A stretch of DNA of 64,000 bases from contig NZ_LMUI01000030.1 of NCBI RefSeq assembly GCF_009765995.1, forward strand, positions 124,001 to 188,000. Direction: 5' to 3'. The notes below the pieces were generated by a model. It was given only the letters and a program-made list of their open reading frames with translations. It was not told where the DNA came from and did no database searches. Shown here piece by piece: positions 1 to 64,000 of this stretch. A program made the translations under genes and the position numbers. Origin of the DNA: Methylocapsa sp. S129. Lineage in GTDB: Bacteria > Pseudomonadota > Alphaproteobacteria > Rhizobiales > Beijerinckiaceae. Numbering within the stretch: the first letter of the stretch is position 1; the number at the start of each line of letters is the position of its first letter.

Positions 1-105
1 ACGGATCAATTCGGCTTCGGTCGCCTGATCGACCGCGTTGAGGCGATCGGGCCGATTGAGCGTGACGCGCGCGATATGGTCCTGAACTGTGAATTCGACG
101 CTCAT
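1..105 (-). CDS. Enoyl-CoA hydratase/isomerase family protein, N-terminal part only
   Basis: Thirty-five codons are visible before the window edge, starting at an ATG at 105. The peptide has the crotonase N-terminal pattern, a short beta strand followed by an ARVTLNRPDRLNA motif, which begins most enoyl-CoA hydratases. The family hydrates or isomerises acyl-CoA double bonds. The start overlaps the stop of the upstream CoA-transferase gene as ATGA (102-105), so the two are probably translationally coupled and act on the same acyl-CoA intermediate. The oxyanion-hole and catalytic glutamate region lies outside the window, so the exact reaction cannot be judged. Confidence 0.8.
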   Translation of the reverse strand, partial: MSVEFTVQDHIARVTLNRPDRLNAVDQATEAELIR

Positions 106-1292
106 GCGACGACGCCCGCGGTTCTGAGCGCCGCGATGCGCTCGGCGGGATAGCCCGCCTCAGTGAGGATCGCCTCGCCATCGGCGCCGAGCTTGGGCGG
201 CGGGCGTCGGATCTGGAAGGCGCTCGCCTCCATGCTGAGCGGCGTGCCGATCAGCGGCATCGATTTGGCGCCGCCATTGAGCGTCACGACGGTTCCGTTC
301 GTCTTGGTCTGCTCATGTCCAAGCGCCTCAGCCAGCGTCAGGACTGGCGCGCACAGCAAATCCTGCTCGTCGAGCCGCGCCAGCCAATGCTGCGTGGTGT
401 TCGATGCGAACCGTTCGCGAAACATCGCCTGGAGTTCGGGTTTGTGGTCGACCTGGTCTTGGAAGGTCGCATAGCGCGCGTCAGCGGAAAGATCGGGCAG
501 ATCAAGCGCCTTGCAAATATCCTGCAAGGGATTGGTCTTGAACGCGCCGACCAGCACGATCGCGCCGTCGGTCGTCTCGAAACCGCCGGTCAGGGGATAG
601 GAGCCCCAACTGAAATGCTGTCCGCGCTGCAGCCACATCGCCGCTTCCTGCATCTGCATGGCGAGCATCGATTCGAACAGCGAGACGGCGACCTGCTGAC
701 CGCGGCCGGTCTTGGCGCGCTGCAGCAGCGCGAGAAGGATCGCCTGCACGAGATGCATGCCGGCGGTATAGTCGCAGAGCGAAGTGGCGTAGACGGTGAG
801 CGGCTCCCCATCGTTGCATTTGCGCCGCATCACGCCCGAAAGGGCTTGAGCAAGAATGTCCTGGCCGCCCTTGTAAGCGAGCGGCCCGCTCTGCCCGAAG
901 CCGGAGCCGAAGGCGCAGATGATCCGGGGGTTGATCTTGGCGAGTTCTTCATAGCCGAAGCCCATCCGCTCCATCACGCCGGCGCGGAAATTGTTGACGA
1001 CGATGTCGGCGTCGCGCACGAGATCATAGATGATCGCTTTGCCGTCGGGTTTGCGCAGATCGAGCGCGATCGAGCGCTTGTTGCGGTTGAGGCTGCGGAA
1101 AACCGGGTTGTCGAAGCCGTCGGGATCATTGGGCAGAGACGAGCGCGACAGATCGCCCGCGCCCGGCCGTTCGATCTTGACGACATCCGCGCCGTAGTCG
1201 GCGAGCACCTGCGTCGCGCTCGGGCCCAGCATCACCTGGGTGAAATCGATGACGCGAACGCCCGATAGCGGCTGCGCGGAAGAATCTTGCAT
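102..1292 (-). CDS. CaiB/BaiF (class III) CoA-transferase
   Basis: The protein is about 396 residues, the usual length for formyl-CoA transferase-like enzymes, which move CoA between carboxylic acids through an aspartyl-CoA thioester. The N-terminal GVRVIDFTQVMLGP strand, the ADVVKIERPGAGD motif and a CDYTAGMH stretch carrying the expected catalytic aspartate (near residue 170) support the family. I chose the ATG at 1292 because AAGGGA lies about 8 nt upstream; an in-frame TTG at 1298 is less likely. It sits 12 nt after the FAD-oxidoreductase gene and overlaps the enoyl-CoA hydratase start by ATGA. Context suggests activation of an imported organic acid to its CoA ester. The substrate is not determinable. 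Confidence 0.88.
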   Translation of the reverse strand: MQDSSAQPLSGVRVIDFTQVMLGPSATQVLADYGADVVKIERPGAGDLSRSSLPNDPDGFDNPVFRSLNRNKRSIALDLRKPDGKAIIYDLVRDADIVVNNFRAGVMERMGFGYEELAKINPRIICAFGSGFGQSGPLAYKGGQDILAQALSGVMRRKCNDGEPLTVYATSLCDYTAGMHLVQAILLALLQRAKTGRGQQVAVSLFESMLAMQMQEAAMWLQRGQHFSWGSYPLTGGFETTDGAIVLVGAFKTNPLQDICKALDLPDLSADARYATFQDQVDHKPELQAMFRERFASNTTQHWLARLDEQDLLCAPVLTLAEALGHEQTKTNGTVVTLNGGAKSMPLIGTPLSMEASAFQIRRPPPKLGADGEAILTEAGYPAERIAALRTAGVVA

Positions 1293-1304
1293 GAACAAAT
1301 CCCT

Positions 1305-2657
1305 TTATTCGGCGGCGATCGAGACGAGCGCATTCGAGGCGGGCCGATCGCCGGGATCGGCGCCCTGCGCGCGCAGCTTCGCCTGCAGTTTGGCGACATC
1401 GACGCGATCGACTCCGACATTGGCGTCGAGCGCGAGGGCGGCGGCGACGCCCGCCGCCTCGCCCATCGCCATGCAGGGCGGAATCTCGCGCGAGCTGCGC
1501 TGCGCCGACGAGGTCGCCGAATAATGCCGGCCGGCGACCAGCAATTGGCCGACATCGCGCGGCAGCATGGTGCGGTAGGGATAATAATAATCGCGGCCGC
1601 GCGCGACGCTGTCGGGGAAATGCCGCCGCTGCGCCACGTCTTCCTTACTCATGACATAAACGCCGTCGAGCAGGCGCGTCTGGCGGATGCCGATCTGCGG
1701 CGCGACATCGACCACGAAGGCCTGCTCGAATCCGGGCAGCTTTTCGCGCACGAAGGCGACAAGCGCCGCGATGCGTTCGCGCCCCAGGAAATCGGCGCGG
1801 GTAAGATCCTCGACGCTGATTCCGTCAAGACCCGCCATATGCGGGCAATTGCACCAGACGATGCCGGGCAGCGGCGTCTTCAGCCACCATTTGTCCCACG
1901 AACCCGCCATGATCTTCTTGGCCTCGCGGTCGATCGCATTGAAGGCGGCGGGCTGCTCATATTCGAAGCGCTCGGCTTCTTCAGTGTCGACGCCGCCAAG
2001 GCGGAACACGGTGGTCACGATATAGGAGCCGTGGCTGAACGGCGCGCCGGCCGAAGCGGCGACGTCGAGATCGCCGCTGGCGTCGACGACAATCTTGCCC
2101 ATGATCGCCTGACGTCCGCTCTTCGTCTCGCAGACGACGCCGGTGATGCGGCCGTCCTCGACGATCGCGCGGGAGAACCAGCTATGCAGCCTGAGATCGA
2201 CCTTGGCCTCGCCGACCATCGCATTGGCGACGCGCTTGTAGCCGTCCGGGTCGAAGGCGGCGGCGTAGCAGATCGGTTGCGGCTTGACGTGCGAATGAAA
2301 GTCGAACACGCCCCAGCGCGACCATTTGCGGTACAGAGCCGGATCGGAACGGCGCTCGGATTCGGGCGGCACGACGCACAGGCCGATGCGCTCCATGCGG
2401 TCGATCATCTCGCCGCACAGGCCGCGCACGCTGATCTCCTCGCCATTGCACATATCGTCGAGCACGAGGACCATGCCGCCCGAGGCGAGGCCGCCGAGAT
2501 AGGCGTAACGCTCGACCAACGCGACGGAAAGGCCGTTGCGTGCGCCGGCGACCGCCGCGGCGATGCCCGCCGGGCCGCCGCCGACGACGACAAGATCGGC
2601 GCGGCGCACGACGGGAATCTCGCCCGCAGGCTCGATGATGCGATCGAGGTTAGCCAT
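1305..2657 (-). CDS. FAD-dependent oxidoreductase (FAD_oxidored family)
   Basis: A 450-residue flavoprotein. A Rossmann dinucleotide-binding loop (VVVGGGPAGIAAA, about residues 23-35) is followed by an acidic strand end (LVERYAYLGG), the classic FAD-ADP contact. The YLGGLASGGMV segment and a late VAGRHYSATSSAQRSSREI motif are typical of the PF12831-type oxidoreductases that resemble fumarate-reductase flavoproteins. No signal peptide is seen, so it is probably cytosolic. The start has a good AGGAG 7 nt upstream. It lies downstream of the NitT/TauT-type importer genes and upstream of the CoA transferase, so it may oxidise or dehydrogenate the imported compound before thioesterification. Substrate unknown. 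Confidence 0.82.
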   Translation of the reverse strand: MANLDRIIEPAGEIPVVRRADLVVVGGGPAGIAAAVAGARNGLSVALVERYAYLGGLASGGMVLVLDDMCNGEEISVRGLCGEMIDRMERIGLCVVPPESERRSDPALYRKWSRWGVFDFHSHVKPQPICYAAAFDPDGYKRVANAMVGEAKVDLRLHSWFSRAIVEDGRITGVVCETKSGRQAIMGKIVVDASGDLDVAASAGAPFSHGSYIVTTVFRLGGVDTEEAERFEYEQPAAFNAIDREAKKIMAGSWDKWWLKTPLPGIVWCNCPHMAGLDGISVEDLTRADFLGRERIAALVAFVREKLPGFEQAFVVDVAPQIGIRQTRLLDGVYVMSKEDVAQRRHFPDSVARGRDYYYPYRTMLPRDVGQLLVAGRHYSATSSAQRSSREIPPCMAMGEAAGVAAALALDANVGVDRVDVAKLQAKLRAQGADPGDRPASNALVSIAAE

Positions 2658-2690
2658 GGAGAACTCCTGGGTAGAGCGAGAATGTTTGGG

Positions 2691-3545
2691 TCATCCGGTC
2701 TGCGACACATTCCATTTGAGGAAATAGCGTTCGAGCCAGGAGATCACGCCGAAGAAGGTCGCCGAGAAGAGCGAGCCGACGACGATGGTCGCGTAGAGCA
2801 AGGCGGAATCGAAATTGTAGGTCGCCTGGATGATCAGCGCGCCAATGCCCGTCGTCGCGCCGATCCATTCGCCGACGATGGCGCCGATCACCGAGGTCGC
2901 AGCGGCGATCTTGAGGGCCGAGAACAGATAGGGCAGCGAGCTCTTGAGCCGCAACTTGAAGAAGATTTCGCTCGATGAAGCCGAGAGAATGCGCATCAGC
3001 TCCATCTGCTGCGGGCTGACGGCGCGCAGGCCGCGCGTCATATTGACCAGCGTCGGGAAGAAGCAGATGAGCGCGGCGATCGCGACCTTCGCCTCCATGC
3101 CATTGCCGAGCAGCAGCACCAGAATCGGCGCATAGGCCATCACCGGAATGGTGTGGACCATGACGGCGATCGGGAAGAACGCTTCCTCGGCCGTGCGCTG
3201 ATGGACGAAAACCGTGGCGAGGAGGATCGCCGCGCTATTGCCGATCAGGAAGCCGGCGATCGCCTCCACCGCTGTGGGCGCGAGATTGGCGATCAGCAAT
3301 CCGAATTTGTCGTAAAGCGTCGCCGCCACAGCCGTCGGCGCCGGCGCAATGAACGGCCTGATGTGAAAGAAGACGACGCTGACCTCCCACAGGAGCAGCA
3401 GCAGGATCGCCGCGCCAAGCGGCAGCAGCCGACGCCGCCACGCCGATAGCCGCGCGGCGGCTGCAAATTGCGCCCGCGCGGAATCGTCCGAGGCGAAGAC
3501 CTCGCTCGTATTCGACGATGACAGCGCGGGCGCGGACATCAGCAT
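2691..3545 (-). CDS. ABC transporter permease, NitT/TauT (SsuC/TauC) type
   Basis: A 284-residue inner-membrane protein with an N-terminal cytoplasmic stretch, a first helix near residues 40-55 and about six helices in all. The EAA loop typical of binding-protein-dependent permeases is visible around ALICFFPTLVNMTRGL followed by the helical SASSSEIFFKLRLKSSLPYLF segment. Two starts are possible: ATG at 3545 overlaps the ATPase stop by 7 nt, and ATG at 3539 overlaps it by 1 nt (TGATG). Either implies coupling to the ATPase gene upstream. Relatives import sulfonates, nitrate, taurine, aromatic acids or pyrimidine precursors, so the substrate is open. Confidence 0.88.
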   Translation of the reverse strand: MLMSAPALSSSNTSEVFASDDSARAQFAAAARLSAWRRRLLPLGAAILLLLLWEVSVVFFHIRPFIAPAPTAVAATLYDKFGLLIANLAPTAVEAIAGFLIGNSAAILLATVFVHQRTAEEAFFPIAVMVHTIPVMAYAPILVLLLGNGMEAKVAIAALICFFPTLVNMTRGLRAVSPQQMELMRILSASSSEIFFKLRLKSSLPYLFSALKIAAATSVIGAIVGEWIGATTGIGALIIQATYNFDSALLYATIVVGSLFSATFFGVISWLERYFLKWNVSQTG

Positions 3546-4351
3546 GTCTCCAGCACGCGGCGCAGATGCGCGGCGAGTTCGACGAATTGCGGCGTATCGC
3601 GCATGGCGATGCGGCGCGGGTTGGGCAGCGGCACGGGAACGATCTCGCGAACCCGGCCCGGCCGCGCGGCCATCAGCAACACCTGTTGGCCGAGGAAGGC
3701 GGCCTCGTAAATCGAATGGGTGACGAACAGGATGGTTGCGCCGGTGTTCTCCCAGACGCGAAGCAGCTCCTCATTGAGCCGGTCGCGCGTGATTTCGTCG
3801 AGCGCGCCGAAGGGCTCATCCATGAGGAGAAGCTTGGGATCGTTGACGAGCGCGCGGGCGATCGCGACGCGCTGGCGCATGCCGCCCGACAATTCGTGCG
3901 GATAGGCTTTTTCCCAGCCGGACAGACCAACGAGGGCGAGAAGTTCGCGCGGATCGCGGGCGCCGCGCCGCTTGCCGCCGCCCCCGACTTCGAGCGGCAG
4001 TTCGACATTTTCGAGCGCATTGCGCCAGGCCAGCAGCGAGGCGTCCTGGAAGACGAAACCGATGTCGCGCGCGGCGCGCGCCGCGGCGGCCGAGGTCCCC
4101 AGCACCTCGACCTCTCCAGACGTCGCCGGGATGAGATCGGAGACGACGCGCAACAAGGTCGATTTTCCGCAACCCGAAGGACCGAGAAGCGTCAGGAATC
4201 CGCCGCGCGGGATCGACAGGCTGACCCGTTCCAGCGCCGTCGTCACGCCGCGCTCGGTCGTGAAACGCACGGTCACCTCGCGCAAACGAACCGCCGCCCC
4301 ATCGTCGAGGGCTGGCGCCGGTGGCACGCGATCCAGCGCGATTTGCGACAT
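3539..4351 (-). CDS. ABC transporter ATP-binding protein, NitT/TauT (SsuB/TauB) type
   Basis: A 270-residue nucleotide-binding subunit. It has a complete Walker A (GPSGCGKST, about residue 59), the signature LSGGMRQR, Walker B LLLMDEPFGALDE and a switch histidine in FVTHSIYEA. The order and spacing match SsuB/TauB proteins, which energise import of small anions and heteroatom-containing acids. It is encoded between the binding protein (12 nt gap) and the permease (overlap), so the three make one importer. All catalytic residues are intact. Confidence 0.92.
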   Translation of the reverse strand: MSQIALDRVPPAPALDDGAAVRLREVTVRFTTERGVTTALERVSLSIPRGGFLTLLGPSGCGKSTLLRVVSDLIPATSGEVEVLGTSAAAARAARDIGFVFQDASLLAWRNALENVELPLEVGGGGKRRGARDPRELLALVGLSGWEKAYPHELSGGMRQRVAIARALVNDPKLLLMDEPFGALDEITRDRLNEELLRVWENTGATILFVTHSIYEAAFLGQQVLLMAARPGRVREIVPVPLPNPRRIAMRDTPQFVELAAHLRRVLETC

Positions 4352-4363
4352 GACGTTCGCTCC

Positions 4364-5401
4364 TCAGCCGATCTTCGGCCGGTCCTTTTCGGTCATTTCG
4401 AGGATTTTCGTCGTGATGACCTGATCGAGCCTGGGCTTGCCGGCCTGGAATTGTTTGAGCGCATCATTCAGGTCGATTTGCTCCTGCCAGACCGCCGGAT
4501 CGAAACTGCCCCAGCCATAGGTCTTGGTGCGCTCGGTGAACTCGACATCCATCATGATCGGTGCGGCGGCTAGTTCGTCGGCGCGCACCAGATTGGGATA
4601 TTCCTGGATCAAGAGATCGACGGCCTTCTCGGGATTGGCCTTGGCGTAGGCCCAGCCGCGGCCCGCCGCGCGAAGGAAGCCGGCCAGCGCGTCGGGCTTG
4701 GCGTTCAGAAAATCCATCGTCGTGTAATAGGGCAGCCCGTAGAGGCGCACGCCCTGATCCCACATGCGCATGGTGACGTAGTCCGGGCCGAGAACTTTCA
4801 GCGCGGTCGTATTGGTGCGCCAACCCGCGATCGCATCGACCTGGCCGGTGAGCAGCGGCGTCATGTCGGAGCCGACGATCACCTTCTGCACCTTGTCCTC
4901 AGGAATGGCGTTCTTGCGCAGCAGCGCGGTCAGCAAGATCTGTCCGGTCGCCTGGACGCCGATCTTGCGGCCGATCATGTCTTGGGGCGTGTGGATCGGC
5001 GCCGCCGGCAGCGAAAAATAGCAATAGGGGTGCTGCTGCGCGCCGACCGCGAAGCAGACGATCGGAATGCTCTGCGACGCCGCGAGCATCAGCGAGGGGC
5101 TCGAGGAGACCTGGCCGACCTCGTAGCGCCCCGAGGCGACGATCGCGACGCCGTCGATGTTGGGTCCGCCCGCCTGGATGGCGAAATCGATGTTCTCTTC
5201 GCTGAAATAGCCGAGCCGCTTGGCGACGACCTCGCCGATCTGGTTGCCGCCGGTGATCCAGCCCAGTTGCATGTTAACCGTCTGGGCGCCGGTCTTGGCG
5301 CGGGCCCGCGCGCCGATCGCCAGGGGAAGCGCGGCGCCGGCGACAATCGCCGCCCCGCCCTTGAGCAAGCCGCGCCGCGTCGCAAAAAGCGTCTTCGTCA
5401 T
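4364..5401 (-). CDS. ABC transporter substrate-binding protein, NMT1/SsuA-like
   Basis: A 345-residue periplasmic binding protein that begins with a twin-arginine-like leader (RRGLLKGG) and a hydrophobic stretch ending at ARA, consistent with Tat or Sec export. The mature part begins with a MQLGWITGGNQIGEV strand, resembling NMT1/SsuA proteins that bind thiamine precursors, sulfonates, nitrate or aromatic acids. It is the first gene of the leftward operon that ends with CoA-transferase and enoyl-CoA hydratase genes. The operon faces a LysR gene across 139 nt, the usual arrangement for an inducible catabolic module. Ligand unknown. Confidence 0.87.
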   Translation of the reverse strand: MTKTLFATRRGLLKGGAAIVAGAALPLAIGARARAKTGAQTVNMQLGWITGGNQIGEVVAKRLGYFSEENIDFAIQAGGPNIDGVAIVASGRYEVGQVSSSPSLMLAASQSIPIVCFAVGAQQHPYCYFSLPAAPIHTPQDMIGRKIGVQATGQILLTALLRKNAIPEDKVQKVIVGSDMTPLLTGQVDAIAGWRTNTTALKVLGPDYVTMRMWDQGVRLYGLPYYTTMDFLNAKPDALAGFLRAAGRGWAYAKANPEKAVDLLIQEYPNLVRADELAAAPIMMDVEFTERTKTYGWGSFDPAVWQEQIDLNDALKQFQAGKPRLDQVITTKILEMTEKDRPKIG

Positions 5402-5465
5402 GGTTTTTGCTCCCCTTGCGCGCCGCCAGCGGCGGGACGCCTTCTTTCAGTAGCGGAGGCCGAGC

Positions 5466-5480
5466 GCTCTTGGGAAGAGC
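5466..5480. promoter_or_regulatory. Inverted repeat GCTCTT-GGG-AAGAGC in the divergent promoter region
   Basis: A perfect 6-bp inverted repeat with a 3-nt spacer lies 65 nt upstream of the binding-protein start and 60 nt upstream of the LysR-gene start. Its position suits an operator for the adjacent LysR-type regulator, although it lacks the canonical T-N11-A form. Function is inferred from position only. Confidence 0.35.
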
Positions 5481-5540
5481 AGAGATTCGTGATAGGCGCT
5501 GCCTTTTCGGCATCGCCGCCGTTTCGGGACAGGCTCCGCC

Positions 5541-6470
5541 ATGCATGCCGTCGTTCTGAGCTATCTCGACCAGGTCGCGCGCGTCGGGTCGATCCGCCGC
5601 GCCGCCGAAAAACTTAATATCGCCTCCTCCGCGGTCAATCGCCAAATCCTCAAACTGGAGGCGGAGATCGGCGTGCCGCTTTTCGAGCGCCGCGGCAATG
5701 GCGTCAGGCTGACGCCGGCCGGCGAGCAATTGCTGCGCCATACCCGCAATACGCTCGCCGAATGGCGGCGCACGCGCTCGGAAATCGCGGCGATTTCGGG
5801 CGATATCCGCGGCGAAGTGCGGGTTACCGCGATTCCTTCGCTGCTCGTTCGCGTCGTTCCGCGTGCGATCGCAGCGATTGCGGCGCGCTATCCGAACATT
5901 TCCTTCCGCGTCATCGACGCCGACCCCGCCGAACATGTCGAGGAAATGCGCGCCGCGCGGCCCGACATCGCCCTCATCTTCATCGACAAACGGCATCGCC
6001 AATACGAGATCGCGGCGCGCCTGCGCACCGCGCTCGGCGCCATCATGCGCGCCGACCATCCGCTCGCCGACGCCAGGCAGGTCAGTCTCACCGATTGCGC
6101 CGCCTATCCCGTCATCATGCTGTCCGACGCCTGGCTGCTCGACGCGGCGTCGGAGACCGAATTCATCCATAGCGGCGCGCAATTTTCCGCCCGCGTCACG
6201 TCGAATTCGCTGAGCGTGATGAAAGACATGATCAGGGCGGGGCTTGGCGTCGGGTTTTTCACGCCTGCCGGCTTTGTCGACGAGATCGCGCGCGGCGAAC
6301 TCGTTCACGTCCCCCTTGCCGAGCCCAGACTTGCGGAAAGCGAGATCGGGCTCTTCGTGCACCGGGTCCGCTCCGCCGCCCATCATATCAGCATCGTCGC
6401 CGACGAATTGAAGCGCGAGTTCAACTCCCTGGAGGAGGAAATCCGATCGATCCCGCGCCGCCAGGCGTAG
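5541..6470 (+). CDS. LysR-family transcriptional regulator
   Basis: A 309-residue regulator. The N-terminal winged helix-turn-helix (about residues 4-65) carries the conserved SIRRAAEKLNIASSAVNRQILKLE pattern and the LFERRGNGVRLTPAGE wing. A linker helix and a periplasmic-binding-protein-like effector domain follow. It is transcribed away from the NitT/TauT-type importer operon, so it most likely controls that operon in response to the imported compound or its CoA ester. A perfect inverted repeat lies between the two starts. Effector unknown. Confidence 0.9.
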   Translation: MHAVVLSYLDQVARVGSIRRAAEKLNIASSAVNRQILKLEAEIGVPLFERRGNGVRLTPAGEQLLRHTRNTLAEWRRTRSEIAAISGDIRGEVRVTAIPSLLVRVVPRAIAAIAARYPNISFRVIDADPAEHVEEMRAARPDIALIFIDKRHRQYEIAARLRTALGAIMRADHPLADARQVSLTDCAAYPVIMLSDAWLLDAASETEFIHSGAQFSARVTSNSLSVMKDMIRAGLGVGFFTPAGFVDEIARGELVHVPLAEPRLAESEIGLFVHRVRSAAHHISIVADELKREFNSLEEEIRSIPRRQA

Positions 6471-6634
6471 GTGGTTCGCGAGCATTGCCTCCGCCCACGA
6501 GCGGCGGCCAGTTTGCGCCCGTCATCGTCTTCGAACCCTCTTCAGTCAACGCCAAATGCGATCACAAGAGCGCCTACGGAATGTCGTTTCACAGCCTTCC
6601 GGCCAACGCCGATGCTTTTTTGAACATAATTATT

Positions 6635-6646
6635 GACTGATCAGTC
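6635..6646. promoter_or_regulatory. Perfect 12-bp palindrome GACTGATCAGTC, candidate TetR operator
   Basis: This palindrome lies 40 nt upstream of the TetR-gene ATG. Sites of the form TTGACTGATCAGTC are typical of AcrR/TetR-family autorepressors. A TTGACT hexamer (6633-6638) overlaps it and a TAGATT hexamer lies 17 nt downstream (6656-6661), so the palindrome could cover the -35 element of the promoter. Function is inferred from position and family habit. Confidence 0.55.
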
Positions 6647-6685
6647 GCTCTATCATAGATTCAAGATAGCGTTAGGTTGACGGGC

Positions 6686-7252
6686 ATGGCGAGACCGAAA
6701 AGCGGGGACAAGCGGGATGCGATCATAGCGGCGGCGATCCGCGTGATCGCCGCCCAGGGGCTGAGCGCGCCAACGGCGCTTATCGCCAAGGAAGCAGGCG
6801 TCTCCAATGGGTCGCTATTCACCTATTTCGAGACGAAGGCCGATTTGATGAACCGGCTCTACGTCGCGCTCAAGATGGAGATGGGCGCGGCCGCCTTGGA
6901 TGGAATTCCGACCGAGAGCGACATTCGCGAGCAGGCGCTCCATATGTGGTCCCATTGGCTGCGCTGGGCGACGGCCTGCCCCGAGAAGCGCCGGACGCTC
7001 GCGCATCTGGGCGTGTCGGACGATATCACTCCGGAAAGTCATCAGACCGGGCGCCAGACGATGGCTGGCATCGCAAAGCTTGTGGAGCGCAGCCGTGAGA
7101 ATGGGCCCATGCGCGATGCGCCGCTAGGATTCGTCGTCGCCCTGATGAGCGCGATGGCGGACGCGACGATCGACTTCATGCTCCATGACCCAGCCCAAGC
7201 GGAGAAGCATGGCGCGGCTGCGTTCGATGCTCTCTGGCGAATGGTCGCCTAA
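6686..7252 (+). CDS. TetR/AcrR-family transcriptional regulator
   Basis: A repressor of about 188 residues. The N-terminal helix-turn-helix is clear: a helix with RDAIIAAAIRVIAAQGL, then a TALIAKEAGVSNGSLFTYFETKADLMNRLY recognition region, the hallmark of TetR proteins. The helical C-terminal half would bind a ligand and dimerise. I chose the ATG at 6686; an in-frame TTG at 6677 is possible but has no better ribosome site. The SDR gene starts 50 nt downstream on the same strand and is probably in the same regulon. A 12-bp palindrome upstream suggests autoregulation. Confidence 0.9.
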   Translation: MARPKSGDKRDAIIAAAIRVIAAQGLSAPTALIAKEAGVSNGSLFTYFETKADLMNRLYVALKMEMGAAALDGIPTESDIREQALHMWSHWLRWATACPEKRRTLAHLGVSDDITPESHQTGRQTMAGIAKLVERSRENGPMRDAPLGFVVALMSAMADATIDFMLHDPAQAEKHGAAAFDALWRMVA

Positions 7253-7302
7253 ATTTTTGCCCGCGAATGACCGACTAGACAGACAATAAAGTGGAGAGAT
7301 AT

Positions 7303-8247
7303 GTGCCGGAGACTGGTTTAAACAACGCGTCAATTCGCAAGGCGTATATCATCACCGGACCGACCTCCGGCATCGGACGTTGTACGGCGCTGGAGCTGGC
7401 CAAGCACGGCGACATCGTGCTGGTCGGGCGAGATCGCCGAAAGCTCGACGAGGCGCAGAAGGCCATCGGGCAAAAAGGACAGCACGCGGTTTCCGTCGTG
7501 TGCGACTTGTCTGATCCTGCGAGCGTGGCGCGCGCGGCTGCCGAGATCATCGCGCTCAATCTTCCGATCGCCGGCCTGCTCAACAACGCGGGCGTCATGC
7601 AGACGCGCGCAACGAAGAATGCGCTGGGCTGGGACATGACGTTCGCAACGAACCATCTCGGCCCGTTCGCGCTGACGGAGGCGCTCGCGCCGCACCTCCC
7701 CGACGGCGCCAATGTCGTCTTCGTCGCCTCGGCCGTAGAAAATCCGGAACACAAACCCGCCAAAACCTTCGGCTTCCGCGGAGGCCGCTATATCTCCGCG
7801 GAGGCGAGCGTGCGCGGCGAGTGGAAACCGGGCGGCTCCAAAACGCCGGGCGCGGACGCCTACGCCACGTCGAAGCAGTGCACTCTCGCCACGGCGATGG
7901 CCTTCGCCCGCGAAACTCCGCGGCTGCGCTTCAACGCGGTCGAGCCGGGCGTAAATCCGGCCACGGGTCTTGCGCGCGATGGCGGCGCCTTCGTGCGCTT
8001 TCTGTCGAAATACATCATTCCGCTGCTCGTGCCGCTGTTCATGCCCTTCATCAAGGTTTTGAGCACGCCGAAGCGGGCCGCGCGCGTGCTCACCAAAGTC
8101 ATGATCGACGCATCGGGTCAGACCGGCGCCTATTACGACGAGGGCGGCCATCCGATGCTTGCCTCCGCGCTCGTGCGCGATCCGAAGTTCACGGATCGCG
8201 TCGTTGCCGAGACGCGCGCCTTGCTCTCGGCGATTTCCGCGAAATAG
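7303..8247 (+). CDS. Short-chain dehydrogenase/reductase (retinol/protochlorophyllide reductase-like)
   Basis: A classical SDR of about 314 residues. It has the cofactor loop TGPTSGIG, the NNAGVM motif, a catalytic serine in VFVASAVEN and a YATSK active site. The DIVLVGRDRRKLDE segment places an arginine after the second strand, typical of NADP(H) preference. Its length and a C-terminal extension after the active site resemble the retinol-dehydrogenase-like subgroup. I preferred the GTG at 7303, with GGAGAG 5 nt upstream, over the GTG at 7291. It follows the TetR gene and is likely its target. Substrate unknown, probably a carbonyl compound or alcohol. Confidence 0.87.
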   Translation: MPETGLNNASIRKAYIITGPTSGIGRCTALELAKHGDIVLVGRDRRKLDEAQKAIGQKGQHAVSVVCDLSDPASVARAAAEIIALNLPIAGLLNNAGVMQTRATKNALGWDMTFATNHLGPFALTEALAPHLPDGANVVFVASAVENPEHKPAKTFGFRGGRYISAEASVRGEWKPGGSKTPGADAYATSKQCTLATAMAFARETPRLRFNAVEPGVNPATGLARDGGAFVRFLSKYIIPLLVPLFMPFIKVLSTPKRAARVLTKVMIDASGQTGAYYDEGGHPMLASALVRDPKFTDRVVAETRALLSAISAK

Positions 8248-8476
8248 ATTCAATAAAGAGAGACCCAGCGTGACTCGCCGAGCCAGCACGCCAGACCAGG
8301 GCGCCGAAAACCGACCCGGTTGGCGCTCGCCACCGGCGCGTCTGTGGACCGCCCGAAAGCGGACGTACCTTTCGGCTCCAGAAACGGCCGGGTCGGGTGG
8401 ATTCTCGCCGTTGGCCTCATCCTCCATCCATTATCGTCACGCAGGGATCGACCAATGGACTCGGACCCGCAAACCA

Positions 8477-9094
8477 TCAGGCTCTGGCCGCGTCCGAGAC
8501 TGCCAAATCGAACTTCTGCAGGAACTCTTCTCGCGTCGTCTCGCCCATATCGACGGCCTTTGCGTTCCCGCCCGCCACCACCGTGACGTTCTCGATGCCG
8601 ATCACTTTCAGTATCAGTCGCAGGTAGTTGGTCGCAATGTCACGGTCGCGAATAGGCGAGCCCTCGGTATAGACGCCGCCGGACGCCATCAGGATCGTGC
8701 ACTTCTTCCCGTGGACGAGACCTTCGCCTGAGAGGCCCAGCGTCATGCCTTTGCGGACGATATGGTCGATATAGGCCTTGAGCACCGCGGGAACGTTGTA
8801 GTTGTAGACTGGCGTACCAATGGCAATGTCGTCCGCCGCCAATATTTCGGCGACGAGTTCGTCGGACAGACGCAGAAGTTCCTTCATCTCCGGCGTGTGT
8901 TGGTCGGGCGGGGTGAAATACGCCGCCAGCCACGGCATAGTTGCGAATGTGAGATCGGTCTTCATCAAGTCTCTTTCGATCACCCGACCGCCGGGATTGT
9001 TCTTCGTCCACGCCTCGACGAACCGTTTGGCGAGGCCGCGCGACATTGAGCGCTCGCCTCGGGGGCTTGCTTCGACGACCAGAAGAATAGGCAT
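8477..9094 (-). CDS. FMN-dependent NADH:quinone reductase/azoreductase family (AzoR/AcpD)
   Basis: A flavodoxin-fold protein of about 205 residues. The N-terminal [20 protein letters not shown] loop is the FMN-phosphate binding site of AzoR proteins, and the [24 protein letters not shown] segment is the family's FMN-isoalloxazine and dimer contact. Such enzymes reduce quinones and azo compounds with NADH. The ATG at 9094 was chosen because AAGGAG lies 7 nt upstream; longer in-frame extensions have no support. It diverges from a LysR gene 184 nt away, an arrangement often seen for quinone- or electrophile-inducible azoreductases. Confidence 0.9.
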
Positions 9095-9234
9095 GGGAAA
9101 CTCCTTGTTTTTTAGATGGCTCGGATGTCGAACGCATCGGCCCGGGACGTTGGGTGGGCCTGTTCGCCGCCGAGTGGTTGAAAGGCTGGCCCAACCGCAC
9201 GCCACCGATTTAGACGCTCAAGTCCTTCTTCAAA

Positions 9235-9260
9235 ATGGATGAAATTATGATATAATCCAT
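9235..9260. promoter_or_regulatory. Interrupted dyad ATGGAT-N14-ATCCAT overlapping a TATAAT box
   Basis: Two 6-bp inverted arms (9235-9240 and 9255-9260) flank an AT-rich core containing a perfect TATAAT hexamer (9251-9256) about 25 nt upstream of the LysR start. A smaller ATTAT-GAT-ATAAT dyad is nested inside. This layout suits LysR autoregulation and control of the divergent azoreductase. No strong -35 was found. Confidence 0.5.
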
Positions 9261-9278
9261 CATCTTTGGAGATGGACT

Positions 9279-10178
9279 TTGATTGGCAACCTCACGCTTG
9301 ATCAACTGCGCGTCCTGGTGACGATCAGCGACGCCGGGAGCTTCTCAGCGGCTGGACGGTCTCTGGGCCGAGTGCAATCTGCGATCAGTCAAGCCGTGAA
9401 GGCTTTGGAGGAGACGCACGCGATCGAACTGTTCGATCGCCGAAAACACAAGCCGACCCTGACCGCAGTCGGCGAAGCGCTCGTGGAGCAGGCGCGGACT
9501 GTTCTTGCGAGCGCAGATCGCTTTGCGGCCATCGCTGCGGGAACGCGGATGGGGCTTGAACCGACTCTCGCCTTGGCGATCGATCCGCTCGTCCCGACCG
9601 AACCGCTGATCGATAGCCTGCGCGCTCTTCAGGACACCTTCCCGAACTTGCCCGTCTCCTTCTCGACAGAAGGGGTGAGCGGGGCCGAGCGACGCCTGCG
9701 CGACGGCTCTGCATCGCTGGCCTTCTGCTTGCTGTTGCCATCCCCCCCGAACGACCTGACAGTTTATCCTGTCGCGGATTCGAAGCTCGTGCCGGTCGCT
9801 GCGGCGAACCACCCGCTCGCGCGTCTCGGCCGCAAGCCGAACCGGGTCGACCTCGAAGCCCACGTGCAACTGGTCCTGTCGAATAGCTTTGGCGCGGAGG
9901 GACCAAGCTACGGAGTCATCAGCACGCGCGTCTGGCGTTTTGTCGATCTGGGACGACGGCTTGATTTCCTGCTCGCGGGTTTCGGTTGGTGCAAGATGCC
10001 GCCGTACGTCGTCAAGCCTTACCTCGCAGACGGCAGGTTGGTCGAGTTGGACATATCTGACGAGAGCATAGCGCCTGTCAGGACACTGCCGGTCTATGCT
10101 GCACACGTCCGAGGTCGACAACTAGGACTGGGAGGCCGCTGGCTTCTGGACGACTTGCGAAAACGGCTGGCAAAGTGA
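9279..10178 (+). CDS. LysR-family transcriptional regulator
   Basis: A 299-residue regulator with an N-terminal helix-turn-helix (about residues 5-65: LDQLRVLVTISDAGSFSAAG, then VQSAISQAVKALE) and a C-terminal effector-binding domain. The start is a TTG at 9279 with GGAGA 6 nt upstream; no ATG fits better. It is divergent from the azoreductase gene and likely controls it in response to quinones or similar electrophiles, by analogy with other LysR-azoreductase pairs. A dyad over the -10 box lies between the genes. Confidence 0.9.
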   Translation: MIGNLTLDQLRVLVTISDAGSFSAAGRSLGRVQSAISQAVKALEETHAIELFDRRKHKPTLTAVGEALVEQARTVLASADRFAAIAAGTRMGLEPTLALAIDPLVPTEPLIDSLRALQDTFPNLPVSFSTEGVSGAERRLRDGSASLAFCLLLPSPPNDLTVYPVADSKLVPVAAANHPLARLGRKPNRVDLEAHVQLVLSNSFGAEGPSYGVISTRVWRFVDLGRRLDFLLAGFGWCKMPPYVVKPYLADGRLVELDISDESIAPVRTLPVYAAHVRGRQLGLGGRWLLDDLRKRLAK

Positions 10179-10556
10179 GCAGATCAGCCGCGCCGAGTCC
10201 AACGGGTGCGGTTTCGCCTATGCTCGAATTTGAACCGACCGAGCCGTCAGTCGAAAAGGCGCTCTGAGTAGGATCGGTAATTGCCGAAGCGGTTATCGAA
10301 CCTCAGCGACTTCTTTTCGAGACGGGCGCCGTAGCGCCGCCACTCGGCAATCGGCCAACTCCGGTCGTTTGAGTGCGGTGGCGAAAAGTCCAACTTAGGT
10401 TGATTCCAGGCCTCTCTGCTGGGAACCAGGCGTCAGATTTTCACCATTGGCGCGATAAGCCTTGGCCGAACCGCCGGTCAGGCGCTGCGATATCCTCCTC
10501 GCGTGGAGGGCTGAAGCCCTCGGGCCTCCGCCCAAAGAGCGTCGGAGCGATATCTA
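10179..10556. other. Gene-free stretch
   Basis: About 380 nt between the LysR gene and the first dispersed repeat. Short open frames exist on both strands, but none has a ribosome site, recognisable motif or consistent codon bias. I see nothing functional in it. Confidence 0.4.
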
Positions 10557-10904
10557 TTTCTGAAAATAAGAATCCATGATAATCTTCTCGTCGCGTTTTC
10601 CAAAGCGATCAACAAAGAGGCCCGCCCTGCACGCTTCCGTCCCTTCCACCCGAAAGTATGACCAAGGCGCGCGGCCGGCCCGGCGGCCTTACGTCCGCCG
10701 CGATGCGAGCGCCGCAAGACGCGGGCAGGCGATGTTTGCGCCCGAAAATTTCGATTTGGAAGCTCAAAGAGGTTTAAGCCCCTGATATCGCGCGTTTCGC
10801 GGAAGCTCGCGCTCTTCCGGGCAGGTGAAAATCAATGACTTAGCGAGGATTTTGACGGACCATTTCTGGTCATTCGGGCGCTCTGGCTATTCCGGCGCTA
10901 TTCC
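10557..10904 (+). repeat. Dispersed non-coding repeat, copy A (direct orientation)
   Basis: This block aligns along its length with the reverse complement of 24892-25195. Matching landmarks occur in the same order: a TTCTGAAAATAAGAAT start, an ATG-AATCTT-TCGTC segment, a GCCCGAAAATTTCGAT core, GATATCGC-CGTTTCGCGG, ATCAA-GACTTAGCG and a GGCTATT-CC end. Identity looks like roughly three quarters, and copy A carries about 45 nt extra in the middle. Short open frames inside are not in the same relative frame in the two copies, which argues against a protein. No transposase gene or clear target-site duplication was seen. Confidence 0.75.
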
Positions 10905-11046
10905 CTCCGCAGCCCTTATCGCCCTCGTGCGCGCCGCCAAACGAAGCGCAAACCTGGTCTCGTCATCAGTCGTGCCGCTGGAGAAAAACGGCACATCTCG
11001 TAAAACACGATTCACCGCAGGACCGTCAGCCCTTCAGGAGACCCCG

Positions 11047-11520
11047 TTGCCGCCCAACGCCGATGTGAATAAGCCCGCCCCGCCGCCCGGCGCCAGGATG
11101 CCGACGGCGCTTCGCGCGGCCGCCAGCAGCCCGAACCGCATTCGCCAGGTCGGCGCGGTCCTGGCGACCCGCGACGGCGCGGAGATTATCGCCTGCAACA
11201 CCTTTCCCGCCGGCGTCAGGGATATCGAAGAACGTCATGCCGGCGACGGCCGCTTCGTCTGGATGGAGCATGCGGAGCGCCACGCCATTTTCGAAGCGGC
11301 GCGGCGCGGCGTGGCGACGGCCGGCGCCCACATCACCTCTACATTTTTTCCTTGCATCGATTGCGCGCGCGCCATCGTCGGGGCGGGCATCGTCTGTCTC
11401 GACACGCCTGCGCCCGCTTTCGACGATCCGATCTGGGGCGCAGCCTTCGAACGATCGCAGATCATCCTGAGGGAAGGCGGCGTTGAGATTCGGGTCGTCG
11501 ACGTCGTCGTTTCGCCATAA
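11047..11520 (+). CDS. Cytidine/deoxycytidylate deaminase family protein
   Basis: A small zinc-dependent deaminase of about 157 residues. The zinc and catalytic signature is complete: HAE within MEHAERHAIFEAARRG, followed by PCIDCARAIV (the P-C-x-x-C motif). An N-terminal VGAVLATRDGAEIIACNTFP strand pair is typical of dCMP-deaminase-like proteins. The open frame extends upstream into the dispersed repeat, but TTG at 11047 has CAGGAG 6 nt upstream and starts just before the domain, so I take that as the start. Alternatives are GTG 11065 and ATG 11098. Exact substrate (nucleotide, pterin or other aminated ring) is not evident. Confidence 0.8.
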   Translation: MPPNADVNKPAPPPGARMPTALRAAASSPNRIRQVGAVLATRDGAEIIACNTFPAGVRDIEERHAGDGRFVWMEHAERHAIFEAARRGVATAGAHITSTFFPCIDCARAIVGAGIVCLDTPAPAFDDPIWGAAFERSQIILREGGVEIRVVDVVVSP

Positions 11521-11631
11521 CCACGCGCGAGCCCGCATCAAGCAATTGAACTTGCCAAAATCCGCCGAAAGGGTCAGCCTCAGCGTCAATCAAGCCCCAA
11601 TCCAAGGGATGCCGGGCGAAGGAGGAAAGCC

Positions 11632-12837
11632 ATGGACAACCATCTGGGCGCGACAGCCGTTGACGCGCGCCAAGCCACGCCGCCTTTCGACAGCGAAAGG
11701 CTCGACAAGCTCCTTGACGAAGCCGGAATCGATGCGCTGGTCATCTCGTCGAAACATAACATCCAATATCTTTTTGGCGGATATCGCTTCTTCTTCTTCG
11801 ATCACTTCGACGCGATCGGCGTCAGCCGCTATCTGCCTCTGCTCGTCTATGTCAAAGGCCGCCCCGATCAATCGACCTATATCGGCCATTCCATGGAATC
11901 CTATGAGCGGGATCTCGGCAAATTCTGGACGCCGAGCGTGCAGGCGGCGCGCGGCAGCCTCGACGCCGCGCAACTCGCGGCGGACCATCTCGGCAAGATT
12001 GGCCCAAAACTGAAGCGCATTGGCGTCGAGCGCGCGTTCCTGCCCGCCGACGCGGACGAACTCTTGCGCCGGGCGCTTTCCCATGCCGAGCTCGTCGAGG
12101 CGCATCTGCCGCTTGAGCGGCTGCGCGCGCGCAAGACGCCCGCGGAGCTCGACCATTTGCGCAAAGCGTCCGACCTGGTCGTCGATTCGATGCTCGCGGT
12201 CATCGCCGGACATGGGCCCGGGGCCTCGAAGCTCGAACTGACCGAAGCGCTTCGTCGCGAAGAAGTGAACCGCGGCCTGACCTTCGAATATTGCCTCATC
12301 ACGGCCGGCGCGAACTGCAATCGGGCCCCATCGGCGCAAACATGGGGCGAGGGCGAAATTCTGTCGCTCGATTCCGGCGGCAATTTCAAAGGCTATATCG
12401 GCGACCTCTGCCGCATGGCGATCCATGGCGAGCCCGATGCCGAACTCAAGGACCTCCTCGCTGAGGTCGACGAAATCCAGATGGCGGCGCGCAAACCCAT
12501 TCGCGCCGGCGCCTTGGGCCGCGATATCTATGCGAGCGCGAATCCGCTGGTGGAAAGGTCGGGGCGCGGCAATTCGCTGGAGTTCGTCGCCCATGGCATG
12601 GGGCTCGTCAGCCATGAGGCGCCGCGGCTCACCGCCAGGGGCCCCGTCCCCTACCCCGCCTATGACGCCGACAGGCCGCTGGAGACCGGTATGGTCATCT
12701 CGATCGAAACGACGCTGCAGCATCCGCGCCGCGGCTTCATCAAACTGGAGGATACGGTCGCGGTGACGGACAATGGTTGGGAAGCTTTCGGCGATCATGG
12801 CCGCGGATGGAACCGCGGCGGCGTTCGCGCTTCGTGA
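11632..12837 (+). CDS. M24-family metallopeptidase (Xaa-Pro aminopeptidase/creatinase fold)
   Basis: A 401-residue protein with an N-terminal creatinase-like domain (about residues 15-150) and a C-terminal pita-bread domain. The metal ligands are visible: Asp in SLDSGGNF and Asp in YIGDLCR, His in VAHGMGLVSHE, Glu in ISIETTL and Glu in IKLEDTVAV. A dinuclear metallohydrolase is therefore expected, cleaving an X-Pro bond or a creatine-like C-N bond. A strong AAGGAGG ribosome site precedes the ATG. It lies 111 nt after the deaminase gene and converges with the DUF2891 gene with 3 nt between stops. Substrate is uncertain because family members differ widely. Confidence 0.88.
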   Translation: MDNHLGATAVDARQATPPFDSERLDKLLDEAGIDALVISSKHNIQYLFGGYRFFFFDHFDAIGVSRYLPLLVYVKGRPDQSTYIGHSMESYERDLGKFWTPSVQAARGSLDAAQLAADHLGKIGPKLKRIGVERAFLPADADELLRRALSHAELVEAHLPLERLRARKTPAELDHLRKASDLVVDSMLAVIAGHGPGASKLELTEALRREEVNRGLTFEYCLITAGANCNRAPSAQTWGEGEILSLDSGGNFKGYIGDLCRMAIHGEPDAELKDLLAEVDEIQMAARKPIRAGALGRDIYASANPLVERSGRGNSLEFVAHGMGLVSHEAPRLTARGPVPYPAYDADRPLETGMVISIETTLQHPRRGFIKLEDTVAVTDNGWEAFGDHGRGWNRGGVRAS

Positions 12838-12840
12838 AGG

Positions 12841-13851
12841 CTACGCTTCCAGAGCCAACACGGCGAAACTCGCAAGCCAATGGGCGCCCATATAGTCGCT
12901 GGCGATATGAGGCAGCGCCGCCTGGAGATGGCGCTCCGCATTCTCTTCAATCGCCGAACGGCGCACGTCGTTCGGCGGCAGCGCCGCCGCGATCGAACGC
13001 CAGCACCAGGCCCGGCTAAGGTTCAGCCCGTCGAGATGCGCGATCTTCCCATCGGTCCGGTCGGCCACGGTCGCCGGCCGAAACAGGGTTGCGGGCTCTC
13101 CTTGCGCGATCCGCGGCAGGAAGCGACCGAACCAGGGCAGAAAGTCGTTCGCGGGCAGGAGCCGGCGCATACATTCGGCCTCGATCAGCGCCGGCGACTG
13201 GAAATCGTCGCCGCTGGGTTCGCCCCAGGCGGGGCAATCGGCATCCTCGCCGTACCAGCGCTTGCCGGTGTCGCGCACCAGCGACGCGAGGGCGGAATCC
13301 TCCGCAACCGCCGCATAGTCGGCCGCCATGCGCAGGCCGAAAGCGGTGTTGAAATGGGCGCCGCCGCGCACAGGATAAGTCGCCAAGGGGAGAAAATCGC
13401 GAAACCGTTGCGCGAAGATTTCCGCCAGCGGCGCCAGCATCCGCGACCAATGTCCCTGGTCGTGGAAGGACAGCTCTTCGGCCAGCTTCAACAGCCACGC
13501 CCAGCCGTAGGGACGCTTGAAACCGCGCGCGGTCGGCGCTGCGAGATAGGCGCATTCGACCGCGACCTTTTCGACGACGAATTGCTCATCGAACAAGGCG
13601 CGAATGTCGCCGGCGACGGGAAGCTCGGGAAAGCGGCGCAGCAGCCGCGCCAGCATCCAATAAGAATGGACGCAGGAATGCCAATCATAGCTGCCGTAGA
13701 ACACGGGATGCAACGCGCTCGGCGTGCGCGCATCATCGGGGCCGGCCAGCACATGGTCGGGCTTGTTGGGATATTCCTGACGCACATGGCCAAGGGCGAC
13801 GCCGGCGAACCATGCGGCCAATTCGGGCGTGAGATTTGATCTTGCCGCCAC
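12841..13851 (-). CDS. DUF2891 family protein
   Basis: A 336-residue protein matching the DUF2891 pattern: an early LHPVFYGSYDWHSCVHSYWMLARLLRRFP segment, a YGWAWLLKLAEEL helix, a later CLEA-like region (ALIEAECMRRLLP) and a C-terminal DYMGAHWLASFAVLALE. The alternating helices and conserved aromatic and histidine residues suggest an alpha/alpha toroid, as in glycan-active enzymes, but no activity is established for the family. The GTG start has AAGGGA 6 nt upstream. It is the last gene of a leftward operon after lactonase and SDR genes (47 nt gap), so a role in carbohydrate metabolism is plausible. It has no signal peptide. Confidence 0.8.
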   Translation of the reverse strand: MAARSNLTPELAAWFAGVALGHVRQEYPNKPDHVLAGPDDARTPSALHPVFYGSYDWHSCVHSYWMLARLLRRFPELPVAGDIRALFDEQFVVEKVAVECAYLAAPTARGFKRPYGWAWLLKLAEELSFHDQGHWSRMLAPLAEIFAQRFRDFLPLATYPVRGGAHFNTAFGLRMAADYAAVAEDSALASLVRDTGKRWYGEDADCPAWGEPSGDDFQSPALIEAECMRRLLPANDFLPWFGRFLPRIAQGEPATLFRPATVADRTDGKIAHLDGLNLSRAWCWRSIAAALPPNDVRRSAIEENAERHLQAALPHIASDYMGAHWLASFAVLALEA

Positions 13852-13898
13852 AGTTTCCCTTCAGGTCGGCGCCATCGCCCCATCCGATCAGCGCGACA

Positions 13899-14687
13899 TT
13901 ATTGCGCAAGGAACCCGCCGTCCACGGGCAGCGTATGGCCGGTGATCATCGCCGCCGCGGGGCTGGCCAGAAAGCAGATCGCCGCGGCGACGTCTTCGGG
14001 TTCGGCCAATCGTTTCAGCGGCGTCATCGCCTCGATCCTCGCCACCATCTCGGGATTTTGAAGAAGCGGCGCGATCAGCGGCGTGCGCACATAGGTCGGC
14101 GCCACGGCATTGACGCGAATATCATGCGGCGCCCATTCGATCGCCAGCGCCCGCGTCATATTGACCACCGCGCCCTTGCTCGTCTGATAAGAAATATTCG
14201 GATAGAGGCCGCCGCCCGAAAGACCCATGATCGAGGCGACATTGACGATAGCGCCGCCCTTGGCCGCCGCGATCATGCAGCGGGCCGCGACGCGGGCGCA
14301 CAGGAACACGCCGGTCATGTTGACCGCGACGACCTTGTCCCAATCGGCAAGCGCGAGTTCGACAGCGGGGCGCCGGATCGCGATGCCGGCATTGTTGACG
14401 AGAATGTCGATGGCCCCCTCGCGCTTCACAATCTCCGCAAAAACGGCCTCGATGGACGCCTCGCTCGCCACGTCGACGGACAGCGCCACAGCCTGTCCCC
14501 CCGCTTCGGCGATTTCGGCGGCCACGACTTGCGACGCGGCTTCATCGCGGTCGGCGACCACGACCTTCGCGCCGGCCGCGGCGAGCGCCAAAGCCGTAGC
14601 GCGACCGATGCCGCCCGCGCCGCCGGTCACCAGGGCGACCGAACGATCGAGGCGAAACAAAGCCTGGGCATTCGCCATAAGCGCCAC
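13899..14687 (-). CDS. SDR-family oxidoreductase (glucose/3-ketoacyl reductase-like)
   Basis: A classical SDR of about 260 residues. The glycine-rich loop is TGGAGGIG, with NNAG at the end of the fourth strand, catalytic Ser in IVNVASIMG, Tyr-Lys in YQTSKGAV, and the C-terminal GHTLPVDGGFLAQ motif. VVVADRDE after the second strand suggests NAD(H) preference. The frame opens at GTG 14687; ATG at 14678 is equally possible. It lies 33 nt after a lactonase gene in the same operon. The pair would suit oxidation of a sugar to its lactone and hydrolysis to the aldonic acid, an inference from context only. Confidence 0.87.
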   Translation of the reverse strand: MALMANAQALFRLDRSVALVTGGAGGIGRATALALAAAGAKVVVADRDEAASQVVAAEIAEAGGQAVALSVDVASEASIEAVFAEIVKREGAIDILVNNAGIAIRRPAVELALADWDKVVAVNMTGVFLCARVAARCMIAAAKGGAIVNVASIMGLSGGGLYPNISYQTSKGAVVNMTRALAIEWAPHDIRVNAVAPTYVRTPLIAPLLQNPEMVARIEAMTPLKRLAEPEDVAAAICFLASPAAAMITGHTLPVDGGFLAQ

Positions 14688-14720
14688 GTTCTTGATTGGG
14701 CGATCAAACCGGCTGCGATC

Positions 14721-15653
14721 TTAGCCCAGCTTCGACCCGTTGGTCGTCAGATAGATCGAATAGAGCGACGTCGTTCCGCAAATGAACAGATGGTTGAGCT
14801 TGTCGCCGCCGAAGGTGACGTTGGCGACCATTTCGGGGATGAGGATCTTGCCGATCAGCGTTCCGTCATGGTCGTAGCAATGGACGCCGTCTCCCGCGCT
14901 CGTCCAGACGCGGCCCTTCCAGTCGACGCGGAAGCCGTCGAAAAGGCCGGCGGTCGATTCGGCGAAGACTTCACCGCCCTTGAGGCTCGCGCCATTTTTG
15001 CCGACCGTGAAACGGCGGATGTGGCGCGGGCCGTTTTCCTTGTGCGTGGCGCCGGTGTCGGCGACATAGAGATATTTCTCGTCGGGCGAAAAGGCCAGGC
15101 CATTCGGCCGCACCATATCGCTGATGACGCGCGCAACCTCGCCGGTTTTGGGATCGATGCGGTAGACGTGGCAGCCGTCGATCTCCTGCGGCGCGCGATC
15201 CCCTTCATAATCGGTGTCGATGCCATAGGCCGGATCGGTGAACCAGATGGAATCGTCGGATTTGACGACGACGTCATTGGGCGAATTGAAGCGCTTGCCG
15301 TCCCACTTGTCGGCGATCACAGCGATCGTGCCATCGACCTCGGTGCGGGTGACGCGACGGGTGAGGTGTTCGCAGGTGACGAGGCGACCCTGGTTGTCGA
15401 CGGTATTGCCGTTCGAATTGTTGGAGCGCTCGCGGAACACCGAGACTTCGCCGCTCGGCTCGACATAGCGCATCATGCGATTGTTCGGAATATCGGACCA
15501 GACGAGATAGCGGCCCGCAGAGAACCAGGCTGGGCCCTCAGCCCAGCGGGCGCCGGTCCACAGGCGTTCGACGCGGACATGGCCGGCGAAACAGGCTTTG
15601 AAACGCGGATCGAGGACCACGATGCCAGTCCCCTCGACTTCGCCATACCACAT
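14721..15653 (-). CDS. SMP-30/gluconolactonase/LRE family protein
   Basis: A six-bladed beta-propeller lactonase of about 310 residues. Metal-site landmarks are present: the EGPAWF glutamate near the N-terminus, NSPNDVVV with its asparagine, and RPNGLAFSPDEKYLYVADTG, where N and D complete the Ca/Zn site. Such enzymes hydrolyse sugar lactones. I chose ATG at 15653 with an AGGGGGA ribosome site; the frame is open upstream but without support. It is the first gene of a leftward three-gene operon with the SDR and DUF2891 genes, consistent with a non-phosphorylative sugar-acid pathway fed by the ABC importer at 18.3-22.2 kb. Confidence 0.88.
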   Translation of the reverse strand: MWYGEVEGTGIVVLDPRFKACFAGHVRVERLWTGARWAEGPAWFSAGRYLVWSDIPNNRMMRYVEPSGEVSVFRERSNNSNGNTVDNQGRLVTCEHLTRRVTRTEVDGTIAVIADKWDGKRFNSPNDVVVKSDDSIWFTDPAYGIDTDYEGDRAPQEIDGCHVYRIDPKTGEVARVISDMVRPNGLAFSPDEKYLYVADTGATHKENGPRHIRRFTVGKNGASLKGGEVFAESTAGLFDGFRVDWKGRVWTSAGDGVHCYDHDGTLIGKILIPEMVANVTFGGDKLNHLFICGTTSLYSIYLTTNGSKLG

Positions 15654-15912
15654 CGGACATTTCCCCCTTTTGATTTGAACCTGGAACGACGGGCAAGATC
15701 TATGTCGCCAAGCCCTTCCGGCGATGCGGGCCGCCCTCGCAAGCCGACGGGGCCGCACGCCGCCGCGACACTATTTCCCGTCGCGCGCGGCGGCAAGACA
15801 TTTGGCGACCTCGGAAGGACAAAGACCCGTCGCAAATTGACCGTCCGATGGCGCAGCCGCTTCGCCATAGACCGAACGCCATGGTATTTGAGACTATCAA
15901 AGGAGCGTCGAC

Positions 15913-16299
15913 ATGCCGCATATCACGATTGAGTTTTCGAGCAATCTTGAAGCTGGGATCAGCGCGCCGGCGCTGGTCAAGAAGCTGCACCAGGCCGTCA
16001 TCCAATCGGGATTATTCGAGCCGGCGGCGGTGCGAACCAGGGCGCTGCCACGAGACCTCTATCTCATCGCCGACGGCGATCCGCGGAACATTTTCCTGCA
16101 TATTATCGCCCGCATTCGCGCCGGACGAACGATCGAAGACCGAAAGGCGCTCGGGAACAGTCTGCTGCAAGCGGCAAAGGAAGCGATAGCCGCGCTGCCG
16201 CCTTCGACGCCGATCGCCTTGACCGTGGAAGTTCACGAAATAGATCCCGAAATGCTGTTCCGGCACATGACGATCAAATCCCCGCCTGAAACTCACTAA
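15913..16299 (+). CDS. 5-carboxymethyl-2-hydroxymuconate isomerase (CHMI)-like protein
   Basis: A 128-residue member of the tautomerase superfamily. It starts with Met-Pro followed by the HITIEFSSN strand, so Pro-2 would be the N-terminal catalytic base after Met removal. The LPRDLYLIADGD and RAGRTIEDRKALGNSLLQAAKEA segments match CHMI, the homoprotocatechuate-pathway isomerase. No other homoprotocatechuate genes are nearby, so the true substrate may differ. A strong AAAGGAG ribosome site precedes the start. It is divergent from the lactonase operon across 259 nt. Confidence 0.85.
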   Translation: MPHITIEFSSNLEAGISAPALVKKLHQAVIQSGLFEPAAVRTRALPRDLYLIADGDPRNIFLHIIARIRAGRTIEDRKALGNSLLQAAKEAIAALPPSTPIALTVEVHEIDPEMLFRHMTIKSPPETH

Positions 16300-16482
16300 T
16301 CCGGTGTGGTTTTGGGTGGCTGGCAGGGCCGCAAGTCCGTCAATTAACCGTCCGCGAAAGCTTTTTTGGTCGGGATTGAACCTTCGCGCCGTCCGGCAGT
16401 TCCGGATCAGCCGCGACTTTTGCCTCGCAAGGTCATAGGAATAGCGGGCGGCGCGAGGCTGATTAACGTTCAGGAGACAGCG

Positions 16483-16791
16483 ATGTCACGTCGTCATCTT
16501 GCAGCGGCCGGGATTGCCATCGTCAGTTTTGGCAGTCTTTCGACGCCTTCGCACGCCCAAAGCTACCAAGACTGGTTGCTGTCGAGGCAATCGGGAAATG
16601 GCGCGGCGCTCTATAATCAACCTTGCACGGTGTCAGATGGTCAAAGAGAGACCGTCGTGCCCTGCCAAATCGTCGCGGCGGCGCTCGATGGTTATTCCAT
16701 TCCCATCGCCTATTACGGAGGCGAGGCGATCTCAGCGCCCCACGCCTATGTTTATGCGTATCCGAGACGGCGACGCCATTGCCGGTATTGA
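16483..16791 (+). CDS. Small exported protein of unknown function
   Basis: About 102 residues starting at an ATG with CAGGAG 7 nt upstream. The N-terminus is a good Sec signal peptide (MSRRHLAAAGIAIVSFGSL, then a SHA-QS cleavage site). The mature part of about 75 residues has two cysteines (LYNQPCTV and VVPCQIVA) that could form a disulfide, and a basic, aromatic C-terminus (YAYPRRRRHCRY). I do not recognise a family. A longer in-frame start exists at 16366 but would bury the signal peptide. Periplasmic or surface location is inferred. Confidence 0.55.
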   Translation: MSRRHLAAAGIAIVSFGSLSTPSHAQSYQDWLLSRQSGNGAALYNQPCTVSDGQRETVVPCQIVAAALDGYSIPIAYYGGEAISAPHAYVYAYPRRRRHCRY

Positions 16792-16888
16792 TTTCCGCAA
16801 TCTCTCCGCTGACGGCTAAGGTTCGCCGAAGCAGGCAACCGATGCTGGCTTGGGCCGTTGACTCTGTCATAGGACATAGGAGGCGCAT

Positions 16889-17080
16889 ATGAGCGAAGCC
16901 GAGAGAAGGATCGCCGAGCACGAACGCCTGATGCAGGAGCTGGTCGAAAATGACCCGCTCTTCAGCGTCTTCACGCTTGTCGAGGTCGACGCTGGCGAGG
17001 GCGCTGAAGGGCGCAGGTTCCTGCTCATTAAGAGAGAAGACGGAGCGGGCATCCAGATGCCCGAGCCGGGCGCCGACTGA
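16889..17080 (+). CDS. Small conserved-looking hypothetical protein
   Basis: Sixty-three residues preceded by a strong AGGAGG ribosome site 5 nt from the ATG. The N-terminal third is a charged amphipathic helix (MSEAERRIAEHERLMQELVE), followed by a short beta-like FSVFTLVEVD stretch and an acidic tail. It contains no recognisable domain, membrane segment or signal. The good ribosome site and coherent composition argue that it is a real gene. Function unknown. Confidence 0.5.
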   Translation: MSEAERRIAEHERLMQELVENDPLFSVFTLVEVDAGEGAEGRRFLLIKREDGAGIQMPEPGAD

Positions 17081-17207
17081 ATCAGCGCTGAAAATCCATG
17101 CCAAATCGACGCGACGGGCATTTGCGGCCCTGGCCGCGGATCGTGGGATTTGACCATAGTCCCGAGCTTGATCCGCAAGAATTCAGGAATCAGAAATTAC
17201 CGCAAAT

Positions 17208-18071
17208 TCAGGCGCCCCTGCCCTTGTCGCCCGGCCCTTCGAACACGCGCGAACACGCGTTCTGGATATGCGTTCGCATCGCTAGGCGCGCGGCGTCCTT
17301 GTCCCGGGCCTCGATCGCGTCGATCATGACGACATGTTCTGTCTGGATGATGCGCAAGTGCTCACGCGGTCGCGTCAGCGAGAGGCTGCGCCCCAGATTG
17401 ATCGCGAACTCGATCGGCGTGCGCATCGACTGCATCACCGCCTCGAAAAACTCGTTTCCTGATGCGCGCGCCACCGCGATATGGAATTCAAGATCCGCGC
17501 TCATTCCCACCTTCCCCTGGGCGGTCGCCGTCTCCATGCGCTCGAGCGCTTCGCGCATGATGATCAACATTTCCGGCGTGCGATTCTGAGCGGCGTAATA
17601 GGCGGCTTCGCCTTCAAGGCCCATCCTGAATTCGTAGCACTTCCGCACTTCGGCAAGGCTGTTGACGGGACCGAACCCGACCGCGTCCATGGTCCGGGGC
17701 GCAAGATCGGCTCGCTTTTGAACATAGCTGCCCGATCCCTTTCGCGACACGATGGCGCCCGTCAGGCGCAGACGCGACAGCGCCTCCCGAATGACGGGGC
17801 GCGAGACGCCAAAGCGGTCCGCGAGTTCGACCTCCGCCGGGAGCCGGTCGCCCTCGCTAAACTCCCCATGTTCGATCAGTTCCGCCATGCGAGCCGCCAA
17901 TTGCTCGCCAAGGCGCAACGGGGGCGCGACCGGTCCCCACGCGACGCCGCCGGGCGCGACAGGACGTTCTATCTGGCCATGTTGTCTTACAGATTCTGGC
18001 AGCATCTCAAACAACGTCTCGAAATATCGCAGATTTGCGTCGCAATTAACGATGTGAGCCTGACCATTCAA
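17208..18071 (-). CDS. GntR-family regulator, FadR subfamily (FCD domain)
   Basis: The N-terminal winged helix-turn-helix (LGEQLAARMAELIEHGEFSEGDRLPAEVELADRFGVSRPVIREALSRLR pattern) is followed by an all-helical FCD ligand domain. Candidate metal ligands of that domain are present: Asp-x-x-x-His in SADLEFHIAVA, and two histidines in the last helices (TEHVVMIDAI and MRTHIQNA). The frame opens at ATG 18071, but ATG at 18005 would leave a more usual N-terminal length; neither has a strong ribosome site. It is divergent from the sugar-type ABC operon and is its most likely repressor, with a sugar acid or similar as effector. Confidence 0.88.
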   Translation of the reverse strand: MNGQAHIVNCDANLRYFETLFEMLPESVRQHGQIERPVAPGGVAWGPVAPPLRLGEQLAARMAELIEHGEFSEGDRLPAEVELADRFGVSRPVIREALSRLRLTGAIVSRKGSGSYVQKRADLAPRTMDAVGFGPVNSLAEVRKCYEFRMGLEGEAAYYAAQNRTPEMLIIMREALERMETATAQGKVGMSADLEFHIAVARASGNEFFEAVMQSMRTPIEFAINLGRSLSLTRPREHLRIIQTEHVVMIDAIEARDKDAARLAMRTHIQNACSRVFEGPGDKGRGA

Positions 18072-18297
18072 AGCAAATCAGATTGACAGGTTTACTGAAT
18101 TCCTCTACGCGAATTTGGGCGGGCGCGCAAGCAAATGATCGCGCTGGCGCAGGCTTGTGTCGGGCGAGAACTCGCCGGGGGCAAGTTGAGGCCATCACTG
18201 TCCGGCATCGTCGGCCGGCTGGTCGACGCAGCGATACGGCCGCCAATCCGCGCCAAGCGGGTGGCGGAGGAATGACCCACGGGAGGAGGAAGCGCCA

Positions 18298-19911
18298 ATG
18301 GATGCTGCCCCGCGGACCGTCGCCGCGACGGACTCGATCGACGAGTCCGGGACAAGCGCGACAGCAGGCGGCGATGACCTCCTGGTCGTGCAGAACATAT
18401 CCAAGCAATTTGGCGGGACCCAGGCGCTAAGCGACGTCAGCATGCGTCTGAACGCGGGCGAAGTCCTGGCGCTGCTCGGCGAGAACGGGGCGGGTAAATC
18501 CACCTTGATCAAGATTCTCGCGGGGGTTCACGGGCTCGACAGGGGCAGCGTGAGCTTTCGCGGCGCTGACGTCACGAGCGCACTCAGGCGCTTGCCTATC
18601 GCTTTCATTCATCAGGATCTCGGCCTGATCGATTGGATGACGGTGGCGGAGAACATCTGCCTGACTCTCGGCTTCCCGCGCCGTCGCGGTATGGTCGATT
18701 GGGCCGCGGCGCGCAAGCGCGCGGCCGCCGCTTTGGAGGCGCTTGGCGCCGATATCGACCCCGACCTGCGCATCCAGAGCCTGAGCCGAACCGAAAAATC
18801 GCTTGTCGCGATCGCCAGGGTGCTCGCCGCCGAAGCCGAAATCCTGGTGCTCGACGAGCCCACCGCCAGCCTGCCGGCGGATGAGGTGGCGCGGCTGTTC
18901 GCCGCCTTGCGCCGTTTGCGCGCGCGCGGCGTCGGCTTGATCTATGTGTCGCATCGCCTCGACGAAGTGTTTGCGATCGCCGACCGGATGGTCGTCTTGC
19001 GCGACGGCCGCGTTGCCGGCGAGCGCATCGTGACGAAAACCACGCCCGACGAGGCGATCTTGCTGATTGTCGGGCGCGAACCGTCGCAGGTCTTCCGCCG
19101 ACCCGCCGAGCGCTGCGGCGCACCGCGGCTGGCGCTCCAATCGGTCGCAATCGACGGAGTGGGTCCGATCGATTGCACGATTCATGCGGGAGAAATTGTC
19201 GGGTTCGTCGGCTTGCGCGGCGCTGGCCAGGAGAGTCTCGGCCGCGCCTTGTTCGGCGTGACGCCAGCGACGAGCGGCCTCATTCTGCTTGACGGAGTGG
19301 CGATCGCTGCGACTTCGCCGCGCCAGGCGATGGGTCATGGCGTCAATCTAGTCTGCGCCGATCGCACCGGCGAGTCGATCATGCCGAACCTCTCGGTGCG
19401 CGAGAACCTGTTCCTCAATCCGGTCGCCGCGGGCCTGAGCCTGTTTTCAGTGCTCGGCCCGGGCCGTGAAACCCGCGCCGCGCTGAAGCTCGGTCAGCAG
19501 GTGGGCCTGAGGCCGAACGATCCGACGCTGGCGATCGAACTGCTGTCGGGCGGCAATCAGCAAAAGGTCATCATCGGCCGCTGGCTGCACCTGGCCGCAA
19601 AGATCTATGTTTTCGAAGATCCGACCGCCGGCGTCGATGTCGGCGCGAAGGCGGAGATCTACCGGCTCTTCGATGTCGCGCTCCAGGCTGGCGCCGCGAT
19701 CATTATCGTATCGACCGATTTCGAGGAGGTCGCCAAGGTTTGTCATCGCGCGTTGGTGTTCGATCGCGGCAAAGTCGTCGCCGAACTCGCCGCCGCCGAC
19801 CTTTCGGTTGAAAATCTGCTCGCCGCGGCCTCCGCCAATATTCGACATGCGCCGGAATGTGAACCCGCCGCTTTCTCCGAACCGGCCCGGAACGCTCATG
19901 CAGTCCATTAA
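18298..19911 (+). CDS. Sugar ABC transporter ATP-binding protein (RbsA/XylG type, two NBDs)
   Basis: A 537-residue duplicated ATPase. The first cassette has Walker A GENGAGKST and Walker B LVLDEPTASLPADEV, but its signature (LSRTEKSLVAIARVL) deviates from LSGG. The second has a degenerate Walker A region (GLRGAGQESLGRALFG), a normal LLSGGNQQKVIIGRWL signature and a FEDPTAGVDVGAK Walker B. Asymmetry of this kind is normal for CUT2-type ATPases. It powers import of a monosaccharide or polyol. A strong GGAGGAGGA ribosome site precedes the ATG. The permease start lies inside its 3' end (14-nt overlap). Confidence 0.92.
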   Translation: MDAAPRTVAATDSIDESGTSATAGGDDLLVVQNISKQFGGTQALSDVSMRLNAGEVLALLGENGAGKSTLIKILAGVHGLDRGSVSFRGADVTSALRRLPIAFIHQDLGLIDWMTVAENICLTLGFPRRRGMVDWAAARKRAAAALEALGADIDPDLRIQSLSRTEKSLVAIARVLAAEAEILVLDEPTASLPADEVARLFAALRRLRARGVGLIYVSHRLDEVFAIADRMVVLRDGRVAGERIVTKTTPDEAILLIVGREPSQVFRRPAERCGAPRLALQSVAIDGVGPIDCTIHAGEIVGFVGLRGAGQESLGRALFGVTPATSGLILLDGVAIAATSPRQAMGHGVNLVCADRTGESIMPNLSVRENLFLNPVAAGLSLFSVLGPGRETRAALKLGQQVGLRPNDPTLAIELLSGGNQQKVIIGRWLHLAAKIYVFEDPTAGVDVGAKAEIYRLFDVALQAGAAIIIVSTDFEEVAKVCHRALVFDRGKVVAELAAADLSVENLLAAASANIRHAPECEPAAFSEPARNAHAVH

Positions 19912-20953
19912 ATCCAACGCGCTTGAACCGACGCGACCCGAGCTTGCGACGCTGTCGCGCATGCAGGCCATCGCGCGTCTGGCGCCCGTCTATGGCCTGC
20001 CGATCCTCACCGTCCTTCTGGTCATCTTTTTCTCCGTACTGTTACCCGACACTTTCCCGACCACGCTGAACGCGCGCTCCATCCTCAGCGACAAGGCGAT
20101 CATCGCGCTCTTGTCGCTGGCCGCGACCTTGCCGATGATGGCGGGCCGCATCGACCTGACCGTCGGCTTCGGCATCGTCATGTGGCACATCCTGGCGATC
20201 AGCCTGCAGGTCAAATTCGGCGTCCCCTGGCCGCTTGCGATTGTGATCGTCGTCTGCTGCGGCGCGCTGGTCGGTCTCATCAATGGCCTGCTCGTCGAAG
20301 TCGCGCAGGTCGACGCGTTCGTCGCCACGCTCGGCACCGGCACGATTCTTTACGCGCTCGCCCTCTGGCACACCGAAGGGCGCCAGATCATCGGTCAGTT
20401 GCCCCTCGGATTCATCGCCCTCAACACAACGTCGATCCTCGGAATTCCAATACCCGCGATCTATGTGCTCGTCCTGGCTGTCGTACTCTGGATCGTCAGC
20501 GAACGGCTGCCGCTGGGCCGTTACATCTATGCGATCGGCGCCAACGAAAAGGCGGCGGCGCTCAATGGCATTCCGGTCCGCGCCTATGTCATTGGCGTGT
20601 TCGTCGCCTCTGGCGCGATCGCTGGATTCGCCGGCTGCGTGCTTGCCGCCAAACTCAGGATCGGCCAGGCGAATGTCGGGCTCGACTATCTCCTGCCGGC
20701 GCTTGTCGGCGCTTTTCTCGGCTCGACCACCATCAGGCCAGGCCGGGTCAACGTCTGGGGCACGATATTTGGCGTGCTGATCCTCGCCATCGGCATTTCC
20801 GGAATCCAGCAGCTCGGCGGCGCGTTCTTCGTCGAGCCTCTCTTCAACGGCACGACATTGGTCATCTCCATTGCGCTTGCGGCTTTCGCGCAACGCCGGC
20901 GCACCGTGGCGCGGCCGCTGCGCGTGGTGAAAGACCTGAAAGACTCGAGCTAG
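19898..20953 (+). CDS. Sugar ABC transporter permease (RbsC/XylH type)
   Basis: A 351-residue inner-membrane protein with about nine to ten hydrophobic helices. The AGRIDLTVGFGIVM segment matches the AGGIDLSVG motif characteristic of CUT2 sugar permeases. GRYIYAIGANEKAAALNGIPVRAYVIGVF is the conserved cytoplasmic loop that contacts the ATPase. The start at 19898 overlaps the ATPase gene, and a second in-frame Met lies about 20 codons later. Together with the ATPase and the binding protein at 21078 it forms one importer. Confidence 0.92.
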   Translation: MQSIKSNALEPTRPELATLSRMQAIARLAPVYGLPILTVLLVIFFSVLLPDTFPTTLNARSILSDKAIIALLSLAATLPMMAGRIDLTVGFGIVMWHILAISLQVKFGVPWPLAIVIVVCCGALVGLINGLLVEVAQVDAFVATLGTGTILYALALWHTEGRQIIGQLPLGFIALNTTSILGIPIPAIYVLVLAVVLWIVSERLPLGRYIYAIGANEKAAALNGIPVRAYVIGVFVASGAIAGFAGCVLAAKLRIGQANVGLDYLLPALVGAFLGSTTIRPGRVNVWGTIFGVLILAIGISGIQQLGGAFFVEPLFNGTTLVISIALAAFAQRRRTVARPLRVVKDLKDSS

Positions 20954-21077
20954 CGAGGCATTCGTGGCGACCAAGCATTCGCCTTCGATATCAGCGACCG
21001 ATCATGGCCGCTGCAAAAGCGCCGGAACACCGGCCTGACGAGCGCCATGGCTCGCCAGCTATAAGGGAGGGAACAAT

Positions 21078-22205
21078 ATGTCGAAGTTTCGTTTCATTGC
21101 CAGGGGCCTATTGGCCTCTACGGCGCTTGTCGCATTGAACGTCGCCGCCGCGCAGGCGGCCGACGACGCCTTCATGACAAAAGCCAAGGAATATATTGCT
21201 CTGGTCACCGCGCCCGTCACGGCCTGGACCGGTCCGACGACCGGTCCGAAAGCTCAGGGCAAGAGGGTCGTCATCTACGTTTCGACCGACCAGCGTAATG
21301 GCGGCGCCCAGGGCGCCGGCGACGGCGCCGCGGAAGCCGCCAAGGCGCTCGGTTGGGATTTCCGCGTGCTTGACGGCCAGGGCTCCGTCCCTGCGCGGAC
21401 CTCGGCCATGACGCAGGCGATCGCGCTGAAGCCCAATGCGATCATCCTTGGCGGCGTTGACGCGAAGGAGCAGCAGCCGGTGATCGAGCAGGCGGCGGCC
21501 GAAGGCATCAAGATCGTCGGCTGGCACGCCGGCCCGCAGGCAGGCAAGGTCGAGGGCGTCCCGCAGGTCTTCTACAACGTGACGACCGATCCGCTGGAAG
21601 TCGCCAAGGCTTCAGGCCTCTACGCCGTCGTGGATTCGGGCGGCACAGCGGGCGTCATTCTGTTCACGGATTCGATCTACGCCATCGCGACCGCCAAGAC
21701 CAATGCGGAGAAGGCGGCTATCGAGGGCTGCTCGGGCTGCAAGGTGCTGTCGGTCGAGGATACGCCGATCGGCGACCTCGCTAACCGCATGGGCCAGCTC
21801 ACGACCTCGCTTCTGTCGAAATATGGCAAAGCGTGGACCTATTCGATCGCGGTCAATGATCTCTATTTCGACTTCTCGGCTCCCTCGCTTGTCTCCGCCA
21901 ACATCGACCCGGCTTCGGGTTATCCGCGCCAGATTTCGGCGGGCGATGGCTCCGTTCCCGCCTTCCAGCGCATCAAGCAGAAGCAATATCAGATCGCCAC
22001 GGTCGCCGAGCCGCTTCACCTGCAGGGATGGCAGCTCGCCGACGAACTCAATCGCGCTTTCGCCGGCGAACAACCCAGCGGTTACGTGCCGCCGGTGCAT
22101 TTGTTCACGCCGGCCAATATCGACAAGGACGGCGGCGACCAAAACATCTTCGACCCCGGCAACGGCTACAAGGATCAGTACAAGAAGATCTGGGGCGTCA
22201 AGTAA
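21078..22205 (+). CDS. Sugar ABC transporter substrate-binding protein (RbsB type)
   Basis: A 375-residue periplasmic protein with a Sec signal peptide (basic start, hydrophobic core, AQA-AD cleavage) and a type-1 periplasmic binding fold. The KRVVIYVSTDQRNGGAQGAG strand, LKPNAIILGGVDA and the domain-linking YSIAVNDLYFDFS region fit CUT2 binding proteins. A GGGAGG ribosome site precedes the ATG. A GC-rich hairpin follows the stop, probably limiting readthrough into the two propeller genes. Ligand unknown; a pentose, polyol or sugar acid is likely given the neighbouring aldolase, lactonase and SDR genes. Confidence 0.9.
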   Translation: MSKFRFIARGLLASTALVALNVAAAQAADDAFMTKAKEYIALVTAPVTAWTGPTTGPKAQGKRVVIYVSTDQRNGGAQGAGDGAAEAAKALGWDFRVLDGQGSVPARTSAMTQAIALKPNAIILGGVDAKEQQPVIEQAAAEGIKIVGWHAGPQAGKVEGVPQVFYNVTTDPLEVAKASGLYAVVDSGGTAGVILFTDSIYAIATAKTNAEKAAIEGCSGCKVLSVEDTPIGDLANRMGQLTTSLLSKYGKAWTYSIAVNDLYFDFSAPSLVSANIDPASGYPRQISAGDGSVPAFQRIKQKQYQIATVAEPLHLQGWQLADELNRAFAGEQPSGYVPPVHLFTPANIDKDGGDQNIFDPGNGYKDQYKKIWGVK

Positions 22206-22235
22206 CGCTTCGATTCCCTCAACCTTAAAATCAAA

Positions 22236-22258
22236 GGACGGCGCCGCGTGCGCCGTCC
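22236..22258 (+). terminator. GC-rich hairpin after the binding-protein gene
   Basis: A perfect 9-bp stem (GGACGGCGC / GCGCCGTCC) with a 5-nt loop starts 31 nt after the stop. No T-run follows, so it is more likely an mRNA-stabilising or attenuating structure between the transporter and propeller genes than a full intrinsic terminator. Confidence 0.5.
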
Positions 22259-22323
22259 ATTCTCAGCAATCAACGACGCCCGTCCTTGCGGCGCGGCGCC
22301 CAAATCTCACCGGAGCAGATACG

Positions 22324-23580
22324 ATGGCCAGCAACGCCCTTCCCAAGCCCGCCCACGCCACCAGCAACATGCGCCTTGTCGGGCATAGCGATCAGGCGGG
22401 CCGCTGCGACGGCGTGCAAATCATGGTGCACGAGGGCTACGCCTATATCGGGCACATCTTCTCGAAGGGCTTCTCGATCGTCGACGTGCGCGACGCAAGC
22501 AAACCGAAAGTGGTGAAATATATCGCGTCGCCGCCGAACACCTGGACGCTGCATCTGCAAGCGCACGACGACCTGCTGCTCGTCGTCCATAACAAGGACA
22601 TGTTCGCCCAGCCCGAACTCGCCGACGAGAAAAATTACTACAAGGGTTCGGTCGACCATCATGCCAAGGAGGAATCGTCGGGGCGCAACTGGTCGGCCGG
22701 CATGGCGGTCTATGATATTTCCAAACCCGAAGATCCCAAGCAGATCGGCTTCATGCCGGTCGAGGGCACCGGGCTGCATCGTCTGTGGTATGTCGGGGGA
22801 CGCTGGGCCTATGCCTCGGCGCTGCTCGACGGCTTTTCCGACTATATCCTGATCACCATCGATTTGAAGGATCCGAAGAAGCCGAAGATGGCGGGCAAAT
22901 ACTGGCTGCCTGGTATGAATGTCGCCGCCGGAGAAAAGGCGAATTGGCCCACGAAGAACGGCCGCTTCGGATTGCACCACGCCATCATCCACGACGACAT
23001 CGCCTATTGCTCCTGGCGCGACGCCTGCCTCGCCGTGGTCGATGTCAAGGACAAGGCCAAGCCCAAGCTGATCGTCCACAAATCCTGGGCGCCGCCTTTT
23101 GGCGGAGGCACGCATAATGCGCTGCCGTTGCCCGACCGCAATCTCTTGATCGTCGTCGACGAAACCGTGCTCGACGATCAGGAGGACGGGTTCAAGCCGA
23201 TCTGGGTGTTCGACAACCAGGTCAAATCCAATCCGATCAGCATCTCGACTTTCCCGCAGCCATCGGACAAAAACTACCTCAAGGTCGGCGGCCATTTCGG
23301 ACCGCATAACGTTCACGAGAACCGGCCGGGCAGCTTCGTCAGTTCCGAGTTGATCTTCGCGACCTACCAAAACGCTGGCTTGCGCGTCTATGACATCAAG
23401 GACCAGTTCCGGCCGAAAGAGATTGGCGCCTTCGTGCCGCCGCCCCCCGCCAAATGGGTCGACCCGCGCCCGAACCGTCCGATCGTGCTGCACTCTGCCG
23501 ATGTCTTCGTCGACAAGAACGCGCTCTGCTACGTCACCGACTTCAGCGCCGGTCTCTACATCGTCGAATATAAGGGCTGA
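22324..23580 (+). CDS. LVIVD-repeat beta-propeller protein, paralogue 1
   Basis: A 418-residue protein built of propeller-like repeats of the LVIVD type (GFSIVDVRDASKP, MAVYDISKPEDP, LAVVDVKDKAKP, LRVYDIKDQFRP), each with a V-x-D turn at a blade edge. Conserved histidines occur outside the repeats (LVGHSDQAGR, HNALPLPD, GGHFGPHNVHEN, LHSADVF). No signal peptide is visible, so it is probably cytosolic. The family has no firm enzymatic role that I can name. It lies after the sugar importer and 29 nt before a close paralogue. The frame is open far upstream, but ATG at 22324, with GGAG upstream, begins the homologous region. Confidence 0.82.
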   Translation: MASNALPKPAHATSNMRLVGHSDQAGRCDGVQIMVHEGYAYIGHIFSKGFSIVDVRDASKPKVVKYIASPPNTWTLHLQAHDDLLLVVHNKDMFAQPELADEKNYYKGSVDHHAKEESSGRNWSAGMAVYDISKPEDPKQIGFMPVEGTGLHRLWYVGGRWAYASALLDGFSDYILITIDLKDPKKPKMAGKYWLPGMNVAAGEKANWPTKNGRFGLHHAIIHDDIAYCSWRDACLAVVDVKDKAKPKLIVHKSWAPPFGGGTHNALPLPDRNLLIVVDETVLDDQEDGFKPIWVFDNQVKSNPISISTFPQPSDKNYLKVGGHFGPHNVHENRPGSFVSSELIFATYQNAGLRVYDIKDQFRPKEIGAFVPPPPAKWVDPRPNRPIVLHSADVFVDKNALCYVTDFSAGLYIVEYKG

Positions 23581-23609
23581 GCGAGGACCGCAGCGGGAGG
23601 ATTGACGAC

Positions 23610-24869
23610 ATGGCTCGCGGCGACCTTCCCAAGCCGACCTATGCGCACAACATGCGCCTGATCGGTCATTCCGATCAGGCGGGCCGCGCCGACGGCCAGC
23701 AGATCATGGTGCGCAACGGCTACGCCTATATCGGCCATGTCTGCTCCAAGGGTTTTTCCGTCGTCGACGTCCGCGACCCGACCAGGCCGAAGACGGTCAA
23801 TTACATTCAGAACCCGCCCAACACCTGGAGCCTCCATCTGCAGGTGCATGACGACCTGCTTCTGCTCGTTCACGGCAGGGACATGTTCTCCCAGCCTGAA
23901 ATGGCCGACGAGCGAAACTACTACAAACCAAAAGCGGGCGCGCATGGCCATGACGAAGCGCCGCATGCGCGAAACTGGTCCGCGGGCATGGCGGTGTTCG
24001 ATATTTCCAGGCCGGCCGAGCCCCGTCAGATCGGCTTCATGCCTGTCGAGGGGACAGGGCTGCACCGCATCTGGTACGTCGGCGGACGCTGGGCCTATGC
24101 TTCGGCGATGCTGGAGGGATTCTCGGATTACATTCTCATCACCATTGATATGCTGGATCCGACGAGGCCGAAGATCGCCGGCCGCTATTGGCTGCCGGGA
24201 ATGAATCTGGCCGCGGGCGAAAAAGCCCAATGGCCGCTGGAGCGCGGCCGCTACGGGCTGCATCACGCGGTCGTCGCCGACGATATCGCCTATTGCGCTT
24301 GGCGCGACGGCTGTCTGGTCAGCGTCGACGTCTCCGACAAGAGCAACCCCAAACAGATCGTGCACAGGAACTGGTCGCCGCCCTTCGGCGGCGGCACACA
24401 TAATTGCCTGCCTCTGCCCGACCGCGATCTGCTCATCGTTCTCGACGAAACGGTGCTCGACAATATGGAGGACGGCCTCAAGCCGATCTGGATCTTCGAC
24501 AATCAGGTGAAGTCGAATCCAATCAGCATCGCCACTTTCCCCCTGCCCGACGACCGCGACTATGTCGCCGTCGGCGGCCATTTCGGGCCGCATAATATTC
24601 ACGAAAACCGGCCGGGCAGTTTCCAGAGCTCGACGCTGATCTTCGCGACCTATCAAAACGCCGGCGTGCGGGTTTACGACATCAGCGATCAGTTTCGCCC
24701 GGTCGAGGTCGGCGCCTGTGTGCCGCCAGCGCCGAAGAAGCTCGTCGATCCGCGCCCCAACCGGCCCGTCGTGCTGCATTCGGCGGACGTGTTCGTCGAT
24801 ACGAACGGCCTTTGCTATTGCACCGACTGGAGCGGCGCCGGCCTCACCATCATGGAATATGGCGGGTGA
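23610..24869 (+). CDS. LVIVD-repeat beta-propeller protein, paralogue 2
   Basis: A 419-residue tandem paralogue of the preceding gene, about 70 percent identical by eye along its whole length, with the same N-terminal LIGHSDQAGRADG motif and the same histidines (GGGTHNCLPLPD, GGHFGPHNIHENRPGS, LHSADVFVD). Four obvious LVIVD-type units are GFSVVDVRDPTRP, MAVFDISRPAEP, LVSVDVSDKSNP and VRVYDISDQFRP. Two distinct copies kept side by side suggest subunits of one complex or divergent substrates. A GGGAGGA ribosome site precedes the start. Downstream lies the inverted copy of the dispersed repeat. Confidence 0.82.
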   Translation: MARGDLPKPTYAHNMRLIGHSDQAGRADGQQIMVRNGYAYIGHVCSKGFSVVDVRDPTRPKTVNYIQNPPNTWSLHLQVHDDLLLLVHGRDMFSQPEMADERNYYKPKAGAHGHDEAPHARNWSAGMAVFDISRPAEPRQIGFMPVEGTGLHRIWYVGGRWAYASAMLEGFSDYILITIDMLDPTRPKIAGRYWLPGMNLAAGEKAQWPLERGRYGLHHAVVADDIAYCAWRDGCLVSVDVSDKSNPKQIVHRNWSPPFGGGTHNCLPLPDRDLLIVLDETVLDNMEDGLKPIWIFDNQVKSNPISIATFPLPDDRDYVAVGGHFGPHNIHENRPGSFQSSTLIFATYQNAGVRVYDISDQFRPVEVGACVPPAPKKLVDPRPNRPVVLHSADVFVDTNGLCYCTDWSGAGLTIMEYGG

Positions 24870-24891
24870 GCGTCCTTGCCGGAAGCGACCT

Positions 24892-25195
24892 GGAATAGCC
24901 CGGAAATAGCCGAAACCCTCGAATGAACGACCGCGGTCCATCAAAACACCCGCTAAGTCCTTGATTCTCACGCGCGCGGAAGCGCATTTCCATCCGCGAA
25001 ACGAGCGATATCAAGGACTTGACCCTGTTTTGCCTTCCCCATCGAAATTTTCGGCCGCAAAGCCGCGCCCGCGCCCTGACCAAGCGATCGGACTTTCGAG
25101 CGGAACGGATATGAGCGCTCAAGGCGAGCCTCTCCATCTCTCGTCCTTTTTGAAAAAGAGACGACAAGATTACCATGAATTCTTATTTTCAGAAA
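24892..25195 (-). repeat. Dispersed non-coding repeat, copy B (inverted relative to copy A)
   Basis: The reverse complement aligns with 10557-10904 from a TTCTGAAAATAAGAAT end (near 25195) to a GGCTATT-CC end (near 24892), with shared internal blocks in the same order. Copy B lacks about 45 nt present in copy A. It fills most of the 397-nt gap between the second propeller gene and the DapA-like gene. Open frames starting inside it do not keep the same relative frame as in copy A, so it appears non-coding. Nothing else is seen in this gap. Confidence 0.75.
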
Positions 25196-25266
25196 GAACT
25201 TATTGCCCGCCGGAGAATGTTGCGCGACGACAGCGGCCAATCGTTGCTGCTTGTCTGCGAAGCGCC

Positions 25267-26211
25267 CTACGCGGCGCTCGCGCGCGACGCGGCTCTCGCA
25301 TCGACGCGCGCCAACCGCTCCAGCAGAAAATCGATCTCCGCCTTCGCGTGCGCCGACAGCCCGGCCGATGGCGCGCGCTGACTGTCGAAGGCGATGGCGC
25401 CGCGTTTTTGCAGCACATATTTGCGCGCGGCGAGGCCGACGCCCGCCTGCTGCTCATAACGCAGGAGCGGCAGATGCGCGTCGAAGAGATCATGCGCTTT
25501 TTGACGCTCGCCGCCGCGCGAAAGTCGAACCACATCGACAAGCATATCCGGGAAGGCATAGCCGGTCATGGCGCCGTCGGCGCCGCGCTCCATTTCGAAA
25601 TCGAGAAAAAGGCCGCCGTTCCCGCACAGAATCGAGATCGGCCGCATTGAGCCGTCAGCCTGGAATGCGCGCAATGCCGAAATTTTCTCCAGGCCCGGCC
25701 AGTCCTCGTGTTTGAGCATGACGCAGGAGGCATGCTCGCGCACGATTTCGCGGATCACTTTGGGCGTCATCACGACCTGGAACGTCAGCGGATAATCCTG
25801 GATGACGAAGGGTATGTCCGCGCCGATCGCCGTCACCGCCTGCCGGTAATAGCCGACGATCTGCTCGTCGGTCCGCAGGTTCGACGGCGGCGCGATCATC
25901 ACGCCGGCCGCGCCAATGTCCATGGCGCCATGCGCCAGCGCCCGCATCGCGGCGAACCCCGGCGCCGAAACGCCGACGATGATCGGCAGCGTTCCGGCTT
26001 TCGCGACCACTTGCCTGGTCAGCGCCAGCGCCTCCTCGCCGTCGAGTTTGGGCGCCTCGCCCATGACGCCGAGAATGGTCAGCCCCGTCGCGCCGCAGCC
26101 GATATAGAAATCCATCATGCGATCGACCGAGGCGCGATCGACATTGCCAGCGGGATCGAAGGGCGTCACCGCGATCGGGTAGACGCCGGCGGCCGTTTCA
26201 TTGAGCTTCAT
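25267..26211 (-). CDS. Dihydrodipicolinate synthase/N-acetylneuraminate lyase family aldolase
   Basis: A 314-residue TIM-barrel class I aldolase of the DapA superfamily. The Schiff-base lysine is in ASCVMLKHED and the proton-relay tyrosine in VIQDYPLTF. The substrate-carboxylate loop reads LGVMGEAPKL in place of the usual GTTGE, arguing against true DapA and for a catabolic 2-keto acid aldolase or dehydratase. It lies 29 nt downstream of an RraA-like aldolase gene in the same operon, next to a sugar-type importer, which supports cleavage of a keto-deoxy sugar acid or related compound. The C-terminus is alanine-rich and probably disordered. Confidence 0.87.
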   Translation of the reverse strand: MKLNETAAGVYPIAVTPFDPAGNVDRASVDRMMDFYIGCGATGLTILGVMGEAPKLDGEEALALTRQVVAKAGTLPIIVGVSAPGFAAMRALAHGAMDIGAAGVMIAPPSNLRTDEQIVGYYRQAVTAIGADIPFVIQDYPLTFQVVMTPKVIREIVREHASCVMLKHEDWPGLEKISALRAFQADGSMRPISILCGNGGLFLDFEMERGADGAMTGYAFPDMLVDVVRLSRGGERQKAHDLFDAHLPLLRYEQQAGVGLAARKYVLQKRGAIAFDSQRAPSAGLSAHAKAEIDFLLERLARVDARAASRASAA

Positions 26212-26240
26212 GTTTGTCTCTGACCTTCTTGTATCGCGTT

Positions 26241-26945
26241 CTATTTCTTTTCTGTCGCCCTTGCCTCGTAGCGCGCGCGTGTGGCGGCGTCAGGGGGATA
26301 AAGGCCCGGCAAGGGAGCGCCTTTGGCGACCTCCGACATGATCCAGTCTTCGAGCCGCTCCTGTTCCAACCCGGCGGTCGCCACATGTTCCGCATGCGCC
26401 GCCGGAACGACGACGGCGCCGTCCTGATCCGCCACGATGAGATCATCGGGATAGACCGCAACGCCGCCGCAGCCGATCGGCTGCTGCCAGCCTTCGAACA
26501 GCAGACCCGCGACGGAAGGCGACGCCGCCGCGCCCTGCGACCATACCGGCAGACCGGTGGCGCGCACCCCAGCGATGTCGCGCACGACGCCGTCGGTAAT
26601 CAGGGCGGCGACGCCGCGTTTGGCCATGCGCGCGCAAAGGATGTCGCCGAAGATGCCGGCGTCGACAATGCCCAGCGCGCTAGCCACGACCATGCATCCT
26701 TCCGGCATGTCCTCTATGGCGGCCCGGGTCGAGCGCGGCGACGACCACGCGTCCGGCGTCGCCAAATCTTCGCGCGCCGGAATGAAGCGCAAGGTGAAAG
26801 CGGGCCCGACAAGCCGAGGCTGGCCCTCCCGCAGGACGCGAGGGCCGCGCATCCAGACGTTGCGCAATCCTTTCTTCAGGAGAATCGTCGTGATCGTCGC
26901 CGTCGAGACGCCCTTCAAAGCCGCGATAATCGCTTCCCGGTCCAT
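26241..26945 (-). CDS. RraA-like protein (HMG/CHA-type aldolase family)
   Basis: A 234-residue protein of the RraA/demethylmenaquinone-methyltransferase-like fold. The GDILCARMAKRGVAALITDGVVRD stretch has the conserved spacing of glycine, aspartate and the Asp-Gly-x-x-Arg-Asp motif that holds the metal and pyruvate enolate in 4-hydroxy-4-methyl-2-oxoglutarate aldolases. The following YPDDLIVADQDGAVVVP strand is also typical. Genes annotated as RNase E regulator RraA in catabolic operons are usually such aldolases, and the DapA-like gene next to it supports this. Product would be pyruvate or oxaloacetate plus an aldehyde or keto acid. Confidence 0.85.
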   Translation of the reverse strand: MDREAIIAALKGVSTATITTILLKKGLRNVWMRGPRVLREGQPRLVGPAFTLRFIPAREDLATPDAWSSPRSTRAAIEDMPEGCMVVASALGIVDAGIFGDILCARMAKRGVAALITDGVVRDIAGVRATGLPVWSQGAAASPSVAGLLFEGWQQPIGCGGVAVYPDDLIVADQDGAVVVPAAHAEHVATAGLEQERLEDWIMSEVAKGAPLPGLYPPDAATRARYEARATEKK

Positions 26946-27302
26946 CGAAATTCCTGCTCTCGAATAAACGCTCGCTCAACCTCGCACGCGCTCACGCCAT
27001 CATCGAGAGGGATGATCGAATCTGCAAGCACGAGTCCGTTTGGCGTAGCGCCTGCGCGCCGTCGAACCATATCGAACTTATGCCCGTAAATCGAGCGTCA
27101 TCAGAGCCCGCTGGCTGGCTTGCCCGGCGCCATTCAATTCCTCCACCAGCCAGTATCGTCGGCGGTCTTATCGTCAGAGCCGCGACGCGCAAAAATCGCA
27201 ACCGCCCGCTCACCTTGCTAAGCAGCCATGCGCTCGGTGCGCTGGACAGTTTCGACCCGGCTGCCCATTGTGCCTTTCTTTGACGCGAGAGGTGAGAATT
27301 GG
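26946..27302. other. Gene-free divergent promoter region
   Basis: These 357 nt separate the leftward aldolase operon from the rightward EamA gene and must hold both promoters. An inverted repeat with 8-bp arms (CTGGCTGG at 27111-27118, CCAGCCAG at 27146-27153) is the only clear structure. I could not identify convincing -35/-10 pairs, and no small gene is supported. Confidence 0.4.
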
Positions 27303-28145
27303 ATGAGTTCCGGGGTGATGGCGGCGGTTCTTTTCGCAGCGGCCCTCCATGCGCTCTGGAACTCGATCGTCAAAAGCGGGAGCGACAAATTCGCCGCCGC
27401 GGCGGTCGTTTGCCTCTGGTGCGGTCTGATCGCGCTCTGCGCAGCATTGCCGTTGCCTGCGCCGGCTCCCGAATCCTGGCCTTATGTCGGCGCGTCCGCA
27501 GTGACGCATGTTGTTTACTTCCTGCTTGTCGGGCGGCTGTACCGCAACGCCGATTTGTCCGCCGCCTACCCGATCATGCGCGGCGCGGCGCCGTTGCTGA
27601 CGACCATCGGCGCATGGCTCTATCTCGGCGAAAGCCTCGATCCCGCCGTCGCCGGCGGCATCGCTCTGCTGATCGGCGGCGTGTTCTGGATGGCTGTCGA
27701 GGGCGTCAGGCGCGGCGGCGTCGACCGCGCCGCGTTGCTCGCGGCTTTGGTCAATGCGGCGGTCATCGCGCTTTATTCGCTGATCGACGGCGCAGGCGCG
27801 CGGCTCTCGGCGCAAGCGTTCGCTTATAACGCCTGGACGGATGCGCTGACCGCCGTTCTGTTCGCGCCCGTGATCTTGCTGCTGCGGGGTTCCGGATTCG
27901 TTTTCGTGTTTGTTCGCGAATGGCGGCGCGGACTGATCGGCGGCGCAGCGGCCTTTTCCGCCTATGCGATCGTCGTCTGGGCGATGACCCAGGCGCCGAT
28001 CGGCCTTGTCGCGGCGCTGCGCGAAACCTCGGTGATTTTCGCTGCGGTCATCGGCGCCTTCTTCCTGCATGAGAATTTCAAGGCGCCGCGCTACGCCGCC
28101 GCCGCCTTCATCGCGGCCGGCATCATTGTTCTGCGACTGGGTTGA
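27303..28145 (+). CDS. EamA/DMT-superfamily transporter
   Basis: A 280-residue membrane protein with about ten hydrophobic helices arranged as two EamA repeats. Landmarks include AALHALWNSIVKSGSDK at the first helix, AAYPIMRGAAPLLTTIGAWLYLGE near the end of the first repeat and GLVAALRETSVIFAAVIGAFFLHE at the end of the second. Members export or import amino acids, purines and other metabolites. The ATG at 27303 was preferred because GAGAGGTGAG lies just upstream. Its stop directly abuts the stop of the convergent livF-like gene with no spacer. Substrate unknown. Confidence 0.85.
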   Translation: MSSGVMAAVLFAAALHALWNSIVKSGSDKFAAAAVVCLWCGLIALCAALPLPAPAPESWPYVGASAVTHVVYFLLVGRLYRNADLSAAYPIMRGAAPLLTTIGAWLYLGESLDPAVAGGIALLIGGVFWMAVEGVRRGGVDRAALLAALVNAAVIALYSLIDGAGARLSAQAFAYNAWTDALTAVLFAPVILLLRGSGFVFVFVREWRRGLIGGAAAFSAYAIVVWAMTQAPIGLVAALRETSVIFAAVIGAFFLHENFKAPRYAAAAFIAAGIIVLRLG

Positions 28146-28892
28146 TTAAACGGCGCCGGCGCCGCCGATAACGCCGCCTAGAAACAATTGCGCGACCTGC
28201 GGATCGTTGAGGATCGCCTGCGCCTTGTCGTGCATCCGGGTCTGGCCCAGTTCGAGCACGAGGCCGTAGTCGGACATTTGCAAGGCCGAGCGTGCGTTCT
28301 GCTCGATCATCAGGATCGACGCGCCCTTGTCGCGCCACTGCGTAAGCAGCGTGAAGGTCTCCTGGACCATCAGCGGCGACAGGCCGATCGATGGCTCGTC
28401 GATCAGGATCAGCTTGGGATCGAGCAGGAGGCCGCGCACGATCTCAAGTTGCTTCTGCTCGCCGCCCGACAGCGTCGACGCCTGCCGGTCGGCCTTGCGG
28501 CGGAGCGCGGGAAAACGATCGAGCGCCGCCTCCAGGCGCGCGGGCATGTCTTTCAGTTCGGGTCCGGCGGCGACGGCGCCAAGCTCGATATTGTGGCGGA
28601 CGGAGAGCTCGGGAAAGATATTGCGCCCCTGCGGGATGTAGCAGACGCCCGCGGCGAGAAGCTCGCGCTGCGACCATTTCGTCGCATCGCGCCCGTCGAC
28701 GCGTATGCTGCCCGATCGCGGCCGCAGCAGGCCGAAGATCGTCTTGAACACGGTCGACTTTCCCGCTCCGTTGGGGCCGATGACCGTGGTGATGGCGCCG
28801 CGCGCGATTCTAAAGCTCGTCCCGTTGAGAATGGTCATCGCGCCATAACCGGCGACGACATTCTCCAACTCGACGATCGGATCAGTGTCCAA
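28146..28892 (-). CDS. livF: Branched-chain amino acid-type ABC transporter ATP-binding protein (LivF)
   Basis: A 248-residue ATPase with Walker A GPNGAGKST, signature TLSGGEQKQLEIVRGLL, Walker B LILIDEPSIGLSP and the LivF-type LMIEQNARSAL switch region. It is the second nucleotide-binding subunit of a Liv-family (HAAT) importer. The start overlaps the end of the livG-like gene by 11 nt, and it is the last gene of the cluster. Close to shikimate-catabolic genes, the importer may carry an aromatic or hydroaromatic acid rather than an amino acid; many HAAT importers of Hyphomicrobiales do. Confidence 0.9.
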   Translation of the reverse strand: MDTDPIVELENVVAGYGAMTILNGTSFRIARGAITTVIGPNGAGKSTVFKTIFGLLRPRSGSIRVDGRDATKWSQRELLAAGVCYIPQGRNIFPELSVRHNIELGAVAAGPELKDMPARLEAALDRFPALRRKADRQASTLSGGEQKQLEIVRGLLLDPKLILIDEPSIGLSPLMVQETFTLLTQWRDKGASILMIEQNARSALQMSDYGLVLELGQTRMHDKAQAILNDPQVAQLFLGGVIGGAGAV

Positions 28893-29625
28893 GATAGGCC
28901 TCGATGACGGCTGGATTGGCGCGCACTTCGGCGGGAAGCCCCTCGGCGAGGACCTTGCCCTCCGCCAGAACCAGCACGCGCGTGCAGAGCGACATGACGA
29001 AATCCATATTGTGCTCGATCACCACGAAGGTCGCGCCGCGCTCCTCATTGAACGCCTTCAGCCGATCCCTGAGATTGCCGAGCATGGTGAGATTGACGCC
29101 GCCCGCCGGTTCGTCGAGCAGCACGAGGCGCGGACCGGCCATGAAAGCCATCGCCGCATCAAGCAGCTTCTGCTGGCCGTAGGACAAGCCGCCCGCAAGC
29201 TCGTCGGCGAGATGCGTGAGCTTGAAGAAGGCGATCATCTGGTCGGCGGCGCCGTTGAGGCCCGCGTCGCGCGGCCCAAACAGCCGCGACATCATTGTGC
29301 CCTTGTGCTCCTGGGCGGCGAGGATGAGATTTTCCCGCACCGAGAGTTTGGGGAAAATCTGCAGGAGCTGGAACGTGCGGCTGACGCCGAGCTTGTTGAT
29401 GTCGCAAGGGCGCATGCCGGTGGTGACGCGCCCGTCGAGCTTCACCTCGCCCTCGCTCGGCTGCAATTGTCCGAGAATGCAATTGAACAAAGTGGACTTG
29501 CCGCAGCCATTGGGGCCGATGATGCCGAGAATCTCGCCCTCGCGCACTTCGAAAGACACGCCGTCGACCGCATGAATGCCGCCAAAGCGCTTCTTGATAT
29601 CGGAGACTTCAAGCACCGCCGTCAT
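28882..29625 (-). CDS. livG: Branched-chain amino acid-type ABC transporter ATP-binding protein (LivG)
   Basis: A 247-residue ATPase with Walker A GPNGCGKST, a GLSYGQQKLLDAAMAFM signature where the canonical LSGG has become LSYG (usual in LivG), Walker B LVLLDEPAGGVN and a FVVIEHNMDFV switch. The ATG at 29625 lies 1 nt after the livM stop; the frame is open upstream, but that part is proline-rich and lies inside livM. It pairs with LivF as a heterodimeric motor. Confidence 0.9.
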   Translation of the reverse strand: MTAVLEVSDIKKRFGGIHAVDGVSFEVREGEILGIIGPNGCGKSTLFNCILGQLQPSEGEVKLDGRVTTGMRPCDINKLGVSRTFQLLQIFPKLSVRENLILAAQEHKGTMMSRLFGPRDAGLNGAADQMIAFFKLTHLADELAGGLSYGQQKLLDAAMAFMAGPRLVLLDEPAGGVNLTMLGNLRDRLKAFNEERGATFVVIEHNMDFVMSLCTRVLVLAEGKVLAEGLPAEVRANPAVIEAYLGH

Positions 29626-29626
29626 G

Positions 29627-30625
29627 TCAGGGCCTCTCGATCGAGGCGCTGGCGGCGGCTCTGGCGGCTGAGGCGGCGCGTGTGCGGCGATCGACGAGGA
29701 AGCGATCGACAATGCCGATCAGACCGGTCGGCGAATAGATAAGCAGCCCCATCACGAGCAGCGCATAGAGGATCAGGTAATAATTATCGACGACGCGCAG
29801 CCATTCAGGCAGCAGCACCGCGACAAGCCCGCCGAGGAACGGCCCGAGGAAATAGCCCGAGCCGCCGACAATGACCATCATCAGGAGATTCAAGGACAGC
29901 GTCAGCGTGAAAGCGGGCGGCTCGACCAGGCCGACGAGCGGCGCATAAAGCGCGCCGGCGAGGCCGCCGAGCGCCGAGCCAATCGCGAAGGCCATCAGAA
30001 TATAGCGCCGCGTGTCGACGCCGAGTGAAAGGGCGCGAAGCGGATTCTCACGCAAGGCGATGAAAGCGCGGCCCCAGGGCGAGCGGACAAGCCCAAGCGT
30101 CGCCAATGTGACGAGCGCGAGCATGAACAGGCAGAAATAGTAATAGTACAAATGCGGCGTGGTCGACAGGCCGAGGACGGTCGGACGAGGAACGCCGTCG
30201 ATCCCCTCCGTGCCATTGGTCAGCCAGGATTCGTTGCGGAAAACGAGAAAGGCGAGCGTCGAAAAAGCGAGCGTGACGAAGGCGAGATAATGATGCTGCA
30301 CGCGCAGCGCGGGATAGCCGAGCAGCCAGCCGATGACGAAGCAAAGCACGAGCGCCAGAGCGATAGCGGCGATGAGCGGCCAACCTTGCGTCGTCAAAAT
30401 CGCCGCGCAATAGGCGCCGATTCCAACAAAGGCGCCCTGTGCGAGCGAGACCTGACCGGCATAGCCGAGCGTCAGGTTAAGGCCGATCGCGGCGATCGTC
30501 ATCACTGCCCATTGGCTCAGGATGTAGATTCCATAACGATGAAATTCGAGCGGCGCCAGAATGAGGAAAGCGAGCGCGATCGCAACGCCAGCGTAATTCA
30601 ATCGCGTCCGCGCGGCCTCGCTCAT
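29627..30625 (-). CDS. livM: Branched-chain amino acid-type ABC transporter permease (LivM)
   Basis: A 332-residue permease with nine or so hydrophobic segments. The NLTLGYAGQVSLAQGAFVGIGAYCAA motif is the LivM hallmark, and GRAFIALRENPLRALSLGVDTRRYILMAF is the conserved cytoplasmic EAA-like loop. The start forms an ATGA overlap with the livH stop. The C-terminus is alanine- and arginine-rich and cytoplasmic. It forms the membrane pore with LivH. Confidence 0.9.
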   Translation of the reverse strand: MSEAARTRLNYAGVAIALAFLILAPLEFHRYGIYILSQWAVMTIAAIGLNLTLGYAGQVSLAQGAFVGIGAYCAAILTTQGWPLIAAIALALVLCFVIGWLLGYPALRVQHHYLAFVTLAFSTLAFLVFRNESWLTNGTEGIDGVPRPTVLGLSTTPHLYYYYFCLFMLALVTLATLGLVRSPWGRAFIALRENPLRALSLGVDTRRYILMAFAIGSALGGLAGALYAPLVGLVEPPAFTLTLSLNLLMMVIVGGSGYFLGPFLGGLVAVLLPEWLRVVDNYYLILYALLVMGLLIYSPTGLIGIVDRFLVDRRTRAASAARAAASASIERP

Positions 30626-31497
30626 ACCGTGCGCTCCTCGGCCCGTCCGAGCAAGCCATTGGGCCGGAACAGGATGATGACGATCAGCAGGCACAGCGGG
30701 ATGGCGCCGCGATATTGCGTCGAGATGTAAGCGGCGGAGAGATTGTCGACGATGCCCAGAAGAAGGCCGCCGACGATCGCGCCGCGGATTTGGTTGAAGC
30801 CGCCGACGATGGCGGCGATGAAGGCGGCGAGCCCGAGCGTGTCGCCATTGGAGAATTTCGCCAGATAGATCGGCGAGATCAGTAAGGAAGCGAGGGCGAC
30901 CAGCGCGCCATTGATGAGGAAGGTATAGAGGATCATCCGCTCGACCGGCACGCCCAGAATGCGGGCGACCGTCGGGTTTTGCGCCGCCGCCTGCATCTGG
31001 CGACCGGTGCGGGTTCTCTGCAGCAGAAATTGCAGAGCGACGACCGCCGCGATCGCGACGCCGAGCACGACGATATTCTGCCAGGAGACCGAGAGGCCGA
31101 ACAGATGGAGATATGCATCGGGCGCGATTGAAGGAAAGGGCGACGCCTCGGCCGAATAAAAAGTCTTGACCGATTCTTTCAGGAACGTCGACAGCGCCAT
31201 CGTCGCGATCGCCAATGGCAGCACGCCATGTCGCAGCATCGGATCGACGAGAAGACGCTTGAACGCGAAACCGAGGATCGCGACCGAAAGCGCCAGCCCG
31301 ACCAGGATCGCGGCCCAGAACGGCAATCCGGCATGCATCGCCGCCAGCATGAAAAAGGCGGGCAGCATGACGAATTCGCCCTGTGCGAAATTGATCGTCT
31401 GCGACGTCTGCCAGAGCAGCGTGAAGCCAACGGCGACTAACGCATAAAGAGCGCCGGTGGCCAGACCCGCGATCAAGAGCGCAACGAAATTGGCCAT
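30622..31497 (-). CDS. livH: Branched-chain amino acid-type ABC transporter permease (LivH)
   Basis: A 291-residue permease with about eight hydrophobic helices. It contains the LivH pattern GLATGALYALVAVGFTLLWQTSQTINFAQGEFVML at the N-terminus and GRQMQAAAQNPTVARILGVPVERMILYTF as the coupling loop. A GAGGGGG ribosome site precedes the ATG. It is separated from the binding-protein gene upstream by 235 nt that hold two stem-loop elements, which may keep the permease message below the binding-protein message. Confidence 0.9.
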   Translation of the reverse strand: MANFVALLIAGLATGALYALVAVGFTLLWQTSQTINFAQGEFVMLPAFFMLAAMHAGLPFWAAILVGLALSVAILGFAFKRLLVDPMLRHGVLPLAIATMALSTFLKESVKTFYSAEASPFPSIAPDAYLHLFGLSVSWQNIVVLGVAIAAVVALQFLLQRTRTGRQMQAAAQNPTVARILGVPVERMILYTFLINGALVALASLLISPIYLAKFSNGDTLGLAAFIAAIVGGFNQIRGAIVGGLLLGIVDNLSAAYISTQYRGAIPLCLLIVIILFRPNGLLGRAEERTV

Positions 31498-31552
31498 AAG
31501 CCCCCTCGATATCTAGTGACCAACGTCGGTTAAATTGAAAGGCGCCAATATT

Positions 31553-31680
31553 CCCTCCCCCTTGTGGGGGAGGGTTAGGGAGGGGGGTCGCACCGCAGAA
31601 TCCCGTTGATGCGCAACTTCTTTTGTTCGGCAAGTCGGCGCGGCCCCCCATCCCTACCTTCCCCCACAAGGGGGGAAGGG
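31553..31680. repeat. Pair of inverted REP-like palindromic units
   Basis: Two units of about 45 nt lie in opposite orientations. Each contains its own hairpin: 31553-31574 (CCCTCCCCC-TTGT-GGGGGAGGG) and 31657-31680 (a CCTTCCCCC/GGGGGAAGG stem). Each also continues into a TAGGGA-GGGGGG-CGC tail, and the second unit is the reverse complement of the first with about 80 percent identity by eye. G/C-rich palindromes of the CCCTCCCCCTTGTGGG type are commonly dispersed between genes in Hyphomicrobiales. The pair lies between the livJ- and livH-like genes and could act as an attenuator or mRNA stabiliser. Confidence 0.7.
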
Positions 31681-31732
31681 GAAGGCGAGCGCCCATCAAT
31701 TTGGATGGCGCAGGCCATTCGCGGCGGCGCCG

Positions 31733-32881
31733 TCAGTTCTTCAGCTTGGGAAGAACTTCCTTGATCGCCTGTTTGCCGTTGACGACTTCGCCAAGAAAGC
31801 TCTGGCGATCGAGATCGCCGTTCTCGTCGATCGTCACTTCCATCAGGATGCCCGGCTCCTTGTCGGGCGTGATCGTCAGGCCATGCAGAGCGGCGGCGAG
31901 ATTCTTGGAATCGAGCTTGCCCATCTTCTCCGTCGCGGCCTTGATCATGTAGACGGCCAGATAACCCTTGATGCCATTGTGATCGGGCACGTAATTGTAT
32001 TTGGCGACGAACTTGTCGCGGAACGCCTTGATCGCGGGAACCGGCGCATCCGTCGTCAGGCCGACATGGCCGAGCGCGCCATTGGCCGCATCGCCCGCCA
32101 GCTCGATCACCTTCTGACCGATCAGCGTCGTCTCGCCGACCAGCGGCGCCTTCACATCGGCCTTGCGCAATTCCTTGAGGATGCGCGCGCTCTCCTCCTC
32201 GTTGAGATAGATGAACACCACATCCGGATTGGAGTCTTTCACCTTGAGCGCGTCCGCCGCGAAATCGGCCTGGCCCGCTTCGGTCGAATCGTCGGCGACG
32301 ACCTTGACGCCACGCGCGGAAAACTCCTTCAGGATCGTATCATGGCCGCCCTTGCCGAAATCATTATTGACCCAGACGACCGCGGCGGTCTTCGCCTTCA
32401 GCGTCTCGGCTATATATTTGGCGATCTTGGGCATGCTGGTCTGCTGCCCGAACGAGGTGCGAAACACAAACTTGTTGCCCGCTTTGGTCAGTTCGGCCGC
32501 CTCGCCGCCCATGATTTCCGCTATGCCCGCCTCGGCGGCGAGCGGCGCGCAGACCTTGACCGAACCGGAATAGCCCGGCCCGAGCAGAGCATAGGGCTCG
32601 CCGTCGAGCGCCTTCTGCGCCTGGGCCTTGGCGGTCCCCGCGTTCGACTGCGAGTCGGCGTGGGTGACGACGATTTTGGCGCCAAGCACGCCGCCCTTGG
32701 CGTTGATTTCCTCGACCGCCAGATCGATGCCGTTCTTCCAGTTGGTGCCGACCGTCGCGCCCGAGCCCGACAATTCCGCAACATCGGCAAGATTGATCGT
32801 TCCGCTCGATTGCGCGAGCGCGCCTTCCGCAAAAACGCTCGCCATGAGCGCGACGCCAAACGAAACCAATCTGCCGTTCAT
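31733..32881 (-). CDS. Branched-chain amino acid-type ABC transporter substrate-binding protein
   Basis: A 382-residue periplasmic Leu/Ile/Val-type binding protein with a Sec signal peptide (cleavage near ALA-QS). The mature start GTINLADVAELSGSGATVGTNWKNGIDLAVEEINAKGG is the standard HAAT pattern. It is the first gene of the leftward cluster with livHMGF-like genes. A shikimate dehydrogenase gene lies 96 nt upstream on the same strand, so the ligand may well be shikimate, quinate or a related acid. No ligand residue can be assigned by eye. Confidence 0.9.
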   Translation of the reverse strand: MNGRLVSFGVALMASVFAEGALAQSSGTINLADVAELSGSGATVGTNWKNGIDLAVEEINAKGGVLGAKIVVTHADSQSNAGTAKAQAQKALDGEPYALLGPGYSGSVKVCAPLAAEAGIAEIMGGEAAELTKAGNKFVFRTSFGQQTSMPKIAKYIAETLKAKTAAVVWVNNDFGKGGHDTILKEFSARGVKVVADDSTEAGQADFAADALKVKDSNPDVVFIYLNEEESARILKELRKADVKAPLVGETTLIGQKVIELAGDAANGALGHVGLTTDAPVPAIKAFRDKFVAKYNYVPDHNGIKGYLAVYMIKAATEKMGKLDSKNLAAALHGLTITPDKEPGILMEVTIDENGDLDRQSFLGEVVNGKQAIKEVLPKLKN

Positions 32882-32977
32882 TTCATCCTCCCTGATATCA
32901 TCGTTTCCGGTGTTCTATGGCGTGAGGCGCGACCTGTCCAACAAGATCCTGTTCCTGGGGGCGCGCCTCCGGCGAGC

Positions 32978-33811
32978 TCAATAGCTGAGCCGGGCGACGG
33001 CGCGAAGTTCCTCTGGCGTGGTTGTCGGGAAGCCGAAGAATTCGAGATAGGCTGGAATCTGCTCGAACAGCATGTCCACGCCGACCTGGATGGCGCAACC
33101 TTTGGCTCGCGCGGCGCGCAGCAAAGGCGTCATCTCCTGTTTCATGACGACCTCGCCGACGAAGGCGGACGAGGCGATGCGCGCGACGTCGATCGGCAGC
33201 GGATCGCTGTCGCTCATCCCCATCGGCGTGGCGTTGACGATGATGTCATAGCCGTCCGGATCCTTATCCCCGCATGCGATGTCGAGCTTGGAATAATGTT
33301 CGGAAAGCCGTCGCCCAAGCGCATCGGCCGCAGCGGGATTGGCGTCGAACAGGCCAAGCCGAGCGACGTTCGCCGCCGCCAGAGAGGCCGCGATCGCCGA
33401 GCCCACGCCGCCGCTTCCCACGACAAGCGCCTGCGCCCCGGCGATCCGCCGTCCTTTGCGCGCCACGCCGCGCACAAAGCCTTCGCCATCGAACATATCG
33501 CCAAGCAGCGTGCCGTCGGGCCGCAGCAGAATGGCGTTGCAGGCGCCGGCGATCTGCGCCGCGGTCGAGACTTCATCCATCAGCGCGACGGTCGCCACCT
33601 TATGCGGCATCGTCACCAGCGCGCCGCGGATATTGGCGAGGCGAAAGAGCGCTTTCACGATTTGGGCGTAGTCCTCTCCCTTCACACCCATCGGCATCAC
33701 GATCGCATTGACGCCGATCTTTTCGAAATAAGGATTGTAGATCATCGGCGCCTTGAAGCTCTTGGTCGGATAGCCAAGATGCGCGATGAGAATGGTGTCG
33801 CCGTTGATCAT
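32978..33811 (-). CDS. Shikimate dehydrogenase family protein
   Basis: A 277-residue shikimate/quinate dehydrogenase homologue. The N-terminal substrate domain has GYPTKSFKAPMIYNPYF where AroE has a Ser-x-Ser-Pro motif, so the usual serines that bind the shikimate carboxylate are partly changed. The catalytic lysine is in VTMPHK, and the following asparagine (GACNAI) and aspartate (GDMFDGEGF) are kept. The nucleotide loop is GSGGVGSAI with LFDANP after the second strand, favouring NAD. With quiC nearby, a catabolic role (shikimate or quinate to 3-dehydro acid) is more likely than biosynthesis. Confidence 0.87.
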   Translation of the reverse strand: MINGDTILIAHLGYPTKSFKAPMIYNPYFEKIGVNAIVMPMGVKGEDYAQIVKALFRLANIRGALVTMPHKVATVALMDEVSTAAQIAGACNAILLRPDGTLLGDMFDGEGFVRGVARKGRRIAGAQALVVGSGGVGSAIAASLAAANVARLGLFDANPAAADALGRRLSEHYSKLDIACGDKDPDGYDIIVNATPMGMSDSDPLPIDVARIASSAFVGEVVMKQEMTPLLRAARAKGCAIQVGVDMLFEQIPAYLEFFGFPTTTPEELRAVARLSY

Positions 33812-33860
33812 TTCACTCGATCCTCATCGATACGCCGGCTTGAGCGAACGCTTCGCAGTT

Positions 33861-35645
33861 TCAATCGCGCGAAGTGCGCGGGGTTGACGGCGTCACGTTC
33901 GCCGGGGTGTGGAACTCCAGGCGCTCCACGTTCTCGCTCTGAACCTTGGCGACATCGCCGAACTCAACATATGTCTCCGACGCGGGCGTCCATGCCGGCC
34001 ATGGCGTCGTCGCGGTCGCAGGATTTCCCGTCCGCGCGAAAGCGATCAGACAATCAGCCATCCGCTCCGAGAGTTCGCGGTCGAAAGGCGTCCACGTGCG
34101 CGTTTCCCGGAACAGGTTCATCGCATCCTGTGTCTGGAACCAATACGGCACATCGGATGTATGGTAGGCGCCGATCGCCTTGGGGTTGTCGAAAAACTTC
34201 ACGCCATCGGCGAAAGGATGCACGCGCGAAAACATGTACATGAAGAACGGAGACTTGCCGGTCGCGCTTTGCGCCAGCGCCCAGTTTCTCGTGCCGGCCT
34301 CCGCCTGTCCCTCGCGCGCGGCGATGAGACCCATCGCCTTAGCCTGGGCGTCGTCGGCGGCGGGATAGAGCTTCAGGAAGCGCTCCGCCTGATCGCCGTA
34401 GAGCTTATGCGCGGCGGCGACATAGGCTTCTAGATTGACCGCGGTGCGCAATTCGTTGGAGCTCTCATCGCGCGTGAAGCCCGAGATCGTCGCGACATCG
34501 TTCTGCTTTCCCGCCGCGAATATGTTCGGAACGCTGTCAGGCAGAAAATAACCATCGACGTCAGGCAATACCGCTATCGTTCCCGCGCAGCCGAGTTGGC
34601 AGTCCTTTTGCAGCGCCAGAATCTTGTCGGCGGAAACCAGCCGCATTTCGGCGAGCGAATCCGCGCCGAGCGCCTTCTGGATCTCAACGCCCGTCTTCTC
34701 CGCCTCGGCCAAAGGCGCAAAATGAAAGCGATTGTCGAACAGGCTCAGGCTCATGGCGAAGCCGCGCTGGAAAAGGCCCTTCGCGAGGGGACTGGCTTCC
34801 AACGCCGAGACCGACATCGCGCCAGCCGATTGGCCGGAAACCGTGACATTGCCGGCATCGCCGCCGAACTTGTCGATGTTGCGCTGTACCCATTGCAGAG
34901 CCGCGATCTGATCGAGGAACCCATATTCGCCCGAGGCGTGATGCGGCGATTCGGCGGTCAATTCCGGATGCGCCATATAACCTAGCGCGCCGACCCGATA
35001 GTTGAAGCTGACGAAGAGCGCACCCTTTTTGGCGATATTCTCGCCGCTATACATCGCCATGCCGCTGGATCCCAGCGTGAAGCCTCCGCCATAGATGTAG
35101 ACGATGACGGGCAGCTTGGCGTCCGCTTTGGCGTCGGCAGGCGCCCACAGGTTCATGTAGAGGCAATCCTCACTGGTCGCCTCTTCGCCGAAATAATGAT
35201 TGAGATTATGGCGTCGCAACACCTGGATGCATTCGGGCGCCATCCGGTCGGCGTGATAGACGCCCTTCCAGGCTTGCACAGGCTGGGGTTCGCGCCATCG
35301 CAGATCGCGCACAGGAGCGGCTGCATAGGGAACGCCAAAATAAGCCTTCACGCCGGAAGCAAGCTCTTTGCCCGAGATCGCGCCGCTGTCGATCGCGATC
35401 GGATCTTCGGGGATTGGCGTTTCAACGATTTGCGCCGTGGCGACAGACGCCCAAAGCGGCGGCGCCGCCCCTATCGCCAGCGCCAAAAGAGCAAAGCCGG
35501 TCAGCCCGCGGCGAAGGCCGGCGACCCCGCCCGCCAATCGCGCTTTGCAATTCTCGCGGTCCGAACGCCGCAATTCCACGGTTGCTCTCTGCTTGGAGTG
35601 GTCGATGTCGAAGATTGCGCGCGTTCTCCGCAACGATCGGAACAT
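33861..35645 (-). CDS. Type B carboxylesterase, probably exported
   Basis: A 594-residue alpha/beta hydrolase of the cholinesterase/carboxylesterase B family. Motifs in order: YFGVPYAAAPV near the N-terminus, the EDCLYMNLWAP signature, the oxyanion hole YIYGGGFTLGS, the nucleophile in VSGQSAGAMS and the catalytic histidine in GAYHTSDVPYWF. A hydrophobic segment (LTGFALLALAIGAA, about residues 49-62) follows a long basic N-region and ends near TAQ, suggesting export. A GTG start at 35579 would give a more normal leader. ATG at 35645 has GAGGA upstream. Next to shikimate genes it may hydrolyse phenolic esters of shikimate or quinate. Confidence 0.87.
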   Translation of the reverse strand: MFRSLRRTRAIFDIDHSKQRATVELRRSDRENCKARLAGGVAGLRRGLTGFALLALAIGAAPPLWASVATAQIVETPIPEDPIAIDSGAISGKELASGVKAYFGVPYAAAPVRDLRWREPQPVQAWKGVYHADRMAPECIQVLRRHNLNHYFGEEATSEDCLYMNLWAPADAKADAKLPVIVYIYGGGFTLGSSGMAMYSGENIAKKGALFVSFNYRVGALGYMAHPELTAESPHHASGEYGFLDQIAALQWVQRNIDKFGGDAGNVTVSGQSAGAMSVSALEASPLAKGLFQRGFAMSLSLFDNRFHFAPLAEAEKTGVEIQKALGADSLAEMRLVSADKILALQKDCQLGCAGTIAVLPDVDGYFLPDSVPNIFAAGKQNDVATISGFTRDESSNELRTAVNLEAYVAAAHKLYGDQAERFLKLYPAADDAQAKAMGLIAAREGQAEAGTRNWALAQSATGKSPFFMYMFSRVHPFADGVKFFDNPKAIGAYHTSDVPYWFQTQDAMNLFRETRTWTPFDRELSERMADCLIAFARTGNPATATTPWPAWTPASETYVEFGDVAKVQSENVERLEFHTPANVTPSTPRTSRD

Positions 35646-35789
35646 AGCTTCCTCTCCTCTGGCTGAAGCCGGCGCATCCTCGCTTGTCCCGCATCGCGAA
35701 GCATGAGTTTCCTGCGCCCCGGCGACCGCTAAGCGACAGCCTGTCGCGCAAAACATGGCCCACGCCGGTGGCGTTCGTAGTTTGATGAC

Positions 35790-35806
35790 GATATTCTGTC
35801 AATATC
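35790..35806. promoter_or_regulatory. Inverted repeat GATATT-N5-AATATC upstream of the carboxylesterase
   Basis: A perfect 6-bp inverted repeat with a 5-nt spacer in an AT-rich island 145 nt upstream of the esterase start. A related CAATATTCC sequence forms part of the palindrome upstream of the GntR gene (36590-36608), so both may be sites for that regulator. Inferred. Confidence 0.4.
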
Positions 35807-35827
35807 CAGTTTTTATAAAAATATCCA

Positions 35828-36613
35828 TCATTTCTTTGTGATCTTGCGGCGCACTGTTCGATCGGTCGTTTTGGCCTCCAAGAGGCTCGTCGCTTCGGCA
35901 CCCTTGAGAATATGGGCGGCGAGGATGCGCTCGGCCGTATCGGCGTCACGAGCAAGGGCCGCGTCAAGTATCTGACGATGCTCCTTGGCCGATTGCGATC
36001 GCGGAAATGGCTTGGTCTTCAGCGATAGCATGCGATAGCGCTGGCTGTGATCGTACATCGCCCTGTGAAACAGGCTTAGCCAGCGCGACCGGCAATTGGC
36101 GATCAGCGCCTCGTGGAATTCCATATTGTAGCGTTCCCACGCCTCGCCATAGACTTCGGGCTCGGCCTCGACCAAAGCCTCGACTTTGGAGAGCTTGTGG
36201 TAGGCGCCCACGAGCCTCGCCTCCCAGTCGAGATCGGCATTGGCGATCGACTGACGCAGCGCATGGCATTCCAGCAATTGCCGCATTTCCGTGATCTCGC
36301 GCAGATCCTCGGTCGATACCGGCAGAACCGCGAAACCCTTTTGACCTTCGGCGACAACCATGCCGTCGGCCGCCAGCCGCGACAGGGATTCGCGCAACGT
36401 ATTGACGCTCACGCCATAAGATTTGCTCAACTTTTCAAGCTTGAGCTTGGAAGCGGGCTGCAGCGCGCCAAGAATGATGTCCTGGCGGATGCGCTCATGC
36501 AGGCTCTCGGTAAGGGTCGCCCCGCCGTCAGCTCTTCCGTCAAACGCCAACGTCACCGCCGCCTCCCCTCTTGTGGATTCGCGCATTGAGGCAATATTCC
36601 ATATTGCCGACAT
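35828..36613 (-). CDS. GntR-family regulator (FCD type)
   Basis: A regulator of about 260 residues. The winged helix-turn-helix (LHERIRQDIILGALQPASKLKLEKLSKSYGVSVNTLRESLSRLAADGMV) is followed by a helical FCD-type domain with histidines in NMEFHEALIAN, KEHRQILDA and AAHILKG. Start choice is uncertain: ATG 36613 was taken, ATG 36586 is possible, and a TTG at 36637 opens the frame. A 19-bp palindrome (36590-36608) lies at the start region, suggesting autorepression. It is divergent from quiC and upstream of the carboxylesterase, so it probably controls the shikimate/phenolic-ester genes. Confidence 0.85.
   Translation of the reverse strand: MSAIWNIASMRESTRGEAAVTLAFDGRADGGATLTESLHERIRQDIILGALQPASKLKLEKLSKSYGVSVNTLRESLSRLAADGMVVAEGQKGFAVLPVSTEDLREITEMRQLLECHALRQSIANADLDWEARLVGAYHKLSKVEALVEAEPEVYGEAWERYNMEFHEALIANCRSRWLSLFHRAMYDHSQRYRMLSLKTKPFPRSQSAKEHRQILDAALARDADTAERILAAHILKGAEATSLLEAKTTDRTVRRKITKK
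36590..36608. promoter_or_regulatory. Palindrome GGCAATAT-TCC-ATATTGCC, candidate GntR operator
   Basis: A perfect 8-bp inverted repeat with a 3-nt spacer lies between the GntR and quiC starts, or just inside the GntR reading frame if the ATG at 36613 is used. If GntR starts at 36586, the palindrome lies immediately upstream of it. A second dyad, CTATAT (36619-36624) with ATATAG (36640-36645), overlaps the quiC leader. Confidence 0.55.
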
Positions 36614-36657
36614 TTCTTCTATATGCCATTTTATCAAAAATATAGGAGACTTTTAAA

Positions 36658-38562
36658 ATGATCAGATGGTCGATCGCCACCGTCTGCATGGGCGGCGCGC
36701 TGGAAGCCAAACTCGCGGCGGCGGCCAAGGCGGGTTTCCGGGCCGTCGAAATCTTCGAAAACGACCTCACCTTCTTCAGCGGCAAGCCGCGCGAGGCGCG
36801 CGACATGGCCGCCGATCTCGGCCTTGAAATCGTCGCGCTGCAGCCGATGCGCGATTTCGAGGCGATGCCCGATCCGATCCGGGCGCGCAATTTCGAGCGC
36901 GCCGCACGCAAGTTCGACCTCATGCATGAACTGGGCGCGCGCCTGTTGTGCCTCTGCTCGAATGTCTCGGACGAGGCGATCGACGATCCCCAGCGCGCCG
37001 CGCAGGATCTGGCCGAGCTTGCCGACCTTGCGCGCCAGCATGGCTTCAGGATCGGCTATGAGGCGCTCGCCTGGGGCCGCCACGTCAAGGACTGGACCGC
37101 AGCCTGGGACATCGTGCGCGCGGCCGACCGCGCCAATCTTGGCATCGTCCTCGACAGTTTCCACGCCTGCGTGCGCAACAATCCGATTGAACCGATGAGC
37201 ACGTTGCCGGCCGATCGCATCGCGCTGGTTCAGGTCGCCGACGCCCCTGCGATTCAGATGGATCCGCTCTCGCTCAGCCGGCACTACCGGTGTTATCCCG
37301 GCCAAGGCGACTATCCGATCGTCGACTTTCTCGACGCGATCACGCGCACCGGCTATCGCGGCCCGGTTTCGCTGGAGATATTCAACGATCAGTTTCGCGG
37401 CGCTTCGGCCAATTCCATCGCGCTCGACGGCCTGCGCGCGCTGCGCATGACCGGCGAACAACTTGCGGCCCGGCGCCAGGAGCGCGACGAGCCGCCCTTG
37501 ATCGATCTGGCGCCGCTGCCGCCCGCGCCACGTGTCGAGCGCATTGAATTCATCGAATTTGCAACCGGCGACGCCGATAGCGCAGCGTTTGCGAGCCTGA
37601 TCGAAGGTCTGGGCTTTCGCCTCGCCGCGCGCCATCGCTCCAAGGACGTCGATCTCTATCGCCAGGGCGAGATCAATCTCGTCGTCAATCGCGAGCGCGA
37701 GGGCTTCGCGCATGCCTTCAACATGCTGCACGGCCCATCCGTTTGCGCGCTGGCGCTGCGCGTCGATGCGGTCGAGCGGGCGCTTGAGCGCGCCCGTGCG
37801 ATGGAATGCCCGATTTATTTCGGCAAGATCGGCCCCGGCGAGGCCCTGATTCCGGCGGCCGGCGGGGTCGAAGGCAGTCTCCTCTATTTCATCGACGCCG
37901 GCGCGGCTTCGCATTGGGAGCGCGATTTCATCGAGGAGCCCGCCTTCGCCGATTCAGCAGCGCTGCGGAAGATCGATCATCTCTCCAATGTCGTTCGGCG
38001 CAGCGAGTTCCTCACCTGGTCGCTGTTCTACAAATCCGTGCTCGGATTCCGCCTCGAACCGCAGGTGGAGATCGCCGATCCGCATGGCGCCTTCTTCAGC
38101 CGTTCTTTGCGCAGTCCTGGCGACAATGTGCGCATCGCGCTGAATGTCTCCGAAGGCGGCGCCACCGGGGTCTCGCGCTTTCTCGACGCCTTCGGCGGCG
38201 CCGGCTTCCAACAGATCGCCCTCTCGACGCCAGACATTTTCGCCGCCGTGGAGGCCGCGCAAGCCAAGGGGGTCGCCTTCCTCGCCATTCCCGACAATTA
38301 CTACGATGACCTCGCCGCCCGTTTCGACCTCGTGCCCGACCTTCTCGCGCGGATGCGGTCGCTCGGCGTGCTTTACGATCGCGTCAAGGACGGTGAATTC
38401 TTCCACATCTATTCGCGCACGTTCAAAGACCGCTTCTTCTTTGAAATCGTCCAGCGCCGGAATTACGACCTGTTCGGCGCGGCCAACACGCCCGCGCGAC
38501 TCGCCGCGCAAGCGCTTGCGCAAGACGCCGAGACGGGTCTCAGGCTCGACCTAGGGCTTTGA
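36658..38562 (+). CDS. quiC: 3-dehydroshikimate dehydratase, TIM-barrel/HPPD-like fusion (QuiC1 type)
   Basis: A 634-residue two-domain protein. Residues 1-270 form a sugar-phosphate-isomerase TIM barrel with metal ligands Glu135 (GYEALAWG), Asp166 (IVLDSFH), Gln192 (LVQVAD) and Glu240 (SLEIFND). They match the Glu-Asp-Gln-Glu set I recall for Pseudomonas putida QuiC1, offset by one. Residues about 290-610 are a 4-hydroxyphenylpyruvate-dioxygenase-like pair of VOC modules. In the second module His441 and Glu596 align with HPPD iron ligands, but the middle histidine position is Gln519. The reaction converts 3-dehydroshikimate to protocatechuate. A TAGGAG ribosome site precedes the ATG. It is divergent from a GntR gene. 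Confidence 0.9.
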   Translation: MIRWSIATVCMGGALEAKLAAAAKAGFRAVEIFENDLTFFSGKPREARDMAADLGLEIVALQPMRDFEAMPDPIRARNFERAARKFDLMHELGARLLCLCSNVSDEAIDDPQRAAQDLAELADLARQHGFRIGYEALAWGRHVKDWTAAWDIVRAADRANLGIVLDSFHACVRNNPIEPMSTLPADRIALVQVADAPAIQMDPLSLSRHYRCYPGQGDYPIVDFLDAITRTGYRGPVSLEIFNDQFRGASANSIALDGLRALRMTGEQLAARRQERDEPPLIDLAPLPPAPRVERIEFIEFATGDADSAAFASLIEGLGFRLAARHRSKDVDLYRQGEINLVVNREREGFAHAFNMLHGPSVCALALRVDAVERALERARAMECPIYFGKIGPGEALIPAAGGVEGSLLYFIDAGAASHWERDFIEEPAFADSAALRKIDHLSNVVRRSEFLTWSLFYKSVLGFRLEPQVEIADPHGAFFSRSLRSPGDNVRIALNVSEGGATGVSRFLDAFGGAGFQQIALSTPDIFAAVEAAQAKGVAFLAIPDNYYDDLAARFDLVPDLLARMRSLGVLYDRVKDGEFFHIYSRTFKDRFFFEIVQRRNYDLFGAANTPARLAAQALAQDAETGLRLDLGL

Positions 38563-38721
38563 TCGCAGCTCTGTCGTATTCTCCCTGATCGCTCATCGGT
38601 CTCGCCCCGATCGCCGATATGCGACAAGATCAGAGGCTTGAATTCGCGCCCGATGACGATCGGCGCCGATCGTCTGAGGACCAAACATTTCAGAAGCGCT
38701 TTGACAGCCGGAGAAAACTCC

Positions 38722-39756
38722 ATGCGGCCCGTGAAACTTGCTGTCCTCGGCGCCGGCATGATCGGCAAACGACACGCCGAACTCATCGCCGATGAACCGA
38801 GCGCGACGCTGTCGGCGATCGTCGATCCGTCCCCCGTCGGGCGTCAGGTCGCCGAGCAGCTTGGCGTTCCCTGGTTCGCAAGTTTCGCCGACCTTGTGAA
38901 CGCCGATCGACCGGATGGGATCATCATCGCCACGCCCAATCAACTTCATGTCCAGCATGGCCTCAAAGCGGTCGGGGCCGGCGTGCCGGCCATCGTCGAG
39001 AAGCCGATCGCCGCCGACGTCGCTACCGGCGAGGCGTTGGTGAGCACTGCCGAAAAGGCCGGCGTGCCGCTGCTTGTCGGCCATCACCGCCGCTATAATC
39101 CGATGATCCAGAAGGCCAAGCAAATCATCGATTCCGGCCGTCTCGGCCGCGTCGTGACGGTCCATGCCGCGTTCTGGCTGATCAAGCCGGAAGATTATTT
39201 CGTCCCCGACTGGCGGCGCACAAAGGGAGCCGGGCCGATTCTGTTGAACTTGATCCACGACGTGGATCTCCTACGCTATCTGTGCGGCGAGATCGTTTCG
39301 GTCCAGGCGCAGGAGTCCAGCGCCATTCGCGGCCATGCGGTGGAGGACAGCGCGGTCATCTTGCTGCGCTTCGCCAATGGCGCCCTCGGCACGATCAATG
39401 CATCCGATTGCGTCGTTGCGCCCTGGAGCTGGGAGCTGACGACCGGCGAAAATCCCGCCTATCCGCGCCAGGACCAAAGCTGCTATCAGATCGGCGGCAC
39501 GGACGGCGCCCTTTCGATCCCGCAGCTTGAGATATGGTCCAACCCCGGCAAGCGCGGCTGGTGGGAGCCGCTTATCCGGGAGCAGGCGCCCTTCGTTCCC
39601 GAAGACCCGTTGAAGGTCCAGATCCGCCATTTCTGCGCCGTCATCCGCGGCGAAGCCTCGCCCATCGTGCCGGGGCGCGAAGGCCTGAACACGCTCAAAG
39701 TGATCGAGGCGGTCAAGGAATCGGCGCGGACCGGCGCCATGATAAAGATCGCCTGA
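38722..39756 (+). CDS. Gfo/Idh/MocA-family oxidoreductase
   Basis: A 344-residue NAD(P)-dependent oxidoreductase. The N-terminal Rossmann domain has LAVLGAGMIGKRHAELI, and the EKP motif (AIVEKPIA) supplies the conserved lysine. LVGHHRRYNPMIQKAK starts the C-terminal domain, and LNLIHDVDLLRYLCGE carries the family's HD motif. Such enzymes oxidise hydroxyl groups of sugars, inositols or cyclitols. The ATG at 38722 follows GGAGAAA, and the upstream in-frame extension lacks support. It follows quiC by 159 nt and could oxidise a cyclitol or hydroaromatic acid such as quinate, by inference. Confidence 0.88.
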   Translation: MRPVKLAVLGAGMIGKRHAELIADEPSATLSAIVDPSPVGRQVAEQLGVPWFASFADLVNADRPDGIIIATPNQLHVQHGLKAVGAGVPAIVEKPIAADVATGEALVSTAEKAGVPLLVGHHRRYNPMIQKAKQIIDSGRLGRVVTVHAAFWLIKPEDYFVPDWRRTKGAGPILLNLIHDVDLLRYLCGEIVSVQAQESSAIRGHAVEDSAVILLRFANGALGTINASDCVVAPWSWELTTGENPAYPRQDQSCYQIGGTDGALSIPQLEIWSNPGKRGWWEPLIREQAPFVPEDPLKVQIRHFCAVIRGEASPIVPGREGLNTLKVIEAVKESARTGAMIKIA

Positions 39757-39885
39757 CATGTTGTCGGCGATGCGACGCTCAGTCGCGGGCGCCCTGCGCG
39801 GGCATTGCCGGAATGTCGCCGCGCTGTGATGATGGCGCTACGCGGCCTGAATTCCACGAACGGCGAAAGTTGAGGAGAACAATTG

Positions 39886-42015
39886 ATGCTTCACCGGTTG
39901 GCGGCCATGGCGGCGGCGACATGCGTCCTGACGGCGTCCACGGCCGAAGCGGGCATCACGCGCATCGAGATCACGAAGACCGAGCCGGCCTTTGAGGGCC
40001 GCAGCTTCGGCGCAGCCGGCGGCTTCGATCACCTTGTCGGTCGCGCCTATGGCGAGGTCGACCCGAAAGCGCCCGCCAATGCCAGCATACAAGACATCGG
40101 CCTTGCGCCGAAGAACGCGCGCGGCATGGTGGAATATTCCACCGACATCGAGATCCTGCGCCCCGCCGATCCCGCGAAGTCGAACGGCATATTGCTTTTC
40201 AATATTCTCAACCGCGGCAACAAGGGCCTGTTCGTCCCGTTCAACGCCGATGAACCAAGCGTCGTGGGCGACATCAACCGTCTGTCGAGTCCTGGCGACG
40301 GCTGGTTGGAGCGGCAGGGCTACACGATGATCTTCTTCGGCTGGCAGGCGGACGTGCTGCCAGGCGATGGCCGCATGACCTTCAGGGCGCCGGTGGCGCA
40401 CAACGACGACGGCTCGCCAATCACCGGCCCCGTGCGGGCCGAATTCGTACCCGTCGCGCCAACGACGACGTTCAACCTGTCGAGCGGCTTCTTCACCGGC
40501 ATGACTCACGATTCCTACCCAACGCTGAACATCGACAATCGCGTTCCGCTGGCGGACGGATTCTTGCCGACGCTGACGATGCGGTCTCGTGAGACAGCGC
40601 CGCGCGAGCCTGTGCCGAATACGCAATGGAGCTTCGCCAATTGTCCGAATGGCGCGCCGCCGACGCCGAGCGACAAGCAAATCTGCATGCCGTCCGGTTT
40701 CCAGCCCGGCAAGCTCTACGAACTGATCTATAAAGCGAAGGATCCGGTCGTGATGGGCCTCGGCTATGCCGTGACGCGCGATCTTGGCGCCTTTCTGAAG
40801 ACAGCCGTCAAAGACGACGCGGGCGCCGTCAATCCTGTCGTGCATGGCGATGCGGTGAAGGCCCTGGTCATGGGCACCTCGCAGAGCGGGCGCATGATCC
40901 GCACGTTCCTGATGCTTGGCTTCAATCAAAGCGAGGACGGCAAACAGGTCTTCGACGCGGCGCTGCCACATATCGGCGGCGGCCTGCTGCCGCTCAGCCT
41001 GCGTTTCGCCCAGCCCGGACGCGCCTGGGGCGAGGAAATCGATCATCTCTACCCCGCCTATGATTTTCCCTTCACCTATGGCGCGGAAAAAGATCCCATC
41101 ACCGGCCGCACGCAGGGCATTCTCGACCGATGCGCGGCGACCCAAACCTGCCCGTTCATCATCCATGCCGCGACCGCGCTCGAAATCTGGGAAGCGCGCC
41201 AATCGCTCGGCCTTACCGATCCGCTCGGCCTGCAAGACGCGGTGCAGCCGCCGAATGTGCGGGTCTATATCATGGCCAGCACGCAGCACGGCCCGCCTCC
41301 CCTACCCCTACCGGCGAAAGCGCCGTTCGGCCTGTGCGCGCAGCAACCCAATCCGAACCCGCATACCTGGACGATGCGCGCCCTCCTCGCCGCGCTCACC
41401 GCATGGGTGAAGGATGGGCGCGAGCCGCCGCCCTCGACCATTCCGCGCATTGCCGACGCGACGCTCGTGCCGCCGGACGCCGTGCGCTTTCCGACGATCC
41501 CCGCCACGAACTATGGCGGCGTCGAGCGACCGGCGGTGCGCTATCTCGGCGTCGTCGACAGGCTGCATCCGCTCGATTTCGGTCCCGGCTACAAGGCCGC
41601 CGAAACCTCCGGCGTGATCAGCATCGAGCCGCCTAAAGTGGGGTCGGCGAGCTACAATATCCTGACGCCGCAGGTTGATTCCGACGGCATCGATCTGGCC
41701 GGCATTCGCGATGTCTACCTGCAGGCGCCGATCGGCACCTATACCGGCTGGAATTTGTTCCGGAAGGACAGGTTCGAAGATGGTTTCTGCATCTTTTCCG
41801 GCAGTTTCGTGCCCTTTGCGCCAACCAAGGCCGAGCGCGAGGCGGCGGCCGATCCGCGTCCGTCGATCGAAGAACGCTATCCGACAAAAGCGGCCTATGT
41901 CGACGCCGTGAAGAAAGCGACCGATGCGCTCGTTTCGCAGCGCTTCCTGCTCGAGGAGGACGCCGAGCGCCTGAACGCCGAAGCGGAGAAGGATGGCGTG
42001 CGGACGGGGCCGTAG
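39886..42015 (+). CDS. Alpha/beta hydrolase domain-containing protein (PF20091-like), exported
   Basis: A 709-residue protein with a Sec signal peptide (AEA-GI cleavage near residue 22). A beta-rich N-terminal part (about residues 25-300) is followed by an alpha/beta hydrolase core with the nucleophile in VMGTSQSGRMIRT. EEIDHLYPAYDFPFTYG and the late HPLDFGPGYK segments are typical of large hypothetical hydrolases of this family. Six or more cysteines in the mature part are consistent with a disulfide-rich periplasmic protein. A GAGGAGAA ribosome site precedes ATG 39886. It lies directly upstream of a tannase homologue, so an esterase role on plant-derived esters is plausible. Confidence 0.8.
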   Translation: MLHRLAAMAAATCVLTASTAEAGITRIEITKTEPAFEGRSFGAAGGFDHLVGRAYGEVDPKAPANASIQDIGLAPKNARGMVEYSTDIEILRPADPAKSNGILLFNILNRGNKGLFVPFNADEPSVVGDINRLSSPGDGWLERQGYTMIFFGWQADVLPGDGRMTFRAPVAHNDDGSPITGPVRAEFVPVAPTTTFNLSSGFFTGMTHDSYPTLNIDNRVPLADGFLPTLTMRSRETAPREPVPNTQWSFANCPNGAPPTPSDKQICMPSGFQPGKLYELIYKAKDPVVMGLGYAVTRDLGAFLKTAVKDDAGAVNPVVHGDAVKALVMGTSQSGRMIRTFLMLGFNQSEDGKQVFDAALPHIGGGLLPLSLRFAQPGRAWGEEIDHLYPAYDFPFTYGAEKDPITGRTQGILDRCAATQTCPFIIHAATALEIWEARQSLGLTDPLGLQDAVQPPNVRVYIMASTQHGPPPLPLPAKAPFGLCAQQPNPNPHTWTMRALLAALTAWVKDGREPPPSTIPRIADATLVPPDAVRFPTIPATNYGGVERPAVRYLGVVDRLHPLDFGPGYKAAETSGVISIEPPKVGSASYNILTPQVDSDGIDLAGIRDVYLQAPIGTYTGWNLFRKDRFEDGFCIFSGSFVPFAPTKAEREAAADPRPSIEERYPTKAAYVDAVKKATDALVSQRFLLEEDAERLNAEAEKDGVRTGP

Positions 42016-42085
42016 AAGAGCGCCGCCGCAAAACGCCTCCCGATTGTTCGCGCGCGGGCGCCTCGCATCCTCGCCCAGCCTAACA

Positions 42086-42101
42086 AAGGCCGCCGGGCCT
42101 T
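42086..42101 (+). terminator. Short GC hairpin after the alpha/beta hydrolase gene
   Basis: A perfect 6-bp stem (AAGGCC / GGCCTT) with a 4-nt loop 70 nt after the stop. There is no T-run, so this is a weak terminator candidate. Confidence 0.3.
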
Positions 42102-42187
42102 AACGTCAACGGATGAGTTTCACGTTGCGATGGAGCACGCCCGCACCGGTCGGACTTCGATGAGCCGCGCGCCTTGAGGCCGATTAG

Positions 42188-42202
42188 GTTATACCATATA
42201 AC
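42188..42202. promoter_or_regulatory. Inverted repeat GTTATA-CCA-TATAAC with adjacent TATACT box
   Basis: A perfect 6-bp inverted repeat with a 3-nt spacer, 98 nt upstream of the tannase start, adjoins a TATACT hexamer (42203-42208). The spacing and AT-rich dyad resemble a GntR-type operator. No good -35 was found. Inferred. Confidence 0.4.
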
Positions 42203-42299
42203 TATACTGAAGCAGCCGAATTGGCGGGCGCGAGGTGGGCTCGTCCGAGTTTGATCGGACTTGTCGCGCCCGGCCGGCGCGGGCGACAGGGAGGACATC

Positions 42300-44030
42300 A
42301 TGACAAGGATCGGCCTGTTCGCGGGCGCGGCAATCGGCGCGCTGACAGCTCTTCCCGCTTTGGCGGGTGCGTTGAGCGCGGACGACGTCTCCGCCAGGGC
42401 CAAGCCGATCGCCTGCGACCAACTGACGACGCAGACGCTCGGACTTTCCAATGTGAAGATCGTCTCGGCCGAATCCGCACCCGCGGACAAGGGCCTGCCG
42501 GCGGCCTGCGTCCTCAAGGGCGTGGCCAATGACCGCATCGGCGCGGACGGCCGGCATTATGCGCTCGATTTTGAAATGCGGCTGCCCGCGCCATGGAATG
42601 GCCGCTTCCTTCATCAGGTCAATGGCGGCAACGACGGCGAGGTCGTCCCCGCTATCGGCGATCCGCATGAGCTCAACGCCTATGGCGGCAAGCCGGCGCT
42701 CGCGCGCGGCTTTGCGGTGTTGAGCAGCGATGAGGGCCATAGCGGCGCCGATCCCGCCAACACCAGCTTCGGCCTCGGATCCGGCGCCGCCTTCGGCCTC
42801 GATCCGCAGGCGCGCGACGATTACGGCTATGCGGGAGACGCGACGCTCGGACCCATCGGCAAAGCGATCATCGCCAAATTCTACGGCGAGCCGCCGGCGC
42901 GGTCCTATATGTTTGGCTGCTCCAATGGCGGGCGCCACGCGATGGTGGCGGCGTCCCGCATGGGCGACCAATATGACGGCTTCGTCGCCGGCGATCCCGG
43001 CTTCAATCTGCCGCGCGCCGCGATCCAGCACGCCTGGGACGTGCAGAGCTTCGAAATGGTCGATCCCGATGTGAAGAAGTCCTTTTCGCCGACCGATATG
43101 GCGCTGATCAGCCGCAAGGTTCTGGACGCATGCGACAAGCTTGACGGCGTTGAAGACGGGATGGTCGGCGACATCAAAGCGTGCCAGAAGGCGTTTCATC
43201 TTGCCGATCTCCAATGTTCGGGCGAGAAAACGGACCAATGCCTGTCGAAGATTCAGGTCGAGGCGCTGACGCGCGCTTTTGGCGGCCCGCGCAACAGCAA
43301 AGGCGAACAGCTCTATTCCGACTGGCCTTTCGACGCCGGAATGGGCGGAGCCAACTGGCGTTTCTGGAAAGTATTCAGCGGCATCCCGCCGTGGAACAAC
43401 AATCCGCTGATTGCGACGATGGGCGCGGCCTCGCTCGCGGCCATTTTCACCACGCCGCCGACCATGACCAAGGGCGATCCCGATTCGCTGATGGCTTACT
43501 TGAGCCATTTCGATTTCGATCGCGACGCGCCGAAAATCTATGCGAAAGGTCCGTCCTCGCTCGACGGCAGGACGATCGATTATTCTCAATCGGCCTGGGC
43601 GTTCATGACGCCGCCGGACGCCGACGATCCCAAGCTCAGCGCGCTGAAGGCGGCTGGCCACAAGATCATCCTGTATCATGGTGAAAGCGACGGGGTTTTC
43701 TCTTTCAACGCCAGCGCGACCTGGATCGAGAAACTCGACGCCAACAATGGCGGCGACGCCGGGTCTTTCGCGCGCCTCTTCGCCGTGCCCGGCATGAACC
43801 ATTGTTCGAAGGGTCCGGCGACCGACAATTTCGACATGCTGTCGGCGATCGTCGATTGGGCCGAACAGGGCAAGGCGCCGGACCGCATCATCGCCACAGT
43901 GAGCGCGGGCAACAAGGAGATCCCCGTCGATTGGAGCCCGGAGCGCACGCGCCCGCTTTGCCCCTGGCCCAAGGTTGCGCGCTATATCGGCGGCGACAAG
44001 GAAAAAGTTGACAGTTTTGCCTGTCGATAA
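42300..44030 (+). CDS. Tannase/feruloyl esterase family protein, exported
   Basis: A 576-residue alpha/beta hydrolase with a Sec signal peptide (LAG-AL near residue 23). It has the full CS-D-HC motif of the family: Cys207-Ser208 in FGCSNGGRHAM, Asp464 in HGESDGVF and His501-Cys502 in GMNHCSKG. The two cysteines are expected to form a disulfide that joins the nucleophile and histidine loops. Family members hydrolyse gallate, ferulate or MHET-like aromatic esters. GGGAGGA lies 5 nt before the ATG. Location next to quiC and other esterases supports release of phenolic acids in the periplasm. Confidence 0.9.
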   Translation: MTRIGLFAGAAIGALTALPALAGALSADDVSARAKPIACDQLTTQTLGLSNVKIVSAESAPADKGLPAACVLKGVANDRIGADGRHYALDFEMRLPAPWNGRFLHQVNGGNDGEVVPAIGDPHELNAYGGKPALARGFAVLSSDEGHSGADPANTSFGLGSGAAFGLDPQARDDYGYAGDATLGPIGKAIIAKFYGEPPARSYMFGCSNGGRHAMVAASRMGDQYDGFVAGDPGFNLPRAAIQHAWDVQSFEMVDPDVKKSFSPTDMALISRKVLDACDKLDGVEDGMVGDIKACQKAFHLADLQCSGEKTDQCLSKIQVEALTRAFGGPRNSKGEQLYSDWPFDAGMGGANWRFWKVFSGIPPWNNNPLIATMGAASLAAIFTTPPTMTKGDPDSLMAYLSHFDFDRDAPKIYAKGPSSLDGRTIDYSQSAWAFMTPPDADDPKLSALKAAGHKIILYHGESDGVFSFNASATWIEKLDANNGGDAGSFARLFAVPGMNHCSKGPATDNFDMLSAIVDWAEQGKAPDRIIATVSAGNKEIPVDWSPERTRPLCPWPKVARYIGGDKEKVDSFACR

Positions 44031-44051
44031 AAGGTCAACGCCGCTGACCTT
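44031..44051 (+). terminator. Hairpin immediately after the tannase stop
   Basis: A 7-bp stem (AAGGTCA / TGACCTT) with a 7-nt loop begins at the base after the stop codon. An A-rich run follows rather than T, so termination on the plus strand is uncertain. Confidence 0.4.
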
Positions 44052-44131
44052 CTGAAAAAATGACGTTCCCTCGCTCCGACGAAGCAATCCCGTAATAAGA
44101 TGCCGCGGCAGCGTCAACGGGGGCATCGACA

Positions 44132-47071
44132 ATGCGTCAATTCGGTCATCGCGGTATGGGCTATGGGGTTTGCATCGTCGCCTTATGGCTGATGGGCGGA
44201 GCGGCGCGCGCGGAAGACGCGACAATGTTCGACGAGGGCCAAGCCCAACACGCTTTCACTGCGATCCAGGACAAGGTCGGACACAATCTGCGCGTGCTGA
44301 CGCTGAGGATCACGCGGGACGAGTTGAGCGTTGGCATACCCAATGCCGACGCGCCCGGCGAGGTCGAGACGTGGCGCGTGTCGCATGGGGGGCTAGCGGG
44401 CGCGCTTGGCGTCGATTTGCCGGTGCGGGAAGGTTCGGCGCGCGCCTCGCTCCCCGGCGGCGGCACGATCGCCGAAAGCGTCATCGATATCGACGCCGCA
44501 GGCCTCGCCATCGTGCCCAAGCTCGTCGCCGACGCCTTGGCCCGCGCCCGGTTTCAGCAGCCCGGCCACGCCACGGAAATGGAGCTGATGCGGCTGCCGA
44601 AATTCCTGGGACCGGCGGCGCGCGACCCTTATTGGCAGATGCATGTCGAGGCGCCCGAGGAAGACGCCGATATTTCGGCCAAGCTCACCGGCGAGATCAA
44701 GAACGCCGACCTCAACCGCACCCGGCGCGCTCAAGATTTGAACCTGCTGGCCGGCGGCCCCGATTTCGACGAGATGGTCCAAAACATCCGCCATGAGATG
44801 AAGGACGACTGGATCTTCCACTATATCGAGATCCAAAAGACGGACATCAACTTCGACGTGCATCTGGCGAGCTCCAAGGAAGCGCGCATCACCAGATTCA
44901 CAGCAAGCCTCAGCGACATCAAGACCAGCAATCTGAACATGCCGCATATGGCGTTTCCCGGAATGCCGGCCGATGATCCGTTCAGCCTCGCTGATGTCGA
45001 TTTGAGCCTCATGGCCAAGATCGAAGCGGCGGCGAAGGACAGGCTTGGGATCGCCGACGGCGTGGCGCAAAGGGTCATCCTATCGAAACCGCACCGTGAA
45101 AGAGGCGGCGCCATCGAATGGGAGGTGCAGGTCAAAAGCGCCAGCGCACCGTTGTTCACGATGCCTGGCGCCCCGCCCGTGGTGGAGGGCTCGGTGACTT
45201 TCGATGTGAAGGGCAATGTCCTGCACGCCAAATATCCGCCGGGGCGCGGTCCGCAGACCAATCTGTTCGACCCGGCCACGCTGCAGAAAGCGATCGACAA
45301 GATCGTTGAGCGGCTCGGTCCGCACGTTCTCTTGAGCGAGCTGCTGATCGACGACAAGACCATCAAGATTACTGCGCGGGACCCGCAGGATTCAAAGAAA
45401 TTCGCCGCGTTCACCTACGAGGACGGAGACGTGGCGCGCGCGCCCGAGATGCTCCAGACGATGGCCAACGCCTTTGGCGGCGGACCCGATTGGTTGTGGG
45501 ACGTGGCGCTGCTGCAGCCCCCGGTGGTGCAGTCGCTCGCCGCGCTCGAAAAACAGACGATGGCGAAGCTGGGCATGACCCATGGCGCAATCGAGCGGAT
45601 CACCATCTCGAAAGACAAGATGTTCTATCCCCGCAACGACAAGGTGCTGATGGAGATCCGCGCCTCGGGCGACGGCAAGGATTCCGAATGGGTGACGTTC
45701 GACCTTGCCGGCGGCGTCGCCAAACTCGACGCGCCGGCGTCGGGGGTTTTCGTTGGCGCGCCTGGCGGCCGTCAGAGGGGGAACAGTCACGATGAGGACG
45801 ATTGCACCCGCTCGGAGGACCCCGCGAAAGTCATTCCCGCGTGCAGCCGGATGGCTGAAGACCTCAGCGACACGCCGCACAATCGTTCGGTCGCCTATTA
45901 TGACCGCGGCAACGCCTATAAGAATCGCAAGGACTATGACCACGCGCTCGCCGATTACACCGATGCAATCAAGCTCGATCCGCAAAATGCGCACGCCTAC
46001 CTGAACCGTGGCTGGGTCTATGCCGTCAAGAACGACACCGCCCATTCGATCGCCGATTCAACCCAATCGATCGAGCTCGACCCCGCCAATCCGCTCGCTT
46101 ATCTCAATCGCGGCGTCGCCTATCGCTTCCAGCGCAATTACAGCGCCGCGATCACCGACTATAACGAGGCGTTCAAGCTTGGCGTGAATGCCGCCCATTC
46201 CTATCTGGACCGCGGCCTCGCCTATGCCGGCAATGGCGATTTCGACAAAGCCGTGGCCGATTACGGCGAAGCCCTCAAGCGCGATCCCAAGGACGCCCAA
46301 ACCCTGATCGCACGCGCCGACGCCTATCGCGCGCTGAACAAGCTCGATCTCGCGATCGCCGACGACGATTCGGCGATCAAGCTCGATGCGGGTAGCGCTG
46401 AAGCCTATCGCAGCCGCGGCTGGCTCCTTCGGCTAAAGGGCGACCACGACCGCGCCATCGCCGATTACGGCGAGGCGATCAAGCGCAACCCTAACTTCGC
46501 GGCGGCCTTTTATGATCGCGGCCTGTCCTATCGCGCCAAGGGCGATTTCGACCATGCTGTCGTTGACTCAACCCAGGCGATCCAGCTCGCTCCGAAATGG
46601 GCGACCCCCTATTACCTCAGGGGCTTCGCTTACTACCTCGCGGGCGCGCTGCCGAAAGCTCTGGCGGATATGACGCAAGCCAATGCGCTCGATCCCGCCA
46701 ACGCCTATTCCGCCCTGATGCTCGAAATTATCGGCCAGCGCAGCAAGCTGCCGAGCCGGCTGAATGAGTTGAGCGCCAAGCTCGACATGACGGCATGGCC
46801 GGCGCCCGTGATCCGGCTCTATCTTCAGCAATTGAATCCGGAGGCGGTGCTCGCCGCCGCCGACGATCCCAATCCGTTGACCAAGCAGGGTAGAATCTGC
46901 GAAGCGCATTTCTACACCGGCGAATTGGCGCTGCTGGGCAGCCGCAAGGAGGAGGCGACCCCGCTGTTCACGCAGGCGGCAAGCGATTGCCCGCTGGCCT
47001 ACGACGAACGGCAATTGGCCGAAGCCGAATTGAAGACGATGGGAACCGCCCCACCGCCGAGTAAGCCCTGA
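44132..47071 (+). CDS. Large exported TPR protein with an uncharacterised N-terminal half
   Basis: A 979-residue protein with a signal peptide (GVCIVALWLMGGAARA, cleaved before ED). Residues about 35-550 form a beta-rich region of unknown family with repeated I-x-x-K-V/L-G patterns. From about residue 587 there are seven to eight TPR units (for example YYDRGNAYKNRKDYDHALADYTDAIKLDP) to about residue 840. The C-terminal part with GRICEAHFYTGELALLGSRKEEA is typical of rhizobial TPR and NlpI-like proteins. Periplasmic scaffold function is likely, partner unknown. A 9-bp-arm hairpin separates it from the convergent repeat-protein gene. Confidence 0.8.
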   Translation: MRQFGHRGMGYGVCIVALWLMGGAARAEDATMFDEGQAQHAFTAIQDKVGHNLRVLTLRITRDELSVGIPNADAPGEVETWRVSHGGLAGALGVDLPVREGSARASLPGGGTIAESVIDIDAAGLAIVPKLVADALARARFQQPGHATEMELMRLPKFLGPAARDPYWQMHVEAPEEDADISAKLTGEIKNADLNRTRRAQDLNLLAGGPDFDEMVQNIRHEMKDDWIFHYIEIQKTDINFDVHLASSKEARITRFTASLSDIKTSNLNMPHMAFPGMPADDPFSLADVDLSLMAKIEAAAKDRLGIADGVAQRVILSKPHRERGGAIEWEVQVKSASAPLFTMPGAPPVVEGSVTFDVKGNVLHAKYPPGRGPQTNLFDPATLQKAIDKIVERLGPHVLLSELLIDDKTIKITARDPQDSKKFAAFTYEDGDVARAPEMLQTMANAFGGGPDWLWDVALLQPPVVQSLAALEKQTMAKLGMTHGAIERITISKDKMFYPRNDKVLMEIRASGDGKDSEWVTFDLAGGVAKLDAPASGVFVGAPGGRQRGNSHDEDDCTRSEDPAKVIPACSRMAEDLSDTPHNRSVAYYDRGNAYKNRKDYDHALADYTDAIKLDPQNAHAYLNRGWVYAVKNDTAHSIADSTQSIELDPANPLAYLNRGVAYRFQRNYSAAITDYNEAFKLGVNAAHSYLDRGLAYAGNGDFDKAVADYGEALKRDPKDAQTLIARADAYRALNKLDLAIADDDSAIKLDAGSAEAYRSRGWLLRLKGDHDRAIADYGEAIKRNPNFAAAFYDRGLSYRAKGDFDHAVVDSTQAIQLAPKWATPYYLRGFAYYLAGALPKALADMTQANALDPANAYSALMLEIIGQRSKLPSRLNELSAKLDMTAWPAPVIRLYLQQLNPEAVLAAADDPNPLTKQGRICEAHFYTGELALLGSRKEEATPLFTQAASDCPLAYDERQLAEAELKTMGTAPPPSKP

Positions 47072-47083
47072 GTTCGTCGGGGC

Positions 47084-47117
47084 GGGCCGCCGGGAGCTTG
47101 GGTTTTCGCGGCGGCCC
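47084..47117. terminator. Hairpin between convergent genes
   Basis: A 9-bp inverted repeat (GGGCCGCCG / CGGCGGCCC) with a 16-nt loop lies just after the TPR-gene stop and before the stop of the oppositely oriented repeat-protein gene. It could serve both directions. Only a short TTTT occurs, in the loop. Confidence 0.45.
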
Positions 47118-47218
47118 TGACCGAACGGGACCATGATGCGCCGTCAGGCTTGCAATCCGTCACGGTCCATTGGCGTCGGGGTTTCATCGATCGTGCCGAC
47201 GCTGAAACCGCCTCGGCT

Positions 47219-48085
47219 TCAATAGGCCGCCGGATGCGCGCAATAGCCATCGCCGGGCGCTGGCGCCCATCGGCGCGCGGCGGGTGAGACGAGTTCCTGA
47301 CGCTCGCGAACGGCATATTGCGCGGGAATCGTCTCGGTGACCGTATGGGCGGGCTCCGCGACTTCTTCGACCATGCGCGTTCCGTAAACCGCGGGAATCG
47401 TTTCTTCGACGCTATGCGCGGGTTCGACGACCACCGGGCGTTCGCGCGTCTCATAGACAGCGGGAATCTCGGTGACGACCTCATGCGCGGGCTCGACGAC
47501 TTCCTCGCGCTGCCGCGTTCCGTAAGTCGGGGGGATCGTCTCATCAATCGTTTGTTCGGCGCGCACCTGCACTTCCCGCGTGCGAGGCGTATAGAGCGCG
47601 GGGACATCGACCCAGCAGCCGACGGTGTCGCCATGCTTGAGGCCGACGCGCCATTCGCGGTGCGCCGGCGCCACAAGCACGTTCTCGGTCATTGTCCGGT
47701 ATTCGGCGGGGATCGTGTGCGACACGGTTCGCGCCGGGGTCAATTCGACGCTTTCGCTCGTCACGCGGGTCACGGCAGGGACGACATGGACTTGCTGGCT
47801 GGCCGCGCGCACCAACACGTTTTCCGCCTCCAGGCGGGTGACGGCGGGCACGAAATGCGTGACCGTGCGCTCCCGCTGAACGATCACGTTTTGCTCGACC
47901 TGACGCGTCACGGCCGCCACATAATGCGCAACCTCGCGCTCGGGCGCGACGAGCACATTTTCTTCAATTGTTCGATATTGAGCGGGATCGACCACGACGC
48001 GATAGCAGGCGCTTCCGGCCAAAGCCGCAGATCCGCCAGCGGGAAGGGCGAGGCCGGCAAACAATAATGCAGCAAATTGGCGCAA
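47219..48085 (-). CDS. Exported protein of ten 23-residue tandem repeats
   Basis: About 288 residues, with a signal peptide (LRQFAALLFAGLALPAGGSAALA) followed by ten units of close to 23 residues. The repeat pattern is (V/I)PAxYxTR, four variable residues, VVxPA, then a polar stretch; examples are IPAVYETRERPVVVEPAHS and IPAVYGTRMVEEVAEPAHT. Unit 5 carries an insertion with GLKHGDTVGCWVD. There are only three cysteines. I chose TTG at 48085 because AAGGAG lies upstream and the signal peptide starts there. The beta-propensity and regular spacing suggest an elongated fibre or solenoid at the cell surface. I do not recognise a named family. Confidence 0.72.
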   Translation of the reverse strand: MRQFAALLFAGLALPAGGSAALAGSACYRVVVDPAQYRTIEENVLVAPEREVAHYVAAVTRQVEQNVIVQRERTVTHFVPAVTRLEAENVLVRAASQQVHVVPAVTRVTSESVELTPARTVSHTIPAEYRTMTENVLVAPAHREWRVGLKHGDTVGCWVDVPALYTPRTREVQVRAEQTIDETIPPTYGTRQREEVVEPAHEVVTEIPAVYETRERPVVVEPAHSVEETIPAVYGTRMVEEVAEPAHTVTETIPAQYAVRERQELVSPAARRWAPAPGDGYCAHPAAY

Positions 48086-48275
48086 AGCGCTCTCCTTACG
48101 TCTCTTCGGGCGGCCTCCGACGCCCATGGATACGCCGACCCCGCTGAGCCGCAAGAAAGTCCTGCAATTAACGTAAATTTAACCATGTCGCTGCCGGAAA
48201 GTCAGTCCGGACGGCGTTCGGACACCCTGTGGCAGTTCCGGGTATTGCCCAAAGGCCCGCGCCGCCACGGCGCCT

Positions 48276-49028
48276 TCACGCCAGCGCCAGCCGCTCGCGC
48301 AAGACGGCCGCCACATCGACGGGCGCGCCGCCGCCCCGCGCCAGATCGAGATCGCCGAGGATATGGTCGAGATGCTCGGTCATCAGCATCGCCGCCCTCT
48401 CGCCGTCGCGCGCCTCCAGCGCCGCCAGGAATTGCACATGGTCGTCATGACCGCATGCCGAGGCGGCGCCGCGGCCGTAGAGCGCGATGACGAGGGAGGA
48501 GCGCGAGATCAAGCCGCGCAGGAATGTCGTCAACACGCCTTCCCCGCAGACGGCTGCGACAGCGACATGAAACGCGCCAGAGAGGCGAATGGCGGCGTGC
48601 CGATCGCCGCGCCGCATCGCCTCTTGTTCTTCGTCCAGAATGGCCCGCAGCGCAATAATGTCGCTCGCCTCGATCTGGCGCGCGACTTCACGGGCGATCG
48701 CCGCCTCAACGAGTTTGCGGCCCTTGAAGACATCATGGGCGTCGGCGACCGTCGGCGCCGAAACAAAGGCGCCGCGGTTGCGCGAGATCGTGACGATATG
48801 ATCGTGCGCCAGGGCCTGCAACGCGCTGCGCACGATAGTGCGGCTGACGCCAAACACCGCGCCGAGTTGCTCCTCGGTCAGCTTGGCGCCCGGCGGCAGT
48901 CGGTGTTCGACGACCGCCTCCAGCACATTGCAATAAAGGCTCGCGGCCCGCGAGCCGCCCGCGATGGAGCCGCGTCCGGGAGAGGGAAATTCCTTTTTTT
49001 CCTCGGGGGAAATCGCTGTCGCAGACAT
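48276..49028 (-). CDS. GntR-family regulator, FadR subfamily (FCD domain)
   Basis: A 250-residue regulator with a winged helix-turn-helix (LYCNVLEAVVEHRLPPGAKLTEEQLGAVFGVSRTIVRSALQALAHDHIVTI) and an FCD domain. Candidate metal-binding residues occur in LSGAFHVAVA, ACGHDDHVQFL and MTEHLDHIL. It is divergent from the PotABCD-like importer operon. A perfect TTGTATACAA palindrome, a common FadR-subfamily operator form, lies 70 nt upstream of its start, and a one-mismatch version lies upstream of the BMP importer operon at 59.7 kb. It may therefore regulate both nitrogen-compound importers. Effector unknown. Confidence 0.9.
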   Translation of the reverse strand: MSATAISPEEKKEFPSPGRGSIAGGSRAASLYCNVLEAVVEHRLPPGAKLTEEQLGAVFGVSRTIVRSALQALAHDHIVTISRNRGAFVSAPTVADAHDVFKGRKLVEAAIAREVARQIEASDIIALRAILDEEQEAMRRGDRHAAIRLSGAFHVAVAAVCGEGVLTTFLRGLISRSSLVIALYGRGAASACGHDDHVQFLAALEARDGERAAMLMTEHLDHILGDLDLARGGGAPVDVAAVLRERLALA

Positions 49029-49097
49029 TGCGAAACGCGCACCTCTTTTATTGGTTGAGCAAGTCTGTCACGCATCCCCGATATGCGCCAACTCAAT

Positions 49098-49107
49098 TTG
49101 TATACAA
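49098..49107. promoter_or_regulatory. Perfect palindrome TTGTATACAA, candidate GntR operator
   Basis: It lies between the GntR gene and the PotA-like gene. The form matches operators of FadR-subfamily GntR proteins. It is 70 nt from the GntR start and about 140 nt upstream of the sigma-54 promoter of the importer operon. Confidence 0.6.
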
Positions 49108-49244
49108 TCGCGCTGAAATTGTGAACAACGGCGCCCAATAAACCGGCTAGCGCCCTTCGAGGCCGGCGCCCCACACCCGCGCGGCGCTATCAATCCTCAG
49201 CAACTTCATGGGCTTGGCTCCATTTCGCTGGGATGCCGATGCCG

Positions 49245-49260
49245 TGGCACATCCCTTGCT
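49245..49260 (+). promoter_or_regulatory. Sigma-54 (-24/-12) promoter of the PotABCD-like operon
   Basis: The sequence TGGCACATCCCTTGCT matches the TGGCAC-N5-TTGCW consensus at every conserved position, with correct GG-to-GC spacing. Transcription would start near 49271, giving a leader of about 26 nt before the ATG at 49297. Sigma-54 dependence implies an enhancer-binding activator such as NtrC, so nitrogen control is likely. Confidence 0.8.
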
Positions 49261-49296
49261 AAACCCTTAACGGGATCATTCGCCATATGTGAGGCC

Positions 49297-50298
49297 ATGC
49301 CGCAACCCGCCAATCTCGAACTCGTCCATGTGACGAAGCGCTATGGGTCGACGACGGCGGTCGACGCCATCGATCTGCGCGTCGCAGCCGGCGAATATTG
49401 CTGTCTGCTCGGCCCTTCGGGCTGTGGCAAGACCTCAACCCTGCGTATGATCGCCGGCCATGAGAGCGCAAGCGAAGGCGACATCCTCATAGGGCCAACG
49501 AACGTCACGGACTTGCCGCCCGCCAAACGCGGCACGGCGATGATGTTCCAAAGCTATGCCCTGTTTCCGCATTTGTCCTGCCTCGACAATGTCGCGTTCT
49601 CGCTGAAGATGAAGGGCGTCGACAAGACGACCCGTCGCGCCAAGGCGATGGAATATTTGAGCCTCGTCGCGATGGAGCCCTACGCGGCGCGCGTGCCCGC
49701 GCAATTGTCGGGCGGCCAGCAGCAGCGCGTGGCCCTGGCGCGCGCCCTCGTCACCGATCCGCAAATCCTCCTGCTGGACGAGCCGCTTTCCGCCCTTGAT
49801 CCTTTCCTGCGCGTGCGCATGCGCGCCGAGCTGCGGCAGATGCAAAAGCGGCTCGGCATTCCTTTCGTGCATGTCACGCACGGCCAGGACGAAGCTTTGG
49901 CGCTCGCCGATCTCGTGGTCGTGATGAACAAGGGCAAGATCGAGCAGGCGGCGCCCCCCAAGGAAGTCTTCGAAAAGCCCGCCACCGAATTCGTCGCGCG
50001 CTTTCTTGGCGGCCATAATGTGATCGCCACGCCAGGAGGTGCGATCGCCGTCCGCGCCGATCGCCTGACGCTGCACGCCAATGGCTCCGGCGCCAACGAC
50101 ACACGGCTGAACGCCGTCATTCGCGGCATCGAATATCAGGGCACGCATTATCAGGTCGCGCTCGAAAACGGCGCGAACACCGATCTCACGGCGACGGTCA
50201 GCGACGCCGCCTTCGCCGCGACCCCACTGTCGATCGGCGACAATGTCGCGGTTCAATGGGCCGATAACGATATCCACGCGCTTTCCCCGGCGCCTTGA
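49297..50298 (+). CDS. ABC transporter ATP-binding protein, spermidine/putrescine (PotA) type
   Basis: A 333-residue ATPase with Walker A GPSGCGKTS, signature QLSGGQQQRVALARALV, Walker B LLLDEPLSALDP and a THGQDEALAL switch. A C-terminal TOBE-like domain (from about residue 245) is present. It opens a five-gene run: ATPase, binding protein, two permeases and racemase. The ribosome site is weak (GAGG 2 nt from the ATG). A strong sigma-54 promoter lies just upstream. PotA-type importers carry polyamines, but also opines and other nitrogenous compounds; neighbours suggest a cyclic ureide or hydantoin-like substrate. Confidence 0.9.
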   Translation: MPQPANLELVHVTKRYGSTTAVDAIDLRVAAGEYCCLLGPSGCGKTSTLRMIAGHESASEGDILIGPTNVTDLPPAKRGTAMMFQSYALFPHLSCLDNVAFSLKMKGVDKTTRRAKAMEYLSLVAMEPYAARVPAQLSGGQQQRVALARALVTDPQILLLDEPLSALDPFLRVRMRAELRQMQKRLGIPFVHVTHGQDEALALADLVVVMNKGKIEQAAPPKEVFEKPATEFVARFLGGHNVIATPGGAIAVRADRLTLHANGSGANDTRLNAVIRGIEYQGTHYQVALENGANTDLTATVSDAAFAATPLSIGDNVAVQWADNDIHALSPAP

Positions 50299-50326
50299 TA
50301 GGCACGGGTTTCAGGAGGAGAGGAAT

Positions 50327-51622
50327 ATGTCGAACAAATATACGGACAAAGGAGCGGGCGTTTCGCGCCGCAGCCTGCTGAAAGGCGCAGCCGGACTCGC
50401 AGGCGCGGCAGCAGGCGTCACGTCGGTCACCGGATTCCCGGCGGTTTGGGCGGCCGAGGAGAAAGTGCTGCGCTATCTCGGCACCGCCGTGAATCAATCG
50501 GACGACATCACCAAGAAGGTAAAGGCCGAAACCGGCATCACGATCCAGAACATTGTCGCCACGACCGACGACGTGACCAAGCGCGTCGCCACCCAGCCCA
50601 ATTCCTTCGACATTCTCGACACCGAATATTTCAGCCTGAAGAAGCTGGTGCCGTCGGGCAACATCCTCGCGATGGACGCCAAGAAAATCAAGGAATTCGA
50701 CAATATCACGCCGATCTTCACCAAAGGCCAATTGCCGAACGGCAAGGTCATCGGCGATCAGGGCACGGCGCCCAAGAAAGTCATGTTCCTCGAAGGCCAG
50801 CATTCCACAAAATTCTCGAAGACCCCGACCGAGTGGGTCACGCTGATCCCGACCGTCTACAACGCCGACACGCTCGGCATCCGTCCCGACCTCATCAAGC
50901 GCCCGATCAGCTCGTGGGCCGAACTTCTGAATCCTGAGTTCAAAGGCAAGGCGGCGATTCTCGATATTCCCTCGATCGGCATCATGGACGCCGCGATGGT
51001 CGTCGAGGCCATCGGCAAGTACAAGTATCCTGACAAGGGGAATATGACGAAGGCTGAGATCGACATGACGATCGCGGTTCTCACCGAAGCCAAGAAGTCT
51101 GGTCAGTTCCGCGCGTTCTGGAAGGATTTCAACGAGAGCGTCAATCTGATGGCCTCGGGCGAGACGGTCATTCAGTCGATGTGGTCGCCCGCCGTGACGG
51201 CGGTTCGCACCAAGGGCATCGCTTGCACCTTCCAACCGCTCAAGGAAGGTTATCGCTCTTGGGCTTCGGGCTTCTGCATGTCGAAGGGCGTGACGTCCAA
51301 GCAGTCGGAATGGGCCTACGAGTTCGTCAACTGGTTCCTCAGCGGCTATGCCGGCGCTTATCTCAACCGGCAAGGCTATTACTCGGCGGTTCTTTCCACC
51401 GCCAAAGCCAACATGGAGCCTTACGAATGGGCCTATTGGATGGAAGGCAAGCCCGCCGAAAAAGACATTAAGGCGCCGGATGGCTCCTTGCTCGAAAAGG
51501 CCGGCGCGGCGCGCGACGGCGGCTCCTACGACGACCGCATGGGCAATGTCGCCTGCTGGAACGCGGTCATGGACGAAAACGACTATATGGTCCGCAAGTG
51601 GAACGAGTTCATCGCGGCCTGA
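50327..51622 (+). CDS. ABC transporter substrate-binding protein, PotD-like, Tat-exported
   Basis: A 431-residue periplasmic binding protein. The leader has a Tat motif (VSRRSLLKGAAGLAGAA) and a likely cleavage at VWA-AE. The mature start EKVLRYLGTAVNQSDDITKKVKAETGI resembles PotD-family proteins of the extracellular solute-binding type 1 superfamily. An AGGAGGAGAGGA ribosome site precedes ATG 50327. A strong stem-loop after the stop separates it from the permease genes, consistent with a higher level of binding protein. The long C-terminal region with SYDDRMGNVACWNAVMDEN is shared by related proteins of unknown ligand. Confidence 0.88.
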   Translation: MSNKYTDKGAGVSRRSLLKGAAGLAGAAAGVTSVTGFPAVWAAEEKVLRYLGTAVNQSDDITKKVKAETGITIQNIVATTDDVTKRVATQPNSFDILDTEYFSLKKLVPSGNILAMDAKKIKEFDNITPIFTKGQLPNGKVIGDQGTAPKKVMFLEGQHSTKFSKTPTEWVTLIPTVYNADTLGIRPDLIKRPISSWAELLNPEFKGKAAILDIPSIGIMDAAMVVEAIGKYKYPDKGNMTKAEIDMTIAVLTEAKKSGQFRAFWKDFNESVNLMASGETVIQSMWSPAVTAVRTKGIACTFQPLKEGYRSWASGFCMSKGVTSKQSEWAYEFVNWFLSGYAGAYLNRQGYYSAVLSTAKANMEPYEWAYWMEGKPAEKDIKAPDGSLLEKAGAARDGGSYDDRMGNVACWNAVMDENDYMVRKWNEFIAA

Positions 51623-51637
51623 GGTTGAGATAACGCC

Positions 51638-51670
51638 GGCTCCTTCTCTCGCTTTGCGGGAGAAGGAGCC
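51638..51670 (+). terminator. Strong stem-loop between binding-protein and permease genes
   Basis: A 15-bp stem (51638-51652 with 51656-51670, one G-T pair) closes a TTT loop and is followed by TATTTTA. It starts 15 nt after the binding-protein stop and ends 23 nt before the permease start. It probably acts as an attenuator and 3'-end stabiliser. Confidence 0.75.
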
Positions 51671-51693
51671 TATTTTACGCAAGGCAATTCCCC

Positions 51694-52590
51694 ATGGCCG
51701 AAGCGCGCGCACCTCTGGAAAGCCCCGGTCTTCCCGGCTGGATTCAAGCGACGCCTTTCGCGTTGGTGTTCTTGCTGTTTTTCGTACTGCCGCTTTGTTT
51801 CGTCATCACGGTCAGCTTCTGGGACTACAACGACTACGAGATGATCCCGGCCTTCACGTCGCGCAGTTATGTCGAGAGTTTCGAGGGCTGCCTGACGCAA
51901 CTTCCCGATCTTTGCACGATGTTGAAGACCTATGTCTCGACGGCGAAGTTTTGCGCCATCGTCTGGATCCTCACGCTCTTCATCGGTTTCACCGTCGCCT
52001 ATTTCCTCGCTTTCTACGTGCGCAGCGCAACCACGCAGATGGTCCTGTTTCTGGTCTGCACGATTCCGTTCTGGACCTCGAACGTCATCCGGATGATCTC
52101 CTGGATTCCGCTGCTCGGGCGCAACGGCCTCGTCAATCAAGTCTTGATGAGCCTGCACATCGTGAACGCCCCGGTGGAATGGCTGCTCTATTCGCAATTC
52201 TCGGTCGCGCTCGCGTTCGTGCATCTCTTCACCTTCTTCATGGTGGCGCCGATTTTCAATTCCATGATGCGCATCGACCGTCGCCTGATCGAAGCGGCCT
52301 ATGATTCAGGCGCCAGCACCTGGCAGATGCTGACCAATATCATCATTCCGCTCAGCAAGCCGGGCATCGCCATCGGCTCGATCTTCGTCGTCACGATCGT
52401 GATGGGCGATTTCATCACATTCAGTGAAATGGGCGGCGGCCAGATCGCCTCGGCCGGCAAGGTTATCGCCACGCGTTTGAGCGCGTTGCAATTTCCGCCG
52501 GCGGCGGCGAGCGCGGTGATCCTGTTGGTGGCGACCATGGTGATCATCACCGTGCTCAACCGCATCGTCGACATTCGCCGGGAGCTTTGA
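51694..52590 (+). CDS. ABC transporter permease, PotB type
   Basis: A 298-residue inner-membrane permease with six main helices. The cytoplasmic EAA loop is visible as RLIEAAYDSGASTWQMLTNIIIPLSKPGI. A large periplasmic loop between helices 1 and 2 is typical of PotB. It lies 3 nt before the PotC-like gene, so the two are translated together. Confidence 0.9.
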   Translation: MAEARAPLESPGLPGWIQATPFALVFLLFFVLPLCFVITVSFWDYNDYEMIPAFTSRSYVESFEGCLTQLPDLCTMLKTYVSTAKFCAIVWILTLFIGFTVAYFLAFYVRSATTQMVLFLVCTIPFWTSNVIRMISWIPLLGRNGLVNQVLMSLHIVNAPVEWLLYSQFSVALAFVHLFTFFMVAPIFNSMMRIDRRLIEAAYDSGASTWQMLTNIIIPLSKPGIAIGSIFVVTIVMGDFITFSEMGGGQIASAGKVIATRLSALQFPPAAASAVILLVATMVIITVLNRIVDIRREL

Positions 52591-52593
52591 GCC

Positions 52594-53478
52594 ATGAACG
52601 AGGGACGCTCTCCGGCCTTTTACGCGCTCGCAGCCTTCTTTTGCCTTTTCGTTCTCTTCCTTTACGGACCGATGATCGTCATTTTCGTCTTGTCGTTCCA
52701 GGGCCCGACCGGGGGCCTGACCTTCCCGATGAATGGCGTGTCCCTGCATTGGTTTCAACGGCTTTGGGAAGGCGGCGGCATCGTCGACATCGCAGGCGCC
52801 TTTAAGCGTTCGCTCGCGCTCGGCCTCGTTGTGATGGTGCTGACGGTTTTGTTCTCGCTCACGGCCGGGCTCGCCTTTCGCAAGCGTTTCTTCTTTTCAA
52901 ACATATTGTTCTTCGTCACAGTGGCGAGCTTGATCGTGCCCTCGATCGTCACATCGCTGGGCATTGCGATTGAATTCCATGTGCTTGACGATGTCTTGAA
53001 GAATTACGGCCCGTCCTGGATCTCCGACAACCTTCAAACGACCATGGGCCAGTTCACTTCAGGCCTCGGCGCCCATCTGACCTGGACCCTGCCCTTCGGT
53101 CTGCTCGTGATGTTCGCGATTTTCAACCGCTTCGACGGCCGCTATGAGGAAGCGGCGCGCGATCAGGGCGCGACGCCCTCGCAGACTTTGCGCTATGTCG
53201 TGTTGCCAATCGTGGCGCCTTCGGTGGTCGGCGTCGGCCTGTTCGGTTTCACGCTGTCATGGGATGAAATCGCACGTTCCAGCCAGACCATGGGCGAGCA
53301 CAACACGCTGCCCATGGAATTGCAGGCGCTGACGACAACGGTCACGAACCCGGACATCTATGCGCTCGGCACCACGACCACGGCCGTCTCATTCGGCGTC
53401 ATCGCGGTCGCACTCGGATCGATCGCGATCCTACGCGCGCGCCAAGCACGCCACGGCTCCGACGCTGGACAGGCGTAA
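52594..53478 (+). CDS. ABC transporter permease, PotC type
   Basis: A 294-residue inner-membrane permease with about six helices. The EAA loop is RYEEAARDQGATPSQTLRYVVLPIVAPSV. It pairs with the PotB-like protein. Its TAA stop directly abuts the GTG start of the racemase gene (TAAGTG), tying the racemase to the transporter. Confidence 0.9.
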   Translation: MNEGRSPAFYALAAFFCLFVLFLYGPMIVIFVLSFQGPTGGLTFPMNGVSLHWFQRLWEGGGIVDIAGAFKRSLALGLVVMVLTVLFSLTAGLAFRKRFFFSNILFFVTVASLIVPSIVTSLGIAIEFHVLDDVLKNYGPSWISDNLQTTMGQFTSGLGAHLTWTLPFGLLVMFAIFNRFDGRYEEAARDQGATPSQTLRYVVLPIVAPSVVGVGLFGFTLSWDEIARSSQTMGEHNTLPMELQALTTTVTNPDIYALGTTTTAVSFGVIAVALGSIAILRARQARHGSDAGQA

Positions 53479-54210
53479 GTGAAGCTCCTCGTCGTTAATC
53501 CCAATACGAGCGCCGGCATGACCGCGCGGATCGGCGAGGCCGCGCGCGCCGCCGCAAGCGCCGGCACGCAGATCGCCGCCGTCAATCCGTCAAGCGGCCC
53601 GGCCTCGATCGAAGGTTATTTCGACGAAGCTTTCGCCGTGCCCGGCATGCTGGAGGAAATCATCAAGGGCGAGACGGCTGGAATCGACGCCTTTGTCATC
53701 GCCTGCTTCGACGACACCGGGCTTGAGGCGGCGCGCTGCTGCGCGAGCGGCCCCGTCATCGGCATTGGCGAGGCGGCGTTTCATCTGGCGACGCTGATCG
53801 CGCATCGCTTCAGCGTGGTGACCACCTTGTCGCGCTCGATCGCGCCGATCGAAGCCAACCTCGTGAAATATGGCCTCGATCGTCGCTGCGCCCGCGTGCG
53901 CGCCTGCGACGTGCCGGTGCTCGCGCTCGACGACGCGGCTTCGGGCGCCCGCGCGAAATTGTCGGCGGAGATTGGGCGCGCAAAGGCGCAGGACGGCGCC
54001 GACGCGATCGTGCTGGGCTGCGCCGGCATGGCCGACCTTGCGGCGTCGCTGGCGCGCGAACATGGGCTGCCGGTGATCGATGGCGTCGCGGCGGCGGTCA
54101 AGCTCGCCGAGGCGCTGGTCGCGCTCGGGCACGCCACGTCGAAGAGCGGGCCCTACGCCAGGCCAATCCCGAAGGCGTTCGCTGGAATGTTTTCCGCGCT
54201 CTCCGCCTGA
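53479..54210 (+). CDS. Hydantoin racemase (Asp/Glu/hydantoin racemase family)
   Basis: A 243-residue racemase. Two catalytic cysteines are present at Cys76 (IACFDDTG) and Cys181 (LGCAGM), the same positions I recall for the Sinorhizobium meliloti hydantoin racemase. The LLVVNPNTSAGMT start and the AAVNPSSGPASIEGYFDE loop also fit hydantoin and allantoin racemases. These interconvert D and L 5-substituted hydantoins or allantoin. The GTG start abuts the PotC-like stop, so import and racemisation are co-expressed. No hydantoinase is encoded in the window. Confidence 0.87.
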   Translation: MKLLVVNPNTSAGMTARIGEAARAAASAGTQIAAVNPSSGPASIEGYFDEAFAVPGMLEEIIKGETAGIDAFVIACFDDTGLEAARCCASGPVIGIGEAAFHLATLIAHRFSVVTTLSRSIAPIEANLVKYGLDRRCARVRACDVPVLALDDAASGARAKLSAEIGRAKAQDGADAIVLGCAGMADLAASLAREHGLPVIDGVAAAVKLAEALVALGHATSKSGPYARPIPKAFAGMFSALSA

Positions 54211-54296
54211 TTTGCGCCGCCAAAGGCGGTCGCAACGCGGGCGGTTTGAATTTCAAGACAGCTCCGCTAACCTGACGAAATCAAGGAGACGCGCGA

Positions 54297-55205
54297 ATGT
54301 CGCAGGCAAAGGTCAATGGCGTCGATATCGAGTTCGAAATCTTCGGACGCGACAGCGATCCCGCGATTCTGCTCATCATGGGCTATGCCGCGCAATTGAC
54401 CCTGTGGCCCGAGCCGATGTGCCGCGGCCTGGCGGACAAAGGATTTCGCGTCATCCGCTTCGACAATCGCGATGTCGGCAAGTCCACGCATCTGATGGAG
54501 GAACCGGCGCCCGATTCGGCTGTCTTGATGAACAAGTTGATGACCGGCCAACCCTTTGAGATTCCCTATTCGTTGGACGACATGGCCGCGGACGCTGTAG
54601 GCCTGCTTGATGCGATCGGGATTGAGCAGGCGCATATCGTCGGCGCCTCGATGGGCGGCATGATCGCTCAACTCGTGGCGGTCAACCATCCTTCGAGGGC
54701 CCGCAGCCTAATTTCCATCATGTCGACGACAGGTCGGCGCGACCTACCGCCGGCCAAGCCCGAAGTGATGGCGGCGCTCGTCACGCCGCCCGCCAGCACG
54801 CGCCGCGACGATCTCATCGAATCCGCGGTCCGCACGTGGCGCGTCATCGGCAGCCCCGGCTATCCGCGCACTGACACGGAAATCCGCAAGCTCGCCGAGG
54901 AGGAGGTCGATCGGACTCCTTACGAACCGACAGGTTTTGCCCGTCAAATGGCGGCGATTATCGCCGCGCCGCCTCGCAACGAGATTCTGAAAGGCGTGCG
55001 CGCGCCGACGCTGGTCATCCACGGCGCCGACGACCCGCTGCTGCCGGTAGCCGGCGGCGAGGACACCGCGGCGAGCATTCCGGGCGCCGAACTCATCGTC
55101 ATCCCTGGCGCCGGCCATGAGTTCCCGGATTCGCTCATATCGACTTATGTCCGGCACATCGGCGATTTCGTCTCGAAAGTCGAGGCGCGCGTGAAGACTT
55201 CATAG
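54297..55205 (+). CDS. Alpha/beta hydrolase fold protein
   Basis: A 302-residue hydrolase. The catalytic triad is visible: nucleophile Ser in VGASMGGMIAQ, acid Asp in IHGADDPLLP and His in PGAGHEFPD. LIMGYAAQLTLWPEPMC forms the oxyanion region. The sequence resembles esterases and 3-oxoadipate enol-lactonase-like proteins; a role like RutD (aminoacrylate hydrolysis) is possible given the adjacent RidA gene but not shown. AAGGAG lies 9 nt before the ATG. It is 86 nt after the racemase gene. Confidence 0.85.
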   Translation: MSQAKVNGVDIEFEIFGRDSDPAILLIMGYAAQLTLWPEPMCRGLADKGFRVIRFDNRDVGKSTHLMEEPAPDSAVLMNKLMTGQPFEIPYSLDDMAADAVGLLDAIGIEQAHIVGASMGGMIAQLVAVNHPSRARSLISIMSTTGRRDLPPAKPEVMAALVTPPASTRRDDLIESAVRTWRVIGSPGYPRTDTEIRKLAEEEVDRTPYEPTGFARQMAAIIAAPPRNEILKGVRAPTLVIHGADDPLLPVAGGEDTAASIPGAELIVIPGAGHEFPDSLISTYVRHIGDFVSKVEARVKTS

Positions 55206-55230
55206 GCGCTGACGAACTCGGGAGCGGACG

Positions 55231-55614
55231 GTGCGATTTCACATGATTCCCGGCGGACCCAAACCCGTCGCGCCGTTCAGCCATGCCGTCGAGAGCGACG
55301 GCTTCATATTCGTCACCGGGCAGATGCCGGATACGCCTGCCGCTCCGGGTATCCTGCCCGAGGGCGTCGCCGCGCAGACGCGCAACGTCATGGCCAATCT
55401 TTCGACAGTGCTGGCCGGCCTTGGCCTCGCGCTCGAACATGTCGTGATGGCGCGCGTCTATCTCACGCGTTTCAAGGACGATTACGTTGAGATGAACGAG
55501 GTTTATCGGACCTTCTTCGCCGAAGGCCGTCTGCCGGCGCGCACCTGCGTCGGCGTGACCGGCCTTGCTTATGACGCACTGATTGAGATCGATCTGATCG
55601 CGCGCCGTCCTTGA
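55231..55614 (+). CDS. RidA/YjgF-family enamine/imine deaminase
   Basis: A 127-residue RidA homologue. The GFIFVTGQMPDTP strand, the helix with RNVMANLSTVLAGLGLALEHVV and the late LPARTCVGVTGLAYDALIEIDLIA segment, with an Arg that normally binds the substrate carboxylate, match the family. RidA proteins hydrolyse reactive 2-aminoacrylate-type intermediates; in the Rut pathway a paralogue handles peroxyaminoacrylate or aminoacrylate. The GTG start has GGGAG upstream. It follows the hydrolase by 25 nt and converges with the PCMT-like gene with 4 nt between stops. Confidence 0.88.
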   Translation: MRFHMIPGGPKPVAPFSHAVESDGFIFVTGQMPDTPAAPGILPEGVAAQTRNVMANLSTVLAGLGLALEHVVMARVYLTRFKDDYVEMNEVYRTFFAEGRLPARTCVGVTGLAYDALIEIDLIARRP

Positions 55615-55618
55615 ATAA

Positions 55619-56461
55619 TCACGTTTGATGTCCGCCGGTGAATGGCACGAACGGGATGATCGCGCCACCGTAGATGTCCGAGCGCGTCACGCTCATCGTC
55701 CCGTCCGCCGCCTTTTGCTTGACCGCCTTAATGACATGCTGCGCGCCGGGCGGCCCGACGGGGATGACCATGATGCCGCGGGGGCTTATCTGTTGCAGGA
55801 GCGGCGGCGGGATATGGTCGATGCCGCAGGTGACGATGATCTTATCGAAGGGCGCCGCCTCTTCCCAACCGTAGTAGCCGTCAGCGTTCTTTGTATTGAT
55901 GACGCTGTATTCGCTATAGCCGCGCGCGATCAGCGAATCATAGAGCGCGCGGGTGCGCCTGGCTAACGCCGGAATGATTTCGATCGACCAGATCTTGTCG
56001 GTGAGGTTCGACAGATAGGCCGATTGGTAGCCCGACCCCGTGCCGATTTCGAGCACCTTGTCGCCGCGCTTGATCCCTAATGTGTTGGTCATGCGCGCCA
56101 CCGTATGAGGGCCGGTGATGGTGACGCCAAAACCGATGTTGAGATGATGCCATTCATAGGCGCGCGACAGATTCTCGGCCGTCACGAACTCCTCACGCGG
56201 GGTGAGCAGATACGCCCGCTTGTCCGCTTCGTCCCACAGGTCTTGATGGCTGACGAGTTGTAGAAAGCGATCGAAGCGTTGCCCGAGATAGCCCGCGTCC
56301 TCGCCGCGATTCTTCTGCATCCACGAAACGAAGGCCTCGCGGTCGCTCATCGGTGGAGAGACGTCGGGGGAGAGGGGCGCGGGGACGTTGGCCCGAGCGG
56401 GCGAGATGTTGGCGAAGGCGAGGGCGCTTGCGGAGGCGAGCAGGAAATGGCGTCGGTTCAT
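55619..56461 (-). CDS. Protein-L-isoaspartate O-methyltransferase family protein with signal peptide
   Basis: A 280-residue methyltransferase. The C-terminal 200 residues have the PCMT fold: motif I VLEIGTGSGYQSAYL, a following WSIEIIP acidic strand, FDKIIVTCGIDHIPPPLLQQI and GIMVIPVGP. The N-terminus reads MNRRHFLLASASALAFANISPARA, an RR-containing leader with a plausible cleavage site, so the protein is probably exported, which is unusual because SAM-dependent PCMT works in the cytosol. An upstream ATG at 56479 is also possible. It lies 76 nt after the deacetylase gene on the same strand. Confidence 0.85.
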   Translation of the reverse strand: MNRRHFLLASASALAFANISPARANVPAPLSPDVSPPMSDREAFVSWMQKNRGEDAGYLGQRFDRFLQLVSHQDLWDEADKRAYLLTPREEFVTAENLSRAYEWHHLNIGFGVTITGPHTVARMTNTLGIKRGDKVLEIGTGSGYQSAYLSNLTDKIWSIEIIPALARRTRALYDSLIARGYSEYSVINTKNADGYYGWEEAAPFDKIIVTCGIDHIPPPLLQQISPRGIMVIPVGPPGAQHVIKAVKQKAADGTMSVTRSDIYGGAIIPFVPFTGGHQT

Positions 56462-56537
56462 GAGAATGCTCGGTTGCATGTGCAGCAATTGTGCGCCGTG
56501 CGGGCTCGCGCGACAATGGGGGCGCGAACTCAGGCTC

Positions 56538-57437
56538 TCACCCTCCCGGTATGCTCCCCTTCGGGAGCGCCCGCACATGGTCCGCTATCGCCCCCGTCGT
56601 CGTCAGCCAGATGCGCTGCCGATGCGCGGCGATATGCGTCAGCGCGCGGCGCAGGTGGCGCAGGCGATGGGGCTGGCCGACAATATAGGGATGCAACGCG
56701 ACGCCCATGACGAGCGGCTCATGCGCGCTCTGCGCCAGCATTTCGTCGAAATGATCGACGATCATTTGCGCGAAAGCCGCGCCCTCGATCTTGCGCGCGA
56801 CTATCATCGGGATGTCGTTGATCTCCTGCGGATAGGGCACGGCGAGGATCGGCCCATGCGTCGTGCGCATAAAGATTGGCTGATCGTCCATGCACCAGTC
56901 GAGCAAATAATCGTAGCCCGCTTCCGCCAGCAGATCGGGCGTGGCGCGGCTTTGCGAAATCCACGGGCCGAGCCAGCCCCTGGGCTTGGCGCCCTCCTCG
57001 CGCGCGATGATCGCGGTCGCCTGCGCGATTAGCGCCGCCTCTTCGGCCTCGCTTAAAATCCCTTGTCTTTCGCTGTTGGTGCGCCCGTGCCCGACAAACT
57101 CGTCGCCGCGCGCGCGGAAGGCTTCCGCAAGGCCCGGCGCATGCGCGTAAATATCCGAATTGATCAGCACCGAGGCGGGCGCCTGCAAGGCGTCAAGCAA
57201 GTCGATCAGCCGCCAGGCGCCGACGCGATTGCCATAGTCGCGCCAGGCATAGTTCAGCACGTCGGGTTGCGGACCACCCGGCGCGAGCTCGGCGCCTAAC
57301 CCTTCGCCGAACGCAAAACATTCAAGATTGATCGCGATATAGACGGCGAGGCCGGCGCCATTCGGCCAGAGATAGCGTGGGCGTCCGCGGATCGGCGAAT
57401 AATCGTAGCGGCCATGGTTCGCGGGGGCGCGCGTCAT
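56538..57437 (-). CDS. Polysaccharide deacetylase family protein (PuuE/allantoinase-like)
   Basis: A 299-residue NodB-fold hydrolase. The closing segments WLGPWISQSRATPDLLAEAGYDYLLDWCMDDQPIFM and VMGVALHPYIVGQPHRLRHL resemble the PuuE-type subgroup, cofactor-independent allantoinases and related amidases, more than chitin deacetylases. The classic TFDD motif is replaced by INLECF, and GHGRTNSE carries the conserved histidine. The start overlaps the atzF stop as ATGA, so the two are co-translated. This supports action on a ureide, an amide or an s-triazine breakdown product, an inference from context. Confidence 0.82.
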   Translation of the reverse strand: MTRAPANHGRYDYSPIRGRPRYLWPNGAGLAVYIAINLECFAFGEGLGAELAPGGPQPDVLNYAWRDYGNRVGAWRLIDLLDALQAPASVLINSDIYAHAPGLAEAFRARGDEFVGHGRTNSERQGILSEAEEAALIAQATAIIAREEGAKPRGWLGPWISQSRATPDLLAEAGYDYLLDWCMDDQPIFMRTTHGPILAVPYPQEINDIPMIVARKIEGAAFAQMIVDHFDEMLAQSAHEPLVMGVALHPYIVGQPHRLRHLRRALTHIAAHRQRIWLTTTGAIADHVRALPKGSIPGG

Positions 57438-59236
57438 AGCGAGCCGATATAGGCGCGCCAGCCGCCGAACTGCGTGACGTCTTTGGCCCCCTTCACCGCC
57501 TCGGCTTCGACAAGGAAGCCTTTGGCGCTGGTTCCATCGGTAAAGCTCAGCGTGCCGATGCCGAGCGGGCTTGGAATGGCCGCGACGAAAGCCCCGAACG
57601 CCTTGGCGTCGAGCGCCCAGATTTCGGCCTTTATCGAGACGCCTTCTTCCGGCGTCACCCGCAGCAGGCCGGGCTTGGCGGGGACCGCGCCCGGCAAAGC
57701 GTAGAGGCGATAGCTCGGGACGGTTTCAACTTCGCGTAGAAGAATTCCGCCCAGCTCCACCAGCTCGCGGTTGAGCGGCAGACCTGACAGATGCGCACCG
57801 ACCGCCGCGATTTCGATCCGCCCCGGTGGCGCTTGCATGGGCGCTGACGCCGGCGCTTCAACGGCGAGGCCGGTCGCGCCCATCGTCACGCCCGAATGCG
57901 CCTGAACTTGCGCGGCGACGCCCGCCAGAAAACCGTCCGCGCCCGCGGGGCCGATCAGAGTCAGGCTGGAGGGCAATCCATCGGCGCGCATGCCGGAGGG
58001 CGCCGCGATCGCGGAGAGATCGAGCAGGTTGACGAAATTCGTATAGGTTCCGAGATTCGAATTAAGCGCGATCGGATCAGCCTCGACTTCAGCGATTGTG
58101 TAGGGGCGGGGCATAGTGGGCACAGCCATGATCTCGAACGCGGCCCAAACGGCGGCGCTCTGACGGCGCAGGGCGGCGAGTTTATACGTCGCCTGGAAGG
58201 CGGCGACCGCGTCATGTTTGCGGGCGCCTTCGATGATCGCGCGCGTCACGGGGTGAAGAGCGCCCGGATTGGTCTCGATCAGCGGCATAGTCGCGGCGTA
58301 ACGCTCGGCGACCCAGGGGCCCTCATAGAGCAGCCGCGCCACGGCGTAGAACGGCTCCATGTCGAATTCGACGATTTTCGCCCCTAGCGAAACGAGCGCG
58401 GCGATGTCGCGCTCGAAGGCGGCCTGCGCCTCGCCATCGTCGAAGAATTTAAGTTGCGAAGCTCTCGGGACGCCGACGCGAAAATGCTTCGGCGCCGCTG
58501 ACAGCGCTGGCGCGGCGAAGGCGCGCGACCACGGGTCGGCCGCGTCAAAACCCGCCGCGATCTGATAGACAAGAAAGGCGTCGGCGACATCAAGGGCGAA
58601 GATCGAGACGGTATCGAGCGTGCGGCAGGCGGGCGCCACGCCGGTCATCGACAGGGCGCCAAGCGTCGGTTTGAGTCCGACAACGCCATTGAGCGCGGCG
58701 GGCACCCTGCCGGAGCCAGCCGTATCCGTGCCGAGCGAAAAGGGCGTGAGCCCGGCGCCGACCGCCGTTGCGGAGCCGGAGCTGGAGCCGCCCGGAATAA
58801 GATCGGCCCGCAGCGCATTGCGCGGAACGCCATAAGGCGAACGCACGCCGACGAGGCCGGTGGCGAATTGATCGAGATTGGTCTTGCCGATGACGATCGC
58901 CCCTGCCCGCTCGAGCCGCTCGACAACGAAGGCCGAGCGCTCGGGCTGATATTCGAAGGCCGGACAAGCGGCTGTGGTCGGCAGGCCCGCGACATCGATA
59001 TTGTCCTTGACGACGAAGGGAACGCCAAAGAGAGGCTTGGCCTCAGGGCCCGCCGCCTGAATGGAGACAGCCAACGCCAGCGCTTCGGCCTTCGGGCGCA
59101 ACGCGATGAACAGGGCGGGATCGTCATGCGCCGCGATGCGGGCGTAGGTCTCCTCTATCGTGTCGGTCAGCTTTTTCCCGGCGGCATGGGCCGCAAGAAC
59201 CGATTGAATCGTAAACCCCATGCCGTCGAACTCCAT
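57434..59236 (-). CDS. atzF: Allophanate hydrolase (AtzF type)
   Basis: A 600-residue amidase-signature protein. The catalytic triad is Lys77 (FVVKDNIDV), cis-Ser151 (PGGSSSGSA) and Ser175 (TDTAGSGR), matching AtzF Lys91, Ser165 and Ser189 at a constant offset of 14. The GLPTTAACPAFEY and TNLDQFATGLVGVRSPYG segments are diagnostic of allophanate hydrolases. A C-terminal domain (about residues 470-600) is present, as in full-length enzymes. It converts allophanate to ammonia and CO2, the last step of cyanuric acid and biuret breakdown. Start may be ATG 59236 or ATG 59221 (GGAG 9 nt upstream). Confidence 0.93.
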   Translation of the reverse strand: MEFDGMGFTIQSVLAAHAAGKKLTDTIEETYARIAAHDDPALFIALRPKAEALALAVSIQAAGPEAKPLFGVPFVVKDNIDVAGLPTTAACPAFEYQPERSAFVVERLERAGAIVIGKTNLDQFATGLVGVRSPYGVPRNALRADLIPGGSSSGSATAVGAGLTPFSLGTDTAGSGRVPAALNGVVGLKPTLGALSMTGVAPACRTLDTVSIFALDVADAFLVYQIAAGFDAADPWSRAFAAPALSAAPKHFRVGVPRASQLKFFDDGEAQAAFERDIAALVSLGAKIVEFDMEPFYAVARLLYEGPWVAERYAATMPLIETNPGALHPVTRAIIEGARKHDAVAAFQATYKLAALRRQSAAVWAAFEIMAVPTMPRPYTIAEVEADPIALNSNLGTYTNFVNLLDLSAIAAPSGMRADGLPSSLTLIGPAGADGFLAGVAAQVQAHSGVTMGATGLAVEAPASAPMQAPPGRIEIAAVGAHLSGLPLNRELVELGGILLREVETVPSYRLYALPGAVPAKPGLLRVTPEEGVSIKAEIWALDAKAFGAFVAAIPSPLGIGTLSFTDGTSAKGFLVEAEAVKGAKDVTQFGGWRAYIGSL

Positions 59237-59653
59237 GTGTAAATAAGAAAAGACGCCTCTTTCGGGCCTCTATGCAAATCTCAGGCGATTGCGCGCCCTC
59301 CCGCTGATGCGAAGGCCGACTTCTCCTGCAAGTGAGAAGGGCGCGCGCGTCCCGCTCGCTATTCCGGCAAGGCGCCGCGATCTTGAGCAGTCTCTGACGT
59401 ACGCCTCCGCTCCCAGGCCCAATGTTACGGGTTTGCTCGCTCAGGAACCGCTTGTCTATCGCCCGGCTAAGGTCGTTGGGACCCATCGAAACGGGCCGTC
59501 GAAGCGTTTCACCCGCCATCGTCGGGAACACGCCTCAACGTTCGGCCAGCATGCATTCATCGAGACGGGGACCTAACAGGAATTCACCAGACGGCGCAGA
59601 CCGGCAATTTCTTCGCCAAGTCGTTCCATTTGCGCCGGCGTTGCGATTCCAGA

Positions 59654-59670
59654 TGCACGATCTTTGAGCA
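59654..59670. promoter_or_regulatory. NtrC-like upstream activator site
   Basis: TGCACGATCTTTGAGCA matches 13 of 17 positions of the enteric NtrC consensus TGCACYAWWWTGGTGCA, including both TGCA-type ends. Its centre is about 130 nt upstream of the predicted sigma-54 start. The half-site TGCACGAT recurs at 59714-59721, exactly 60 bp downstream. Confidence 0.5.
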
Positions 59671-59698
59671 TCCAAGGCACGCAAAATCAGCACGCAAC

Positions 59699-59746
59699 CC
59701 TAGATTATAAGCATGCACGATAGACTAATTGTATGCAATATCTAGG
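59699..59746. promoter_or_regulatory. Imperfect 48-bp dyad containing TTGTATGCAA
   Basis: Arms CCTAGAT (59699-59705) and ATCTAGG (59740-59746) bound a dyad. Inner arms also pair imperfectly (AAGCATGCA on the left with TTGTATGCAA at 59729-59738). The decamer TTGTATGCAA differs by one base from the TTGTATACAA palindrome at 49098, next to the GntR gene. It lies 23 nt upstream of the sigma-54 promoter, a position suitable for repression. Confidence 0.5.
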
Positions 59747-59768
59747 CTATGAATACATAAAGTGATTT

Positions 59769-59784
59769 TGGCATGCTCCTTGCT
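59769..59784 (+). promoter_or_regulatory. Sigma-54 (-24/-12) promoter of the BMP importer/biuH operon
   Basis: TGGCATGCTCCTTGCT matches TGGCACG-N4-TTGCW except for one T in the -24 box; the GG and GC doublets and spacing are exact. Transcription would start near 59795, giving a leader of about 48 nt before the ATG at 59843. Nitrogen-limitation control through NtrC is inferred. Confidence 0.8.
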
Positions 59785-59842
59785 TTTCCCTCAACGCAGG
59801 CACGACATTTGCTCGCGCCTCCTATCGATAGAGGATCTCCCC

Positions 59843-60958
59843 ATGGCACTAGCGAACCTTTCTCGTCGCGCGTTTCTGCAAACCACCGCCGCCGGAACGG
59901 CGGGCCTGGCGTTGAGCCTGGGGGGCGCGACGCGCGCTTTCGCAGCCGATCTTACCGTCGGCATTGTCTATGTCGGCGCACGCGACGACTTCGGTTGGAA
60001 CCAGGCGCATGCGGTCGCCATTCAGGCGTTGAAACTGGTGCCCGGCGTCAAGGTCGTCGAGGAGGAGAACGTTCCTGAGACCGACGCCTGCGCCAAGACA
60101 ATGGAATCGATGATCAACCTCGATGGCGCCGGGCTGATCCTGGCGACGTCCTTTGGCTATTACACGCCCTTCGTCGTCGACATGGCCAAGAAATACCCCA
60201 AAGTTGAATTCCGCCATGCCGCGCCCTTGTGGGACAAGGACAAGGACCCGAAGAACGCGGGCAGCTATTTCGGCTATCTCAACCAGGGCCATTATGTCGA
60301 CGGCGTCGCCGCCGGACTGTCGACCAAATCGAACAAGCTTGGCTTCGTCGCCGCCAAACCGATCGCCAGCGTGCTCAGCAACATCAATTCGTTCATGCTG
60401 GGCGCGCGCAAGGTCAATCCGAACGCAGTGGTGCAGGTGATCTTCACCGGCGACTGGTCGATGCCGGTGCGTGAGGCGGAAGCGGCGAGCGCGTTGGTCG
60501 ATGCGGGCTGCGACGTCATCACCTGCCATGTCGACTCGCCCAAGGTCGTGATCGAGACGGCCGAAAAACGCGGCGTGAAAAGCTGCGGCCATAACGCCAG
60601 TCAGGCGCCGCTTGCGCCCAAAGGCTTCATCACCGGCGCCGAATACAAATGGGAGACCATCTACAAGGGCTACGCCGCCGACCTTGCCGCCGGTAAAACG
60701 CTGTCGAACTTCACCGCCGGCGGCATCGAGCTCGATATGGTGCAGAACACGCCGTTCGGCGCCGGCGCGACCGACGCGGCCAAGACCGCCGCGACGGCGG
60801 CGATCGCCGATATGAAGGCGAAGAAGCCGATCTATGTCGGTCCGCTGAAAGACAATAAGACCGGCAAGATCGTCATCGACAAGACCTATGGCAATCTCGA
60901 CCCCTACCTCGATCAGATGAACTATCTGCTCGAAGGCGTTGTCGGCTCGATCACTTAA
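59843..60958 (+). CDS. BMP-family ABC transporter substrate-binding protein, Tat-exported
   Basis: A 371-residue basic-membrane-protein/PnrA-type binding protein. The leader has a twin-arginine motif (LSRRAFLQTTAAGTAG) and a cleavage near AFA-AD. GIVYVGARDDFGWNQAHAVAIQALK and the LILATSFGYYTPFVVDMAKKYP strand are typical of BMP proteins that bind nucleosides and other purine- or ring-like compounds. GAGGA lies 8 nt before the ATG. It is followed 12 nt later by two permeases. Linked to biuret and triazine-ring enzymes, its ligand is probably cyanuric acid, barbiturate or a related ring. Confidence 0.9.
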   Translation: MALANLSRRAFLQTTAAGTAGLALSLGGATRAFAADLTVGIVYVGARDDFGWNQAHAVAIQALKLVPGVKVVEEENVPETDACAKTMESMINLDGAGLILATSFGYYTPFVVDMAKKYPKVEFRHAAPLWDKDKDPKNAGSYFGYLNQGHYVDGVAAGLSTKSNKLGFVAAKPIASVLSNINSFMLGARKVNPNAVVQVIFTGDWSMPVREAEAASALVDAGCDVITCHVDSPKVVIETAEKRGVKSCGHNASQAPLAPKGFITGAEYKWETIYKGYAADLAAGKTLSNFTAGGIELDMVQNTPFGAGATDAAKTAATAAIADMKAKKPIYVGPLKDNKTGKIVIDKTYGNLDPYLDQMNYLLEGVVGSIT

Positions 60959-60970
60959 AGCGAGGGCGCG

Positions 60971-62104
60971 ATGAGCACCGGGGCGCCGACGGCGAGCGAA
61001 GTTCCGGCGGTGGCGATGAAGCCGGCCGCCGGATCGGATTTCGCGTTGCGGTTGCGCGCCAATTCCGAATATGTGGCGATCCCGGCTTTTGCGCTTCTGA
61101 TGGCGGCGCTGTTGTTCGCGCTGTTCCTGCTGGCGATCGGCAAGTCGCCGATCGACTTTGTCGCTTACGTCTGGCGCGGCGGATTCGGCACGGCGTTCTC
61201 CTTCCAGAACACGCTGCAGCGCTCCTCGCCGCTGATCCTGACGGCGCTCGCCGTCGCGATACCCGCCCGCATCGGCCTGATCATGATCGGCGCCGAGGGC
61301 GCGTTGGTGCTGGGAGGTTTCGCGGCGGCGGCGATCGCGGTGCCGATGATCGGCGTCGCGCCGCCGTTCCTAACGCTCGCCATCATGGTCGTGGCCGCGA
61401 TCGCGGTGGGAGGACTGTGGGTCGGAATCGCCGGTTATTTGCGCTATGCGCGCGGCGTCAACGAGACCATTGCGTCACTCTTGCTGACCTATATCGGCAT
61501 CGCAATTATGAACTTTTTTGTCGAGGGCGTCCTGCGCGACGCCAGCAACCCCAACAAGCCTTCGACCAAGCCGCTCGGCGACGCCTATATGGTCGGCAAA
61601 ATACCTGGCACGGATGTGCATTGGGGCTTTGCCGTCGGCGTCCTGCTCGCCATCGCGCTTTACATCCTGATGACGCGCACGACCTTCGGTTTCGCGGCGC
61701 GCGTTACGGGTGGAAATTTTCGCGCCGCGCTCGCGCAAGGCCTGCCCGTCGGCAAACTGATCGTAAGCTGCGCGATGATAGCGGGCGGCTGCGCGGGGCT
61801 GGCGGGCTTCTTCGAAGTGGCGGCGATCCAGGGCCGCGCCAACGCCTCGCTGGCGGCGGGCTATGGCTTCACCGGCATTCTCGTGTCGTTTCTCGCGCGC
61901 CATAATCCGCTCGTCATCGTTCCCGTCGCGATATTGTTCGGCGGCCTCGTCGCGTCCGGCGGCCTGATCCAGCGCCGCATGGATCTGCCCGACGCGACCG
62001 TTCTGGTGCTGCAGGGCCTCATCTTCGTCGTCCTGCTGACCTCGGAGACGCTCTACGGCCGCTTTGCTTTCTTCAAGCCGATCAAGGGAAGAGACCGGAC
62101 ATGA
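60971..62104 (+). CDS. BMP-type ABC transporter permease 1 (NupP-like)
   Basis: A 377-residue permease with about nine hydrophobic helices. FQNTLQRSSPLILTALAVAIPARIGLIMIGAEGALVLGG is the signature of BPD_transp_2 permeases linked to BMP proteins, and YLRYARGVNETIASLLLTYIGIAIMNFFVEG is a conserved cytoplasmic and membrane segment. GAGGG precedes the ATG. The stop overlaps the next permease start (ATGA). No matching ATPase gene is found between the binding protein and permeases, where it usually occurs; it may lie beyond the window. Confidence 0.9.
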   Translation: MSTGAPTASEVPAVAMKPAAGSDFALRLRANSEYVAIPAFALLMAALLFALFLLAIGKSPIDFVAYVWRGGFGTAFSFQNTLQRSSPLILTALAVAIPARIGLIMIGAEGALVLGGFAAAAIAVPMIGVAPPFLTLAIMVVAAIAVGGLWVGIAGYLRYARGVNETIASLLLTYIGIAIMNFFVEGVLRDASNPNKPSTKPLGDAYMVGKIPGTDVHWGFAVGVLLAIALYILMTRTTFGFAARVTGGNFRAALAQGLPVGKLIVSCAMIAGGCAGLAGFFEVAAIQGRANASLAAGYGFTGILVSFLARHNPLVIVPVAILFGGLVASGGLIQRRMDLPDATVLVLQGLIFVVLLTSETLYGRFAFFKPIKGRDRT

Positions 62105-63018
62105 ATGATGGGCTCGCGACCGTCCTCATCGCCATGCTGGGAGGCGCAATCCGCGTCTCGACCCCTTTCATGTTCGTCGCGCTTGGCGAATGCCTGACGG
62201 AGAAATCGGGGCGGGTCAATCTCGGCCTTGAGGGCACATTGGTGCTGGGCGCGATGGTCGCCTATGCCGCCTCCTATCACACCGGCTCGCCCTGGGCCGG
62301 CGTTTTTGCAGCAGGCGTCGCCGGCTCCGCGCTGGGCGCCATGCACGGATCGATCTGCAAATTGCCGAAGGTCAACGATGTCGCGGTCGGCATTGCGATG
62401 ATGTTGTTTGGCACCGGCGTCGCGTTCTTCTTCGGCAAGCCCTACATCCAGCCGACCGCGCCGCGCCTGCCCTCCTTGCCGCTCGGCGGCTGGAGCGACA
62501 GTTCGAGCCTCAAAAGCGCGCTCGACGTCAATCCTTTGTTTTTCGTCGGCATCGTCATTGCGATCGTCATGGCCTGGGCTTTGCGCAATACGCGCTGGGG
62601 CTTGGTGGTGCGCACCGTCGGCGATAGCGCGGCGGCGGCGCGCGCGATGGGCATTTCGGTCGATCTCGTGCGCTTTCTGACCACAACGGTCGGCGGCTTT
62701 CTGGCCGGCGTCGGCGGCGCCTTTCTCTCGCTGTCCTATCCCGGCTCCTGGAACCAGGGCCTTTCGTCGGGGCAAGGGCTGATGGCGGTGGCTTTGGTTA
62801 TTTTCGCACGCTGGAATCCGATGCGCTGCGTGATCGCCGCTTTGTTGTTTGGCGGCGCCGGCGCGATCGGGCCGGCGCTGCAATCGGTGGGGATTACCCA
62901 AGGCTATTATTTCTTCAACGCCGCCCCCTACATCCTCACGCTCGTCATCATGATCGCGACATCGAGCGCCAAACGCTCGGCGCGCGACATGCCGGGCGAA
63001 CTCTCGATGGCGCGCTAG
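62101..63018 (+). CDS. BMP-type ABC transporter permease 2 (NupQ-like)
   Basis: A 305-residue permease with eight or so hydrophobic helices. [39 protein letters not shown]-type sequence at the N-terminus and [28 protein letters not shown] near residue 190 match the second BPD_transp_2 permease of nucleoside-type importers. It is translationally coupled to permease 1 by ATGA and followed 38 nt later by biuH. The pore would be a heterodimer of the two. Confidence 0.9.
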
Positions 63019-63056
63019 GGACGCGCGTTTCTTCTCTGACGCGGACGCCTAGCATC

Positions 63057-63734
63057 ATGCCGACCATCGCCGCCGACCCCTATCCCTGGCCCTATAACGG
63101 CGACTGGCGCCCCCAGAACACCGCCGTCATCGTCATCGACATGCAGACCGATTTCTGCGGCAAGGGCGGTTATGTCGATTCCATGGGCTATGATCTCGCG
63201 CTGACCAGAGCGCCGATCAAGCCGATCGCGGGCCTGCTCGCCGCTATGCGCGCCAAGGGCTACCATATCTTCCACACGCGCGAGGGTCACCGGCCCGACC
63301 TTGCCGACCTGCCGCCCAACAAGCGCTGGCGCTCGCAGCGCATCGGCGCCGGCATCGGCGATTCCGGCCCTTGCGGGCGCATCCTCATCCGCGGCGAGCC
63401 CGGCTGGAACATCATCGACGAACTCGCGCCCGAGCCCGGCGAACCGATCATTGACAAGCCTGGCAAGGGCTCGTTCTGCGCGACCGATCTCGAATTGATC
63501 ATGCGCACGCGCGGCATCGACAATCTCGTGCTGACCGGCATCACGACCGATGTCTGCGTGCACACCACCATGCGCGAGGCCAATGATCGCGGCTTCGAAT
63601 GCCTGCTGTTGGAGGATTGCTGCGCCGCGACCGACCACGGCAATCATCTCGCCGCGATCAAAATGGTCAAGATGCAGGGCGGCGTGTTCGGCGCCGTCAG
63701 CGATTCCGCGACCTTCGTCGCGGGCCTGCCATGA
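63057..63734 (+). CDS. biuH: Biuret hydrolase (isochorismatase-like cysteine hydrolase)
   Basis: A 225-residue cysteine hydrolase. Catalytic triad Asp28 (VIDMQTDF), Lys134 (IIDKPGKG) and Cys167 (TTDVCVHTT) aligns with Asp36, Lys142 and Cys175 of Rhizobium leguminosarum BiuH at a constant offset of 8. The DPYPWPYNG start, [28 protein letters not shown] and [11 protein letters not shown] stretches are characteristic of biuret hydrolase and distinguish it from RutB. It converts biuret to allophanate and ammonia. Its stop overlaps the next gene's start by ATGA, placing it in one operon with the ring-opening enzyme. Confidence 0.93.
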
Positions 63735-64000
63735 CGCGCCAAGCCTTCGTCCATCGCATCGCGACGCGGGCGCCCGACGATATCCAGCCGCTCGAGGCGA
63801 TGCTCGTCTCGGGGGAAATCAGGGCGCCGGGCCTCGTCGCGATCCTCGGCAAGACGGAAGGCAACGGTTGCGTCAATGATTTCACGCGAGGATTTGCGAG
63901 CCGCGCACTGAAAGACCTGCTCAAGCGCCATATGCCGGCAGCCGAGGCCGAAGCCGTCTGCATCGTCATGTCGGGCGGCACGGAAGGCGCGCTCTCGCCT
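63731..64000 (+). CDS. Ring-opening amidohydrolase (cyanuric acid hydrolase/barbiturase), N-terminal part
   Basis: Ninety codons are visible before the window ends. [22 protein letters not shown] and [13 protein letters not shown] are diagnostic of the AtzD/TrzD/barbiturase family. Lys41 and Ser81 correspond to the first Lys-Ser catalytic pair (Lys42 and Ser85 in AtzD). The family opens cyanuric acid or barbituric acid rings. Discriminating residues lie in the missing C-terminal two thirds, but biuH and atzF in the same locus favour cyanuric acid, whose carboxybiuret product decarboxylates to biuret. The start overlaps the biuH stop. Confidence 0.92.

Follow-up and report, generated by a model that had tools for sequence, protein, structure and literature searches.

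Among the described systems most similar to the locus analyzed here is the biuH-atzD locus on plasmid pRL10 of Rhizobium leguminosarum bv. viciae (now johnstonii) 3841 (PMC5806882, PMC7948467; L090 in our set), which contains no atzG, atzE, or atzH and, in agreement with PMC5806882, no atzF within 21 kb. In Pseudomonas sp. ADP (atzDGEHF, atzRSTUVW), the BMP-type binding protein AtzT, whose structure has been solved with ligands, is encoded beside atzDGEHF, and sigma-54-dependent promoters are described (PMC6834077); according to the accessible part of PMC6219798, this strain does not use biuret. Ammonia oxidizers and comammox bacteria carry biuH-trtA-atzF together with a bmpA-nupABC importer, which is proposed to serve triuret or biuret use, in genomes that, as far as the available text of PMC12625717 goes, are without atzD. 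The triuret pathway of Herbaspirillum sp. BH-1 involves TrtA, BiuH, and AtzF and shares carboxybiuret, the product of both TrtA and AtzD, with the cyanuric acid route, this intermediate being decarboxylated by TrtB (PMC7948467, in the sections available).

The window, a 64,000-nucleotide stretch of the Methylocapsa sp. S129 genome, ends within a locus that has features of all these systems. The atzF, BMP-importer, biuH, and ring-opener genes lie where a preliminary description of the window placed them, with their catalytic residues intact, but the end of the window cuts the locus, which continues for about 8.6 kb, up to window position 72644 (features beyond position 64000 are given in window numbering):

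57434..59236, minus strand: atzF, allophanate hydrolase with a C-terminal AH_C domain (PF01425, 303 bits; PF21986, 151.6; TIGR02713, 771.5 against a cut-off of 511)
59654..59670, plus strand: NtrC-like palindrome with 1 mismatch, weak evidence (the window contains 3, with 1.41 expected)
59769..59784, plus strand: TGGCATGCTCCTTGCT, a sigma-54 (-24/-12) promoter-like site lying 74 nt before the BMP start
59843..60958, plus strand: BMP-family solute-binding protein with a Tat-like RR start
60971..62104, plus strand: ABC permease 1 (BPD_transp_2; PF02653, 106.5 bits)
62101..63018, plus strand: ABC permease 2 (BPD_transp_2; PF02653, 126.8 bits)
63057..63734, plus strand: biuH, biuret hydrolase (NF050097, 416.7 bits against 370; solved BiuH 6azo, 422.5 bits)
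63731..64000, plus strand: first 90 codons of atzD, predicted cyanuric acid hydrolase, whose end lies at 64840 (L006:1731-2840)
64837-66381: two-domain ATPase of the BMP-type ABC importer
66383-67063: trtA, predicted triuret hydrolase
67150-67338: atzG (PF13318, 44 bits against 24)
67335-68738: atzE (TIGR02715, 699.9 against 425.75)
68787-69572: FTHF-cyclo-ligase-like gene
69569-69970: atzH (PF11533, 186.3 against 27)
70218-71642: amidohydrolase
71664-72644: 2OG-Fe(II) oxygenase (2OG dioxygenase)

The BMP gene and the two permease genes lie on one strand with short or overlapping junctions, and the atzD start at 63731 overlaps the biuH stop, which bears out the operon of ring opener, biuH, BMP protein, and two permeases proposed in the preliminary description. 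The order BMP-permease-permease-biuH-atzD-ATPase-trtA is the same in Rhizobium 3841 and in dozens of other genomes: it occurs in 51 loci, with the version lacking atzD in 51 more, some species being entered twice as two genome records. Identities between the window and the Rhizobium 3841 proteins are 53% for the BMP protein, 61 and 66% for the permeases, 81% for BiuH (80.6%), 56% for AtzD, 61% for the ATPase, and 69% for TrtA. With Pseudomonas sp. ADP the locus shares atzD, atzG, atzE, atzH, atzF, and a BMP-type importer, to which biuH and trtA are added here. The importer adjoins biuH and trtA as it does in the nitrifiers, but atzD is present, and whereas Herbaspirillum has TrtB beside TrtA, BiuH, and AtzF, this locus encodes AtzEG and AtzH beside the same three enzymes.

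Followed past position 64000, the ring opener is 369 amino acids long and passes the NF052395 cyanuric acid amidohydrolase model with 539.9 bits (cut-off, 360). It has three Ser-Lys dyads (K41/S81, K158/S228, and K296/S344), of which K158/S228 is equivalent to Lys156/Ser226. Because Pfam family PF09663 is common to both enzyme types, the protein might instead be a barbiturase and the locus serve pyrimidine breakdown; yet it matches the cyanuric acid hydrolase of A. caulinodans with 436.7 bits, against 239.3 and 177 for two barbiturase-type chains, and its Arg190 corresponds to Arg188, a position occupied by Gln in barbiturases according to the accessible part of PMC4051656. The model and match scores, together with Arg190, lead us to reject a barbiturase identity, to which we assign almost no probability. 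The ring opener is of the cyanuric-acid-hydrolase type, with that activity predicted.

The earlier assignments of atzF and biuH likewise hold. AtzF passes its family model, has both the amidase (PF01425) and the C-terminal (PF21986) domains, and contains Lys77, Ser175, and, as the first Ser of a GGSSS motif (residues 149-153), Ser151; BiuH passes its model with the triad Asp28, Lys134, and Cys167. The trtA product is probably a triuret hydrolase, as it scores 327.4 bits against 6xix but 219 against BiuH 6xjm, falls below the cut-off of 370 on the BiuH model (247.3), and keeps a triad of Asp30, Lys135, and Cys168. The structure entry of 6xix is titled "Cysteine hydrolase," and we take this protein to be TrtA of Herbaspirillum.

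One element of the preliminary description did not survive extension of the sequence: BiuH had been thought to act in place of AtzE/AtzG, a substitution ruled out by atzG and atzE, and with them atzH, downstream in the same locus. These three genes are adjacent, and each passes its own family model. The best solved match of AtzE, at 515 bits, is 6c62, presumably AtzE of Pseudomonas ADP. The atzH product also scores 188.1 bits on the HpxZ model (NCBIfam "oxalurate catabolism protein"), above the cut-off of 135, and its nearest solved chain is 2rcd (144.6 bits), which outranks AtzH itself (122.9). These matches, along with the more frequent occurrence of atzGEH clusters without atzD or atzF (PMC6219798, as far as its available text goes), would fit an oxalurate (Hpx-type) module carried within the operon in place of a second carboxybiuret route. 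We regard such a module as unlikely, since atzGEH neighbors two carboxybiuret-forming enzymes, AtzE passes AtzE models and matches 6c62 best, and atzE is commoner in atzD-bearing biuH loci (16 of 19) than in other biuH loci (20 of 76; counts uncorrected for kinship).

The importer has the components of the BMP (PnrA-like) family, namely, a Bmp binding protein, two BPD_transp_2 permeases, and a two-domain ATPase. The preliminary description viewed it as a cyanuric acid importer for AtzD, a view that would make the biuret and triuret enzymes downstream helpers. We surveyed 100 biuH loci, drawn from 90 of the 91 genomes over the cut-off (that of the window excluded) plus the 10 not already included from a second set of 26, and scored gene presence by phmmer bit scores of our choosing (e.g., BMP, 250; biuH, 300; trtA, 200; atzD, 200; atzE, 300). 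The importer is present in 94 of all 100 loci; with five loci shorter than 16 kb set aside (L204, L206, L208, L218, and L257), 91 of the 95 having enough flank contain it and 4 do not, whereas only 19 contain atzD, although these counts do not represent independent events, the loci being interrelated and some species appearing twice. Among the 76 loci without atzD, 72 have the importer. Conversely, 63 atzD loci (the 80 closest relatives among the matches listed, minus 17 shorter than 19 kb) contain the importer in 43 of 44 cases when biuH is present and in 0 of 19 when it is not.

Both censuses thus disfavor an importer tied to atzD. Since it tracks biuH and not atzD, biuret or triuret are the likelier ligands, and the most likely assignment from these gene associations is biuret and/or triuret; the importer is nonetheless found in all 19 atzD-bearing loci of the 95-locus set, so that cyanuric acid may be imported as well. 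For a dedicated cyanuric acid importer speak the position of atzD, which directly follows biuH inside the operon in 58 of 67 atzD-bearing biuH loci, and the solved relative AtzT, which adjoins atzDGEHF in Pseudomonas ADP but has a low affinity of its own for cyanuric acid (KD, 340 uM; PMC6834077). Given the linkage counts, we judge that proposal improbable.

The binding pocket sets the protein apart from AtzT. Its predicted pocket residues are Trp52, Ser103, Phe104, Ser176, Asn180, Trp205, His229, and Asp231; the guanine-contacting Glu165, Asn218, and Asn220 of AtzT are all replaced (by Ser176, His229, and Asp231), and we therefore do not class it as AtzT. The biuH-linked BMP proteins form one clade of 138 sequences (support, 0.72), in none of which is the Glu165 position occupied by Glu: it is Gln in 81 and Ser, Thr, Ile, Val, or Leu in 57 (two fragments of L099 were omitted). 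Loss of Glu is not unique to this clade, as it is also missing in 8 of 10 other BMP paralogues of the window's own genome, which are distant and uncertainly aligned there. The small-residue class, with a Trp52/Ser176-type pocket, is a single clade of 57 (support, 1.0) to which the window's protein belongs, whereas Rhizobium 3841 has the Tyr/Gln class. If the importer were a general one for purines or nucleosides, its biuH neighborhood would be historical; such a role could account for a fold and sequence closest to purine-binding AtzT and 3s99 and for the retained ring-stacking aromatic pair and Ser-Phe. It accords poorly with the near-constant linkage to biuH, the separate clade, and the absence of the guanine-contacting Glu from 138 of 138 linked proteins, and we consider it distinctly unlikely.

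Upstream of the BMP gene, 92 of 137 loci carry a sigma-54 site with no more than 1 mismatch (BMP starts being set by a length rule), compared with 0.6% of control windows; these controls were drawn at random from the same loci and were mostly coding, not intergenic alone. The Rhizobium 3841 site has 0 mismatches. The pattern is not enriched across the window as a whole (15 matches at up to 2 mismatches, 25 expected), and only its conservation across loci is informative. In Pseudomonas sp. ADP the promoters are reported as sigma-54 dependent (PMC6834077), and here it is the sequence match that is conserved across loci. NtrC-like palindromes with at most 2 mismatches show a modest enrichment (51 of 131 loci, against 10.9% of control windows), and NtrC may control the operon. 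The conserved promoter argues for the nitrogen-scavenging role suggested in the preliminary description.

We conclude that this is probably a sigma-54-driven nitrogen-scavenging operon with a biuret/triuret-type importer, in which AtzD is an optional insertion and not the importer's founding gene. By analogy with family members described in the literature, the Tat-exported BMP protein, two permeases, and two-domain ATPase would bring in small ureides; TrtA would convert triuret, and AtzD cyanuric acid, to the common intermediate 1-carboxybiuret. This could lose CO2 to give biuret, which BiuH would deaminate to allophanate, or be deaminated by AtzEG and then decarboxylated by AtzH, likewise yielding allophanate, from which AtzF would release ammonia and CO2. 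Of the route first proposed, the enzymes for cyanuric acid opening, biuret, and allophanate stand, whereas the replacement of AtzE/AtzG does not. Clustering of unlabeled ORFs around biuH in search of TrtB yielded ORFs that were largely out of frame, along with one cupin-like gene present in 13 loci.

The literature already describes BMP importers next to such enzymes, and the preliminary description, which knew of no characterized BMP-type importer dedicated to this pathway, is partly overtaken by AtzT (PMC6834077) and the nitrifier bmpA-nupABC (PMC12625717, from its accessible text). New, as far as we searched, are the biuH+trtA+atzGEH hybrid, the pocket signature, and the promoter; in the largely open-access literature covered, we found no study that tested what a biuH-linked BMP protein binds or a sigma-54 promoter at such loci. 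For an importer that accompanies biuH in nearly all sampled loci, our analysis would replace the labels "s-triazine" or "nucleoside" with biuret/triuret, and the pocket signature and conserved promoter make this claim testable, including in Rhizobium 3841, whose enzymes are already characterized. A single locus can encode both fates of carboxybiuret known from the literature, namely, deamination by AtzEG and CO2 loss followed by BiuH. The analysis also bears on the role of cyanuric acid hydrolase before the industrial production of cyanuric acid.

More speculatively, the locus might be one nitrogen-starvation salvage system for products of non-enzymatic uric acid oxidation, with the importer in two ligand classes, of which the Trp52/Ser176 class would take a different or larger ligand, pre-processed by the 2OG dioxygenase and the FTHF-cyclo-ligase-like protein; we give this a low probability. 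Triuret and cyanuric acid arise from uric acid oxidation (PMC7948467, in the sections available), and cyanuric acid hydrolase would then have had a natural substrate source predating herbicides. The substrates under such a scheme would be triuret, cyanuric acid, biuret, and perhaps oxalurate. The 2OG dioxygenase gene occurs in 20 and the FTHF-cyclo-ligase-like gene in 27 of 42 Trp/Ser-class loci, whereas neither occurs in any of the 49 Gln-class loci, an association that does not represent independent events because the small-residue class is one clade.

The window (C38:124001-188000 in the 6.87-Mb Methylocapsa sp. S129 genome) ends within the gene for the third enzyme of the locus, as the sequence beyond it shows. 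All genes named in the preliminary description (encoding AtzF, BiuH, a ring-opening amidohydrolase, a BMP binding protein, and two permeases) are present with the listed residues kept, according to family models and a residue check, and atzF lies divergently upstream of a plus-strand operon. In the following list, L006 is the stretch of this genome running past the window end (L006:1731-2840 equals window 63731-64840).

57434-59236, minus strand: atzF
59769-59784, plus strand: sigma-54 site, 74 nt upstream of the BMP start
59843-60958, plus strand: BMP gene, followed by two permease genes, biuH, and atzD
to 64840, plus strand: rest of atzD, read past the window end
after atzD, plus strand: ABC ATPase with two ABC domains
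after the ATPase gene, plus strand: isochorismatase, nearest solved chain 6xix, which we take to be TrtA
after the trtA-like gene, plus strand: atzG
after atzG, plus strand: atzE, 515 bits to 6c62
L006:6787-7572, plus strand, between atzE and atzH: 5-formyltetrahydrofolate-cyclo-ligase-family gene (PF01812, 64.8 bits)
after that gene, plus strand: atzH
L006:8218-9642, plus strand, after atzH: Amidohydro_1 protein, a TRZ/ATZ-like amidohydrolase
after the Amidohydro_1 gene, plus strand: IPNS-like 2OG-Fe(II) oxygenase

By gene linkage, the importer's partner is biuret/triuret hydrolysis. Around the closest atzD relatives among the matches listed (63 loci of at least 19 kb, from 80), a BMP importer occurs in 43 of 44 atzD loci with biuH. 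A biuH census covered 397 genomes of the order (91 over cut-off) and 398 of the phylum (26), with this genome in both; the 95 biuH loci read, each at least 16 kb, include the importer in 91, trtA in 74, atzF in 54, atzE in 36, and atzD in 19, counts that, like those for the atzD loci, contain related genomes and some species twice (a named record and a second genome). Since the importer is found in 91 of these loci and in 0 of the 19 atzD loci without biuH, it goes with biuret/triuret hydrolysis. Chance was rejected as the cause of this proximity: with the 11 BMP genes over cut-off in this genome, simple arithmetic gives about 3% for a BMP gene within 10 kb of any given gene. The atzD in the biuH operon is an insertion; it directly follows biuH in 58 of the 67 biuH loci having it, and within the class, 22 of 385 genomes carry an atzD-family gene.

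Across the 80 named loci, which surround the atzD genes most closely related to this one among the matches listed, phmmer labeling recovers the order BMP-permease-permease-biuH-atzD-ATPase-trtA in many Rhizobiales, frequently accompanied by atzF. The gene-order comparison with Rhizobium 3841 raised in the preliminary description finds this arrangement on pRL10 of that strain, the source of the characterized BiuH (PMC5806882). A second form, that of the window locus, adds atzE with atzH, often with the cyclo-ligase-like gene (e.g., loci L036, L043, L046, L051, L063, and L103); the latter gene recurs in 27/95 biuH loci, and an NCBIfam search with the copy in our locus gave no match at E 1e-20.

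At full length, the ring opener exceeds the cut-off of 360 for the cyanuric acid amidohydrolase model with 539.9 bits, and its match to the A. caulinodans enzyme reaches 436.7 bits, versus 239.3 and 177 for the two barbiturase-type chains. Three Ser-Lys dyads are kept, including K158/S228 (Lys156/Ser226), and Arg190 occupies the position of Arg188, where barbiturases have Gln (PMC4051656). In a 126-member atzD-family tree, its subclade comprises 23 copies, all adjoining biuH (support, 0.93); because biuH-linked copies also fall outside this subclade (e.g., L050, L093, L097, L215, and L287), atzD joined or moved on more than one occasion. Asn replaces Arg190 in 9 of the 126 sequences, and a nine-member group (e.g., L128, L131, and L133, with L134), possibly the same nine, is sister to a second copy in this genome.

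That second atzD-family gene lies in a minus-strand cluster (L004, C30:177000-196999; 9750-15570) together with an amidase gene and a BMP-type importer of its own, which belongs to another clade; next to them are genes for an IclR-family regulator and a BhcA-like aminotransferase. At 470.8 bits the second ring opener passes the cyanuric acid hydrolase model, and Arg190 is kept, although its separation from barbiturase is less clear (310.9 bits to 5hwe versus 384 to 6bum and 282.6 to 4nq3). This importer clade also adjoins atzD in L117 and L125 and is a better candidate for a ring importer. In ten loci without biuH (L037, L038, L047-L049, L058, L070, L071, L109, and L122), a TRZ/ATZ-like amidohydrolase related to that at L006:8218-9642 adjoins atzD and may make the ring opener's substrate.

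Carboxybiuret, the product of both TrtA and AtzD, either loses CO2 (half-life, near 20 min), yielding biuret, or undergoes deamination by AtzEG (PMC7948467). The window locus would encode both fates, BiuH acting on biuret and AtzEG with AtzH on carboxybiuret, and both routes would end at allophanate, the substrate of AtzF. AtzE occurs in 16/19 atzD-bearing versus 20/76 other biuH loci (raw counts, kinship included). Alternatively, although we hold this to be less likely, atzGEH here may form an oxalurate module, as AtzH passes the HpxZ model. Beside the two-route reading, we note a small, cupin-looking gene (by eye) at L268:12394-12918 and in 12 other biuH loci, directly downstream of the biuH-trtA part on the same strand, a possible candidate for TrtB.

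In 92/137 loci, the 250 nt before the inferred BMP start contain a sigma-54 match (at most one mismatch), 46 to 159 nt from that start; among random windows taken from these loci, 0.6% do. NtrC-like palindromes (at most two mismatches) are moderately enriched (51/131 loci versus 10.9% of control windows); control by NtrC itself is putative. The nitrogen-scavenging role originally ascribed to the locus is thus supported by the conserved promoter-like site, along with the palindromes. Elsewhere in the window, 49245-49260 (plus strand) perfectly matches the sigma-54 pattern TGGCACN5TTGCW.

AtzT, a BMP protein adjoining atzD, was already known (PMC6834077). In ammonia oxidizers, biuH-trtA-atzF adjoins bmpA-nupABC, for which triuret/biuret use is proposed (PMC12625717), and triuret and cyanuric acid can arise from uric acid oxidation (PMC7948467). 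The atzGEH clusters described in PMC6219798 rarely include atzD or atzF. Within the literature searched, the new elements are the counts linking the importer with biuH and not with atzD, the BMP pocket signature with its two classes (Trp/Ser, as in the window, and Tyr/Gln, as in Rhizobium 3841), the predicted conserved sigma-54 promoter upstream of the BMP gene, and the biuH+trtA+atzGEH hybrid.

Several further genes deserve mention. A polysaccharide-deacetylase-like protein (56538-57437, minus strand) overlaps atzF by 4 bases; its best NCBIfam match, allantoinase PuuE, reaches 117.1 bits, well short of the 424.6 cut-off. Asp/Glu/hydantoin racemase, alpha/beta hydrolase, and RidA-family genes follow in series at 53479-55614 (plus strand), possibly another cluster for small nitrogen compounds. 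Elsewhere, this genome encodes a further BiuH-like isochorismatase (C5:190083-190727, minus strand), which at 301.7 bits stays under the 370 cut-off; another BMP gene, at C5:207898, is some 17 kb away.
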